A stretch of 64,000 bases of DNA from Sclerodactyla briareus. Its lineage: Eukaryota > Echinodermata > Holothuroidea > Dendrochirotida > Sclerodactylidae. Both the position numbers and the translations under genes were made by a program. Numbering within the stretch: position 1 is the first letter of the stretch; every line of letters starts with the position of its first letter. This document shows positions 1 through 64,000 of the stretch, one piece after another. A model generated the notes under the pieces. It was not told the DNA's origin and did no database searches. It saw only the letters and a program-made list of their open reading frames with translations. The DNA lies in NCBI GenBank assembly GCA_026419785.1, contig JAODTK010005778.1, forward strand, positions 291,899-355,898, in the 5' to 3' direction.

Positions 1-275
1 ACGTTGCCGTAAAACTTTCCTCCTTTCGATGTGGCGGTTTACTTGCAGAGGAATGATCTAAAACTAAAGATTATACGCGAAGTCGCTGCAGGGTCTTTTG
101 TCATTCATGAACAACACTGATGACAATGCACGTTCTTGATCAGACAGGGGAACATAGATTACTGAAATCTTGGGTGGAAAATGTTGAAAGTCGGCCCAAA
201 ATGACGATTCTCTGAAATCCTGTACTGTTCGCTGTAGAAGTTGAACTAAAAATAGTCATCCTGAGAGAGGGTGCG
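1..275. other. Unannotated stretch
   Basis: I see no open frame of note, no repeat shared with the rest of the window and no RNA gene in this stretch. Confidence 0.5.
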
Positions 276-482
276 TTCCTTTGATGTTGTGATGATAAAT
301 TTTGCACATGACTCGAATGCCAAACTGGCCACGTGATCAGTAATCAGCGTGTTGTCAAGAATTAAAGACGTCATTTGTCTACAGAATCAGGGCTAGCAGT
401 GGGCGTAGCCTAACATCATCTCTTGAGAATGTTAGCCTGTTAGATGATGTAATTGGTGGTCACATGAGTGACATAACTCGCC
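276..482 (-). repeat. Dispersed repeat R1, copy a (reverse orientation)
   Basis: Read on the minus strand, this carries the R1 core CTGATTACTGATCACGTGGCC at about 329-350. It is preceded by TCATGTGAC and a TTACATCAT word, and followed by a TTCGAGT/GTGCAAAATT block. The same words in the same order occur at 1360-1600, 28541-28640 and 42068-42345. The four copies define one dispersed family of at least 200 bp with no obvious coding capacity. Its class is unknown; a MITE or SINE-like element is possible. The core contains the palindrome CACGTG (E-box type). The outer boundary on the 482 side is uncertain. Confidence 0.6.
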
Positions 483-616
483 AGCCATCAGGTCTCTATA
501 TTTCATTTCTTTCAGATTATTCGATCCATGCAAAAATACTAAAAATATGACAACAAACAACAAAAAGAAACAGATCAGGGGAACAAAAAAGGTAAATTGA
601 AGACCGAAGCCCGTAG

Positions 617-640
617 CCCCCCCCCCCCCCCCCCCCCCCC
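617..640. repeat. Poly-C tract (24 C)
   Basis: This is an uninterrupted run of C and the longest of the G/C homopolymers scattered through the window. Others are at 13411-13420, 15766-15780, 21972-21986, 27442-27453, 33686-33699, 43301-43316, 53631-53645, 58705-58719, 62590-62600 and 63714-63727. Such runs are error-prone in sequencing, so the exact length is unreliable. Confidence 0.85.
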
Positions 641-961
641 GCCATGACCTGTGCACCCAGAAACATACAACGCAAAACAAAACAATAAACGTTGAGAACA
701 GTTTCTAAATGAGATAATTAAAAAAGTGGGACTTGAGACCCTTGCCGAAGGACTCAAATGAGGCCACTAAAATGACTCTCTAATTGTAGGTGTGAGAGTA
801 GACCAAAATCTAGGAAAGTCATTGATAAAGTTAGTCCGAGAAGTTGGTCCTGGATGCGATGGTGAAGAGAATAGTATTAGGTATGTCGAGCATTACCTGA
901 AACAAGTTTGCAATAGCAGAGCAAACAAACTTGCCATAGAAGTACTTTGCAACAAACAAAA
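641..961. other. Unannotated, possible retrotransposon 3' flank
   Basis: This lies downstream (minus sense) of the reverse-transcriptase remnant. The minus-strand frame that ends at 962 continues past the stop with a mostly open but unrecognisable sequence. It may be the decayed 3' part of the same element, but no poly-A or simple-repeat tail is visible to prove it. Confidence 0.25.
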
Positions 962-1225
962 TCAGTAAAATAGGAACCGATTAGAGAGGGTACACTTTAT
1001 GTGTTTGAGTTCTTCAGTGAGTTCATACTCTTCCTTCTTTGGACGAGGAATAAAACGAGAGGCAGTTCTCTGGATGTGGACTGCCTCGAGTCTATTCTCT
1101 TGCGTTGAATTCTGGGGGCGCCAAGCAGGTAGACCATATTCCAACAAAGGACAACAAGCGCGACTCAAAGAGTAATAGACGAACCTATTATTCAAAACCG
1201 CCGAGAATAGATCGACAAAATCCAA
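962..1225 (-). pseudogene. Non-LTR retrotransposon reverse-transcriptase C-terminal remnant
   Basis: The 87-residue minus-strand frame contains the block YYSLSRACCPLLEYGLPAWRP, then N-RLEAVHIQRTASRFI at about residues 18-60. This matches the well-known thumb/post-catalytic region of CR1/L2/Jockey-type LINE reverse transcriptases, whose usual form is LVRP-LEYASPVWDP followed by IEKVQRRAARFI. That region normally sits about 100-150 residues after the YxDD catalytic loop; no such loop, endonuclease or upstream RT block is readable here. The piece is therefore a short 5'-truncated or decayed fragment. The methionine at 1225 is simply the first ATG in the frame and has no claim to be a real start. 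Family-level assignment (CR1 versus Jockey versus RTE) cannot be made by eye. Seen: the motif. Inferred: LINE origin. Confidence 0.6.
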
Positions 1226-1359
1226 GTAACTAGGTATTGAAGGCTAAGGACTATATTAATTATCAACACTTAACCTGCTAACAGTCGACAAAAAAACGCA
1301 CAATAGAAAATAAGAAGAGATTCCCAACATTTCAATTTCATTTCTGCTGAGTACTTTCA

Positions 1360-1600
1360 TGGGTGAGTTTTAGTCGTTGGTTCGTGTTAGATAATTACTC
1401 ATTAACTACAATAAAGGGACTCGATTGGCTCATGTGACACATTACATCATTTAACGGAACAGGCTACGAGATAAAGTTACATTTCCTTTGACAACACACC
1501 TGATTACTGATCACGTGACCCGTTTTCTTTCGAGTTTACAGTGCAAAATTATCTCACTAACACTCGATTAAACGCCCCCAATGTAGTGTGAGACAGATGA
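1360..1600 (+). repeat. Dispersed repeat R1, copy b
   Basis: Shared blocks with copy d (42068-42345) run in order: GAGTTTTAGTCG, AGATAATTAC, CAATAAAGGGAC, a CTGATTACTGATCACGTGAC core at about 1501, TTTCTTTCGAG, GTGCAA, and an ACTCGATTAAACGC-like block. With copy d it gives the longest alignable stretch of the family, about 240-280 bp. No inverted termini were found. Confidence 0.65.
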
Positions 1601-1849
1601 TGGACGCATGAAGGGGGGAACAATAATTGCTGTACCCGCTCAAAAAAAGCAAACAGATCATATGGACTGTTGACGAATAATCACGTTTTAAAAGCAAATT
1701 GTTCCCTTGCCGTGAAAAACCACACTTATATACGGCATGCCGAATCGGTGGCTGCGTACATCGCTACATAAGTCCGGGGGTAGTCTATATGCTCAGAAGT
1801 GACTGGCCCTGAAAATACTGTCGAGAGGATCCTAGGCCAGGTAGTTTTA
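1601..1849. other. Unannotated stretch
   Basis: No ORF, repeat or RNA signal recognised here. A short purine run precedes position 1620. Confidence 0.4.
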
Positions 1850-2325
1850 GTGATCTAGTATGTACCATCAGCGGAAACACCACGTCGTATGCATTCAGAA
1901 ACGCTATGCAAGCCGACAGGAAGTATAACGCCGAAACATATTCGGAAACTGAAAAGCGCTGCAAATTCGGACTAATTTCGAGCCCGGCGGCGGGAATTTA
2001 CTTCGAGCGCACAGACGTCAGCAAGCTCCTTATGAAATTACCGGACAATTTACAAGCTGTAACATCCGTGATCAAGAACAGTTATGCACAGGAAACCCAA
2101 TATCCCCTCATATGCAGCGTGTTGCATTGTGAGTATACTGTCTGTAAAAGTCACCTAGTGTTTTATGTATTCGTGGTCTTACTCGCGTTGATTGGATTAA
2201 CCTATAACTGCATAGAGTACCATATAATCTGTCGGGATTGTCGTTTCATTGCAGGCACAACCACTTTGATGACAAGATCGTTACATGCACGAGAAACATT
2301 CCGATGCAAGTCACAGTATTATTGG
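1850..2325 (+). repeat. Dispersed repeat R2, copy a (left of the satellite)
   Basis: This is homologous to 6785-7228 in the same orientation. Shared ordered blocks include AAGCCGACA, AAAAGCGC, TAATTTC, CGGGAATTTAC, GACAATTT/GATAATTT, CCGTGATC, CAGGAAACCCAATATCCCC, CTTAGTGTTTT-like and AACCTAT. Similarity by eye is roughly 70% with many indels. The two copies flank the 39-bp satellite. They could be an old LTR-like pair, a duplicated unique segment, or two insertions of one element. No TG...CA ends or primer-binding site were identified. Confidence 0.6.
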
Positions 2326-2370
2326 GTTACCGGTGGTTGCTTTAGTAAGCGTACGGTGGCGGTCAGATAG
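1906..2370 (+). CDS. Hypothetical 154-codon ORF inside repeat R2a
   Basis: This is an open frame of 154 residues with an N-terminal charged half and one hydrophobic stretch (about residues 83-105, HLVFYVFVVLLALIGL) that could be a membrane segment. I do not recognise any domain. It lies almost exactly within repeat copy R2a, and the homologous copy R2b has frame-breaking indels at many points, so the frame is not preserved between copies. The likeliest explanation is a chance open frame or a decayed element ORF. No donor/acceptor sites or promoter were identified. Confidence 0.15.
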   Translation: MQADRKYNAETYSETEKRCKFGLISSPAAGIYFERTDVSKLLMKLPDNLQAVTSVIKNSYAQETQYPLICSVLHCEYTVCKSHLVFYVFVVLLALIGLTYNCIEYHIICRDCRFIAGTTTLMTRSLHARETFRCKSQYYWVTGGCFSKRTVAVR

Positions 2371-3480
2371 AACAGGCCAAATTAGGCTATCGTGGTCATG
2401 GGTGTAAAGCATGTAGAGCAAATATCCTACGTGAGTCGATCCCCGCTTTCATACAGTATTATCCGCTCACAACCCACTTCCCCATCAGTTGTATTTCGAA
2501 GAGGCAAAACCAGGCGAATAATGGACGGTGCCGTTTACAGTGAGCGTCATGCCTTATCGCAATAGTCCAAGATGCTCTTCACAAGTGCATTTTGTTTTCT
2601 AGCTAATCAAGTCGAAAGTATTCAAATGAATCGGTTTCAGTTATCATTCATTCATGAAAACGGAAATAACAAACACATTATATTATGTGTAAATAAATAT
2701 TGAAGCAGTTGATTTGGCAAAAATACATGTCATCTGGCTTTCAAGAATGAAATAAATATGCTGGGTATTTCAGGCCTATTTGGTCATTGGTTCTAACTGT
2801 ATACACAAAAAATACTAGCCTCACAGCAGTGGATTGTGGGAGAGATGTGTTCTGTTGAAGTGCATTGTGGGATAGATATGTTAAAACGTTGTACATACTT
2901 TTGTTTACGCATAGTATAGGATAATGTCTTCTCATTCTTTTCCTGATGCTCTCTGAAGCGTCTGAAGTTGTCATGAAGACGTTTGTTTTTAAGTTCGCTA
3001 CTAATATTCAAAATATAACAGAGTGGAAATTCATGTACATGTGATGTCTGCCTATATACCTGTATGGGGCCTTTCTAATGTTTTCCAAACTTGTCTTAGC
3101 TCATCAGAAAATAAAATCATCCCTTATGAAGCACGCCTCAATTTATTTGCGATTTGGTCTTTGGAGACGGTCTCCGGTACATCGACGAATTTTCCTTTGA
3201 CATGTACATCGGGACGGGGCCGTGTCAATATCGAATTGCACTGGAACGATTTTTGGGGTCATGCCAGGCGCGTCCCCCCGTGGGTACGCCACTGGTTCAT
3301 GCACAGTCGCCTACGCTTTTTCGCCGGTTGCTAGCAGACGATTATGCAGTCTCTTAGCTGTGGGATGCTGATTACGTTATGGTTCGTCGATTCTTAACAC
3401 AGCGTCGAGGTCCTGGGTGTACCGTGGCTAATTGCAATAATTGCCTGCACTATCAGAGTCATGCCGCATCACGCTCCCGC
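2371..3480. other. Unannotated stretch left of the satellite
   Basis: There are only short ORFs of about 70-100 codons with no recognisable domain. Around 2832-2880 the words GATTGTGGGAGAGATGTGTT and CATTGTGGGATAGATATGTT repeat at about 40-bp spacing, suggesting a small local duplication. Nothing else is supported. Confidence 0.4.
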
Positions 3481-6400
3481 ACCCATTGAATCATAGCCTA
3501 ATAACTGCAGATATTCTGCACCTATTGAATCATAGCTAATAACTGCAATATTCCGCACCTATTAATCATAGCCTAATAACGCAGATATTCCGCCCTATTG
3601 ATCATACCTAATAACTGCGATATTCTGCACTATGGAACCATAGCCTAATAACTTCAGATATTCCGCACCTATTGAATAATAGCCTAATAACTGCAGATAA
3701 TCCGCACCTATTGAATCATAGCCTAATACTGCAGATATTCCGCCCTATTGAATCATAGCTAATACTGCAGATATTCCGCCCTATTGAATCATAGCCTAAT
3801 AACTGCAGATATTCGGCACCTATTGAATCATAGCCTAATACCTGCAGATATCCGCACCTACTGAATCATAGCCCAATAACGGCAGATATTCCGCACCTAT
3901 TGAATCTAGCCTAATAACTGCAGATATTCCGCACCTTTGAATCATACCTAATAACTGCCAGATATTCCGCACCTATTGAATCATAGCCGAATAACTGCAA
4001 ATATTCCGCACCTATTGAATCATATCCTAATAACTGCAGATATCCCGCACCTATGAATCATAGCCTAATAACTCAGATATTCCGCACCTATTGAATCATA
4101 GCCTAATAACTGCAGAAATTCCGCACCTATTGAATCATAGCCTATAACTGCAGATATTCCGCCCTATTGAATCATAGCCTAAAACTGCAGATATTCCGCA
4201 CCTATTGAATCATAGCCTAATAACGCAGATATTCCGCACTATTGATCATAGCCTAATAACTTCAGATATTCCGCACCTATTGACTCATAGCCTAATAACT
4301 GCAGATATTCCGCACCATTGAATCATAGGCTAATAACTGCAGATATTCCGCACCTATAGAATCATAGCCTAATAACTGCAGATATTCCGCACCTATTGAA
4401 TCAAGCCTAATAACTGCAGATCTTCCGCACCTATGGAACCATAGCCTAATAACTGCAGATATTCGGCACCTATTGAATCATAGCCTAATCACTGCAGATA
4501 TTCCGCACCTATTGATCTAGCCTAATAACTGCAGAAATTCCGCACCTATTGAACATAGCCTAATAACTGCAGATATTCCGCACCTATAGAATCATAGCCT
4601 AATACCTGCAGATATTCCGCACCTATTGAATCATAGCCTAAAACTGCAGATATTCCGCACCTATGAATCATAGCCTATAACTGCAGATATTCCGCACCTA
4701 TTGATCATAGCCTAATACTGCAGATATTCCGCACCTATGGAATCATAGCCTAATAACTGCAGAGATTCCGCACCTATTGAATCAAAGCCTAATAACTGCA
4801 GATAATCCGCACCTATTGAATAATAGCCTAATAACTGCAGATATCCGCACCTATTGAATCAATAGCCTAATAACTGCAATATTTCGCACCTATTGAATCA
4901 TAGCCTAATAACGGCAGATATTCCGCACCATTGAATCATAGCCTAATAACTTCAGATATTCCGCACCTATTGAATAATAGCCTAATAACGCAGATATTCC
5001 GCACCTATTGATCATAGCCTAATACCTGCAGATATTCCGCACCTATTGAATCATAGCCTAATACTGCGATATTCCGCACCTATTGAATCATACCTAATAA
5101 CTGCAGATATTCCGCACCTATTGAATCATAGCCTAATAACTGCAGATATTCCGCACCTATGGAACCATAGCCTAATAACTGCCGATATTCCGCACCTATT
5201 GAATCATAGCCTAATAACTCAGATATTCCGCACCTATTGACTCATAGCCTATAACTGCAGAAATTCCGCACCTATTGATCATAGCCTATAACTGCAGATA
5301 TCTGCACCTATTGAATCATAGCCTAATAACTGCAGATATTCCGCACCTATTGAATCATAGCCTAATCCTGCAGATATTCCGCCCTATGGAATCATAACCT
5401 AATAACTGCAGATATTCTGCACCTATTGAATCAATAGCCAATAACTGCAGATATTCCGCACCTATTGAATCATAGCCTAATAACTGCAGTATTCCGCACT
5501 ATTGAATAATAGCCTAATAACTGCAGATATTCCGCACCTATTGATCATAGCTAATAACTGCAGAGATTCCGCACCTATTGAATCATATCCTAATAACTGC
5601 AGATATTCCGCACCTATTGAATCATAGCCTAATACCTGCAGATATTCCGCACCTATTGAATCATAGCCTAATACTGCAGATATTCCGCACCTATAGAATC
5701 ATAGCCTAATAACTGCAGATATTCCGCACCTTTGAATCATAGCCTAATAACTCAGATATTCCGCACCTATTGAATCATAGCCTAATAACGGCAGATATTC
5801 CGCACCTATTGAATCATAGCCTACTAACTGCAGATATTCCGCCCTATTGAATCATAGCCTATAACTGCAGATATTCTGCACCTATGGAACCATAGCCTAA
5901 TAACTGCAAGATATTCTGCACCTATTGAATCATAGCCTAAAACTGCAGATATTCGCACCTATGAATCATAGCCTAATAACTGCAGAATTCCGCACCTATT
6001 GAAGCATAGCCTAATAACTGCAGATATTCTGCACCTATAGAATCATAGCTAATACTGCAGATATTCCTCACCTATTGAATAATAGCCTAATAACTGCAGA
6101 TATTCCGCACCTTTGAATCATAGCCTAATAACGGCAGATATTCCGCACCTATGATCATAGCCTATAACTGGCAGATATTCCGCACCAATTGAATCATAGC
6201 CTAATAACGCAGATATTCCGCACCTATGAATCATAGCCTAATCACTGCAGATATTCCGCCCTATTGAATCAAGCCTAATAACTGCAGATCTTCCGCACCT
6301 ATGGAACCATAGCCTAATAACTGGCAGATATTCCGCACCTATTGAATCATAGCCTAATCCTGCAGAGATTCCGCACCTATTGAATAATAGCCTAATAACT

Positions 6401-6573
6401 GCAGACATTCCGCACCTATTGAATAATAGCCTAATAACTGCAGATATTCAGCATCCCTCCCCCTATGAATAATAGCCTAATAACTGCAGATATCAGCACC
6501 TATGGAATAATAGCCTAATAACTGCAGATATTCAACAACCTATTGAATCATAGCCTAATAACTGCAGATAGTC
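3481..6573 (+). repeat. 39-bp satellite array, about 80 units
   Basis: The consensus unit is about 39 bp: TATTCCGCACCTATTGAATC followed by ATAGCCTAATAACTGCAGA. It repeats continuously with no spacers, so it is not a CRISPR array. Each intact unit has one CTGCAG palindrome. Many units lack one or two bases, typically in CCTATTG (CCTATG), GCACC (GCC), AACTGCAG (AACGCAG) or GAATC (GATC). The array frays at both ends, for example a unit containing CATCCCTCCCCC near 6450. Variant units recur in the same local order (CTATGGAACC at about 3631, 4431, 5157, 5881 and 6298), pointing to higher-order repeats. Because 39 is a multiple of 3, the consensus has one stop-free frame on each strand. The single-base losses could be real or could be uncorrected long-read error. 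Confidence 0.97.
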
Positions 6574-6784
6574 CTCTCCGGAAAGGAAGACGGGGTCAAG
6601 ACGGGTTATCTGGTTATCAGAACTAACGCTGAACCCCTCGTTTGCAGAAATGGCGTTGTTCACATAGGTTTGCACATCCCAAGGAGATGATCTCTCCATG
6701 CATACCTCAATACTGGATACATGTCGTTAATATTAGGCAAGAAAATCAGTGGTATAATCCAATAAAGTCTATAACTGCCCCAAT
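6574..6784. other. Unannotated spacer between satellite and R2b
   Basis: This is unique-looking sequence immediately right of the array, starting GTCCTCTCCGG. No similarity to the left flank of the array was seen. Confidence 0.4.
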
Positions 6785-7228
6785 CAGTATTTAGTACCGC
6801 CGTAAGCTCAAAAGGGTCGTATAAAGCCGACACACACTTGACTTGCTCGAAAAGCGCCGTGATTTCGTAATAATTTCAAGCCCGTAGGCGGGAATTTACC
6901 TCTTGCACACCGACCAGTGCTCCTTACAGACAGGCCTTATAAGTTACGAGATAATTTGCAGGCACTAACACCGTGATCGGACCAGCTGATACCAGGAAAC
7001 CCAATATCCCCTTCACGGTGCCCGTTCCCTATTGAGAGTTATGCCCTGTCACGTAAAGTGATCTTAGTGTTTTCAAGCTTTACTAGTCGATCTCGCGTGC
7101 ATGTATATAGAAATTAACCTATCGCCACGTAAGGAAAAGCTGTCGGGAGGGCCATCATTTTCGCATGAACGGCGGTTTCGCTGCCGAGATCGCACATATA
7201 AGCATCACCAGATCACAGTTATATTGAA
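6785..7228 (+). repeat. Dispersed repeat R2, copy b (right of the satellite)
   Basis: This is the partner of 1850-2325, in the same orientation. Best-preserved blocks are AAAAGCGCCGTGATTTCG, CCCGTAGGCGGGAATTTACC, GAGATAATTTGCAGGC and CAGGAAACCCAATATCCCC. It contains no open frame comparable to the ORF of copy a, which argues that neither copy encodes a maintained protein. Confidence 0.6.
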
Positions 7229-7330
7229 GTTGAAGAAGTGTCTATAGTGTGAAAGCAGCCGGTATGCTGCAACTCTTCTGTATTCGAAGCGGAAGGGAGA
7301 AGGGAGTTGCAGAGCGGAGTCAGCGGACTA

Positions 7331-7502
7331 CACTCTAAAAAATGAAGTGTTGAATCAACACTTTCCGGGTTGGCTAAGGAACAACTCCCCTGAAGTGTCA
7401 TATGTTAATTTAATTAGTTTTATTATACAACCTAAACACTTCGGAGGAGTTATCTCTTAGACAACCAGGAAAGTATTGATTCAACACCTCATTTGTAGAG
7501 TG
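7331..7502. mobile_element. Palindromic MITE with CACTCTA termini
   Basis: The element begins CACTCTAAAAAATG and ends CATTTGTAGAGTG. The two arms, about 69 bp each, are inverted copies of one another. Both read CACTCTA, then ATGA-GTGTTGAATCAA, CTTTCC-GGTTG-CTAAG, AACTCC-C and GAAGTGT, with roughly 85-90% agreement, leaving a short AT-rich centre. Transcripts or single strands would form a long hairpin. A TA dinucleotide flanks both ends (7329-7330 and 7503-7504), compatible with a 2-bp TA target duplication. CACT termini recall the CMC (CACTA/Chapaev) and related groups, but superfamily is an inference. There is no transposase, so it is non-autonomous. Confidence 0.85.
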
Positions 7503-8333
7503 TACTCCAATCACCCTTCACCCACAAGGTGAAATTGAAAATTCGGTAGGAAACAACCCGCATGTAGGGCAGGGGGAAACTACCGTATGCAAAAATATTG
7601 ACAATTTAAACAGAAAGCTGCTCTACCTGAGAGTCCGAGCGCTGTAGGATGCGCTGAGTAGTGATTTGACTTCAATGAAATGAGGAGGATTTGGGAGTGC
7701 TGTGTATAGAAAACAAATCATACCGCATCTTGTGTCGTTCGCAGATTTTTTTACGTAGCTTTGATGGTTTTACTTCCATAGAGTAAAATATCGCGATCTT
7801 GGTAACCCTAGGGAATGATAAGGCTATGCTGTCCCGGCTGTCCAGTCTGACTCTTGTGCTTGCGTGCTTTGACATTCAAGCGCGAGTTGATCTACTTATG
7901 TCTGGAATCGCATAGGGTAAAACCGATGACGTTCAATATTAGGCATGTGATTGTAATTAAAAACGTAATAGAACAATATTAACTGAGGAACGTCGCCTCA
8001 ATTGGTCGTTTGGTTCAAACTATGAATTACACAAATTACAGAAACTAACTGTAACTATCACGGTATAAAGTGAGTTCTCGGAACGTTTAAAAAAATATTA
8101 CCAGCGTGAAGATGAAATGCCTGGTCACACCTACATAAAGTTTTCATCGGAATATGATCCGATTTTTCATTTCAGGCCTAAAAGTTCGTGGCAGTACATA
8201 TGTACCTAAAATCCAAAGGGTTTGGGAACGGACCGCGTACATAAGAGACCTCATTGCGAAATCGACCACAAAAAGTCGGAAGAGAAATTGGAAAGCTATC
8301 TGATGAATAGAAACTAATGGAAAAAGCTTGGTT
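7503..8333. other. Unannotated stretch
   Basis: Short ORFs only, none recognisable. No repeat partner was found for most of it. Confidence 0.4.
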
Positions 8334-8362
8334 TCACAAATAGCGAACCAAGTCCCCAGTGT
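8320..8362 (+). repeat. Short direct repeat, copy 1 (partner 8873-8920)
   Basis: The word TTCACAAATAGCGAACCAAG, followed by TCCCCAG, at 8334-8361 matches TTCACAAATAGCGAGCAAGG, followed by TCTCCAG, at about 8892-8919. Both are preceded by ATAGAAACT. The copies lie about 558 bp apart, and the second falls inside the diverged TIR element at 8587-8992. Confidence 0.5.
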
Positions 8363-8586
8363 TGTGGTAGGATACACCCATTGACAAATGGGTGATTCGA
8401 TCCCTCGAGAAAAGCATACATGCGATAGTGGATCGAAAAAGGTATGGCAGGCCCTTCATTTCAAAAGCATGGTATGTTTTGGATGCGTGAGAAGGTGTGG
8501 AATTATGATGAAAAATTTAGATTTTCAACACGGGTGTCCGTCCCAGACCCGCATGCATTTCATGCCCACATCAAGATTCATTCCAT

Positions 8587-8992
8587 GCCAGGATTCCGTA
8601 AGTGCGTATGCGGGTTGCGCATTGAGCCATAACATTCAAGTTGCGTGAGCGCAGCAATTGTGCCTGACCATCTGGATATGTTCTATTCGATTTACATAGG
8701 TATATGTGATTTCCATCCTCGGGTAGTTGTTCATTCGCTATTTCATTCCCGAAATACATCACCACGAATAAAGACACAAACGACAGTATGGTCGTTATAA
8801 AGATTGTCATTAAGCCATGTTTAGCCATTGCTGGTGATTTATTCTAGTAGTAAGGTAAAAAGAAATACGAATAGAAACTGTGACAGTCGTGCTATTCACA
8901 AATAGCGAGCAAGGTCTCCAGCTATTCAATGTACTCTTCAATCCCGTGAACACCGAGAGCGTATAGCAACGTACAGTGTCGGAATGCCTATA
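8587..8992 (+). mobile_element. Diverged AAGG-TIR element (MITE-like), copy 1
   Basis: The left end GCCAGGATTCCGTAAGTGCG, then TATGCG, matches the left terminus of the elements at 20806 and 39827. Internal TATGTTCTATT-GATTT (about 8680) and ACAAACGACAGTATGG (about 8775) match the same internal positions in those elements. The right end near GGAATGCCTA (about 8982-8991) is the expected inverted GGATTCC-type terminus but is poorly preserved. At about 400 bp it has the same length as the better copies. It is non-coding and clearly the oldest copy of the three. Confidence 0.45.
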
Positions 8993-10489
8993 AATTGCCA
9001 GAAGCCGTATTCATTAAGATAGAAGCTCATGCCTCGAGAAATACACGGGTCTGTGTCCAGACAGAGGCACAATGAGCTAAAGATCTCAAACGAAGCTCTG
9101 TCGAATTGGGTTCACTTCGACGATAATACTACAGAATTGTGCTCAGATTACAATGAATAAGGGTGTTCTTTCATATGGTCGCGTAGATGCCTTTCTGCTC
9201 CGGTTAATTTTGTAATTGTTACCATGTGCCGTGGAAATATGCTTATCATCTCAAATATGTGCTAGTTTCCGCAAATCCATGTTCCAATAAGCGCACATAC
9301 GTAGAGACAACTGCGGGATGAATCATAAAGACGTTTTTATATTAGCTGGAGAAAACTGAATGCCTCAGTCCAAACCGAAGTTCATACGTCTTACCGTCAC
9401 GGAGTTACAGTCCTCTCAAGTTTGTGCATGTGATATGGCGGAAGATCGAAGAAACATCCCATCATGCAATAATAAATGATGTCATACTCGCACAACCCTG
9501 CAAACAATCTTTGAAATTCAAATCTATTGAAATTCACATATTATTTCACTTCGAAAAGCATTTAGTCCATGGAAGAGGATTGCGGTAGCGGATTGGCTGG
9601 TGGTTGATGGTTACTTTGGTGAGGTGGGGGGGGGAGAGACAACAGGCCTTCCTTCTAAATATTGACTTATTCAACAAAATGAAACACATGACATAACTAA
9701 CTTCCCGTGTTGTCCAAGTTTGACGTCATGCGTTTGCGCAATTGGGATTCTCCCCAATTTCTCTGCATAATGGACCGAACTTTGGAGGCCAATACCTCCA
9801 CATAGGAACGTCGTATTGAAATGGGGTTCGGACCTATAGCAGTATGGATAAGAGTTTCCCCTTCTCCACGATATACTATCTGTTGTCAGGTTGTATCCAA
9901 GCCTGCAGTTGTTTTTCGAGTGTTTGCATTCGCGCAATGCGCGTTTATATTAGAATTAATATGGTAGCCATTGAATGATTGTCACTGTGTTACTGTTTGT
10001 GTAATTCACGTTGATACACATACCGGTACTAAATAAGATACCAGAATAAAATAAGTCAGATTCACATTTCTATCGGTTTTCGACACGCCACGGGCCATAC
10101 AGGTGACCAGATGAGTGCAGGGCATGGGTATCGGCCTCCATGCATGCCTAACTTTCACCAATGACTTTGAATAAAGGATATAGTTAATGAACCCAAATTG
10201 CACATAACGAACTTGGCACGAAGACTGCTACAATTGAAATAGAGGAAGAATTATACAAAAACGAATTTTGCCACGAGAACCCATACCATGTCATTCAGGA
10301 ACCATGACACCGCTTCCCGGTGTTGTTTCCGTCAATCTTTTGGTTCTGACAACTGACAGCGAATTGGTGTTTGTCTCATCTAATACCGCTATCTTCAAAC
10401 CCCAAGCCGTCTCGCTAGTTGAAACATACGTGCATTTGTATCTTACAAGAAAGGATGATATCTGAGCGATATGAAACAGTACCGGTAGC
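8993..10489. other. Unannotated stretch
   Basis: There are short ORFs of up to 88 codons with no recognisable domain. A G-rich run sits near 9625. The word TTCCAATAAGCGCACATACG near 9287 resembles the AAGG-TIR terminus, but no partner end was found. Confidence 0.35.
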
Positions 10490-10590
10490 GATTTTATATC
10501 GGCAATCAATCGATAACGGTAGCTGGCGGAGCAAAAATCGATAACATAGCCGATAGATATTTTGTATTGTGTTCTATCGATCGATTGTCT
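10490..10590. repeat. Cluster of ATCGAT / CGATAG words
   Basis: Within about 100 bp there are several ATCGATA, CGATAACGG, CCGATAG and TATCGATCGATTG words plus ACCGGTAGCGAT, giving a locally self-complementary patch. A further AATCGATTG occurs near 10745. It may be a degenerate short palindromic repeat; no function can be assigned. Confidence 0.35.
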
Positions 10591-11738
10591 TCATATCAGC
10601 AAAGCTTGTGTGAAATTACTGTCACTACAAATCATTACGCGTACTCATTGCTGCTGGTTGTAAGAACGCATAAAGTGTGAGGCGAGCATGTAATGCAGCG
10701 CGGAGGACTCCTCTCTCGTCCCCTCTGATTTTGATAGAAAACATTAATCGATTGCTGTTATGCGGACGCAATAACAAGGTATCGTGCATATACCGCTATC
10801 CAATGAAACAAAAAACATGCACATTAGAGAAGCTATGAGTTGCACGCAATGCTGGGAATCAGGACAACATCTACGCGATTCCTTGCCCTAACTATAGGAA
10901 CACTGAACATACTACTACAGCAATCATAACGTACTGAGGCGACTGGAAAACTAGGCCACGATATGAAACTATTTGTCAGTTTGTATGTAATGTCATGTAT
11001 AGCCTACTACAGAGTTGTACGGATAGGGTAGAGTAGATGCTTATACAATATAACTATAGTCAACGCGTTTACAACCTATGTATCGTAGGTGTACCACATA
11101 TTCCTTTATTTCCTGCTTGCTTTTCAATCAGATTACCTTTCCCTGCTTCACTCGTAACTTATTCCCTACAAACGTACTAACACCGCTGTTTTTGTTGTTT
11201 TTTTTTCATTGAAAAAAGCGTGTATATTCATGCCTTTTCGTATTAGATAATTCCTCTCATGTTGGCAACCCTGAATCATCTCATGTTCTTAATTAGGCTT
11301 ATAGGCTTATGTGGCGCAACAAACTCCTTCATCGGTTTTTCAGCAGTTATTTGGTTGCTAAGTCAGGGGAGTTTTTTTTTTTCTTCAATGAATGAACATC
11401 TTTTCATGTTACCGTCAGCGGAGGTAGATGATCCTTGATTTAGCCCAGGTATGGGCGAGTTGTTTACCCAGGGAGGAGAACATCACTCCGCCGTTAACAA
11501 TAATAAATCGGGCGATTACATAAATCCGACTTGAAGCGATCTGTCAGTGTCGTATGTACCAAATAAATTGCCGTTAAATTATGATCACATGGCGATGGCC
11601 CAGGGACGCTGGGATTTGTAATGGTAGTATAGTGTGCGCTTTGATAGGCGAACTCATATAGTATTTTTTGGTCAGACCTTGTTTATCATTGGCTAGGACC
11701 TAGGCCCGGCAATCCACGCTAATACTGGGCGGATGCCG
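10591..11738. other. Unannotated stretch
   Basis: No ORF of note and no recognised repeat. Sequence near 11560-11610 (AAATTGCCGTTAAATTATGATC and after) weakly resembles the end of the tandem units that follow, so a third, older unit is possible. Confidence 0.35.
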
Positions 11739-12404
11739 GTGTGTAAATGCAGTACGCCGCATTTTCCATTTTCTTTCAGATCGCCTACCCCTGAAATGTT
11801 CCCCGAAAGAGTAACACAGACCGTTAGTTGATCAAACATTTATATCACGAAAATGTACTCCGCGTGTCCCCAGTTCGTGTCCAGGGGCAAATTCTGCGTC
11901 CCAATTGTCCCGAGTAGATAGCTCAAACCGTAAATTGCTCAGAGAATTAACGCAACATGAAGGGATCGCTGTCCTTCCGGGAGTGGGGACATTTCAAATT
12001 GCTACAAATATATTGATCGCGTTGCCTCTCCAGTTAATAATCGCTCCATGCCCTGAGCTGAGCTGACGTTTGGTGTGTAAACAGCACACGCCCGCGGTTT
12101 TGCATTTTTGGTCCTTCAGCACGCGCTACCGGGAATGTCCCGAAGAGTACAAGACAGTCGTTGACGAACAATTTAACGCACGAACATGTAATCCGCGCGT
12201 CAGACCATGTCCAGGGGAAATTCTTCCTCATTTGTCCCTGGTAGAGTAGTTCATACCGTAGATGGTCAGTCACTTTAACGCACTCGAGGGCGATCGCGTA
12301 TCAGTCCCGGGTGCGGGGGACATTTTCAAATTGCTTCAATTTATTTGCACGCGTTGCCTCTCCAGTTTTAGCTTCCATCGGTCCATGGCTAGGACGTGCC
12401 TCTC
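11739..12404 (+). repeat. Tandem duplication R3, two units of about 333 bp
   Basis: Unit 1 is 11739-12071 and unit 2 is 12072-12404. Ordered matches are GGTGTGTAAA, CGCCGCATTTT/CGCGGTTTTGCATTTT, GAAATGTTCC-CGAAAGAGTA/GGAATGTCC-CGAAGAGTA, GTCCAGGGG-AAATTCT, GTCCC-GAGTAGA/GTCCCTGGTAGA, CATACCGTA/CAAACCGTA, GGGATCGC/GGCGATCGC, GGGGACATTT-CAAATTGCT, and CGCGTTGCCTCTCCAGTT. Identity by eye is roughly 70-75%. The short ORFs in each unit are not conserved between them, so the duplication is probably non-coding. Confidence 0.75.
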
Positions 12405-12471
12405 CACTTTGCGGACGCTCGCTCGCGCTATTGTGGGCGGCGCGCGTCGTGCGGCGCGCCGGCTGATGATG
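12405..12471. other. GC-rich CpG patch
   Basis: A 60-70 bp stretch with GCTCGCTCGCGC and GGGCGGCGCGCGTCGTGCGG stands out against the AT-rich surroundings. It lies just after the R3 duplication. A hairpin is possible from GGCGCGC/GCGCGCC words. Nothing shows promoter function. Confidence 0.4.
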
Positions 12472-13029
12472 CAGGTGAAATAAAGGTCAAACTACTTCCA
12501 TAAATTGAAATGGATCGATGGATGGAATGCTCTGTAACACTCCACACGCACTTTTCCTGCTTGGTTAGACCGCGTGCAGTGAGAGTCTATCTAAACAGGG
12601 AAATCCTTTGTCTACACTGACGAATAGGCTGACACCATTCTATTCAGTCATGCGATCTCGACTGGTGAGTCTGAGTACCGTATCGGGTAGCTACAGTATT
12701 TATAACGTGACAGCCTTAACAACCGCAGCCTCATGTCTCAAAACTGATGATCGTTTCGTAGCGCTCTCTATTCTACGTTCGCTTTTATGGTTTGAATTTT
12801 TCCATATTTCCTTGTCCGTATTCTATCTAGCAGTTTTTAACTCTTGGCGCGTGATTTTATCATGTCTTCCTGAATCAGCTGATTCAGCTATATATACCTA
12901 TTTATTCGTGGTTCATATGTTTTTTTTTCCTTTCTTGCAATTTGTATGTACTGCGCTTTCGAAGCAAGGAACCTATATCGGTAGATAGTATAGGAATAAT
13001 AGTATATAATAAGATCTTTATAATTAGAG
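12472..13029. other. Unannotated stretch
   Basis: A T-rich 126-codon open frame at 12608-12988 has no recognisable domain and hydrophobic composition from T-richness alone. I do not treat it as a gene. Confidence 0.4.
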
Positions 13030-13118
13030 GGCAATTTTACAGTAAATTACTGGCATCTCAATTTACAGTCATTACTGGCAACCTAGCTGCAATTCAACAG
13101 CAATTTTTGTTCACAGTG
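13030..13118 (-). mobile_element. MITE end with CACTGTGA terminus
   Basis: Read on the minus strand the sequence starts CACTGTGAACAAAAATTGCT, continues to TTGCCAGTAATGACTGTAAA, then ATGCCAGTAATTTACTGTAA. The TTTACAGT-ATTACTGGCA block is thus present twice, about 29 bp apart (13036-13054 and 13062-13082). CACTGTAAAAATTGC and ACAGTAAATTACTGGCA words are typical of widespread animal MITEs with CACTGT ends. Only one end is recognisable; the opposite terminus was not found. Confidence 0.5.
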
Positions 13119-14884
13119 TAGAGCTTCTCATTGGTCCTCATACACAAGACAGATTGGGAGCGATGTGTATCATTTATAACTACTCTATATGCTGTTATAC
13201 TGAAAGACCTATACGAATGTCGACCTGTAGTGCTTTCTGCTGGGCCTGGAGCGCCGACAGAGTATCGGTAGCGCTACTGGACACGCTGAAGAATAATCAA
13301 CGAAGTCCACGGTTTTCGAAGTTCTAAATTCTTAATAGAATCACTCTGATTCCCCCAGCTCCTCAGAATCAGACCTTTATACAGAAGTTCTTTCCATGTG
13401 CGGTCAATATCCCCCCCCCCTTTTTCCCCCCCGGGCACTTCTATCTGGTGGCCGGAACGGTCGGGACAATTCACCAACTGCGTGAACAGCCTGACACCAA
13501 CTTGTTACTTCTGCAATTTTTGTTTTGAAAAGAATAACAGATTAAATCGGAACAACGACAGTTTTTTTCTCTCTCTCTCTCCTTAAAGCATTTCGTGAAA
13601 ATTCTGACTTTTAAAACTGGAAGGAAGTGTTGTTGCAAATGATTTTGTGGCCGTATAAATACCACATGTCTAGACGAAAATAAACTAGGCTGGTTCCTCG
13701 CTCTCAGAAGCCACCCGCGATTACCAGTTTTCATTCATGTTATGTATGTGTCAATACGATGTCCATCATCCACTCTTATCTTGCCCGACGGTTTTCAGTT
13801 TCTATTATTCGCTCGTATATCAGCCGGAGCCCTAAAACCCGTGTCGGCAGCGCTGAGCAGTCTGGCAGTAGGCCATGTGACATATATACCCTAACATAAA
13901 CCACCCGTCCTGAGCGAAACAGTAGATCCCCAAAGGCAGTAAAAACACACTGCGGGCGCCTACAAACTGTCATATATTCCGCGCGGAGGGGGCTTTTTTT
14001 TTTCTCCCTGGGAAATACGTCAGGCGGTCATTATGTGATTACAGGAAATGTGCGAGTCCTGTCGTGTGTTTGGGGCACGTAATCCATTATGTTCTCGTGA
14101 TCCTTTCATTTAGAAATATTCTAAATCTGCCAGGCAATGTTTTCGCTTCGTTTTTTTTTTAAAGAAAATCATTTGCGTTCAGCTGCGGCTCACTGCGGAA
14201 AGCAATCGGCTCGCTGTGAAAACATACATCCTACGGTCTACCTATGCAGACGTAAGCCGCGTCCTTCACAGTATATTACCCATCAATTTACTGTTCATCT
14301 GTTTGTTATTTTTGCGAACAAGAGCAAAGTTGAAAAATGGTATCTAACTTACTACGTACATGGCTCTGCTCATATTTCGCGTACTAATGTTACAATAACG
14401 AATGGATTAGTTGTGAAGATGTATATATTAGAGGGGCGCAATAGCCAATATATAGTGCTCCCTGGTAGCATTTTTTTCAGGTTTTGCTGTACTGGTCGGT
14501 CACCAATATTGTGAATCTATAGATAATTCAACCACTTGTAGCATAATCTAGCCGCATTTTTTTGTTATCCTTTTCAAAATTATTCATTGATTTTATGAGA
14601 GTTTTAAACGCAGTCCGACTCTTTGTATTTGGGTAGAGAATGCAAATGGGTGGTCAGTGACACTTTTTTTTGCAAACATCATTTAATAGGAGTTCGAATT
14701 TCCAGCAGTCACCAGAGGTTTTTTTCTAGGTTGTGCTTGCAGTTACGATGGGCGCGAGTCTTGGTCTTCGCTTTCATGCTTCCCCGCTGTGCATCGGCAT
14801 TGTGCATGGGGTTCTGGGGCTTGTTTCGGATTGGGCGCATAATTTCGTTGACCCGCTGTTGCATTCATTTTTTTGACATAAACA
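13119..14884. other. Unannotated stretch
   Basis: This contains a C10 run (13411-13420) and a (CT)n patch near 13568. A 125-codon ORF at 14137-14514 and a 113-codon ORF at 14623-14964 have no recognisable domain. No repeat partner was found elsewhere in the window. Confidence 0.4.
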
Positions 14885-15030
14885 TAAATCCTTCCATTCT
14901 CCAGGTTCCGAGAAAGTGTCCGGATCCCGAAGAGTTCCTGACCGTCCTCTCGAAGGGGACGTAAAATGGCGGTCCCGGAGCATGTTGGGATGGTTACAAA
15001 CACCCCTGCCGTGATAACATTTGAACACCG
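14885..15030 (+). repeat. Possible retroposon 3'-end fragment (GGGGACGTAAAATGGCGG block)
   Basis: The block CCTCTCGAAGGGGACGTAAA, followed by ATGGCGGTCCCG, at about 14946-14975 resembles a conserved tail (GGGACGTTAAATGG-GGTCCCG) that I associate with invertebrate retroposon ends. This is recollection, not a search result. The preceding CCGGATCCCGAAGAGTTCC is relatively GC-rich. No poly-A or simple-repeat tail follows. The overlapping short ORFs on both strands are most likely by-products of the GC-richness. Confidence 0.3.
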
Positions 15031-18000
15031 TCAGTTAGATACAAGTCCTCCGGCCGGTGCTCATCCACAAATCAATAACGGCCAGTATTCGCCCTGAATC
15101 CGAGAATGAAATAGATCTGAATCAAATTCATTCCCATAGTGTCCAAGTACACTCAGTGTGTTTGCCTTTACTGATTCGATCTCAGGACTTAACAGTCATC
15201 TCAGTCAGCAGATTCTCTCATTCTATCATGCATAGCATTGGGGCTGTCAATTTATATTGTAGCAATTAGGCACGATTTGTTCAAACACAGCTGAGTTGTG
15301 TTTTGAATGGAAAAAAACATTTGCTTTTCACCAACTTTCGATCAATCGGGTTTTTTCTCATTAGTGGATGATTGTTTTTTGTTTTTTTTTTTTGTTTTGG
15401 CGTTACAAGCAACTGGGGTAGTGAACGTCTGACCATGTTTTTATTTCTTTTTCAAGACATTTTCAAGAACGCGATCCGATTCTTCTTCAATTTCCCCAAT
15501 AGGCTAAAACAGTTTACCGTTGTATGTGACGTGAATGGATATCTCATGTGCTGTACGAAATTACATGCTTCTCCGGTGGTGCCTTCATCCTAAATTATTC
15601 TTGAAGTAATGTATGTAGCTCATGTCTTCTTTTCCAGCTATAAACAGTGTCATCAAAATGACATATATTATGGTCCTGAATTTCTCCACAAAAAAAGTCT
15701 GATCAAAAAAGAAACCCGCATTTTTTGCAGTTTCTCTGCGTAACCAACTAGAAGGGGTACGGGAAGGGGGGGGGGGGGGGTGGTATTTGGCATCTCTAAA
15801 ATTTATATAAATTACTTGCTCACTTCGAAGTTTCACTACCAGCGCAATTATAAATCCTCCTTCCATCGCGGGTCATCACATACTTAAATTTACTACTGAG
15901 AGCGATTATAGCATATAATCCAAATTCGAAGGAATTAATTATTAACTGTTTAGTTTTTTACCTAGCATATAATACAATACCTAAACATCCCGATTAGATA
16001 CCCATACCCATCACTTGGCACAGCCCAAATCACCTGGGTACATAATATTTTATCACTCATGTGCCCTGTGATATAGTTCCGTCGACGTAAGGTATTGTTG
16101 GGATGCATGTAAGTTCGAAATTATAGTATTACCCAGCTTAATGAAGCATAAACCATTTCGTAACAAGATCCATTTCATTTCAATAACATCATAATTAGAT
16201 TCCAACATTGAGGTTCCAACTAAAGTGGTGAAAGGTACGACCGGAAGTTGAAATAACATTCTTCAAATATTTTTTTTTCTCTCGCTAATTCCTTTTTCTG
16301 AAAACCCCCCGAATTAATTAGGCTCATGGAATTAGAGGACAATGTATACACCTCCTTACGAGTACCACTTTGAAAGCTCTTCTTGGTTTATTGTAACATT
16401 CAGCCGTCAGATACCCACTCGAACATCATCGTATGGTGGCTTTAGTTTATCTAGTAGGCCTTTAGGAGGTGAGAGCCTCTACTCAACAAAAGTTTACGTC
16501 GTCGATATTTGTTTCACTTAATGATGATCACTGACAGCCTTTAGGCAGCCGAGGTACGGAAAGTGGAAAATAGAAAGCGGAGGAGGTTTATAGTGCACTC
16601 AGGCGCCGTTACACACACTCGCGGCAGTTATAGGTATGCCCATCGCTTGGTATTTTCAGATTAACGGTGAAATGCATTGAATACATTAGAGGTATTTTCT
16701 GAATATTTGGACATTTCCCCGTCTTTTTTCATATCTGTAAAAAGAACCTAATTATTCTCCCCATTGGTTTAGCAGTTTGCTTCCCACACTATCACGGGAA
16801 CCGAATAAAATACACATCACAAATTATTCAGCGTCATATGAATTCCCTATGACGATAACATCTCAACCCCGTAGGGACGGATAGGACAATGGAACCATTT
16901 TGCCATTGTTTGTCCCAAACAATTACTTTGGTGTATCAGATTAGTTGAGCACACGTGATCAGGGTCCAGTTGTCCACAGCGTTGCCAATTACGGTTGTTG
17001 TATTTGATCCTGAGAAATGCTGATTTATTTGAATCCCACACACGATTAACTAGCACTCACTCGTTTTCCCCCTAAGGTGACCCCAACCTGGCAAACCCCT
17101 TTGTGCCCGAACCGCTCGAAACGGCTGCACTGCTCAATTCGAGAAAAATAGAGAGATCGCAAGGTATCTACGTATTGGATAATATCTTATCATCTTCACT
17201 TTCGGGTTCGTAATCAGGACTGATACACGCTTGGGCAGTCCTGGTGAAAAGCATTAAATTGCCGGGAGAATTATCTTTACCCTCCTCTCCCGGAATCGTT
17301 CCCGCGCTAATCTTATCGAAGCACTAGCTTGCCGGTGATCAATTCACCCAACGATCTGCTCGTCCGTCCAGCTACGCTCCTCAGGAGATGCAGGCCCATC
17401 ACGGACCCATCCCGAGCGTAATCGGCGCTACAACACCCGACGAAGGAAGTTTCCCATCCTTCTCGTGAATTTTAAAACGACGTTTTGTCCGACTGCAGTG
17501 GCTGAGAGCTCGAGCAAGTTCGTATTTCTCGCTCATGTTGCTTGCTCATTATAAGTCAAGTGTTTGCCTGATTGTGAGTTTTGGATTTTGCAGACCTCTG
17601 TAGTCATTTAGATCTCTTCATACGGACTGATCGAAAGGCACACAGCATTATCGAGCTGTCACGCTATTTACCGTGCAACATAACTTTATCGACGCAAAAG
17701 CATACTATAAAACGATACAACGATTTCCGATCCTTCTGCGAGCTTGGCACATTTCCTCCTCATTTAATTCATCTCTTCCACGGAGTTCGCTCGTCGAAGG
17801 GAAATTGAGGAGTTATACTTAAGGGCGTCTTCTGGAGATAGGCTCCGATATTTGATTCCCCGCGATGGCTTTGTTTAGATTTGACTAGTGTTTTATCGAC
17901 TTTTCGCGAAACCCTGGGAGATTTCATTCAGCGTTTTAAAATCATGCAATCAGGTGTAGCGACGGAGAGACTGTCGCAAATGCGCTACGGGCGATAGCCG

Positions 18001-20805
18001 CTGCAGCTGGAACGGATTTCCTCGCTAAAAAAAACGTCGTTATTAATCCGTGCTGGGAGTGGCGAATAGTGTCGGCATAAACTGATAATTACGGCAATTA
18101 CCGCGCGAGGGATGAACACGCTACCGTAGAATCAAACAGTGTTTTACACTCGGCGAGAGTGCAACTGCCAACATTAGTCCGTCTCCTTGCGACGACTAGC
18201 GACATTTTCTCTATGCGGGTGCGGCGAGAAAAGGAAAATTCCACAGTGGTTTTCTGAACTGCGGAATTTGTATAAGGCCTAAATCCTATTCATGTTTTAT
18301 TATCTTATCAATGAATATAAGCGACAAAGACCTGACAGAAGTCTGTTTAGTAGTCAATAGGCGATAATTGTCTACTATTAGTGGAATAGAAGATATGAAT
18401 TCCTAATAGATACGAACCAACTCGGAAAATATCCGCGTTATGAGGACAATTTCACTTTTCAATTCCTATTTGCTGATTCGATTGCTCGTTGTCCTGACGG
18501 GGATGTGTTTCAATAATCTGCCACTCACTGATGACGGAACCCGTCCGTACGGTATTTGGAATGGTAATTTATATCTTGTGTATTATTCAACGCAGAAAAA
18601 GTAAACACTTTTACTGGTACGTCTTATTATTCCGTCCGCCTCCCTCAAATCCTACAGTTCGGACTTTCCCGTTTCCTGCGTAGGAGTCTAGCATGTTCTC
18701 AGGAGGACCATGTGAACACACTATTCTCGCCTTGTTCATTCAAATACGTCAGTCAGTTTTATTTTTTATTTAGAACGATCACTTTATCACAAAATGCATT
18801 AACGATAACCGTATGAATTCGTGCGCGTTAAGTGAGAAAATTTCGGGTGCAGCGCTGCGCTGCTTGCGCCCATTTGAATTCTCTGTGCGATTTTCGGTGG
18901 AATTACCACCTTACAAGACTCCAGAAATGTTATATAATTGTTTGGAGTCGGAATCTCCGTAATTGAGCGGTACTTTGTTCTTTTCTTTGGAAAGCTTTGC
19001 GGTAAACCACGGGGTGGCTGCGCTTGTAAGTGCATGGAATTTGTTTCTGACTCACAAGGAAGAAGTAGAACCCTACTGATTAAAGTTTGTCCGAGAGAGC
19101 CCGGTAACGTGAGGCAACCTTTTTAATTTGGTTGTAAACAACTAATTTTTGGTATATTCACCGAACCAGCCATACTACTTCACGAAGCATTGTTTTGGGA
19201 TCGGCCCCGGACTCTCTCTCTGAAAAAAAAAACGATATTAACAGGTATGCATTGGTTATCAGTGTTTTCGTAACCTCCATGCAGACATGTGATGTTCTTA
19301 GCATACTGCACACCTAATGACAGAGGATATGAGTTAACCCCCTTCGTTTCGCCCACCTGGTTAACTAGTACTGTCCGGCAATCTTCAAATGGTCTTTGAA
19401 ATTTAGGTCGAATTTTATATTTCGCCCACGAAAATACAACCGTGCTCCTTATCTACAATGCAGTGGTGTCCCGACGTGGAATACTGTGTAGACTACTCAT
19501 TGGGGTGAGTCACGAAATCTATTTACAATAATATCTTCTGTCAAATCTTTCCATCTGCTCACTCGATACACATATTTACCCAAGTGAATGGAAACTGAAT
19601 CGCATATAAATAGGGAAACTTCTGTCTCATCATTAGGTCTTAGCCTACCTGGTTTTTTGTTAGCCTATATGGGATGTTCGACTATATTCCCCTAATTTCC
19701 ATGATACCTTTGTTGTGACCCGACTCTCTGCATAATTGACTGCCCTCCATATTTTGACTTTTACACATAAACTTTACATTTAAAATGGTCATTCTTTCAT
19801 CATTCATGTGAATTGAAATCGTCCCATGTATCTCTGAACCAATCGTTTGTTGTTGTGTTGTTTTTTTTGTTTTTTTTACCTCGTTTCCAGTATAACATAC
19901 GAGGATGCATGAGTTGACCCCAGTTAAGACAATTTACGGTCTATGCCACGCGCCCACGTGGCACATTATGTCATGAAGCCTCTTTCACGAACGAAGTTTA
20001 AATGTCCACATGCATGTTACAGGGAATCACACCATATTTCTCTGAACCACAGCGACATTTGAAATAGCCTCAGATTTAACAACCCGAATTTCCGAAGAAA
20101 GGAAAGGGGCCTGCCTCGAAAAACAGGCGTTTGTGGTACGCAGTTTGTCCATTATTTTTTTTTTTTTTTTTACTATTCCGTCTACTGTTACGTCTGTATC
20201 GAGTATCATACCAATCCACCCCGAGTTTCAATAAGTGCCATCCAGAACTTGCCATGTCTCGTATCCATATCAAATGAGGCTGCCTGACTGAGAGGTTCTC
20301 CAAGTATGCTAACTTGCTTATGGAAGCAAAAGCTTGTTCCCGATCTGCTCTTTCAAGACATTTACTATCCCAGTCATATAGTGAATTCTCATTGTCTCCG
20401 AAGTGGTCAGCAATTGTGATAATTTTGGTAGAAATGATTCAGCTTATCAATGCAGGATGCCAAGGTATAGCATTCTTATGTGAACGCAACTATTTGAAGC
20501 ATGGCCAGTCTGTAAGAGACATGTGCTGTTAGACCTGTGAGAACGCCAGATAGCCATCCCGCGGCAGCTGCTATGCTAAATCGATCTAACCCTTCCCAAC
20601 TATACTATCGGAGGTTCATGTGAATATGTCCACGTGCGGACCTGATATATTCTTCCGTATGTCCGGATCATGGACATTAATTTGGGGCTAACCAAAGTAC
20701 AAAAATAGGAACGTTTCGGAAGCATTCGCCGTACAACTCTTGGTCTTGTGTTAAGACGTTGTGACAACCCTGCCCGATGTGCGTTTTCCTTACTGTGTAA
20801 CTCTA
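15031..20805. other. Long unannotated region
   Basis: In 5.8 kb I find no ORF above 100 codons and no clear repeat partner. Small features are a G15 run at 15766-15780, T-rich runs near 15375-15395 and 19859-19878, and a T17 run at 20155-20171. The part 17080-18260 is richer in CpG and less repetitive by eye than its surroundings (CGAACCGCTCGAAACGG, GACGACTAGCGACA), so it is the best place here for an unrecognised exon or regulatory element, but nothing specific supports either. Confidence 0.35.
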
Positions 20806-21204
20806 CGGTCTAGGATTCCATAGATGCGTATGAGTACGTGAAAAATCGCCAATTTACGTGAACAGAGCGGGGACTAGTGTTAAATGTTCTATTTGGTTTG
20901 CAAAGATGGATAATGGTTCCACAGAAGCCAACAATTCATAAATGAAGGCAACCCAACGCCGAATAATCGAACTAAGCACATGTACCAATGCATATGCGGA
21001 TGCGTATCACTGCGAATGAATTTGTGGAATATCTTCCTTAAAAGCAAACAACGACAATATGCACGGGCTGCGCCTTTTTATGGTCTTTCGCAACACTTAT
21101 AGGTTTTCTCTATGAAACCACGTTCGTTTTCGTAATATGGGATTTTCACATCGAGCTCTCTTTTTTTTTTAGGATAAGCATACGCATCTATGGAATCCCA
21201 GCCT
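20806..21204 (+). mobile_element. AAGG-TIR element (MITE-like), copy 2, about 399 bp
   Basis: A perfect 20-bp inverted repeat, GGATTCCATAGATGCGTATG, lies at 20813-20832 and, inverted, at 21179-21198, just inside termini GGTC/AGGCT. Internally it is collinear with 39827-40214. Shared blocks are AAAATCGCCAA/GGAATCGCCAA, TTACGTGAAC, TGTTCTATTT-GTTTG, CGGATGCGTATCAC-GCGAATGAATT, CAACGACAATATG/AAACGACATATG, CTTTCGCA and ACGTTCGT-TTCGTAA. There is no coding capacity, so mobilisation would have to be in trans. No certain target-site duplication was found. Confidence 0.8.
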
Positions 21205-23549
21205 AAGCCTCTTACATTTCTGAGGTGCTCCGCATAACCTGCCGTGTTCACAACCGTAACAATGGAACAGAGAGAGTACACAGCCCCAGACAAATGGAGA
21301 AGACGGTTTATCTCACAGAGTGTGGTGTCAATCAAAGTTCATATTTTTTCTTGCAGCAGAAAGGTAAAATTCACTCAAACGAGTGAGGAATGAAATTAAT
21401 AACCGTCTTAACGCTAGATTATGCAACTCTCTACTCGAGCATGAACAGTTTATTAGGAATTCGCGGATTATAGACCCAAGTTCATAACATACGTATATGA
21501 CGCAGTCTCCGCCATCGAGTCTACCAGCCGACATGCCTAAGTGCGATGTTCACCAGTTATTTAGGGAGCTCGAAAACAGCCATAGGTTGACGGTCCAAAA
21601 AACAAAAAAACGAGGTCAAAGAAATTGAAGGTGAATTAGGTCGCACGACTCTGAGTCCTGAAAAAACGAACATGGTTAATGGCTGAGGAACAAAGCGGGC
21701 ATCATATCCATGCTGATGTCAGGTCACCGAGGTAAAACCGATATGCAACATCTGACGAGATTGATGTCAATTATAACCTTACAAAAGGAGGTTGTGGCTG
21801 TGACATGAAGCATTTCAGGAGGGAGGCTACGACGGTGTACATGAAAGGGCAAAACTAACGATGCAAGGAGGCAACAATACAACAATATAAAACAAAACAA
21901 AATACAGCCTACACCACAATAAAACATTTACACAATGGTACAACACAAAAGCTGATGACGAGGTGCAGGTTGGGGGGGGGGGGGGGCGGGTCATTTTATT
22001 GGGGCCGCGCCCGGACGGTAGATGCTGTCCTGACACCAGACACTTATCCTATAATAACCGTGAAAAAGTCTACATTATGGATAGTTGTCGCATAATGACA
22101 AAATACAATACCGAAAGCATCTGACACGTCCAAAAATCATGGGAGATACCATATCTTCTATCTTGGCTTGTATTAGGTTTCTGAATGTGCATTAAAATAC
22201 GGATATGGGTCACTTTTAAAACATTTGTGTTAATTCAGAAAGGTATTTGATGGTATTGAAATAAGAACTCCGTGTTCTATTAGATTAGCACAGCCATGAA
22301 TATTTCCAAAGAAAAACTGGTTTTACTGTTTCGCCAGGGATGCTTCTCTCAACCTTGGTAAACATTGAACAAATGAATTGATGAACTATAGGATATGTGT
22401 AATACCATTATCGAAAATGCTATTATTGACGGACAAAAATATCAAATGATAATATACGTTTTCTACGTGGTTGACGAAATCTCAAGTCCACTGGATACGT
22501 TGTGGAAGGTTTGGTAGTTCCATTGCGATCTCTTGATAAATAATATCAACCTGGTTCCGATTTATTGGTCATCTATTGTAGTCATTATCAAGGCCGCGCC
22601 TCTGAAATGAATAGTGACACGTGGGTAGCGTGATTCATTCGAGGAGACATGCCTTGTCTAACAGCCACTGCATGCGGGAAAGGGAAAAGCCCTCGGGCTC
22701 TCAATGGGATTCGCCAATTTATGATCTTAAGTCCGGAAGCTCTACTGATTGAGTCTATTCCGTTTACGATGAGCAATGTGACGCCGGCTTGTGGACATGA
22801 TAACCCAACCCGCGACCAGATGGATAAATCAAACATTGTACGTGGGTTCCCCATGATGAGTACGTGAAACGTTGGTTTTGGGGCAGGTCAACGGTCACTG
22901 AGGAACAACAGAAAGAAGTCAAAGGTTAAAAAGTTCATTACACAATACAGGGAGTCTAGAAAACTATGTGGATCACGAAGAGAAGTCCGGATGAGAGATG
23001 ATTGAGCCGACCAAGCTGAAATTAGGTATATGCGACAAAAATCCCTTTCATTCTTGTGGATTGGGGCTCATTTTGTTGAGATTGGGGAAATATATTTTGG
23101 CATTCTAGGCTTGTGAAACGAAAAACTGGCCCCCACATGGGTGGATCAAGCCCCAACCTTGGATGTGTTGTTTCTAGTAGTAGTTGGGGTTACAGTGGCA
23201 TATAAACACCCATGAAAAGGCAACTGCAGTGTTGTTTTAATTCACCTGGTCATGTTAGTTGGTCACAGTATGCTATTTTAGCTAAATATCGCAAACTTCT
23301 GGCATTCTTTCAGAATTAGCTTCTCCTTTTTGAAGAAAGAAAACACCCAGAATATGCCCTTTTTTTAAACCAAAATTATGACATCTTCCAGGCATTTTGA
23401 AATGTTACCTATTAATCTCTTTTCAAATTTCAAGCCTCTCATTTTTCCAAAAGCAGTTGATAAAATTGCTAATCATTACCATGAAATATGTTAATAATGT
23501 AGAGTACCACGTATTAGTAGACTGTATTAGGCGCTCAACAGTAGAGGGG
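21205..23549. other. Unannotated stretch with a poly-G tract
   Basis: A G15 run occupies 21972-21986. No ORF above 100 codons is present and no repeat partner was recognised. A loose inverted pair GATTGGGGCT (about 23062) / AGCCCCAACC (about 23149) is too short to call an element. Confidence 0.35.
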
Positions 23550-23586
23550 TTTCACGTGTAAATGTAGTGTCCCGTTACACGTGAAA
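23550..23586. repeat. Perfect 12-bp inverted repeat (hairpin)
   Basis: TTTCACGTGTAA (23550-23561) and TTACACGTGAAA (23575-23586) are exact reverse complements separated by 13 bases. Each arm has a CACGTG E-box palindrome at its centre. A related ACACGTGGAA word occurs near 23966. It could be a cruciform-prone site, a paired E-box, or a relic of a small palindromic element. Confidence 0.75.
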
Positions 23587-25542
23587 ACATTTTTACTCTT
23601 CACTCACGCGACCTTTTCCATATGAGGGTAATAGGCCAAACAGAGATACAGAATTTTATTGCGTATCAGTTGATTAAAGCATTTACGAGGTCACAACACG
23701 AAATCCTTCCAACAAAAACCCCCCAAAGAATTGAGGCCATTTTTGGTTTTGCCGTATGCCTTTGGTGTCCCCATGACCAATTAAATTGTGATATTTTGCT
23801 GACAGGTTAGAACGAGTTTCTTTTACATATTGTTCTACCATTTCTGAGTGGTTTTTTTGGAAGCGACCAATTGAATGGCAATTCACCACAACCAGTTACA
23901 AACATATATTCCACTACTTTTGAAATTCAAAATATGCTGTGATAACACTTTGGTGTCACATCTTACACGTGGAATTGTCACTTCCTAGTCCCTACCAAAA
24001 TAATCACAAAAAATGTATTATTGGGCAATCAGCTCAATTTGATTGCAAGGTGCCACAAAATGAATGGATGATATCCATAATAGTATACTAATACACATAC
24101 ACAGAGAACTGCAGTAAAAATGTTATGTTCCACGGTAAAGGACACCTGGTGTCCCGGCTGTGTCTTTTACACCTCAACTACTCAGTTGATAGGCTTCGGA
24201 CTACAATTTTCACTTCTTTCACACCTCTTCGCTAGGCAGCCAGAGATATTTCTGCCAGAGGTTCCCAAAAGGGGTGCAGATGCGCTAGAAATATGTGAAA
24301 TAATTAGTGTGCCACTGACTTCATGTCGGGATCTTCCTGAGCTGACGCGCACCAAGTGTGCTCTTGCTAAATGGGAGCTCCAGATGCGTCAATTTCAATC
24401 AAAATATTGCAATAACTTAAATTTGGAATGGAAAAAAAGGAATTAACAGGGCTACGGTATATGAACGATATATCCTATGAAAGTTTTGAAATTAAATTGA
24501 AATGAATTCATCTTAGCCGCCGTATGTTAAGCGGTTTCACATATTCAATCGAAGAGGCACCATTAGTTGCGCGTAGCGTAGCGAAATTTTCGAAATTCTC
24601 AAAGGGGACTTCTCGAGGACTTCTCAAATGCCAAATGGTGATCTCCAGAGTGGTTTTCATGTGATAATCCAAACATAAACTTGAAGCATTGGTATGATTT
24701 CGCACCTTAGCCACTCTATTTTATTGCCGATTCAAGGCTATCCAGGCGACGCAGCACCATGACTATATAGTCTACTTTTGGATTTCGCGAATACCTTGTA
24801 ATATGACAAAATTTTATGACACCGCTGATCTGGAATTAGTGGGCGACTAGACCAACAAGGTTTGGAACAAGTGAAATCGTGAATTCATCCGTCCTTCAAT
24901 GACGCGACTGTTTTGGCACATGTCGGTCCAAAAAATCGTCAGTGAAAAATTGGTACATCGAATACAATCTTCAACATTAACAGCCAAGGTCTCTAAGATA
25001 AAATAACTATAAGTGCAGATCATTCTACAGTTCTACAGCCCTTCCATTTCACTAGAAATAAATGTCCGTCCATGTGGCATGCAAACCGATCGGGTCCAAT
25101 CGTGGAGGAATATATCAGACAAGAAAAACAAGCAATTCTTCAAGCACGCTGCTTTATCATTAGTACGCATGCGCGTACTCGGATACTGCGCACGAATCCA
25201 CACACCTGAAGCTGGTGAATGTTTTAAAAAAAAAATCCAGTAAAGCACATAGGATCACCAGGTTGCAAGATTCACGGGAGGTAGTTGGACTTGACTCGTA
25301 ACATTCACAATAACATTGCCACGGGGCCTAACAATATAGATGCACATACGTCATTGAGGATGAAATCACTGTCCAGCATACGGTACATGTGTTCATCTGT
25401 AATGAGATTGGGGGGCCAAGCGGGGTAAGTGAACCTATAGAGTGGAACTTAAGCGTCTGCTCTCCCTTCCCCTCCCCATCGCGTTCCATCATTTTTGCTA
25501 CGGTATAAGGGCACGGACGCCCGAGACCCACTTCAAGCACGG
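23587..25542. other. Unannotated stretch
   Basis: The plus-strand frame 24120-24446 (108 codons) has relatively protein-like composition but no domain I recognise and no splice context that I can defend. Nothing else is supported. Confidence 0.35.
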
Positions 25543-25575
25543 AGCTTATATATTATATAAACTGGAGAGGACATG

Positions 25576-26111
25576 AAGGTAGGGTTCAATAAGTGCAGGG
25601 TTGCAGGGTGCGGTAGGAATGCAAAACTCGAATTGTGGCGTTGATATCGGAGCGAATGAAGCCAAATACACCTGATATTGATGTCGACTACCGATACAGA
25701 CTACAGAAATGCAGCAGCTCCGGAATACGGCCGTTCATTGGTCATGGTGAAGAGTATCACATACATCCCATACCAAATGTTGGTTACAAATACCCTGTGC
25801 ATTTGTTTTAACCACCATGGGTAAAACAGTTACTCAAACGGGGTTACATACTAAACTGGGTAGAACAATTGACCAGGTGGTATTGTAACCACATTTTTGA
25901 GTGTAGAAATCCATTCGCGATATGCGCGTCAACGGCCGGCAAGTGCATTGGTAATTTTGCCTACGCGTGTCCGTTCTATTCTATTCGGAATCAATTGCCT
26001 CCAGGGAACCTATCTCCATCGTCGCCAATCGAAAAAACGCATATTAGAACTTTGTTCATGCTCACGGAATTTGACATGTTTTGCGTCATTCCAAACCCGT
26101 AGACGCGCCTT
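25576..26111 (+). mobile_element. AAGG-TIR element (long form), copy 1, itself interrupted
   Basis: The left end AAGGTAGGGTTCAATAAGTG matches the AAGGT-GATTCAT-AGTG left terminus of the element at 40504. The interior is collinear with that copy, for example GGTAATTTTGCCTACGCGTG versus GGTAATTTTGCCTACACGGT and CTATCTCCATCGTCGCCAATCG versus CTATCTCCATCTCTGCGATCG. The right end, near CATTCCAAACC then CGCGCCTTT, is diverged. A smaller MITE sits inside at 25769-25905 and is absent from the 40504 copy. The short ORFs 25869-26175 are part of this non-coding element. Confidence 0.65.
25769..25905. mobile_element. Nested MITE-C, copy 1 (TGGGTAA type)
   Basis: Inverted ends are CCAAATGTTGGTTACAAATACC at the left and, read inverted, ACACTCAAAAATGTGGTTAC then AATACC at the right. 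The interior TTGTTTTAACCACCATGGGT, TTACTCAAACGGGGTTA and ACTGGGTAGAACAA corresponds to MITE-C copy 2 at 50908-51053. Its absence from the collinear position of the 40504 element (empty-site sequence around 40738-40760) shows that it inserted after that element family had spread. Confidence 0.65.
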
Positions 26112-26442
26112 TAGGAATCCATTTTACTGTTTTACGACGCTTATTAAGTGCTGTCAGAGACCACAATTCATTTAAGTGGGATAGTGTGCGTATTGTGTGT
26201 AATATCGTGGAACACATCAGTTCGTTCACTATCTATTGTGGATTTTGTCAGCAATAGCCCGAAGTAGACCTCGTTGTTCAATAGTCTTAGTATTCACTAG
26301 TGTCACAGTGCAAGATCCTGCAGACATCTTAGTTACTCTATTCGTTTCGTTTTAGTGTATTTGTTTTCAGAATGGAGTTCTAACATAACAGAGAGAGTTC
26401 GAAGCCAAAAATGGGGAAGGAAGTGCACTAGAAACTGCTTTT

Positions 26443-26512
26443 TTTTCTTTCCCTTTCTTCTTTTTCTTTTTTTTTTCCCCTTTTTTTTCCTCTCTTTTCT
26501 TTTCTTCTATTT
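26443..26512 (+). repeat. Polypyrimidine tract
   Basis: About 70 bases of almost pure T/C, mostly T with C interruptions, form a homopyrimidine stretch. It underlies the low-complexity FFFF/LLFF segment of the 156-codon open frame at 26355-26825, which I therefore do not call a gene. Confidence 0.8.
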
Positions 26513-26654
26513 TATGGTGGGTTTATCAAGAAGCAGTACACCCACCGAGGAAAAGCATACCAAAAACATGGTTCTTTGCAAAAAAAATATCGATCAAACT
26601 ATTTTTTTTATATATATATTTTTGGGCAAATGGCACAACCAAGTTCGCGCGAAC

Positions 26655-27920
26655 CGCGATTTTGCAGGATCCAATTTGACCAACGAAATTGCACTGACCC
26701 ATCACTTGGGTAGGTTTTTTGCTCACAGAGACGGCCCCATTTTTATCTTCTTTGCGGACTACAGGCGCTTGGGTCGGAGGCACACTTCCAATTGGGGCCA
26801 GGACAGGTGGCAAAGAGTATCATGACACAGAGTAAATCGCAACTACGCCGCGAGCGCTGCGAACATTTTACAGGATGCAATCTTGGATATGAACTATTCT
26901 CCACCTGAATTTTTAATCATGCATCTTTTGCAGAATTTGTTGGCGTTCCTGCCGAAACCTTCCGATGGCTTTTTATGAGGGGTTCCACCCGCACCGTGTA
27001 CCCGCCACCTTAGTTGGCACCGTGTACGAACCCAACTTCAACAAGTGGTCGCACCAACAAATGATTGTTAATTACTCTATTAAATTTCAAATAGACCAAA
27101 TGCCAACAAAAATCCCAGGTCCCGCAAGGTGGATAGACTTGCCCCCTCGCCGCACCTCCCTCCATTCAAAACACCAAAGTTGACACTAGTTGGGCATATC
27201 GAAAATTCGGGTCAATCTTTGGACCACTTTTGAATTTGATCATGTCTTTTTGACAACACGCAATTTGTGGCGATCCCTGGGCGCATTTTCGATGCCGCAC
27301 CATGTGTCCCTAACAAATAAGTGATAGTAGGTGCATACACCTAACCACAACAACACACCCTACCAACCCAACTTTCGACAATTGGTAAGCGCCCCACCAT
27401 AGATACAAAATAACAGATCCCGTCAGTGGGAGACCTACCCTCCCCCCCCCCCCTCCCCACCCCTTCCCCTCATTGAAGAGCAACAACACCAAGCTGGTAA
27501 AGGCCAGTTTATGCAATCGATAGGGATTGAAGGGGAACCCTCCTTTCATTGATAATGAGACAACCCAGAGGAAATTTTCAGGCATTCTTTGTTAAGGAAA
27601 GACTCATTGTCTGCACAGAAGGCAACAATCCTACATGTCCGCCGACACGGTAAATAGCCTAAAACCCCCGCAACAAGAATTCCGAACATTAGCAGCAGAT
27701 TCCTCAACTTTAATCATTTAGGTTCAGGTCTTAAGATTTGTTCAGGCAACGGTTACTACTAACTGGATATGGCACGATGCAGTGTCCAGCGAAAGATCAT
27801 CGGGCTCGAATATTGGGGGACGAAATGCAATAGCGTCCCTCCCCCCCCCCGCCACCGAAATGTGGACGCCTCCCCCCCCCCTTCCCCTCATTATCGCCGC
27901 CCATGCAGGAGACCTTGGAG
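26655..27920 (+). repeat. Degenerate repeat-rich region
   Basis: Two words about 200 bp apart, GCGATTTTGCAGGATCCAAT (about 26657) and GCGAACATTTTACAGGATGC (about 26857), are related. Blocks CCCAACTTCAACAAGTGG (about 27030) and CCCAACTTTCGACAATTGG (about 27366), each followed by a CCCGxx-GTGG and a C-rich CCCC...CCTC-ATT segment, suggest diverged units. A third C-rich CCCCTTCCCCTCATTATCGCC occurs near 27878. Units are too diverged to bound by eye. Confidence 0.35.
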
Positions 27921-28003
27921 AACTGATGGTTGGCCACGCCTATTGCTAGCTTCGATTCTGATGCAATAGTACAGTATTACTCTCCCTGTCACTAAAAACA
28001 AAA

Positions 28004-28275
28004 ACTAGTCAGTAACGCCACCGACTAGCTTAAAGCTAGTCCGTGAACTATTCGTTTGCTCCCGACTAGCAAAATCGTGTAAGCTAGTCCGTGGAGCTAG
28101 TCGGTGACCACTGACTAAGGAACAAATGCAACTGACTAATATACGGGCAACGACAGCACCGATACCTACCAACCCGACTTGCTACAAATTTCGATCGACC
28201 GACACATCAAGGGCCCAATCTGTAACTTTTGACGGCCTAGTCTAACCGACTAGTTGTGACCTGACTAGCTTCATT
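28004..28275. repeat. Cluster of GACTAG / CTAGTC words
   Basis: Within about 270 bp the heptamer-like words CCGACTAGC, GCTAGTCCGTG, ACTAGTC, GCTAGTCGGTG, GACTAATA, CTAGTCTAACCGACTAGTTG and TGACTAGCTT occur at least ten times, in both orientations. TTAAAGCTAG / CTTAAAGC-type dyads lie between them. The density is far above the rest of the window. It may be a short-palindrome element or a clustered protein-binding region; no known family is recognised. Confidence 0.6.
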
Positions 28276-28540
28276 GGACGAGAAAGCCTAGTTCAGATAT
28301 GTGCATATGTGGGCATATATCCACGCCTGCTCTGGTCATCAGCAGAACGTAGGGGGGAATGGCGGGCCTCGAGTATCCGCCACTTCGGGTCAAATGGACA
28401 GACGGGCGCTAAACCCACCCCGCACTCGATCGTACTTTGGTTGTGGTGCAACCATGCGAATGCCGATTTTTTAGGCAACGGTAGCGGGGAAGGGGGGGGG
28501 CTCCCCCGGCGCCTAGTGGGGAATGAGTTCCCAAGTTAAT

Positions 28541-28640
28541 TGACGACACGCTGATTGCTGATCACGTGACCCGTGCGGCCGTGCAAATGAACTGTCACTA
28601 ACAGTCGACTGAAGTCGAACCATGTCATCAGGGAAACCGA
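28541..28640 (+). repeat. Dispersed repeat R1, copy c
   Basis: The core GACGACACGCTGATTGCTGA, then TCACGTGACCCG, matches the R1 cores, and is followed by GTGCAAATGAACTGTCACTA, then ACAGTCGACTGAAG. The last block matches TTAGCAGTCGACTGAAG in copy d. Only about 100 bp is alignable; upstream family sequence is missing, so this copy is truncated or diverged. Confidence 0.6.
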
Positions 28641-29240
28641 CAAATTTTTTCGTATTTTTTCCACACGTCTCTTTCATCAGCTATGCTCATATATTAGCGA
28701 GTAGTAGTAGGCAGTAGTCGAGTCTCGTCCATTCGACATGCGCAGTGAACTGGGGAATAAACCGTCCCCACCGTATCACATCTTGTTGCAAGGTGTGATG
28801 CTTCCTTGAAACTGCTGATGTTAATGTCCTTGGATTGAGACTCAATTGTCCGTCAAGTAGTCACGGTTATAGCGAATGTCGACGGAAATATAATAGAATC
28901 GATAAGAGCGCGTGATCAGAAAATATTTCACCACGTTTAATACCTTATAAAAACCCCAATAAATAGAAATGCATGATGTACGCTTGGCTCCTGTCCGCCA
29001 ATGGAATACGACAAAGGGGTCATGGCAGAACACAGATGACCACTGTTCTGCCTTCTGCTATCAGGGTGCATGAGTCTAAACTCCCGCGCAGATGTTCAAC
29101 AGTTGATGTACAAAGGCATCGTCATTACTTTATTATGAGCTAATCCCCATCAAAAGCACTGCTTACGCTTCTTATTTTTAATTCGTCTCGGTTCCAATGG
29201 ATTGCTCATAGTTCGACAGGAATTGAGGAGTGTTTCCGCT
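28641..29240. other. Unannotated stretch
   Basis: No ORF of note and no repeat partner recognised. Confidence 0.4.
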
Positions 29241-29940
29241 GTGCGTTGTGGCTATTGCCTTGTCGCGTAAGAGGCATGAAGGGCCCTCCTTTCTCGTACG
29301 AGAATCCTTACGAAATTGCATCATTTGGTATCATGAGCCTCACACGTTCAACGGATTTATCGAGTTACGCTCACTAATCAAAGTTAGCATCAAACATTGA
29401 TTTCCTTTGATGTTGTCAAAACTAAAGGTACTCAGAATGAAACATTATCATCCTAACCCTAAAACAAGATTTTTCCTAAATTCCCGGAAAATTTGTTACT
29501 AATGATGAGGATATATTTCAACAAAATAGTTCAGAGGACGGATTGAAGAAAAAGAGCATGTGCATGTGTGTGATGTCGGAACCCAAGGAAAGTGCGTGTG
29601 GCTATTGCCTGTCGAGTTAAGAGGCATGAAGGCCTACTTTATCTTACGAGAATCCTAGAAATTGCTCATTTGGTATCATGCGCATTCACACGTTCAACTG
29701 ATTTTATCGGTTACGTCACATATCAAATTTGCACACATTGTATGTCCTTGATGTTGTCAAACGAAAAGGTCTCAGAATTGAATCATTATCACTCCATAAC
29801 CCTAAACAATATTTTCCCTAAATTCCCGGAAAATTTGTTACTAGGATAGTGGGGCCTATATTTCAACAAAATGGTTCAGAGGACGGATTGAAGAAAAATG
29901 AGCAGGTGCATGTGTGTGATGTCGGAACCCAACGAAAATG
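29241..29940 (+). repeat. Tandem duplication R5, two units of about 350 bp
   Basis: Unit 1 is 29241-29591 and unit 2 is 29592-29940. They share long blocks, including AAATTCCCGGAAAATTTGTT, GTTCAGAGGACGGATTGAAG, TGCATGTGTGTGATGTCGGA, TTTGGTATCATG and TCACACGTTCAAC. Identity by eye is well above 80%, the highest of the duplications here. The differences are mostly one-base indels. A short 85-codon ORF in unit 2 is not conserved in unit 1, so the repeat is likely non-coding. The unit may be satellite-like elsewhere in the genome. Confidence 0.9.
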
Positions 29941-29950
29941 CGCCCTCATA

Positions 29951-30100
29951 AATTGCCCCACTCTCCAAGTATGGGCACGTCTAGACACATGCTGCTGCTA
30001 TATTAGCTAAATAACAGCTGCCAACCAATACGAATGCCAAGAAATCTTTTTATGTTAAAGGAAATCTATTGATTAACTCGGGTCATTGGGGGTTGAACCC
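29951..30100 (+). repeat. Dispersed repeat R6, copy a
   Basis: Matches 43341-43493 in the same orientation. Shared words are CTAGACACATGCTGCTGC/CTAGTCACATGCTGCTGC, CTAAATAAC, ATTGATTAACTCGGGTCATT/TTAGTAACTTGAGTCATGGG, and TTGGGGGTTGAACCC / GGGGGATTCTGACCC. It begins immediately after the R5 duplication. Confidence 0.6.
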
Positions 30101-32601
30101 CCCTCTCCCACCCCGGTGGTACGCACTGATTCGTTCATGAAAGTTACGTCATCACGTCCTGGGAAACATTAAAATGTGTTGGAAATTAATGGATGTGCCC
30201 GAATTCACGGAATATAAGCGGCTTATGAGGCTACGCGGGGCAATATATGACAGCACGTTTAATTACAGCGGAAAGGAAAGCACGCAAGAAAGTAAAATAT
30301 TTATGAGGCCAAACTCAATTAAGGTATAGGCCACAAGGAAATGAAATAAATGTTTGCCTTTGAACGAGCAAACGAAACACGCGACTTGCGAAGGTCCTGT
30401 TTTAAATTAAGCAATTGCATTTTCACAGGGAACATAAAAACTTTATGTTTAAGAAAACGGAAGGATTCACCCCTGTTGAACCATAACGTCCATTTATACG
30501 CTGAAGTTTGATAAACTAAATAAATTGAGTGATCATTGATTGGAATAAGATGATTTATATAGAATTTATTTGATAAATATAAGAAGAAACGTGAAGGCAA
30601 TCAACAGACATATAAATGCAAGGTCCAAACATGAAGCGCCTGCATGAATATATTCTACTCTGACCGTACCGGTATTTGTTTCACAAACATGCACACAGAC
30701 AGAAAGACCAGTTTCATGTCTTCTCAGTGATATAAAATTAATTCAGAAGTATTATCAAGGCAATTTATTAAACAGGCAAACTTTATATCTAAACATATAT
30801 TTTGATATTTGCGCTTTAGCGCGCAGTGCCCCAAGCGCTGTACGAATATGCTATGCGATGATTTATGTAGGCTATGTGTAGTATGCTATGTGTACTTGCT
30901 CTGCTATCCCACGTATAGAAAACCGTTCTTCCACACTGGCCGGCGGGAAAAAATTATTCTCATTCCCACATCAGAAACTGTGTTCCGGGTCTCCAGATCT
31001 ACGCTTATTGCATGGGTAGGAAGGAAAACAATATTTGATAAACGTGCATCGCCCAAAGGCACACCAGAAGTTATTTCGATCTGAAATCCGGAAACCGACT
31101 ATATAAGCTAACACAATACTGATCGTGTAGCCCATTTAGGCATCATCCAATTCTAAACGTATTGAATTATTTGACTTTCTTGGTAAACTGGATAAGGTAC
31201 ACAATGTACATGAACGGGGGAGAGAAAATGTTCCAAGCTTCCACCAACCCCTCCCCCCTTGTTGGCTTTGAGAACGATGCGAACTTTTGAATTTACTAGA
31301 GGTACTGGTAGGTATGCATATGTGCAAATATGTACCTTCAATCGATGTCTGGCACGAAAAAAAATCGAAACCGCCGTCCGGAGAAGAAAGGAACGAGCAG
31401 GCTCCCCGCGGTAGTCAAACGTCGTGTTTGTACGCACAGTGACGCGTGTCCGTCAGTATATATGAAGAAATGCTCACCGTATTCTGGTAATTGGGAATAT
31501 TTTTATATTCCGTGGGCCGACAAGGAGACTTTTCCGTCTAGATGATTGTCACGTGGCTCAGCCCAGATATTTTGCTACATATGGAAAAACAGTAAGTAGA
31601 TGCGACTTTTTCATCCACAGTGAAGTCAGTGAAAGTCAAAGATGTAATCATAGGAGCGTTATCGTCAGAGGGGAAGAGTATAATGCAGCCGATACTTGTT
31701 CCTCGTGGAGCCCGCGGAATTTGTCTCCCGCCATTTTGAATGTATTGAAGGTGCTGTATTGAGTCACATCTCTGCCAGAGCTGTAAGCATCTATAGACTG
31801 CATTCTAGCAGCTAGAAGAGGCGGCGCTAGCCAGGGACGGTTGAAGAGAAGAGAGTGGAGTGACGAGCTGTCCCTCCCCCACCCCCCTACCCATCCCACG
31901 AATCATGGCAGCTGAACAGCTACATTATTGTAATAGGCTTTCGTTCTAGAGAAATAATTCGGAAAACAGTAAGTAATGTGAACGCAATGTACACTGATGC
32001 CAAGATTCATAGAAACGAGGAATAAAGAGTGAGAAATCATTGGCCAGATTCATTTTTTCCAACTCCCCCAACCCCTATACTGAAAGGTGCATTTTGGCGT
32101 TCCGAGTTTGTATTGGGGGGGTCTTTATTTATTTTAAGAAGTTTGGTAACTTTGTAAAAAGGGGCATCCGAGGAATGAGGAAGTAACAGATTAAAAGGAG
32201 TTCAGTAGTCAATTGAGGCCATATCATCTGGGAACTGGTTTCGTGATGGACTGGGTACGTCTATCCACCTAATGTACGGAAGGTGACGACTCGGCCATCA
32301 AAGCTAGAGAGAGATACACAAGGCACACAACGCATAATTTAACTGTACTCTCATACAATGTGCTCAGACTGGCTTTAGTGGCAACTCGGTAGTTGGTGGC
32401 AGGGTCGGAGGGTAGTGACGGCAGCTGGTCGCCCAAGCTCACGAATGAACACAGCACTGGCAGCAGCGTGCCAAATATTTAAAGTAACATCAGTGGCGTG
32501 GGGGAACTTATTTTTGAGTGGGGTACTGAAGTTCGCTAATGGATCTGAGGGAGGGGGCAAAGGGGTGTGGGAAAAAATGTTTGCATTTCCGGGTACCAGT
32601 A
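30101..32601. other. Unannotated stretch
   Basis: Short ORFs only. No recognisable protein, RNA or repeat partner was found over about 2.5 kb. Confidence 0.4.
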
Positions 32602-32930
32602 GATGCAATTTGGTACAAAATAGCACGCCAAAACACTCACTTCATTCCATTAAATATTTTCGCCACTTTTCCACATGTCCTAGATACGATTTGCTGCTCA
32701 GGATTTTGACTCGGGGGCAGCAAGATTCAGTGAACTTATAGATCTCACTTTTCAGAGGAACCGAGAATCCCTCCGCCTTCCCACTTTAGAGAATGTTTGC
32801 ATTCAGGTGGCCTTAGAAGCAATCTGATTGATTATGACACTCATACTACCAGAAATAATTTTGCATTTTCACGTCCTTAGATGCGATCTGATACTCAGGA
32901 TTTCGTGATTTTTTAGGTTGGCACGGAGCG
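32602..32930 (+). repeat. Diverged repeated block (TAGATGCAATTTGG type)
   Basis: Three related words lie at about 32602 (GTAGATGCAATTTGGTAC), 32681 (TAGATACGATTTGCTGCTCA, GGATTTT) and 32879 (TAGATGCGATCTGATACTCA, GGATTTC). The latter two are each preceded by TTTTCCAC/TTTTCACGTCC. The two larger blocks are about 200 bp apart, a spacing similar to that of the GCAGGATCCAATTTG-type words at 26.6-26.9 kb, which may be the same family in the opposite orientation. Confidence 0.45.
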
Positions 32931-35900
32931 TCCAAACAATTTTAGTTGCGCATAGCCACCAGTGCCGAAAATGGACCCCTTGCCATGCGTTGTCGGCTGC
33001 ATGTACCAAGTCTCACACCTGGGCATTTTGTGATTGAAATTCTGTAATCAGTGGGAAATTTGTGTGAAATTTTGTCAGACCTTGTCTTATCGCTGCCCCG
33101 ACTTTACCTTTTTGGCCAGAATGTCAAGAGTTGTGCTGCACACTACTGATCTTTAGTTGCGCGCAAAACGCGCAATTTTTTCGGGTTTCCCCGGCCTGGG
33201 AAAAAAACTGGCGGAGCTCGTATGTCACGCCTTCTCTGACATGCCGGACGCTATTTGTATAATTTAAACAGCGAAAATTACCAAAATTACAGTAGCCTAA
33301 TGTAAATATGCTTGAGGGTCAATTCGACTTATAGCTTTTTCCTAATCTGGAAATCATAACATATAACACAATTGCTGTGGCATACAAATAGCGACCAGCA
33401 AATCACGTTGTTGTAAATTATGCTGTTAATGAAGGGGAGAGTACTGTTATTGCGCGCGAAGCGCGTAAAATTTTCGCTACATATCTGGATAGTGATAAAA
33501 AAAATTACAATCCTTTGTTGTATGAATACTTTTAAATGAAATAAGAATATTCTGTTGGTTGAGTGGAAAATTTACATAGATGACTGGGACGAGGACCTCC
33601 GTCGTAATATATACAATCTGGCGATCCGTCAGAAATTCCACTGGTATCGAAAAATCCAACTGCGAGGTACTCTGACATTTTTCTTGGGGGGGGGGGGGGT
33701 GGACACATCCCCACGCCCCCAGATCGTCCATGTGTGTCGTACGAGAAAACATGGGGTATAATTAATTACTAGCACTGCAGCACATTGCGTCATGCACAGA
33801 GGCAGGCTACATGGATTCCTAGGTCATTTTGCTGCAGGTACATTAAGCAAGATTGGAAATCGGGGAGCCAATAGACGACGCTTCGGTTTTTTTTCATAAG
33901 TAAATTTAATAAGTCAATGTTTTGAGGAGAGTTAGAGTTGAAGTTTACCCATTACCGACGTACTTTTTGGGGGCCAAAGAGAATTGTCGAAGCCCGGAGT
34001 GCTAAAACTAGGGGGTGGTGGCATGTATTCCAGCACCCGATCACAAAAATTGGGGGTGGCAGCACCTCAGCACCAACTCCCCCTTTCCCGTGCTTGAAAC
34101 GAGGGGGGAAAGGCAGGGAACGACCGAAAAAAACCGAGAGAAAAAATGTGAAAAAAATTCGGAGGGATTTGGAGGAGAAAATGACGGCGAACTCTTGGCT
34201 TTGCATGAGGTGACTGATATAGACTGAAAAGTCGCCGGCTACTTTTTGTAAGTGAAATCCATCTAAACCATAGAGCGATCAATTAACTGAGAGGGCATCA
34301 GATCAGAAATTAGAATATTGAGGAACTTGGGAATTCTCAGTGAACAAAAACACATGCAGAACGGACGTGTGTGCTACGCATTATTAGTGACATAATGCAT
34401 AAACGAATGTGTAAGTTCCGTACGGTGGGTCCTCATACTGCCATATGTAACGAGACATTATTGAAGCAGCTGCGCGTCAGCTATATACTCTAACTGGTAC
34501 CTGACAAAGTTATTACGGTATCACAGTAGTGTATGTGCGAAACAACAAAATTATTGGAATTACGACCGATTTCGTCTGGTTTAAAAACATTCTCTAGGTA
34601 AATACAATATCACGGCGAGTAAAAAAAAAACTATGTAATGTGAAGTTCAAATAAAATCACCTATAGCGAACTGCCCATTCAATGGCATCATAAACATATT
34701 GAGGATGAGCGGAGCGCTGTCAGGATCGTACCGAACCGCTCCGCGTGCATGGCTCATTCTGCCAAGACGCTTTATAAAGATGAAGGCGCCAGCATGAAAA
34801 GTGTAGCTATATACTGCAGCGAAAGGCACTGCCACCATTTTGTTATGGGCATCCGAATAGAAACCTGCACATGCGAAAGTATACTTTTGGCAGGTTTCTA
34901 TGAGATTTCCGCTTAATTTAGATAGTCCACACTCTTGTCATATACAATCATCCCCTCACCGGCACGTTCCTACCAAAGCTACCAAATTGTGATACTTGTC
35001 AACACTACAGCCAGTAACGCCTAAATATCAGAATATTGGACCACCCCGAAGGAGGAGAACGGCTTTGCGCTTAGGCCTACCAAACATTTCTCTCGCGGCT
35101 ATCTGCAGTTATGAATTCTTATCTTCAACCTCCACACGAGGATTCAACACGAATGCGATAAAAGGAGTGTGTTATAGGAGTGTAGAAAATAAAGACGACC
35201 ACGACGACTTTTTCAATAAACACCGTCTATCCTATCACCGGGTTTATTAGTGGGCATCGCTGAATAGACTCCGAGATCAAGTATCGCTCACAATTTTAGC
35301 ATCCTATAAAGTACGTGTATGCGCGTGCACAGAGACATGCACACCCAAGTGTTGAGTAGCGATAATCACCAATTAGATCAATCAAAATGAAAATCATATC
35401 AGTAAAACAGATTCCAGAATTAGGATGTTCGGGCCCGTCAAAACGGTGATCTCGTGTCAACAAAGTATTGGTTGGTACACGTCTGTGTGCTTTATGGCTA
35501 GTAAGCCTAATTAACACTCCAAATCAAAGTCAGGCATACAGGCCTACATACACCTTTCTGAACACATTTTCGGACATCATCTTATTTTGGCATGACGCGT
35601 CTAGTAGCAAAAGAGTGTTCGGATAGTGTTCCAATTCTAAAAACTGTTCCCAGAGTGAAATGGCCATTTATTACGTTCAGTTCGTCGAGTAAATGACTCT
35701 GATATATTCGCCCACTGATTAGTAGTTTTCAGACATTTCTCAATTTCTCGATATCTTCTGATCGGCCTTCGCGGACTCTCGGCGAGGATTTCGAGTGAAA
35801 TGAGCTTACGAAAATCGATATTACGCACGTTTAATTATATTGCGTGCACACGAGATTACACTGTACTCAAGTAAGGTTACGGGCAGAATAAAAAATATCA

Positions 35901-36860
35901 GTAGAGTAATGGAAATAAAAAGAAAGAACGACTTACGCACTGGATTCAGGGACAGACATTAACGCGCAAGCTACGTTATGGACATAATCATCTTCATGAA
36001 TGCAAGGAAGTCGTAGGCGGGCTAGCCTGCCTTAACTACAGACGACATGAGGGAGCCGCTCTTAAAAAATAGATGGGGCTATGATGGCTATCACTCTCTA
36101 GTGGACTCTTACTTCCTGACTACGGTCGTATTTACCTGCATATCGTCTGCATGACAAAATTGGAATCTGCGAATTACGGTTCGAGCGTTAATATGGATGG
36201 GAAAGCAGCCTGAACAAATATGCGTAAAATCTGCCAAAATTTTGGTCGTGGAGTATTTATAGGCAAACCTTTCAACTATAGTTACTAACCTCCTTAAAAA
36301 AATCGTATACCACTAGTCCCAATTACCACCACTATTCCGCGAACTTAATTCAGTCGACAGCGAGCGAAACGAAGTCGCACAGGCGTTTGTTTAGGCAAAT
36401 CACGATTGGTAAGCGTCATGACTGCACATATGATTGAAGAGGCTATGAAATCCAACCGGTGAAAGTTGGGGATCCAGAGCAGTGAGGGCAAATAATTTGT
36501 ACGAGTAAATAAAATGGTGGCTTCCGTGACGTTTGGAGGTGAGATCACGACCTCTGACCCCCTGGTTTTTCCTTTCCCCTGACTGCGACTGGTACCGTAG
36601 ACCCCTCCGGTATCCTCACAAAGATTTACAACAGTCTGCCCAAAGAGCTACAGCAATAAGTCAGTTGAGATTAATTTGGACTGTTTACGTTCAGTTTCAA
36701 CAAGACCTCACTGTAATAACCTCAAACGGAAACAACCTTTCAAATATTCGCCTATTTACGAAAGAAAGGAAAAGAATTAGGAAACAGCGAAATTAGAACG
36801 CGCTCCCGTGCGGTTTGACAACTTGAGTACAGCGATAACGTGGGATTATACTGTGGAGAA
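32931..36860. other. Unannotated region with two GCGC hairpins and a poly-G tract
   Basis: Small self-complementary words TTGCGCGCAAAACGCGCAA (about 33159) and TTGCGCGCGAAGCGCGTAA (about 33451) are related hairpins. A G14 run is at 33686-33699. Overlapping short ORFs near 33940-34280 come from a purine-rich, low-complexity patch and contain no recognisable domain. I see nothing else. Confidence 0.4.
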
Positions 36861-36920
36861 TGGGGTTAATCGAAATTAATTAGTCGAAAATTATTCAGTC
36901 GAAATGCTCGAATTCAATGG
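36861..36920 (+). repeat. Short degenerate tandem repeat (AGTCGAAAATTATT)
   Basis: The words TAATCGAAATTAAT, TAGTCGAAAATTATT, CAGTCGAAATG and CTCGAATTCAA follow one another at about 14-bp spacing, giving three to four degenerate units. Confidence 0.5.
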
Positions 36921-39067
36921 ATTAAATTGTCTTGTTAATTAACGGAGTGATGACGTGATTAGTTCTCGGAATGGTATAAGAGTACTGTTGCCACTTGAGG
37001 ATTTGCCCAGGAGGCGCGATTGCAATACCACAGATTTCTGGACATGAACTGCAGTAGTAAATAGTGGATCGGGATTGAAACCCATACCGCCATCATACTA
37101 CGTATATCGTCATTTCACATAGTACCAGCCTCTGAACGTTTCCCATCGCTTTGGATCATCGAAACGCAATTCAATTATTTGAAGATAATGTATAGTGGCC
37201 GTCGGGGATTTTGGCTAGTGATGAGGAAGAGGCAGAATCGGGGCAACGTCAATATTATCGTATTCGTTAGCCATATCTACAAGGTTCCTATTAAAAAAAC
37301 TGTGGGCTGAGAAAAAATCCGGAAATACCGGAGACAAAACAAAAAAAATAAAATGTAAGCACGCAAAACATCTCCACATTTCGGGGCCATACAACAAACG
37401 TTTTATAGAGATGTGGGTATTTTTCAAGTGCCGCCGACCTATACATATTTAGGTATCCTAAGGTGCCACTCAGTTTCATGTGAACAAAAGGGAATGTGAA
37501 ATGAAAAGTCTGTACACAAGGTTACGATAGCCTACCAAGACGAGGACGTATTTAAACTCCTATAGAGGCCTCCTAGTAAGTGCCCCGGTTCGATTTAGTT
37601 TCAAGAGCGGGAAGGGAACTAAGTTTCTGAGAACACGTTTAGCAATGTCATAATATGCATCGTCTTCCAACCGTCCAAATTAAGACCAGATTATTGACGT
37701 CGTAACCCAAGCCGAACATGGAAGTCGAGATTTGAAGCTGAGAACTTCTCGAAGACACAACATTTGGGAGTATTATTTAACACCTTTGCTTCTGGGTGAT
37801 GACAAGCGAAGTGAAGGTTTGTCTGCCTAATTGCGTTGCCTCAAACCTGAGAAGTTTTGTTCCAGGAGGTCAGGAGTTATCGGCGTTTTAGCAGGCAGCT
37901 GGGAGGAATGGTGAGACTAGGAGCGATGCTTGTCCATCAGCGAAAGAGAACACCGGGCAAAGTGACGCAATAGGCAATTGGATAAGACAAGATCAAGATC
38001 ATAAAACCTCAGCCTGAGGGCACTCCATCTGTGCTGGGATTAACTGAAACCATCGTCATGGACAGCCACCTAATCGATGCAGAAGAGCCAGCCGATACTT
38101 ATCTATAAGGTTTTGCTGGGGGAGGGATGGTGAGGGAATCGAACAGTGGAATAATCGCCATCACATTTATATATATTTTTTATTTATTTAGGAGTTGAAG
38201 TTCACTATTTTTGCAAGATTTTAGGTAGCTTTGTTCTCGAAGCATAAGACCCATGTGTTTTTTATTATCCTTTGCAGTCGACAAAAGTTTCAAATTCAAA
38301 CATGCCATTATGCGCCACCCGTTTTCATTGCAAATATATATTCAACTACACAACTGCCTACGAGATTAGCGTTAATCGATCCCACCGCCGCCGGACACAT
38401 AGCAATAATTGACCATTCGATTGCTCGTTGACCCAAACTTGGGAATCCCGCATAGCCTGGTTCGGGAATAGACCTCGTCACATTATGGGACCGTCTAATG
38501 CTCCTATTTTTCGCGATTTCCTTCAGTTGGTCGATTTCATCTATTTTATGAACTACTTTGGTCTCAAGTGACAAACCGGAGGTTAATTTCGGATCATTAG
38601 GAGGTAACCTGTGGTGACTTAATGCGACTGTCCCACGTTTTTTCGGATTTTAATTAACAGGTAGTTGGACTACATCTAGTGCGACGAACATGGGATTTGA
38701 GGTTTTTAATCACGTTGACCTTGGTCTCTCCAGTTGCCAGAATATAATGTATAATAGCGGCCACCACTCTAGTTCACCGAGGGCTATACTAGCTGTCTTG
38801 TGTGGGCTAAGTTCCCAGAATACTATACCGGTCCAAATGCATTGGTCCGAACCGTCGACTATTGCTGCTTACACACCCCGGTATCGGGAGGGCACATGCT
38901 TGAAGCGCCCTGGCGCTTCTTCCCGCTACGTTCCAGTCCCCCCGGGCTCCCGGTTCCCCCGGGCAAGCGCCTAGGCCTGGCCTGACCCCGCCCACCTCTG
39001 CTAACCAATGTAATCGCAGAGCTGCGCCATTTTGACTGCTAATCGCTGCATATCCTTCAAATCATAT
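36921..39067. other. Unannotated stretch with a GC-rich patch
   Basis: Mostly featureless. At 38870-39000 the base composition turns sharply GC-rich, with a perfect inverted repeat GAAGCGCC/GGCGCTTC at 38902-38909 and 38912-38919. The short ORFs there on both strands reflect the composition. Confidence 0.4.
38902..38919. repeat. Perfect 8-bp inverted repeat in a GC-rich patch
   Basis: GAAGCGCC and GGCGCTTC are separated by two bases and are followed within 40 bases by CCCCCCGGG and CCCCCGGG words. The structure is a strong short hairpin at the DNA level. There is no T-run, and the eukaryotic context makes a bacterial terminator reading inappropriate. Confidence 0.55.
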
Positions 39068-39157
39068 ATAAAAAAACAAACAAAAAAACACAAACACAAA
39101 CAGACATACAAAAACACCACACACAAACACAACACACACACACAAACAAACAAACCA
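39068..39157. repeat. A/C-only low-complexity tract
   Basis: About 90 bases made almost entirely of A and C, as AAACAAAC, ACACAAACAC and (CA)n patterns. This is a degenerate microsatellite. Confidence 0.85.
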
Positions 39158-39826
39158 TCCTCGACCCGAGCGGACAATCGTGTTACGGCGGAAGACAGAA
39201 GTCCGTAATAATTCATCATACTCCCCTCACGGGGATAACGATCCAACCAGCATTCTGCATTCATTACATATCCTGTTGGGGCATGAAGGTGATAACACCT
39301 AATGTGCGTGATTCCTCAAGAGAGCAGAGTTTGTAATGACTGCCCTTCACTTGCCGAACCCTTCCTGTAATCGCGCCTGTATCTATAAATACGAGGTGTC
39401 ATCGCTCCAGCAGCCCTGTCTCTCGGGAAGCAGTGATCCGTGTAATAGCCACGGAGACTGAGCAGTCATAATAGGATGCCGCTCATATGGACACGATTAC
39501 GGTAATGAGACTAAGTCACTGACCCCTTGAGATGACTTAGCGCCAAATCTGACCCGCCCTCCCATCCTCTCCAACAGGGAGCTTGTTTATCATATCCATC
39601 AACGGACTGAACGCCTACCGATATACTATCCGAGGCCATGGTCTTCAACCCTTTCCTGAGTAATAGTCAAAACAATTTCCCCGTTCGGTGTTACAAATAT
39701 GCACAAATTTTTATCAAGATTCAGCATAGCTACTTTTGTTATATTACTTTCACGTGGATATGTCATATTCCGTGTGATTCGCCTGAAGACTACAAGCAAG
39801 CACATTAACTGGCGTACTATATCTCT
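39158..39826. other. Unannotated stretch
   Basis: No ORF or repeat partner recognised. Confidence 0.4.
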
Positions 39827-40214
39827 AAGGCTAGGATTCCACATGTGCGGATGCGTATGTGCGATGGAATCGCCAATTATTTACGTGAACTGAGCGGTGG
39901 CTAGTTTTTTAATATGTTCTATTTAGTTTGTCAAGATAGTATTGGTTTCACGGAAGCCAAAAAATCTAAATGAGAGACAAACCAACGATGGTAGGCGAAA
40001 GGAGACGTTACAATGGCGTATGGGATGAGTATCACCGCGAATGAATTCTATGGAAATCTTCTAAAAGCCAAGAAAACGACATATGATGGCTGCTGCCTTT
40101 TATCGCTTTTCGCATTACACTTATAGTGTATCTCCTGAAACAAACGTTCGTGTTCGTAAATGTGATTTTCACATCCAGCCCGGAGAAGCATACGCATGTG
40201 GTTGATTCCTACGC
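39827..40214 (+). mobile_element. AAGG-TIR element (MITE-like), copy 3, about 388 bp
   Basis: The left end AAGGCTAGGATTCCACATGT, then GCGGATGCGTATG, is matched by the inverted right end CGTAGGAATCAACCACATGC, then GTATGC. Collinear with 20806-21204 over its whole length, including TTACGTGAACTGAGCGG, ATGTTCTATTTAGTTTG, GAGTATCACCGCGAATGAAT and ACGTTCGTGTTCGTAAATGT. At roughly 70-75% identity to that copy, the family is old. Non-coding. It is the first of three related elements within 1.7 kb. Confidence 0.8.
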
Positions 40215-40503
40215 ACAGTATCATCAGGGACGCCAGACATGAGTATGTGCTATGTAATAAGTGCTTTTCAGAAAACAGCATAGTCTGTACGTTGAGCCAG
40301 CCCCGACATGGTCTAGACAGAATCCCGCTTTCGACGTTTTTATGTTATCTCATTGCGATCTCCCCCTAAATTCGATCCCGTGTTCATCTGTTCATGGTGC
40401 AAGTTACATAATGAAACAGGATAGAGGCCCGTAGGTACGTACCGTCTTACAAATGTATTCAGTTTCTCCAGAGGTCCAGGTGCTCAGTTCGCATCGCTGC
40501 CTG
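40215..40503. other. Spacer between two TIR elements
   Basis: Unique-looking sequence; no ORF or repeat recognised. Confidence 0.4.
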
Positions 40504-41010
40504 AAGGTGAGATTCATCAGTGCGGATGCGGGGTGCGGTATGAATGTGAAAAACGAATTGCTATGTCAATAGTGGGAGCTTATATGAGCCAGACTGGCTC
40601 TCTGCTCCGTCGTCCTCCGCCTTTCGACTGATGAGACGTGGAGGATACAGGGAAATACAGGTCAAATGAACGCTATAATGATGCCAAAGACCGTAGAAAT
40701 GAAGCAGATTTATGTATACGGACGTTGATTGGCTTCACGAGAGAAGATATACTATAGGGCCTATAATCCATTTGCGTTACGCGGTATTAACGCTGCATCG
40801 GTACAAGTGGTAATTTTGCCTACACGGTTCTCGTTCCATTCTACTGGGAATAAATTATGTCCCTATGGAAGCTATCTCCATCTCTGCGATCGAATACAGT
40901 ATATGAGAACACTCTCACCGACCATGCTCAAGTGGAAATTTTGCATTTATGGTTATACCGCATCCGCAGTTATACCGCACTCCGCATTCACACTTATGTA
41001 ATCCAACCTT
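40504..41010 (+). mobile_element. AAGG-TIR element (long form), copy 2, about 507 bp
   Basis: The left terminus AAGGTGAGATTCATCAGTGC, then GGATGCGGGGTGCGGTATGA, pairs with the inverted right terminus AAGGTTGGATTACATAAGTG, then TGAATGCGGAGTGCGGTATA. That gives arms of at least 40 bp with few mismatches. The right end also carries an extra internal ATACCGCATCCGCAG block. The interior matches the 25576-26111 element but without the nested MITE, so this copy preserves the empty site. The 90-codon ORF at 40729-41001 lies inside it and reads into the terminal repeat, so it is not a gene. Confidence 0.8.
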
Positions 41011-41263
41011 TACCGCGAACATGAAACGGCTAACACCCAAGAGGCAGGCAGTTGGAGAAAAACATCGGTTGGAGGAAAACGACGGATATATAGGTTACAC
41101 ATATGAGGTTAAAATATAAAAAAAAGCAGAATTGGAAGTAACCCTCATAACGTTTCTCAGGTCAGGCGAGTGTGGCAGTGAGCAAAGGCGGAGTGGATAA
41201 GCGAGGAAGTTTATTACTGACGTATGAATTGCCAATTCGCCCCCATTTGCTGCCGTACTTCTT
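41011..41263. other. Spacer between two TIR elements
   Basis: No ORF or repeat recognised. Confidence 0.4.
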
Positions 41264-41454
41264 GAGGTAGACTTCCATACGTGCGGATGCGAGATGCGTA
41301 TGGATGTAAAAATCGTATTTTACGCTGAGCTGCTGCATTTCTATGGTCACCATTATACAGTTTTTTAACACTTTATTCGCTTCTATATTAACACATCAAT
41401 TCAATTTTCACAATCATACCGCACTCCGAAGTCACACTCATGGAATCCTACCTT
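41264..41454. mobile_element. AAGG-TIR element (short form), about 191 bp
   Basis: The left arm GAGGTAGACTTCCATACGTG, then CGGATGCGAGATGCGTATGG, pairs with the inverted right arm AAGGTAGGATTCCATGAGTG, then TGACTTCGGAGTGCGGTATG. Arms of about 50 bp surround a centre of about 90 bp. It shares the same terminus with the 388-bp and 507-bp neighbours but has a different, much shorter interior, as expected for several MITE subfamilies mobilised by one transposase. Confidence 0.8.
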
Positions 41455-42067
41455 CGGTCTTTTCTTTGAATTGTGTGTTAATTAGATAATAAATAGTGTC
41501 ACATCATGGCGTAGATTCAAACAGGTATATGAATATGTAGTACGGTACTTTTGTGGGTTACAATCAAACGACACGGGTTGGGGGGTCTGGTTTTGAGTGG
41601 GCATTGCTGCACCGGATATTTTGACGTTAGCGCGATAGGTCGAGTATTTAGGTCATCGGATGGAGCGAATCATGCGATTCTTTTTCAAGAGAGGAGCCCC
41701 ATTACAAGAAACCTTGTGATGGTGAGCAGTAGAGTTTTACGAGTACTTCAAAAGCACCACGGGCTGTGGGGCCCCTGGTCGCGGAGATAAGAGTGTATAC
41801 CATGCAAATACATGTCTAGTTGCAAGTTAGAGATACCGCAAGAATTTCCATCCCCGTTCAGCCCAGCTAGCTCTGACAGAGTCGATATTGCTCACGCGGA
41901 TAATGCAAACCAGGGACCTCAGGCATTTCAGGCGGACATTCTAATTCGTTCCTGCCACCTCACCGCTCTTGGGCTAGTTAGGCTACTGGCAGGGGGTACA
42001 TCATACTGCATCATTCTGTGCATCAGCTAGTCATTACTGTGTATCGTGTGGAGATTTTCGTTACAAA
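41455..42067. other. Unannotated stretch
   Basis: Two ORFs of 72-79 codons have no recognisable domain. No repeat found. Confidence 0.4.
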
Positions 42068-42345
42068 CATAGAGTGTGTTTTAGTCGACGTTAGTGAAAG
42101 ATAATTACATATTCGCCTTCAATAAAGGGACATGATTGAAGTATATGTTACCACAGAGCGAACAGTCCCAGGAGACGGATAGTTAGGCCATGCTCACTAG
42201 TAGCACTGATTTGACTTCTCGACATCACAGCTGATTACTGTCACGTGACCATTTTGCTTTCGAGACGCCGTGCAAGATATCAATATCATTAGCAGTCGAC
42301 TGAAGCGCACCCACGCATATGTCATAGGCGTAAATTACCGGTAAC
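42068..42345 (+). repeat. Dispersed repeat R1, copy d
   Basis: Collinear with copy b over about 240 bp: GTGTGTTTTAGTCGACGTTA, GATAATTAC, CAATAAAGGGACATGATTG, CTGATTACTGTCACGTGACC, TTTGCTTTCGAG, CCGTGCAAGAT, and AGCAGTCGACTGAAGCGC. It shares the AGTCGACTGAAG block with copy c. In this copy the core has lost one base, giving ACTGTCACGTGACC. Confidence 0.65.
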
Positions 42346-42721
42346 CTCTCCCTACAATGAGATTCTTCCATTGAATTTACTAGTACATAATTGAAGCTCA
42401 GACCATAGTTCAGCACACGTGTGAGAAAATCAGGCACACCTGTTATTGCGCAATCGGCATTCTGACGTCACTAGGTTGGGGTCCAGAACCAGCCTGATCA
42501 GTGTAATGGGTACATAGGCAACACAAAACCTGAACCCCCGAAGCGACCGAATAAGTAAAGATGCAGAACCAGAAGGGGGGATTTTCTTTCACTAGGTTTA
42601 CTTCTTCTGCGAATAGTACCTTCTTGGCAGTTTCAAAATGTGGTTGCGTCGTCGTGGACGGTGGAGGAGAGAGTTGTGACATTGAAAATAGCCAAGACTG
42701 ACCAGTAAGCGCCTCTCACAA

Positions 42722-43212
42722 AATTTCGCATGACTCGATGTGACAGCAAGTCGATTGCCTCTAAGCTCCTGGGAAAAGACGTCAGTTCGCCTAGAATGCA
42801 GTGCTATCAACCAATGTGGTGTTGTTCGCATTTAGGCTTGTCAATAACAACAGGTGTAACTCAACATTTATCTGCAACTGAATAAAACATCACTTTCGCT
42901 GCGCAGTCTGCTTGTAAATTATGCCGAGTGACTTCAGATGGGATAGACGTTATCCTCATCACCATCGTGCACTCTTCCTCTCCATCGCAGGAAGATGCGG
43001 AGAGGCGACAAACGTGAAAGCTGAACGACACTGGCATATCACTGTAGGCCTATGGCTATATAGCGAGAAGGACTCAAGCGCCCCGCAACAGTGGATTACA
43101 GTAATATATCACAGCTGATTGTGTAATTAGTACATGCTCCCTCTTGACATAAGCACTCAGACAAACAACACGGATTCTAGAGCCGTTTGTTAATTGAGGG
43201 GAAACGTCAGTC
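42722..43212 (+). repeat. Dispersed repeat R7, copy a
   Basis: One of three same-strand copies within 4.5 kb. Ordered blocks shared with copies b and c are CATGACTCGA, AAGTCGATT, TGAATAAAACATCACTTTCG, CTGCTTGTAAATTATG, a pyrimidine-rich CATC-TGC-CTCTTCC block, GCTGAACGACAC, GGACTCAAGCGCCCC, TAATATATCACAGCTGATTG and CCGTTTGTTAATTGAGGGGA. No ORF is conserved across the copies. The class is unknown. Confidence 0.65.
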
Positions 43213-43340
43213 CCTATAGGGTCACGGTTCTAATGACGATAAAAAAATGACCTTATTGAATGAAACTAAATTCAGGCGCGTACCGACAGATTTGTCTGGT
43301 GGGGGGGGGGGGGGGGATTGAGGCCGGGTTGAGGCAGAAG

Positions 43341-43493
43341 TAATTGGCAAACAAGTACCATTTATGGCCCCCTAGTCACATGCTGCTGCAATATTTTGCC
43401 TAAATAACGATGCATAAGACCTCTACTGTGTGAAAAAAATAAGTTTTTTGTGTTAGAAATTTATTAGTAACTTGAGTCATGGGGGATTCTGAC
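43341..43493 (+). repeat. Dispersed repeat R6, copy b
   Basis: Partner of 29951-30100; see the shared CACATGCTGCTGC core. It follows a G16 run (43301-43316), while copy a follows the R5 tandem duplication. R6b lies directly downstream of R7a with a short gap. Confidence 0.6.
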
Positions 43494-44356
43494 CCAGGAA
43501 ATGGAAAAAATGTTATGTGAGGGAACATGGAAAAGAAAGATTTACTCGTCGGAATTTCCGAATTTCAAGGAGAGGAGGATTAGGTTTTTTTTGTTTATTA
43601 TTATTGATGGGACTGTTAAAAGCCTGCTATGCACCATATCCATCATATTCGCATATAGTAGATAATTCCGGAGGTTTTTTTTTTTATTCCGTTATTGGGG
43701 AAGTGTTTTTCCCAAATTGTCGCCAAAAGGACCTGCAAAGCTATTAGCCTTGCTTTCTAGGGTTGTAAACTGGTTTCATTTTTTGAAAAATCACTTCAAA
43801 CAACTAAAAAAAGGATATTGTTCCTCACTCGAGTGTAGTTCAAAGAGGAAGATAAGCCACATATCTGATGTATGTACATACACCTGGTGTGGAAATGTTT
43901 ACACAACTCCACTGTAATTCTAATCCAACACCGCAAGAAGGTACTTGATCCATGCATGTTCAGGCAGAGCAGCCAATGGAATGCGCGCGTGTATATCAGT
44001 GATAGTGAAGTAAGAAAAAGTCGATTAGTTGTATAAACACACCGGACCAGGAATAACCATGTAAACCCTCAAAGCTTGATCAGTGGTGATTGAATTTCGC
44101 TATTGAATATAAATCAAAGGCTATCATGGATCGATATCTGGATAATGTAAATACCGATAACGTGAGCTTCAGTTGACCCCTGTCCGCCATGGTTAATAAT
44201 AGGGGATTACACTAGCAACAACAATGCTGAAATGCTATGTTAATTATTTGAATACCACGAAGGTCATGATTTCTCTGCTAAATACGAATGGTAAATTCTT
44301 GGGCAATCGAGCATTTCTTCTTTCCTGGAATTAGGGCCGATCCTCACACCTACATA
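43494..44356. other. Unannotated stretch
   Basis: Short ORFs of up to 76 codons with no recognisable domain; no repeat partner found. Confidence 0.4.
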
Positions 44357-44622
44357 CACTTTTTAAAATGTTGTGTAGAAATTAAACAACACTAGTACTA
44401 GCACACCTATCCGGTATATATGGGCAAACAACCACAGTAAATATAGGTGGATGGCAAACTGACTACAAATCTCTTCCGGCCTAATGGTCTGGACGTTATC
44501 GGTAGCGCTCATGTTTAGAATTGTTACTAGCGATTTCTGCGTGATAGGTGGTAGTTCATATACCCCCTGATGTAATCAATTGACATCCGCTTTAATTTGT
44601 CTACACAACAACGAACTCGGTG
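44357..44622. mobile_element. MITE with CACT terminus and GTTGTGTAGA arms
   Basis: The left end CACTTTTTAAAATGTTGTGT, then AGAAATTAAA, pairs with the inverted right end CACCGAGTTCGTTGTTGTGT, then AGACAAATTAAA. The arms are about 30 bp and the total about 266 bp. Non-coding. The CACT start is shared with the palindromic MITE at 7331, but the arms differ. No clear target duplication. Confidence 0.6.
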
Positions 44623-44640
44623 CCCTTGTCACTGCGGTGA

Positions 44641-44815
44641 TGTGTTGAATTTTACCAAAGTTGTGTAGTATCCCACCTTCGTGTGTGAAACAATCTACAC
44701 AACATAGTGTTAGAATTCAACACAACAGGATGAATTCACATCTGCCGTGTTGGTGCACTATTTACACAGTAATGTTTAGAATTCTATACAACTGCACGAC
44801 TCGTGTAGTTTTATC
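44641..44815. repeat. Inverted/direct repeat cluster of GTGTTGAATT / GTTGTGTAG words
   Basis: TGTGTTGAATTTTACCAAAG, then TTGTGTAG (44641-44668), is inverted as CTACACAACATAGTGTTAGA, then ATTCAACACAAC, ending near 44726. A further related unit ACACAGTAATGTTTAGAATT, then CTATACAAC, follows near 44764. The words are those of the adjacent MITE arms, so the cluster is probably a second, rearranged copy of that family. Confidence 0.55.
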
Positions 44816-44879
44816 GCATGCTTCCGACTCCGAGGAGATTTAAAAGTTACAAAATTGGGGTTGACGGGAAAATGACTAT

Positions 44880-45345
44880 CGAAAATTGCGCATGACTCGA
44901 GAAGACTGTCGATTAACTCTTACCCCGCGGGCGGGTGGACAGAGTCGTTCGCCTTGTAGCCTCCTGTTGAGCCAACTGCATGACTATTAGTGATGTTTCG
45001 CGCTTATCCTGAAATAAATCAAACATTCTCGCTGCGCTGTCTCTTGTAAATTATACTGAGTGACTCGGGGAGAGACATTCATTCGCATTACTGCTTCATC
45101 ATCGTGTCTCGACCCTCTCACCTACACGCTCACGTTGAAGAAAGCACAACGTCTGGATTCTAAACCGCGACACCGGCCCGTCTGGCTTCAGCGAAAACGG
45201 CTCAAGTGCCCGATAGCCTGCATAAATCTGTGAGTTACCATAATATATCACCACTGATAGTGCAACTAATCAATGCTCCCTGTCGACACATGTACCATTT
45301 TGAGCAACGTTGATCGGGAAGCCCATTTGCTACTTGAGGGAAATT
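44880..45345 (+). repeat. Dispersed repeat R7, copy b
   Basis: Matches copies a and c: GCATGACTCGAGAAGACTGT, CGATTAAC, TCGCTGCGCTGTCTCTTGTA, AATTATACTGAGTGACTC, GGCTCAAGTGCCC, ATAATATATCACCACTGATA, and CCCATTTGCTACTTGAGGGA. It has a 20-40 bp longer middle than copy c. Confidence 0.65.
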
Positions 45346-45590
45346 TCCAACCATAAATAACATTCAGATTTTTTCATCGAACCTATTCAAAGCGTTGCTG
45401 CAAGGGTACACAGACTGGATACTGTACGTTTATTTTCGTAATGCCCCTAATGTGGGGATGGAGTACTCACAGGCAGACGGCAACTCGCGAATAGTCTATC
45501 CCTCGTTTGTCTCTGAGCACTCCAATCCCTTGTGCTTAGCGCCCAGCGAGAAGGCAACACGTATTATTTTTTCAAAGTCGTTGTTTTCAT
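45346..45590. other. Unannotated spacer
   Basis: No feature recognised. Confidence 0.4.
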
Positions 45591-45656
45591 GACTCGACTG
45601 GATTTCGAACCGGGATCTCCCGGGTGGAAGACCGACGCTCTACCTTGGTGCAAGCC
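45591..45656 (-). pseudogene. tRNA pseudogene / tRNA-derived SINE head
   Basis: On the minus strand GGTAGAGCGTCGGTCTTCCA, then CCCGGGAGATCCCGGTTCGA and AATCC, shows a degenerate D-arm/A-box (GGTAGAGCG). It also has a UCUUCCA anticodon-loop-like segment and an excellent B-box, GGTTCGAAATCC. Acceptor-like ends GGCTTG and CGAGTC can pair if two G-U wobbles are allowed. At about 66 nt it is shorter than a tRNA (about 72-75), and the 5' half of the D-stem is missing. The anticodon stem pairs poorly. It is therefore a pseudogene or the head of a tRNA-derived SINE. No intact tRNA is claimed and the anticodon cannot be assigned safely. Confidence 0.55.
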
Positions 45657-46127
45657 CCTCGTAAAAAAAATGTCGGAATCTGGAAAAAAAAAGAATGATA
45701 TTGCACGTGTATCTGTCGAAAATGTTTTATTTCGATGACGATGATGAATGTGATTCGCCATGTTTGCCAACGACGTTTCGGCGCCAAGAAAGTTTTCCTT
45801 CTGAATGTCCGATTGCTATAAAAACTTAATTGATAGAAAATAGAATGAAAAAGAGCCTTTCTTTAAGCGCGTGAAACATGCCCTAACATTTTCACATATC
45901 CACTTACACGCTTTTTTTTTCTTGAAAACATTTTTTTTTTTTTTTCATATTGGAAGATGTTTAGTCCTTCAGAAGCAGTATAGCTCGCCGCACGACTAAT
46001 CTTTATTTCTAAATACAGATGGGACGTACTACAATTCCATATATATAATTTGCCCATTAATTATTACATCGAAGTAAGGTTTGAGGAAGAGGCTGTGGTA
46101 TCGGCGCCGCACTTGTATATACCATGG
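45657..46127. other. Unannotated stretch with T-rich runs
   Basis: Contains T-rich homopolymer stretches near 45912-45945 and no recognisable ORF. Confidence 0.4.
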
Positions 46128-46690
46128 AGCTATTATATTGGAGAGGACATTAGAGCACGTATTGTTTGCCCTGTTCAAAGTACCGTCAGAGAACACAAAC
46201 TCAAAGCGAGGAGGCGCGCCCTATTGCGTATACAACGTGGAACACATTGAGTTTGTTTACTCTCTATTTGCGAATTTCTTCTACCATAGACCCCCCAAAA
46301 TACCTTTTTGCTCATAGTAAGATAGTATATTATAGTACAAGATTCTGCAACATCTTCAGTGAGTGTTACCCTGTTTCAGAAAACGCGGGAATTTCAGACG
46401 ATTTAATTTACGGAAGCACAGAAACAACATAGTTAATTCGGAAATACAAATCGATTGCGTCTGACAGAAACACCATCTAGACACAAAGTATAACATCACG
46501 GAGTGAACTAGAGCTTATTATTGTGAAGCTCGAATTAGAGGAGGCCGTCAAACGGAACATATTCTAATCTTCTGACGAAATGCGAATCATGTAGCCCGAA
46601 TCACATGTCACTATTACACTACTACAAGTGAGGGCGCTGTCGCGGATTAGCAGCCACGTTTCCATATTAGACTTATGTTCTGTATAGGAG
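46128..46690 (+). repeat. Dispersed repeat R4, copy a
   Basis: Collinear with 59385-59960 over roughly 560 bp. Blocks include GAGAGGACATT, TGCCCTGTTCAAAGTACCGT, CTTCAGTGAGTGTTACCCTG, CAAATCGATTGCGTCTGACA, GAAACACCATC, AAGTATAACATCACGGAGTG, TCTAATCTTCTGACGAAA and ACTACAAGTGAGGGCGCTGT. Identity by eye is about 75%. The short overlapping ORFs 46050-46432 are not preserved in copy b. Confidence 0.75.
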
Positions 46691-46847
46691 CTTTAGTACA
46701 GCATTTTCGAGGCTTGGTACATACCTGGCAAATGTTCGTGAGGTAATACTCCACGTAAAATAATTGTGACTGGAAACCAGCATAATATAATAGAATGTCG
46801 CATACTCTCAAATCCACATTGTTAACCTTCTTGATAGTCTAGGGAAA
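46691..46847. other. Spacer between R4a and R7c
   Basis: No feature recognised. Confidence 0.4.
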
Positions 46848-47240
46848 CTCGTCGATTTGCCAGACAGCCAAAAGTGCCCTTATACATTAGGACAAACTGA
46901 AGTCGTTTACATTATCCGATCATGAATAAAACATCATCTTTGCGCGATCTGCCTGTAATTTATGCCTACTTCTAGGGGAATGATGTACCTTCAGCTGCAT
47001 TTTGGTCCACCATGTCCTTACTCCCCTCTCGCCTTTTACTCAGAAAGAAGGCAGGAAATCCGAAAGCTGGAAACTGTAAGACACCGCGCCTTCAGTCTGT
47101 AGTGAAAGGCTCAATTGCCCCGGGTAAACATGAATCTTGACTCACCGCTGATTGTGTACTAGTCCATGGTTCCCTCGTGCCGTCGTCACTTCACTGAGCC
47201 ACATTGGTTCGAAAGCCATTTGCTAATTGAGATTGTCGAG
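46848..47240 (+). repeat. Dispersed repeat R7, copy c
   Basis: Shares GAATAAAACATCATCTTTGC, CTGCCTGTAATTTATGCC, AAAGGCTCAATTGCCCC, CACCGCTGATTGTGTACTAG and AGCCATTTGCTAATTGAG with the other two copies. It is shorter than copies a and b, chiefly before the GAATAAAACATCA block. Confidence 0.65.
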
Positions 47241-47639
47241 ATCTCAGGGGTGACATTTATACTCGATTCTTCGATTAACTTGGGGAAAAACTTTGCATAG
47301 GCATGATGAGTTCACCGAGAGCCATGAAAATGTGATAATGGCAGGGGGACGGAGATAGAACCCTCTTTGTTCAACAGTAGAAACCTCTAGATTTGTTGGA
47401 GTATGTTAGTCATGTAACTATACTTTATTTGCTCACTCCCTCTTTAATAAATTATGGGAACGAAACCAACATTTCGAATGTCATCATCTGAGTGCACCAA
47501 TAAGGCACTATTGGCTATTGCATGGTTCCCATTGTGACGTAACGTGGGAGGGGTGAAGAAGTAAGAATGTAAACGTGTATTTGTCGATAACTTGCAAACA
47601 TACGAAGTATGAATGAATCTAAAACAAAACCTGCACAAA
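47241..47639. other. Unannotated stretch
   Basis: No ORF or repeat partner recognised. Confidence 0.4.
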
Positions 47640-49330
47640 GTGTTCACAAGATATGAAAACTAGAGCACCACATGGTGCTGTAGTTCAAACACCGCACAAA
47701 TGTACCAAGAAAAATGTACAAGTTAGGGGGAAAATACGAGGGTGTCGAGGTCTTTTGTTGCACTTGAGACCGATGATGACGTCATCGTGGAGGGGCGGCT
47801 TTGTTTTGCTGAGGAATGCTTTGAATGATGAATGATCATAGAGAGGCATGAAAAAAGGCAATTTCACACAGGGGCCATTTGCCCCTTTAAGGACTTCACT
47901 GGTAGAGTGTCACAAAGGTCGATGCACTTGGGGTCCTAGTTTGTTCAACATCCGTCAAAGAATTACTGTTTTCCTTAATTTCATCAGATGTTACTGTTTT
48001 AATTCTAACTGCACTATATGATAGTTCATCTAAAATTGCAAACAAGCTGAAAAGAGACACCTCCAAAGGAACACTTTGACACAGTTTCAAAAACAATCTA
48101 CTGTACGTGGCAGAAAAAAAAAAAACCATTTGAACTGTCACATAATGGCCTATAGTGCCTCTCCAAAAACCTTCAACATTGACCTTCCAAGGTCAACATG
48201 TTCATAGGTCAATGAACATTGTGCCAAGTTCGATCAACACTACATCAAAGATGAAGTCTGGGGACAAAAGAAAGTCCACACAGTGGCCTATTGTTGCCCT
48301 GCTCAGTGGAACCTTGAATTTGACCTTCACAGGGTTAAAGATGTCTACTGAAGGTCAATGAACCTTGGGCCAATATTTGGTCAGCATCCTCGAGAGTGAA
48401 TGTTTAGGGCCATCAGTAATGCGCTTTTCAACAGATGCTATGGTTGAGACTCGCAAAGGACTATATGAGTTTACATTAAAAATCTTGTTGAAACAAGCCG
48501 AATGGAGCACAACCCAAGGAACAGTAGACGCCCGTTAGTTCCAAGACAATTCAATGTACTGTGTATAACAGGAAACCTTTTTTGAAATTTTAAACCTAAT
48601 GGCCCATATTGCCCCTTCGCTAACCTTGGACCTCGACTGGACTTCACAAGTCCAAAACTGGCCCATGGGTCAACAAAAAACATTGTGTCCAAGTTTGGTT
48701 GCCATCGTCACAGAATTGACGTTTGGGGGCCAAAAAGGCAATTGTGACACAAGGAATAGATAGATAGATCGGACATAGGAACAGAAAATTTTGAACAGCC
48801 TGAGGGGCACGGCTGTTAATAGACCGGTCATTATGACTGCCTGTCAGCACTGTGCACAAAATTTGTAAGAGGAGAAGCATTTTGCGGAATTCAACATGAT
48901 GGGGCCCAGGGACACTCTGGGTCTTGGGTCCTAGAATCCTGGCACCCGGAAAGTACGCATTTGGACCATCATTATGAATACACATCAGCACTGGCTACGA
49001 AACTTGTAGGAGATACAAGATGTTGCAATAGTTCATATAATGGCATAGGGCCCAAACTGGGAGCTGGGCCAAAATGCCGACATATCCAATAGCTCTATAC
49101 CCAGGACCGTTACATTAACGTTGAAGAGAAAATCAATTGAAGCTTGTGAGGGGGGATGCAGTTCAAGTACCCCATTGTGTCAAATTCCGAAATTCAGGAC
49201 CAAGTGGGGACATGGACCATTTAAAAAATTCATGAACACCCGAAGGTACGGCCATTAAACCAACATTGTTATGATATCGATGCACTTGTGACATGTTCTA
49301 TGGGGACAATTAGTTCCGGTTTTCTGTTAT
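47640..49330 (+). repeat. Degenerate repeat region with units of about 135 bp
   Basis: A first type starts GGCCTATAGTGCC (48147), GGCCTATTGTTGCC (48281) and GGCCCATATTGCCCC (48602). Each is followed by a CTTGAA/CTTGGACCT-tGACCTTC-AAGGTCAA block, then a GGTCAATGAAC and TGTGCCAAGTT/TTGTGTCCAAGTTTGG block. The first two are 134 bp apart. A second type, with AAATTTGTAAGAGGAGAAGC and AACTTGTAGGAGATACAAGA followed by a GGGCCCA-G-GCTGGG block, recurs at about 137-bp spacing near 48855, 48998 and possibly 49143. Such GGTCAA-rich units are typical of old dispersed repeats in marine invertebrate genomes (recollection). Small ORFs across it, such as the minus-strand 115-codon frame at 48644-48991, are not genes. 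Confidence 0.6.
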
Positions 49331-50907
49331 CAAGACGCAAACTAGCAGCATTCATGCGTTGTGCCTGCCCCCCATCCGCTGTGACGTCCATAACTAGATT
49401 CCAGAATAACTCGACATAGCAGCATGCTACAATTCCAAATATAGTGTGTGATTGTATATGTCATCTTTTCGCATGGGCTGGAACCAACGGTTCCATGACT
49501 ACTGCACTTTCTTTTTCTTTCTGTTATACGTATAACAGAGTTATGTCACTAAACTGTTTCAAAAACGCGATAGGCGGTGTGATTTATCATGGCGCATCAT
49601 ATACCGTTAACAATTTAAACACATCCGATTTTTGTTACCTACAGGTACGAACTACGTGAAATAATTATAAAATCGTGTCGGTGCATGCAATAAATGCGCT
49701 GTTGGGGATATTACCAGTACCCCTGAACAGGCCGTTTTTCGACAAGCACGCAAGGCGAAGATGATGCTTTTGAAGCACAGGCTGTACTTTCTCACAGGGT
49801 CTTCAAAGGTCCCTAATTATCACCTGATTAGGGTTAGACTACAGGAGAGTAAGGGGAGTGTTGAAGAGATATTACTTGCATATGCTATTGTTCACAAATT
49901 GTGCAACGGCGTTTGATTTTTGGGATTGTTCATTCTACCGTTCATAGTCTATTTCGAACAACAAAACTTGTACAACAAGCTGTAGGGGGCCTCGACGCAG
50001 GAGAGGCCAGACCGTGTAAACTGAATCGCTTTTGTAGGAACGTTGTGAAAATGGTCCCACAACCGTCAACAGCTCACGAGCAGCGTATAGCTAGCACTTC
50101 TAGCGATAGAGTCTTATGAGCTGAGGAACTCGGACCCATGTACACTAATCCCTATCTGCCAGGAAGAACGGTGGCATCGGACTATATAGAGATGGTGTTG
50201 TAGACCTTGTTGTCGAGCATCAAAAGAAGTTCGGTGATATGACGGAAAGGTTAACAGGACCCTAAGGTTGAAGTTTGGACGAAGATTCTACCAAGATAAG
50301 ACAGATGAAGGGAGATTACACGGAGAAAGCATAACAGTTATCAGCGAAATCATGGCTGAGGCTGAATAACTAATTATCAACCGCAAGTTCAGTATTCTGC
50401 GATGGGAATGGGTTGTCGATGTAAACGTGCGGTTATTCTGTTGTTGCATTGAATGAAAATAACGTCAACATAAAAATAAATCCAATAAAAGAGGCAGCCA
50501 GCGCCTTACTTCCATTCTTCAGCAGGTCCGTCTTGATGATTGGTTGTTTCTTGACACGTGAGTACCGCTAAGGTCGATATTGGGTGGTTGCTGGCAGTCC
50601 CTGCTGTATTCCAGACGCTCCGCCTCGGCATTGGTTAAACGACCCTAATGAAAGCCAGCATTAAGCCTTCACATGGAACAGCGACAGTGGAAGCTAAGAG
50701 GTAAAATTGAATTGAGAAAATTTATACCATCGAATGGACTTATCTCCTCCGAAGGACGCACGCCTCTGGAAAATTACTCGAAATGATAACAACCTGTAGT
50801 TAGGTTTTATGTTTATTTGATTCTAGGGTTAAGGAAGCCAAGTAAGGCCCATCAATTCAAGGAACCATGCTGCGCTGATCGTGAATGCGCACTGGCGATA
50901 ACGCGAT
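49331..50907. other. Unannotated stretch
   Basis: A stop-to-stop plus frame at 49671-49916 (81 codons) reads like protein but cannot be assigned. Nothing else was recognised. Confidence 0.4.
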
Positions 50908-51053
50908 TCGAAAAAAAAAAAATGTTAGGGCTCAAATACCACTTGAAATTTGTTTTACCCATCTGGGTGAACATTTACTCAAATTGGGTAAAGGATTAGT
51001 CAGAGTGGCGTTGTGAAACAATCTGTTGGTATTGTACCCAACATTTTTAGTGT
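50908..51053. mobile_element. MITE-C, copy 2 (TGGGTAA type), about 146 bp
   Basis: The left end, within an A-run, AAAAATGTTAGGGCTCAAAT, then ACCACTTG, pairs with the inverted right end CACACTAAAAATGTTGGGTA, then CAATACCAA. The interior TTGTTTTACCCATCTGGGTG, TTTACTCAAATTGGGTAAA aligns with the nested copy at 25769-25905. The internal TTACCCA/TGGGTAA words are themselves inverted, so the whole element is strongly self-complementary. Confidence 0.65.
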
Positions 51054-52542
51054 GTGGGGCTCAAATGATATCGAGCAGGGGTTTTTAGGTAGCCATCCCA
51101 AACTGACTCCCGGGATTGCAATTTCACGTCGCCTCCGAAAGGACTATCAGTGCAACTCGACAACTTTCTGGGAACCCGGGGAGCAGACGATTCAAGTTTA
51201 AATGACTGTTCACACCCGACTGACGAGACTTATTGCCAAATAACCCGGCCGTAATAGATCCCATAACCCCCAGAAAAGTCCAAGCATCAATGCGAAACTA
51301 TGGATGAAGACCAAGACCACTCGCCATGATAGTACAGCCACCAAGGGTGAAACGTCCGTCGACTGCTGGAATTCGAACCTTAAAAGAACAGCGCCACCAA
51401 TTTTCGAATGGATATGTCAGTGCTGTTTCTCTTCACAATTGTCGGCGATGGGAGGATAAGTTGGGTCGTTTGGGCAGATTCCTCCAAAAGCACCATTTTT
51501 TGCTCAGATGTCAATAATACCTTAGAATTTGATTTTGACGGGCGACAAGAAAGATCAATTTTAGCTGCTCTATTGAGTGTGAATAAACAATATTATTGAG
51601 GAATTTTAATTGATCGTTGTTGAGATTTCCCCCGCATTCCGAATGTCTAGAGAATTACAAATAACATTCCATGGGGTTTGGAGTCCTAACAAAATGCTAG
51701 AGAGGGTCATGGATGTTACACCGTGTTGAAGAAATGTACAATATTGAACAAGTTGAACGATGAAACTATGTCCGCTTCCGGAAAGATTAACCAAAGTTGA
51801 AAAGGCGAAATCCAACACCATAGGCCTGTTTCGGTTATTAAATGAGCGATATTATGGATGCCATGCACTGTATCGCTAAATTAATAAATTAATAGTATTG
51901 AACAAAATAACACCATCAATGGAAATAAAACTCAAACCAAATTCGCCGGAAATGCCAACAAATATGGGGTGAAAGGGGGTCCAGAAATAAAATAATAGCA
52001 CACACTTTTGAGTTGTAATGGCTACGGTAGCCGTATGGCATCTAAAAACAACCGCCATTTAAAGACGGCTCATCGTCTTGCCAGACTCAGCGAATTATGG
52101 ATGGTGATGTCAATGAAACACGTAGAATCGCCACACGAAGTAGGAGAACTCATTTAAACATTGACATGTGACGGAAATTACACCGTATCAGCTTATCTTC
52201 ATTGTGAGTCATGCGTGTCGCCGTCGCTTTGCCGCCAGTTGCTAACATGCCGACAGTAACTGGTAAGCAATCGACTATTTGCTGACGGTTGAACCTTTGA
52301 CATTGTAGCATGCCTCCTAGTTTCGAGCTGTTGTTAATTCCTTCTCGTCCACCAGAAACCACAGATGCCTATCTGATTCCTGACAGATATTTGATCAAAC
52401 CCCAGCTGATCCTGCATATTTAAAACAAATAAGCAATAACTGGACCCCATTAATTTGAGGTGGTTCCTTTTTCGATTCTCAACGTTTGTTTTATTCTCCC
52501 CGATGATTTGAGTTACATTAGTACTGTAGTTTTTACGGAAAA
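51054..52542. other. Unannotated stretch
   Basis: Short ORFs only; no repeat partner recognised. Confidence 0.4.
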
Positions 52543-52938
52543 ATGGACATGGGAAAATATCATGACCTGAATGAATACAATTCAGTGCTGGAAAGTGACG
52601 ACTCGGTTACACCCCCAGTGGACACAACTCCCTTTGCCCCGACAGGCCGCAAACGATATATTAAGAAAGCACGCGGTGGAAAACTAACATGGTCGCGTAA
52701 TCTAGGTCTCAGACGGCGTTCTCGGCGCTATCAGCTATTGCTATTATATAGAATCCGGTGGCAACACCCTTGGATACTTAAGGGAAGACAAATTGTCCGC
52801 TTGATTGTCATGATGGGCGCATTGCGCATCGAAGACAAAATACAGTTAATGCCTAGGAAAGTACTTCGCCAATTTGCTTGGATGACATTCTCTCCCGCAG
52901 CCCGGTTGCAGATATCTATTGACTCGCTAATGTTGTGA
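52543..52938 (+). CDS. Hypothetical ORF or exon with basic cluster (131 codons)
   Basis: The first 50 or so residues look like real protein: an acidic start (MDMGKYHDLNEYNSVLESDD), a proline/threonine linker and a basic GRKRYIKKARGGKL cluster (about residues 36-49) that could act as a nuclear signal. From about residue 52 the composition becomes arginine/leucine-rich and unlike the start, so the true coding segment may end near 52690 by a splice site or frameshift. I do not recognise the family. It lies 1.0 kb upstream of the Ulp1-like fragment on the same strand, so both could be exons or remnants of one gene or element; that is inference. No promoter was identified. Confidence 0.3.
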   Translation: MDMGKYHDLNEYNSVLESDDSVTPPVDTTPFAPTGRKRYIKKARGGKLTWSRNLGLRRRSRRYQLLLLYRIRWQHPWILKGRQIVRLIVMMGALRIEDKIQLMPRKVLRQFAWMTFSPAARLQISIDSLML

Positions 52939-53936
52939 AATAGCCCCTCTATTTCCACCACATTAACAATTTACCTGAATCTCAAATATGGATGGTCCTT
53001 CATGCTGGTGTGTCCTCAGCTCTGTTGTACCTTCTCTCCGTCTCTGTTCATCTGTCCGTCACATCGTTCATGTACTAACGTTGCAAGTTCTCACTGAAAT
53101 AATTTCGCGCACAGTGTATGCTAATTAGATGAGCCTAATTTGCCTAAATTCCGGTACTCTAATCCTCAGCATTGCTGGATCGGTCCTGGTCTGTTTGAGA
53201 TAACCTTCATACGAATAGGTTGCAAAGTATGCCGGATCACCAGAGGGATTACCAGGCTATTGCATGGTTTATGCTATCCTAAACACATTGAGTGGGTCAC
53301 ATTTCGTGGTCAACAAAGTCAGCAAAGGTCAAATTATCAAAATTCCTGGAAAGTATTTGCGCGCATGCAGCTCTATATTTTACGATTGCGCTTTTTCCAT
53401 TTTTCTGGAATTACTAATGACGAACCAATGTCGCAATTATGTAAGCCAATAATTATCCTATAGCAGGCTTGGCTATATGAACCGTTATATTACATATATC
53501 TGTTGCACTCCTCCCGTTTATCAATTACCCTGCCACGTCAGCAACTTGGCTATTTATTTGGAAGGCTCTAGGCTGAAACCAAAACGATTAGGTACGTTTG
53601 ATATCACCCACTCTCTCCGTTTGTGCTCCACCCCCCCCCCCCCCCTGTAAACAGTAGCGAAATAAAAAGCTAAGAAGCTTTCTAATCCTGATGCATTCTC
53701 ACAGGAAAGCTCAGGCGCATTGTTGTTGACTAGTGGTTTGCCTTGCAGTAATGACTGACAATTCCCACCAATACTGGATTGTGAAGTGACCGCGCTGACG
53801 ACTGATGTCAGTATCCGACCTGCGCGCCGCGCGGTTTCGGCATTGTTATGCGTCGTTGCAAGAGGGATACTGTGAATAACTCTTCGAAACGGAGCTGTAC
53901 TACTGAGACAAATCAACACAATGTAAGTATATCAAC
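52939..53936. other. Region between the two protein-like segments
   Basis: Contains a C15 run (53631-53645) and GGTCAA-type words near 53320-53340 reminiscent of the 48-kb repeats. The ORF at 53140-53463 has no recognisable domain. The GTAAGTAT at 53923-53930 fits a 5' splice-site consensus. Confidence 0.35.
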
Positions 53937-54293
53937 ATGTATTTGCGTTTATTACTCGCTTATCCCTCTCTGCACTTGCCCTGGTATTCCTTCTACACGC
54001 CCCTGTTATCACATGTCAAAGAGCTTGCCGTCCATGCTCAGAAATTCCTCTGGCTTCTCCCCCGCACCGCAAAACTTGCACCGTCTAGTAATTGTTATTC
54101 ACAGCAGGATGGCTATTCCTGCGGGGTCAATCCAGAAAAGTATATATGGAACGATAATGATAGTCTGTGGCCTCCGGAATCCGTTGAGTCGGAACACCTA
54201 AACCGACTGTGTGTTTGGAGGACAACTATACAAACGCTAATTTATATCCAGTACAATAAAAAGCTAAGGCTGAAACTAAAAAGTTTGAGTTAA
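53937..54293 (+). pseudogene. Ulp1/C48-type cysteine protease fragment
   Basis: This 118-residue plus-strand frame contains SQQDGYSCGV at about residues 55-64. This is the catalytic-cysteine motif of Ulp1/SENP (peptidase family C48), where a conserved Q sits five or six residues before the Cys of [N/D]GxxCG. A following NDNDSLWPPESVESEHLNRL, then CVWRTTI segment (about residues 72-98), fits the C-terminal helix region after the cysteine. The His (HW) and Asp parts of the triad are not seen upstream in this frame, so it is a partial domain or a terminal exon. TTATTCACAG at 54095-54104 followed by CAGGATGG is a good 3' splice acceptor, so coding may begin at about 54105. Such domains occur in cellular SUMO proteases and in several DNA transposons. 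The setting favours an element remnant. Confidence 0.5.
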
Positions 54294-57109
54294 TGGCCCA
54301 CGTTCACACGATTTGCATTCTCTTTAGTAGTAGGGACGTCCGAAAAGTCTGCATGAGCGTGGGTTTCGCGCAAGTCCGAAGAGCTCGGCCACATGCAATA
54401 TGAATGACGACTTTTTTATGCAACTTGCTGCCACAATCCTTGCCCCAAGCTATCTTTGTTTTTTCATTGAATTTGCGTCTGATTGTAATTTCACGCATGA
54501 TTATTAAGTATTGTAATTATGTGCGGAGATGTGGTTTGGTGTTTTATTGTGTATGGTAATGATATTATTGGTTATTTTGTTTCGTGAGGGCTTTTTTGCA
54601 TTTTTTTTCATGAACGTATTTATTCATCAGTGGAATTGGTTGAGTTTTGTTAGGAATGTTGAATGTGTGTTGTTGATCTGTTATGTAACGCATTTTTACC
54701 AAACAGGGACTTTTCCCGATTCCTCTGCATAATGGATAAATGTTGATGGACAATAACCCAGCGATGACACCGTACTGAAAAGGGGGCGTCAAACCTGTAA
54801 AATAGTTTTCTATTCGCAACTTAAACCTCTGATGTAGTCATCCTGCTAGTTAACACTGCAGTGTCCTGTATGCTGTCTAAAAGCATTTTCGACTTTAAAA
54901 GTCAATGTCGTCAGAATGTTGTATTCTCGTGTGAGAGTCGTGTATTATAATTAGGGGTATTGGTTTTATAAACACGATAGTATTACCATTCGTTCTGGCA
55001 AATCTGCAATTCAACTCCAAACTAGTGAACGGCATACAAAAAACCGCGACGGTGATTGCAGATGGATTGATGTTCAGAGTTGAGCAAGTTTGCAGATGAT
55101 ACTTAAGTTCTACGAGGTGCAGTACGGTTGTACGAGTTAAAGGAAATATATATAGTCTCATGCAATTGATGGTTTACACCACTCGAATGGTGAAAAGAAA
55201 CATGCATTACCTCGGTGGTACAACCACAAATAATACCTCCTCACTGGACATCTCATATTGCCAATGCTGTCTGCAAGGGCCTTCAAAATTTCTTGTCTTG
55301 TCAGAGACACTTCATGATGTGACGTTAAAACTAAATTCACAGCTTAAATACGAATCTCCGGTTCATCATTGTTTAGTATATGCCTCGTCAGCTTTTGGGA
55401 TCTATACAAAGCTCGTAAAAACATTATGAGAATAGAAATTGGTTCAACTACTCGTTGTTTCAAGCCTATCGACGATCGACCAGTTGGTTGTTCTCTTCAC
55501 CGCTTGGGTTGCCGCACGCCAGGAGAGAAGGTGGTGATTCACGACTCGAGCTTTTTCACAAATCGGTTGACAAAACTTGTAGTCTCCCAGTGCAATATCG
55601 TGCGCGGAACAACCGCCAACTCAGATACTTATTAGTAAATGGTTCTAGTTACAGACAGTTGTTTGCGGTATATCGAGGCTTTCAACTTGTCATTTTGGCC
55701 GCGAAAACCATTCAAAATCGGAGCCGTTACACTTTCGAGCCATCTAAACAGGGCCAATGTTGACAAAGTGGATATAGTCTTTGAGTTTGCGCCACGTCGC
55801 GTCTGCCACATAGCAGTGACAACCCACTATTGCAGTCATTGTTAGTATCAGGCAATACGAAAACAGGATAAGGCCAGACACCTATAATCACCGTCTTAAG
55901 CAGGCATTATAGTTCCTGCGTACCAAATAGCGGGAAAATATAGCATTACGTACGACAAAAAAAACTTGGAATAGATATGATTACAGATATAGTTAAAATG
56001 AAAAAGTACACGCTAATAATTTCGATATAGTGTGCCTGTGTGGGAAAGTTCTTGCCGTGGCGTCTTCCCTAAAACGGTCCGTTTACCCTCAGGGTGTTGG
56101 GAAACGGTTATCGATCTTCAAATGTATTCAATCAGTTCTTTGAACAATACCTAATGCCCAATACCCATGTGTTTCATGATTGCAGTATCCCATGGGGTAA
56201 TCTCTTAGTACCTCCCCATACTGGACCTATAAGAACAGCAAATGTTCCCCTGTATGGCAAGCAGCCAGACGTGGATCGCTACATTTTCTGCATTCCATAT
56301 ATTTATACGTGGTGCAATCCTTTATTCCCTTCGACTCCCAGATACACCGCACATTAATACAAACCGATTCGATCAAGATGGGCCGATTAGGGAAATTCCT
56401 CAATTCCGGCAATTTGATTTAATTCGGACTTGAGAGAATAAATGCAGCAACAGCAAAGAGGTGCGAGTAATTTCTTACGTAAACAGCCTCCGGCGACGGC
56501 TCGGTTAACCAGGGTGTACACGAAAAGAAAGGAACGATACGAAAGCTGGTGAATCATTTGTCGAGCAAGTGTCCTGTCGCAATCAAACATTTTTTGGCCA
56601 AACATTAGCTTATTCTTAAACAGTGGAATTCGTCTCAAAAGTTTACATCGCACTTCTGCCTCGCCAAAAACTAAATATTCCCACCTCATCATGAAAATCC
56701 GACATAGGCCTGCGCTGTTAGCTCGTCTTAATAGAGGGTGTTCTTCTCCCGACATGTGAAGTACACTTTTGAGCTGCTGTTTTTGAAGAAAACATGTGCG
56801 TGGAATGTGCTTCGCAGGTCATAGGACCTGAGGGTGTTATGTTGTTGACATATGAACACGCGCCCACGTTGTTGCAGAACTGCTGAGTTCACAAAATGCC
56901 ACAATTATCTTCGTCATGAAAACCTTCGAAACTGCCGCCTTGACTGAGTGGATGAACGTTTCTGGCTGATGGATGACCGATAGAATTCGGCTGCCTCTGT
57001 TCACAATAATTAATTGTAAACTGAAGCACGGCTCACCATTTTCTGGTTCAGGTCGATTACTGTGGTGACGTCCATTTACGTAGGGTGTGCAAGAAGCAGA
57101 GATGTACGC
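54294..57109. other. Unannotated stretch
   Basis: There are many short ORFs of 60-122 codons on both strands, none with a domain I recognise. The minus-strand frame at 56387-56755 (122 codons) is the longest. No repeat partner found. Confidence 0.35.
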
Positions 57110-58144
57110 CTATGCGCCAGTGCGGTCGCCCAGGAAATGAGTTCCCGAACAGCCTCCTTCAGCTGTCGCGCGAGTTCGATCACTTCTCCTGCGCATGCGA
57201 AGGACGGACCTCAGCGTTACACTGTCACGGACAGGGCATTGAGCAGATCTCATTGGGGACAAACTCTGAAGCGTTTCTGTTGCGTCTGGGTGGACTGGCA
57301 ATGGGCATTGGATGGTTGATGTTGTTATGCACTCGTTCCTGGCCGGCATGTCGTGCATGGACATTTGGGACTTGCTGATGGTCTTGAAGTACGCACGAGA
57401 TTGATGATGTCCTGGCGGTTAACGCCAGCTCCCAATTGGTGCATGCCAGTGGCCGTCTGATCGGGCGAGGATGGGGTCCCATGATTGGCTGAGCTGGGTG
57501 TGGAAGGCTGTGATGGGATATTGACTTGTAACGACGGGCAGAACGCAAAACGGCTCCATTGTCAGGACGGTTAACAGGATTGGTTGACCGGAGGGGGAGA
57601 ACTGAAATTGTGGGCGGAGCAGACTGGGACGTTTCCAGGGAGTAAAGCGATGTTGGTTGCGGATGACTGGCGGCCGTTGGACGATGCCAGCAGATCTTCT
57701 AACGGCCCAGCGAGGAATGATCTTCTCTTCATACACTTTAATAGGAGAAAAAACAGTAATAAATCTGAAGGTTCCTCGAAACAAAGATGGGACTGAGGGC
57801 GTTATTGTTATACATTTCTGAATGTATACGAACTTGGCATGGCCCTCTCTTAGGCGCTTATGCCAGTGACTCCCGTCTCTCATCCTCAGGTATTTTAGGC
57901 CGTACAAATATCTTAAATAATAAATGCCCAATGATTGTACACCACTAGTATACATCTCCAGAGGGTTTAGAGTAAGAAATGGAATTAAGTGCCGTCTTTC
58001 TGTGAAAAAGAAATGTATTTCCCAATCTTGACTGGCATCAAGACAGGCGAAAATAGGTCCTTTGTTATTGCGGTTTGCATCCTTGTTTAAGCCAAAATGG
58101 AAAGGGACTTGGTATTGTTGTTGGTTCTGGGGAATCCAAAACAA
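57110..58144 (-). pseudogene. Long minus-strand frame interrupted by one stop; uncharacterised
   Basis: The longest open frame in the window starts at an ATG at 58144 and runs 241 codons to a TAA at 57421-57419. The same frame then stays open to 57110, so one stop separates about 343 readable codons. The region 57060-57700 is also noticeably richer in G+C than its surroundings, which lengthens chance frames on both strands (plus-strand ORFs 57062-57319 and 57085-57378 overlap). I recognise no domain: the N-terminal part is rich in aromatic and basic residues and the C-terminal part in S, T, R and P. It may be a decayed element gene or chance. No start context or splice sites decide the matter. 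Confidence 0.2.
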
Positions 58145-58489
58145 AAAAGAACGGGGGTCGGGTGCGTTAAAATACGATGTCGTGGTAATAATGTGATGTT
58201 TTTATTACAAATGAATACCAACTTCCCATGCGTTATGACCCAGCTTAATCCTCTAAAAAATAATCACAGGTCTATACGGAGGGGTCAAATTTTTCAGAGG
58301 CCATCGGCAATCGAGAAGGGATAAAAATCGGAAAACAGTGACGTTTTGTCTCTGATGACCCCACCTCCAGGAGGTCGGATTTTTTAGGTTGCCACGGGTT
58401 TGTATAGCTCGCTGGTGCAATATATGGTGCGGGGGTGGGCCATATATGGGCGGGGCTGAACAACGTACCATGACCAGGGTTGGTAATAG

Positions 58490-58600
58490 CCTCCAGCGCG
58501 TTTGGAACCGGATTACGGTTATAAAGCGCTATATACCGAGTGGTGCATTATCATTATTATTATTATATTATCTCTTTAATATAATATTAATAGCCATATT
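58490..58600 (+). mobile_element. SINE/LINE-like 3' tail with (ATT)n
   Basis: GTTATAAAGCGCTATATACC, then GAGTGGTGCATTATCATTAT and further TTATTAT, ends at about 58590. The AAAGCGCTATATA-ATGCCxATTATTATT arrangement is the typical 3' end of many animal tRNA-SINEs and L2-type elements, in which a conserved GGCGCTATATAAA tail is followed by an ATT/TTA microsatellite. Upstream GGGGTGGGCCATATATGGGC, then GGGGCTGAACAACGTACCAT, may be part of the body. No A/B box was identified at the expected 5' end, so it is probably a 5'-truncated copy. Confidence 0.5.
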
Positions 58601-59384
58601 TGCTGATTGACTCTCTCTTGCGATCAAACTCGATGTGAAATAGGCCCGCGGTAGCTAGGCCAAATTCCCGCCGGTCGTAGGACTAGAGGCGACTAAAGCC
58701 TGAAGGGGGGGGGGGGGGGTCTAATTTTCTTAACTTTCCAGTCAGCTAGTCCTACAGTCTATAGGCTATGCGAGAAACGAAAAAGCCGGTGCAGAGAACG
58801 TTCGAATATTATTTGTGAATGCATGGTGTATAACCTATTTTATCATGCGCCTAGTCTAGCCTACGTTCTAGCCCCATGTTCCTAGACCAAAGTCATAGGT
58901 GTTTGATTTCGTGGCACGAAACATTGACTATAACCTACAATCTTTACATTGTTCAGGCTAGGCTATAGACCATATCGTAATATATAGAGGGCGTTTTCGA
59001 GCAACTGCATCGAAAAGTTAGGCGCGCATCACAGATATCACATCGATGATGCATGTTCACGCAACTAAAGTCGTTGTTACTCAATTCATGCAACAGATGA
59101 GCCAACAGTCCATTGAGTACTGTAAGACACTTCCAAATTCAGCGAAGATGTCTGTGCTGGAAATGGTTAAATTGAAAGTCAAAGAGAGCAAGATCCTCAT
59201 AATGTTTACAGCATATGTTCATTTTCAGTGAGATTGATATTCCAAAGCAAAGCAGTCGTCAAAACATTTTGTTCTCTGACAAATTTGGACATTAGACCTA
59301 GGACCTTATCGCGAATTTACTGTTGCGCCACGCAGTATGGGAAGGATGTGGTCGCTCAGCCCTTGAGCTAATAGGCGTCCTATG
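58601..59384. other. Unannotated stretch with a poly-G tract
   Basis: G15 run at 58705-58719. AGGCTATAG/TAGGCTA words recur between 58740 and 58980. No ORF or repeat partner recognised. Confidence 0.4.
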
Positions 59385-59960
59385 TTACCTGTGAGAGGAC
59401 ATTGAACTGTGCGATGTGTGCCCTGTTAATCAAAGTCCCGTCAGAGGCCACAAACTCGGGGTGAGGGGACGCCCTATTGTGTAGAAACATCGTGTGTGAA
59501 ACACATCTCAGTGAGTACTCTTCTATCTGCGATTTCTTCCTCCCATACCCCCGGACGCACACCTTCATCGTAAAGATAGGCCTAATATGCCATAGTGTAA
59601 GATTCTGGAACCTCTTCAGTGAGTGTTACCCTGTCACAGAATACGCAGGAAAGTCCGACGATCCATTATGGCAGCACAGACACAACATAATAATTCGGGG
59701 AAAAACAAATCGATTGCGTCTGGCAGAAACACCATCAGCCAGCGTAAACTGTGAAGTATAACATCACGGAGTGAGTAGGCCTGAAGCTGATAAATATGCG
59801 CTCCAACTAGAGAGGCTGTCATCAAAACGGAAACATGATCTAATCTTCCGACGAAAAAAAATGCCAATCAATGGTCGCTCAATCACAGTCGCTATAACAT
59901 ACTATAAGTGATAGCGCCTGTCGGGTAACAACACGGTTCCACACTGACTTTGCTCGCAAA
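59385..59960 (+). repeat. Dispersed repeat R4, copy b
   Basis: Partner of 46128-46690 in the same orientation: GAGAGGACATTGAACTGTGC, TGCCCTGTTAATCAAAGTCC, CTCTTCAGTGAGTGTTACCC, CAAATCGATTGCGTCTGGCA, GAAGTATAACATCACGGAGT, and TCTAATCTTCCGACGAAA. It is uninterrupted, so copies a and b show what the interrupted copy c at 25543-26330 looked like before insertion. Confidence 0.75.
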
Positions 59961-61040
59961 GGGGCTCCAGTATGTCGACACACCCTTCAAATTGCGCACC
60001 TGTCCTTACCTAGCCACACTAAATAGTAGCCTAAGTGTAGCCTAACTCCGGAAATCGGAAAATTGTTTTTAGTTTTGGGACTGTTTCCATCGTTCTTTAT
60101 AGTCAAATCGCAATTTTTCCGTAGAAGTTGAGTATCTTCTGCTACATGGTCTGTTATATTACTTCCTGAGAAAAAAGTCTGAATTTAGTGGGCAGGTCCG
60201 ACCCAGTCGAAATGCCTGCAAATTGAGGTGGGATTCAAATAAAATATAGTAGGGGTATCAAAAGCCAACGGTACCTTGAGAGAAACACCCTAAAAACAGT
60301 AAAATCCTGGGCGGGAGGGATATTGAATTTGGGTTGTATTCTCTATGAATTATCCAGCCAAATGACGATAAGGCAGAAAAAATTGCAACAAAATTGTAAA
60401 GAACTGATATTAAACCGAAAAATAGTGTGAAGTCAGTGAATAACTGTGTTTCCAAAGGAGCTATATTAACTGTGCACTCGTTCTTAAAACAGCCCGTTAA
60501 AATTTTAGAAAGGAAACCATTTCATTATCTGTCAATAAATGGGGGTTATTATTAACAAGACATAAAAGTTAACAAATGTAATTGGTTCTGCATAATTTCT
60601 CACACTGTGTCTTGCGTGGCCGCTGGAGTCCGAAAAGTGTTCGACTCAAAGGTACCGGCGTTAACTAAGAATAAACAAAAAGGCTTAGGACTAAGCTGCA
60701 GGAAATTACAAGTTTGTTCATGCCAAAGAGGCTGATACTAACACAAAAATACCGGAAATTATAAAATAGTCATTTCTACATAACCATCTGAAAGTTTTGT
60801 ACTGGGGTGCTTGTTTTTAAATTTAGAGAGCGGCAAATATTGTGCAGGACGCACCCTAAGTGTTCGGCTCATGGTACCACCAGAACTACTGATTTTGTTG
60901 TTCTTCCCCACAGCTCCTGAACTTTCACCGGATATGGCCCGCTTAGGTATCATTTTTAGGCGTGAGGAGGTGCTTCCAAAATGGTTGTATTATTTATTAT
61001 TGGATCAGAGTCATAAAAAGGAAATTATGGCAGTCAGAGT
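59961..61040. other. Unannotated stretch
   Basis: The plus frame 60811-61242 (143 codons) begins here and runs into the tandem duplication. TTTTGTTGTTCTTCCCCACAG, ending near 60912, is a fair acceptor-like sequence, but no exon is otherwise supported. Confidence 0.35.
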
Positions 61041-61459
61041 GCTAGGTGGCAAATTGATGATGGACCATGCTACACGTATATCCGGGGCTTTGCGTCGTCA
61101 GTACAATCTGTGCTCTCGGGTTAGCAGAACCCTTAGTTGCGTGAATATGAACCTCGATCGTCGGTGTGATATCAGTAGTCTTGCGCCTTTACGAGAAGTT
61201 CGTTCGAAGCGCCCTATATCTATTGCTATGGTATTGAAGTAAGACAGGCTAGGTGGCCCACAAGTGATGATGGACCATGCTACAGTATATCCGGGGTTTG
61301 CTTGCCGTGTCGTTACAATCGTTGCTCGAAACACGGACCTTAGAAAAACCTTGAGTGAAATGTCACCTCGATCCTGTCGGTGTGGTATAGTAGTGTGCGC
61401 CTTATCGATGAATGAAGTTGTTCGAAAGCGCCCTCTATATTTTGCGATCGGCTATTGAA
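61041..61459 (+). repeat. Tandem duplication R8, two units of about 208 bp
   Basis: Unit 1 (61041-61248) and unit 2 (61249-61459) share GCTAGGTGGC, TGATGATGGACCATGCTACA, GTATATCCGGGG-TTTGC, GTC-GTTACAATC/GTCAGTACAATC, CCTCGATC-GTCGGTGTG, GTGCGCCTTA/TTGCGCCTTTA, GAAGTT-GTTCGAAGCGCCCT and CTATAT. Identity is roughly 75-80% by eye. The plus-strand ORF in unit 1 is not kept in unit 2, where the frame and termini change, so the repeat is probably non-coding. Confidence 0.85.
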
Positions 61460-64000
61460 CCTTCTCGCGGCAGTATACAAATACTACCCATAATGCAGTG
61501 CCCGACAGAATTCGCGATGAGGTCATAGAACCTAGGTTTCTCTTTTCGTTTAAAAGAGGGAAAAAATGTCAGGACGCTATATCCTATTTTTTCATTTGTC
61601 AATGCACAGAGCATTGGTACGTAGCCAAGGGGAATGCTTGCACAAGGTGACATTCACATTCCTCGTTGTTTACATACTTAATCTGGAAAAAAACTAGACA
61701 ATATCCTGATTAGTCTCTGTAAAAACTGTGAAAACAAAACGATGCGTTGAGGAATTACTTACGTGCGGTTGTTTTCCTCTATTTATGCAAGCCATGGCGT
61801 TAAGAAACTCAGATTCTATTTTGATTCTCAGCAAGTCGTTATCGATTTCTTACGACAAAGTCTTTCACAATTTGCCTAACGTTCGCCCCTGCAAAACGTA
61901 ATAATTTTTATCAAATGAATACTAAAATCATGCGACTATTGCAGGTCCAACAGTATGGCGTTTGTGTGAAAAATGTCATTTGGGGCCCGCAATATTTTTA
62001 TTATGCTGGTTTGGCGTTCTCCCTTTAATTACCGTGGGTACGAACAAAAACATTTATCGTTATAGAGCATAACGCTGGCAAAATCAATGCATTACACGCG
62101 CAATAGCAACCTAGCCGGAAAGAGTAGACGACGACGAGAGCATAATGAAGTTATATAATTACTCTATGGTTCTCGATAGCAATTGAGGTCACGTTCTACC
62201 GTTTTGCGGTCCAGGTATTGCCCATCGTTTAAAGGGAGTTTAGATTCATGAAGGGAGACGTCTGCGGACCGAAAATTTTCCAACGATTGTATCCAACGTC
62301 GCCATCCGCAGTAAGGACCTTCAGATTTCACGGCCCCGTAGCCGATCCTACTGCAGAACAGTGCGTGTTTCACTGACGCGCAATATACGAGTGTTGAGAC
62401 GTGTGAAATGTGGGCGATTCCCGTCGTAGACCATTGGAGCAAAGCAAAACAGTAAGCCGCTGTGTGTGAGGTTGCCGCATGGTAGCTACGTTAGAGTAGA
62501 ATGACATGCGTTCATAGTTACTTATATTGTAATTGCGTCTGGGGGTCGTCATCAGACAACAAGTGGCACCAGGAGTCAGCCTGGCCGGAGGGGGGGGGGG
62601 TATACACCTCCAACTGGGCAAACAAGACGCAGCCTCATGTCCTCGCCAGTGCAGAGTTAATATAATAGCTACATGCGTAAGCTCACGTCTCCGGGCGTGA
62701 AAATTTAAAGAGCTCCCTAATGTAACGAGGCCGGTGGCCAGAAAATCAAATCTGAGGCAATTTTCTGTTATAGATACAGGAAATCAGTGGCATCGCCAAT
62801 GAGGGGGAGAAGGGGGAGGGGGTGGGGGGGCGGGCCGGGGTTATTGTCAAAATTGAGTGTACATTCGAAAAAACTTAGACGACGCCGCATGTTATACGCA
62901 CCCATTTTCATTATTCAACTGTAAGCTTTTCACGCTGATGATCCATGTACCTCGTAGACTCTCTGCGGTTAACAAAAATTCTATTTTTCGCGGTAGACGC
63001 CGCGCGAGGATATCAAATGGGACCTACTGTATACCGAAGAACCAGTCGTTCAATTTCACTGGATGCACTCCCTATGTACTTGTACATGACCATTGAGTCC
63101 TGTCATGACGGCATGTTTGCAAATGGTCCGGTTTTGCTTTGAGTAGATCAATGTAATATCGTAAAGTGTCCTATCCTGCTCTGCCCCTTCTTTTGTTAAA
63201 ACAATTTTTACTCTCCGACATGTTCATTCATCAATATGCCGTACGCGTTCTGGTTCTTCTATCTTGCATGATCTAACTGTTTCAGTTGAAATTGGAACTA
63301 ACTACCATGCACGTTTCAACCTATACGTTTCACCGCGTTCCCCCTCATTGAGATAGACACACAGGGTTTTAACAAGTCTCGCTATCCTGCCATCGTCACG
63401 CTCAATATTGTAAAGAGCATAGCGAGTGCCCCTCGATTTCAAAGTAAGGTCGCGCCTTCCTACTTGGTCTGGTCCTTTTGACACATACATTCAAATGCAG
63501 GCGCGTCGGCATAGACCAAGATAGTTCCAACATGGGCATAACTATCAATAGATTTTTTTCAAACAATGAGTGTCCTCACCTTCTCAAAGTGGGTGGGGGA
63601 AGGACGGCTACATTTTCACAACTTAGTGTAATTGGTGAAAACGTCATCAGGAACAAGTGGGGGGACATGGTCCCTCTCCCCCACTTATTGACGCCTGTGG
63701 ACTGTAACGCCCACCCCCCCCCCCCCCTCCCGCCTCAAAAAAACCCCACTGGAATCATGGGGTATTGGCTCCCACGCCTCACTGTGTTTACGTCACGGCA
63801 TTTTTCCAGAGGAGGTTACAGTACATTAACGCATCCTAGCTCCCTGCTGCTATCAGACTATCAGCCTATTGAGCGGCGCTGTCGCTCCACGCAATGTTAA
63901 TTTGCGTAATTGCGCTTCCAATCGCCTGGAATTAAATTTTTGTTTTCCTTCCTTGCCCCGAATATTGTCCTTAGGTTATTTATTCGCTCATGATACCAGC
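61460..64000. other. Unannotated stretch with G/C-rich tracts
   Basis: G11 at 62590-62600, a purine-rich block at about 62800-62840 (GGGGGAGAAGGGGGAGGGGG type) and C14 at 63714-63727. The 140-codon ORF at 63478-63900 spans the poly-C tract and has no recognisable domain. Confidence 0.4.

Follow-up and report, generated by a model that had tools for sequence, protein, structure and literature searches.

The target of PIF/Harbinger elements is typically TWA, and chronologies built on nested insertions count which element sits in which, for which many nests are required. TinT and TRANScendence are described as ordering transposon activity over time (PMC3014933, PMC5657132); the single nest analysed here, in contrast, orders three events only. 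PIF/Harbinger elements are characterised in PMC2213677 by terminal inverted repeats (TIRs) and a 3-bp duplication, and the target of Hermes, a hAT element, is given in PMC2803484 as nTnnnnAn. At 25539-26345 of the window, by which we mean the whole 64,000-bp stretch of Sclerodactyla briareus DNA that was analysed (C3021:291899-355898), an element termed MITE-C lies within an AAGG-TIR element, which lies within a copy of the repeat R4. This nest is real. It is a case of ordinary transposon nesting involving three families of known kinds, and we consider it very probable (about 0.9) that it arose by three successive insertions, of the cut-and-paste type, of non-autonomous DNA transposons.

The genome searched comprised 319,486,128 bases in 3171 contigs, and the alignments of R4, AAGG and MITE-C copies within the window were controlled by 100 shuffles each. 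Three open reading frames (ORFs) of at least 150 aa from a start codon were present in the window, the longest being 241 aa. Comparison of 10 of the 11 longest stop-to-stop frames of the window with Pfam yielded no family above the cut-off and one match below it, and no transposase domain was found by Pfam in ten ORFs of the window. A tRNA scan of the window detected none, the window had no match in Rfam at gathering scores, and exact-pattern scans of viral contigs and genome contigs gave no match. The DNA of the window looks repeat-rich, non-coding and eukaryotic in character.

Anatomy of the nest

The initial annotation had R4 split by an AAGG-TIR element at about 25575/26112, and that element split in turn by MITE-C at 25769-25905. 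Both splits were borne out. The borders of the AAGG-TIR element (c1 in Table 1) moved by a few bases, to 25577-26123 overall, and those of MITE-C are now set at 25773-25903. Target duplications were read off by hand at both levels, as TA on either side of MITE-C and as TGA versus TTA around c1, and the left R4 flank stops at the element border. The first 20 bases of the right R4 piece (from 26124 on) hardly align, and the split R4 ends or turns unrecognisable at about 26330-26345.

Table 1. Coordinates in the window of the parts of the nest and of related copies.
Feature	Position	Strand	Evidence
R4 left end; its last 3 bp are the TGA target copy of AAGG (25574-25576)	25539..25576	+	Score of 48 against genome-copy consensus; profile positions 8-43, 10.7 bits
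AAGG-TIR element c1, left part; its last 2 bp are the TA target copy of MITE-C (25771-25772)	25577..25772	+	TIR profile; AAGG consensus alignment
MITE-C, imperfect palindrome	25773..25903	+	Matches the 50915-51055 copy and 9 other genome copies; TA on both sides
TA (25904-25905) and AAGG-TIR c1 right part, heavily decayed in the right TIR and the final few bases	25904..26123	+	c2 profile; family consensus
TTA (26124-26126, second AAGG target copy), then the right piece of the split R4	26124..26345	+	64.1 bits at 26146-26330; older-group profile
AAGG-TIR c2, without MITE-C, own insert at about 40572-40665	40504..41012	+	Alignment; TIR profile; genome loci
Short AAGG-TIR element c3, both TIRs	41265..41457	.	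TIR alignment/profile
R4a, uninterrupted R4, flanks GTATATAC and GTACATAC (L021 in the flank test)	46125..46710	+	Alignment; profile; flank test
Second MITE-C copy, no TA seen on either side	50915..51055	+	Alignment; profile; genome rows
R4b, uninterrupted R4, 3′ end decayed	59381..59972	+	Alignment; profile

The element copies named in that annotation aligned as it had proposed: c1 with c2 at a score of 177 (100 shuffles, maximum 70), and the two MITE-C copies of the window at 107 (100 shuffles, maximum 43). MITE-C in the nest is a palindromic element of 131 bp, and MITE-C resembles its own reverse complement (E 0.004 and 0.0004). Its occurrence alone, given earlier as 50908-51053, held with borders now at 50915-51055. 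The ends TA-CACTCT...AGAGTG-TA are common to the two window copies and 9 more from the genome; inspection by eye showed a left TA target in 9 of 11 rows and a right one in 9 of the 10 rows having a right end.

Without its MITE-C guest, c1 is 414 bp long. A profile made from c2 as a single copy matched c1 at 25907-26103 (43.9 bits), and the left TIR of c1 scored 40.9 bits with a TIR profile whose training set included that end. The right TIR of c1 is too decayed for this profile, which did not recover it at E values of up to 10. When c1 was aligned to the consensus of 16 other AAGG copies, the alignment extended to GGAATCC of the right TIR; the two ends of c1 itself pair at a score of 28, for which there was no control. 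TIRs were found in copies other than c1, the inverted ends of c2 and c3 comprising about 55 aligned columns. Genome-wide, a first look gave 180 AAGG candidates, and the 40 scored gave 50 matches. Copy c2, previously listed at 40504-41010 as an AAGG-TIR copy without MITE-C, does lack MITE-C, but it is not clean, as it carries the other insert at 40572-40665. This insert is 86–97% identical to five aligned loci on other contigs (L042, L049, L057, L058 and L068). At some of the matching loci, GGTAAATACA-like repeats form a tail, and on visual inspection the insert resembles a retroposon 3′ end that was inserted into c2. Two copies of another AAGG-like subfamily, whose ends are of the GGCTRGGATTCC type, lie at 20799-21208 and 39821-40270 (75.8% identical over 376 columns).

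The split R4 copy

R4a and R4b aligned to each other at a score of 521 (100 shuffles, maximum 64). The two had been recorded as intact at 46128-46690 and 59385-59960; both are indeed uninterrupted, but the 3′ end of R4b is decayed. A complete R4 is about 590 bp long, and its ends across copies read CATGGAGC...GGGGCTTG. A first look at the genome gave 708 R4 candidates, and scoring of 40 yielded 43 matches. A further decayed copy was observed in two pieces within 34263-34772 (about profile positions 3-45 and 281-569), and a short left-end fragment lies on the minus strand at 62606-62679 (24.4 bits with the R4 profile).

The homology of the two flanks of c1 to R4 was uneven. Within the window, the right flank was significant against both R4a (130, maximum 60) and R4b (101, maximum 50), whereas the left flank was not significant against either single copy (R4a, 39, maximum 43; R4b, 33, maximum 45; 100 shuffles in each case). 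We therefore have to weigh a reading in which the left R4 piece matches by chance and the AAGG-TIR element inserted beside R4 rather than into it, with which these scores within the shuffle range of R4a and R4b agree. Against it, the left flank became significant when compared with the consensus of 18 genome R4 copies found through R4b, from which R4a and the split copy were excluded: the score was 48, the maximum of 500 shuffles was 32, and none of the 500 reached the observed score. With the profile of the same 18 copies, the left flank gave 10.7 bits at 25536-25576, over positions 8-43, and the right flank 64.1 bits at 26146-26330, over positions 69-249 of 605; the maximum in 60 shuffled windows was 7.5 bits. 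A profile of an older R4 group gave 113.0 bits at 26146-26329. An earlier profile that included the joined flanks of the split copy was circular for that copy; leave-one-out R4 profiles, which exclude it, gave E values of 0.0009-0.006 for the 82-bp left flank, and when 1570 other tiles were ranked with it, this flank came in the upper part without being at the top, which leaves the chance reading some room. The left piece is, however, collinear with the right piece and begins at the R4 terminus of other copies, and we regard a chance match as very improbable.

The 18-copy profile matches and the consensus score of the left flank thus establish a third, split R4 copy, real but without its 3′ half. 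The third R4 copy of the initial annotation stands in this reduced form, limited to profile positions 8-43 and 69-249 of 605; positions 44-68, which adjoin the right border, were unmatched in the split copy. Extension of the split R4 to about 26437 was weak (score of 31, reached by 4 of 500 shuffles in the comparison with the matching part and by 15 of 500 in that with the rest), and for the stretch following the pyrimidine tract 439 of 500 shuffles reached the score.

Target sites and affinities of the three families

Of 24 copies whose R4 profile hit was full-length, 5 were dropped (end anchors missing or distant), leaving 19 pairs of flanks for comparison. Left and right flanks were identical at 0.82 of positions at exactly 8 bp, versus 0.35 when flanks were mispaired; lengths of 7 and 9 bp showed no rise, and 13 of the 19 pairs agreed at 7 or more of the 8 bases. 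A 9-bp duplication considered previously was dropped, since exact anchoring gave 8 bp. Among the 38 flank sequences, T occupied position 2 in 71% and A position 7 in 53%. R4 resembles non-autonomous hAT elements in its 8-bp target duplication, and the T2/A7 preference resembles the nTnnnnAn given for Hermes (PMC2803484). Both R4 ends start with CA, but there is no clear terminal inverted repeat beyond it: CATGGAGC and, reverse-complemented, CAAGCCCC have by eye just CA and scattered bases in common. The 8-bp flank pattern suggests that R4 is hAT-like; because it shows no evident inverted repeat of the kind that hAT elements should have, we do not file it as a member.

The 3 bp outside 55 AAGG ends read T (0.71), A (0.33) or T (0.35), and A (0.75). 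In 16 automatically paired flanks, identity peaked at 3 bp (0.62 versus 0.49 when mispaired), although only 5 of the 16 pairs were identical; among mispaired ends, identical 3-bp flanks made up 8.75%. AAGG-TIR has inverted ends in common with PIF/Harbinger MITEs; the 3-bp T-N-A pattern beside its ends resembles their target, and it differs from them in the small number of identical flank pairs (5/16). The T-N-A flanks suggest, without proving it, that AAGG-TIR is PIF/Harbinger-like. MITE-C, a short palindromic element with a TA target on both sides, is similar to Tc1/mariner-type MITEs such as Stowaway. Its ends are CACTCT and its superfamily is judged by the flank only, the TA suggesting a Tc1/mariner-like element. 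Transposases of the hAT, PIF/Harbinger and Tc1/mariner superfamilies would presumably have moved the three elements, and the copies in the nest are probably long inactive.

The ends of AAGG-TIR elements also bear on a 39-bp satellite at 3477-6574. A profile of AAGG ends gave 21.3 bits at 3457-3504, on the edge of this array (60 shuffled windows, maximum 9.9), and the satellite unit is similar to the outermost part of the AAGG TIR together with some flanking sequence. Of 9 AAGG ends tested, 3 gave the unit a score above all 300 shuffles and 6 did not; direct alignments of the satellite with AAGG were weak and had no controls, and a profile search at 2800-3450 matched no AAGG interior (E up to 10). 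The origin of satellites from terminal inverted repeats is described in PMC12628747. That the AAGG-TIR family seeded this satellite is a tentative idea, and we think it rather unlikely; such arrays could start from AAGG-type elements that adjoin one another end to end, as they do at several genome sites. By eye, such elements abut or nearly abut, TIR against TIR, at L041, L047, L048, L053, L055 and L019. A direct repeat (1951-2108 and 6849-7012, 73% identical) flanks the satellite on both sides, and a tandem pair of a 346-bp unit lies at 29241-29942 (85% identical).

Order of insertion and divergence of the families

None of the 24 distinct R4 copies aligned over the R4 site into which AAGG-TIR inserted (26 rows, 2 of them repeats) is interrupted at that site, which by eye reads TTA in 14, TCA in 8 and TTG in 2. 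This alignment was made without 5 of 29 loci (L011, L026, L028, L032 and L037), which are absent because their match began later, and an insert-bearing copy would be cut likewise; all of these except L028 have full-length R4 profile hits. The MITE-C site was uninterrupted in each of the 22 AAGG loci scoring at least 50 (30 tested, 8 below 50); one of them reads CCATAGAATCC, compared with CCCATA-[MITE-C]-TAGAAATCC in the nest. A single TA is frequent at this place in AAGG copies without an interruption.

DNA transposons can excise, and the uninterrupted copies carry no direct date, so that the composite could in principle be ancestral, the shorter R4 and AAGG copies having been left by excision of the inner elements; the 5 of 29 R4 loci not aligned over the site leave room for such a history. 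It would, however, have to account for 24 of 24 R4 copies and 22 of 22 AAGG loci being uninterrupted at one and the same place, and each inner element is found elsewhere too. We give this history hardly any credence. Successive insertion in the order R4, AAGG-TIR, MITE-C is supported at this locus by the anatomy, the duplicated targets and the uninterrupted sites. R4 (about 590 bp when complete, with 8-bp target duplications and hAT-like) would already have been at the site. AAGG-TIR (414 bp without its guest, PIF/Harbinger-like) would then have entered a TTA of R4 and duplicated it: the two target copies in the nest are unequal, TGA and TTA, and TTA is the most likely target because the 24 R4 copies uninterrupted there read TTA, TCA or TTG. 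Finally, MITE-C (131 bp, palindromic, Tc1/mariner-like) would have entered a TA of AAGG-TIR, duplicating the TA.

The timeline proposed in the initial annotation thus holds as an order of events at the locus, but not as a timeline of the families. Kimura two-parameter (K2P) distances of the nest layers were 0.213 ± 0.034 for R4, when measured from a young R4 consensus, 0.160 ± 0.022 for AAGG and 0.119 ± 0.033 for MITE-C. We rejected this gradient as proof of the order, since it hinges on the young consensus: the split R4 piece is only 0.117 ± 0.024 from the consensus of an older group, made from 9 of 17 split-like loci hand-picked as divergent. Because the split copy is nearer this older group and the distances overlap, the order in the nest rests on anatomy. 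Places resembling the split copy numbered 18, and the 17 measured had a median distance of 0.216 from the young consensus. Judged by these distances, R4 has at least two groups, one older and one younger, and the split copy is nearer the older.

Mean K2P from the family's own consensus was 0.087 for R4 (n=18), 0.163 for AAGG (n=16) and 0.139 for MITE-C (n=9), in samples that are biased because they are best-hit or hand-picked. A family-wide succession, with R4 active first, AAGG second and MITE-C last, would agree with the order seen at this one locus. It is at odds with the R4 copies found through R4b, which in these best-hit samples diverge less from their own consensus than AAGG and MITE-C copies do from theirs. 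More divergent R4 copies exist besides, and we consider such a succession unlikely. Given the lower mean of R4, the spread of at least some R4 copies seems to postdate the start of the nest.

For the three repeat families, the analysis supplies ends and target lengths. The locus serves as a worked example in which targets and uninterrupted sites are readable for two insertion steps, and it illustrates a usual trap in reading such structures: one nest ranks three events, not three families.
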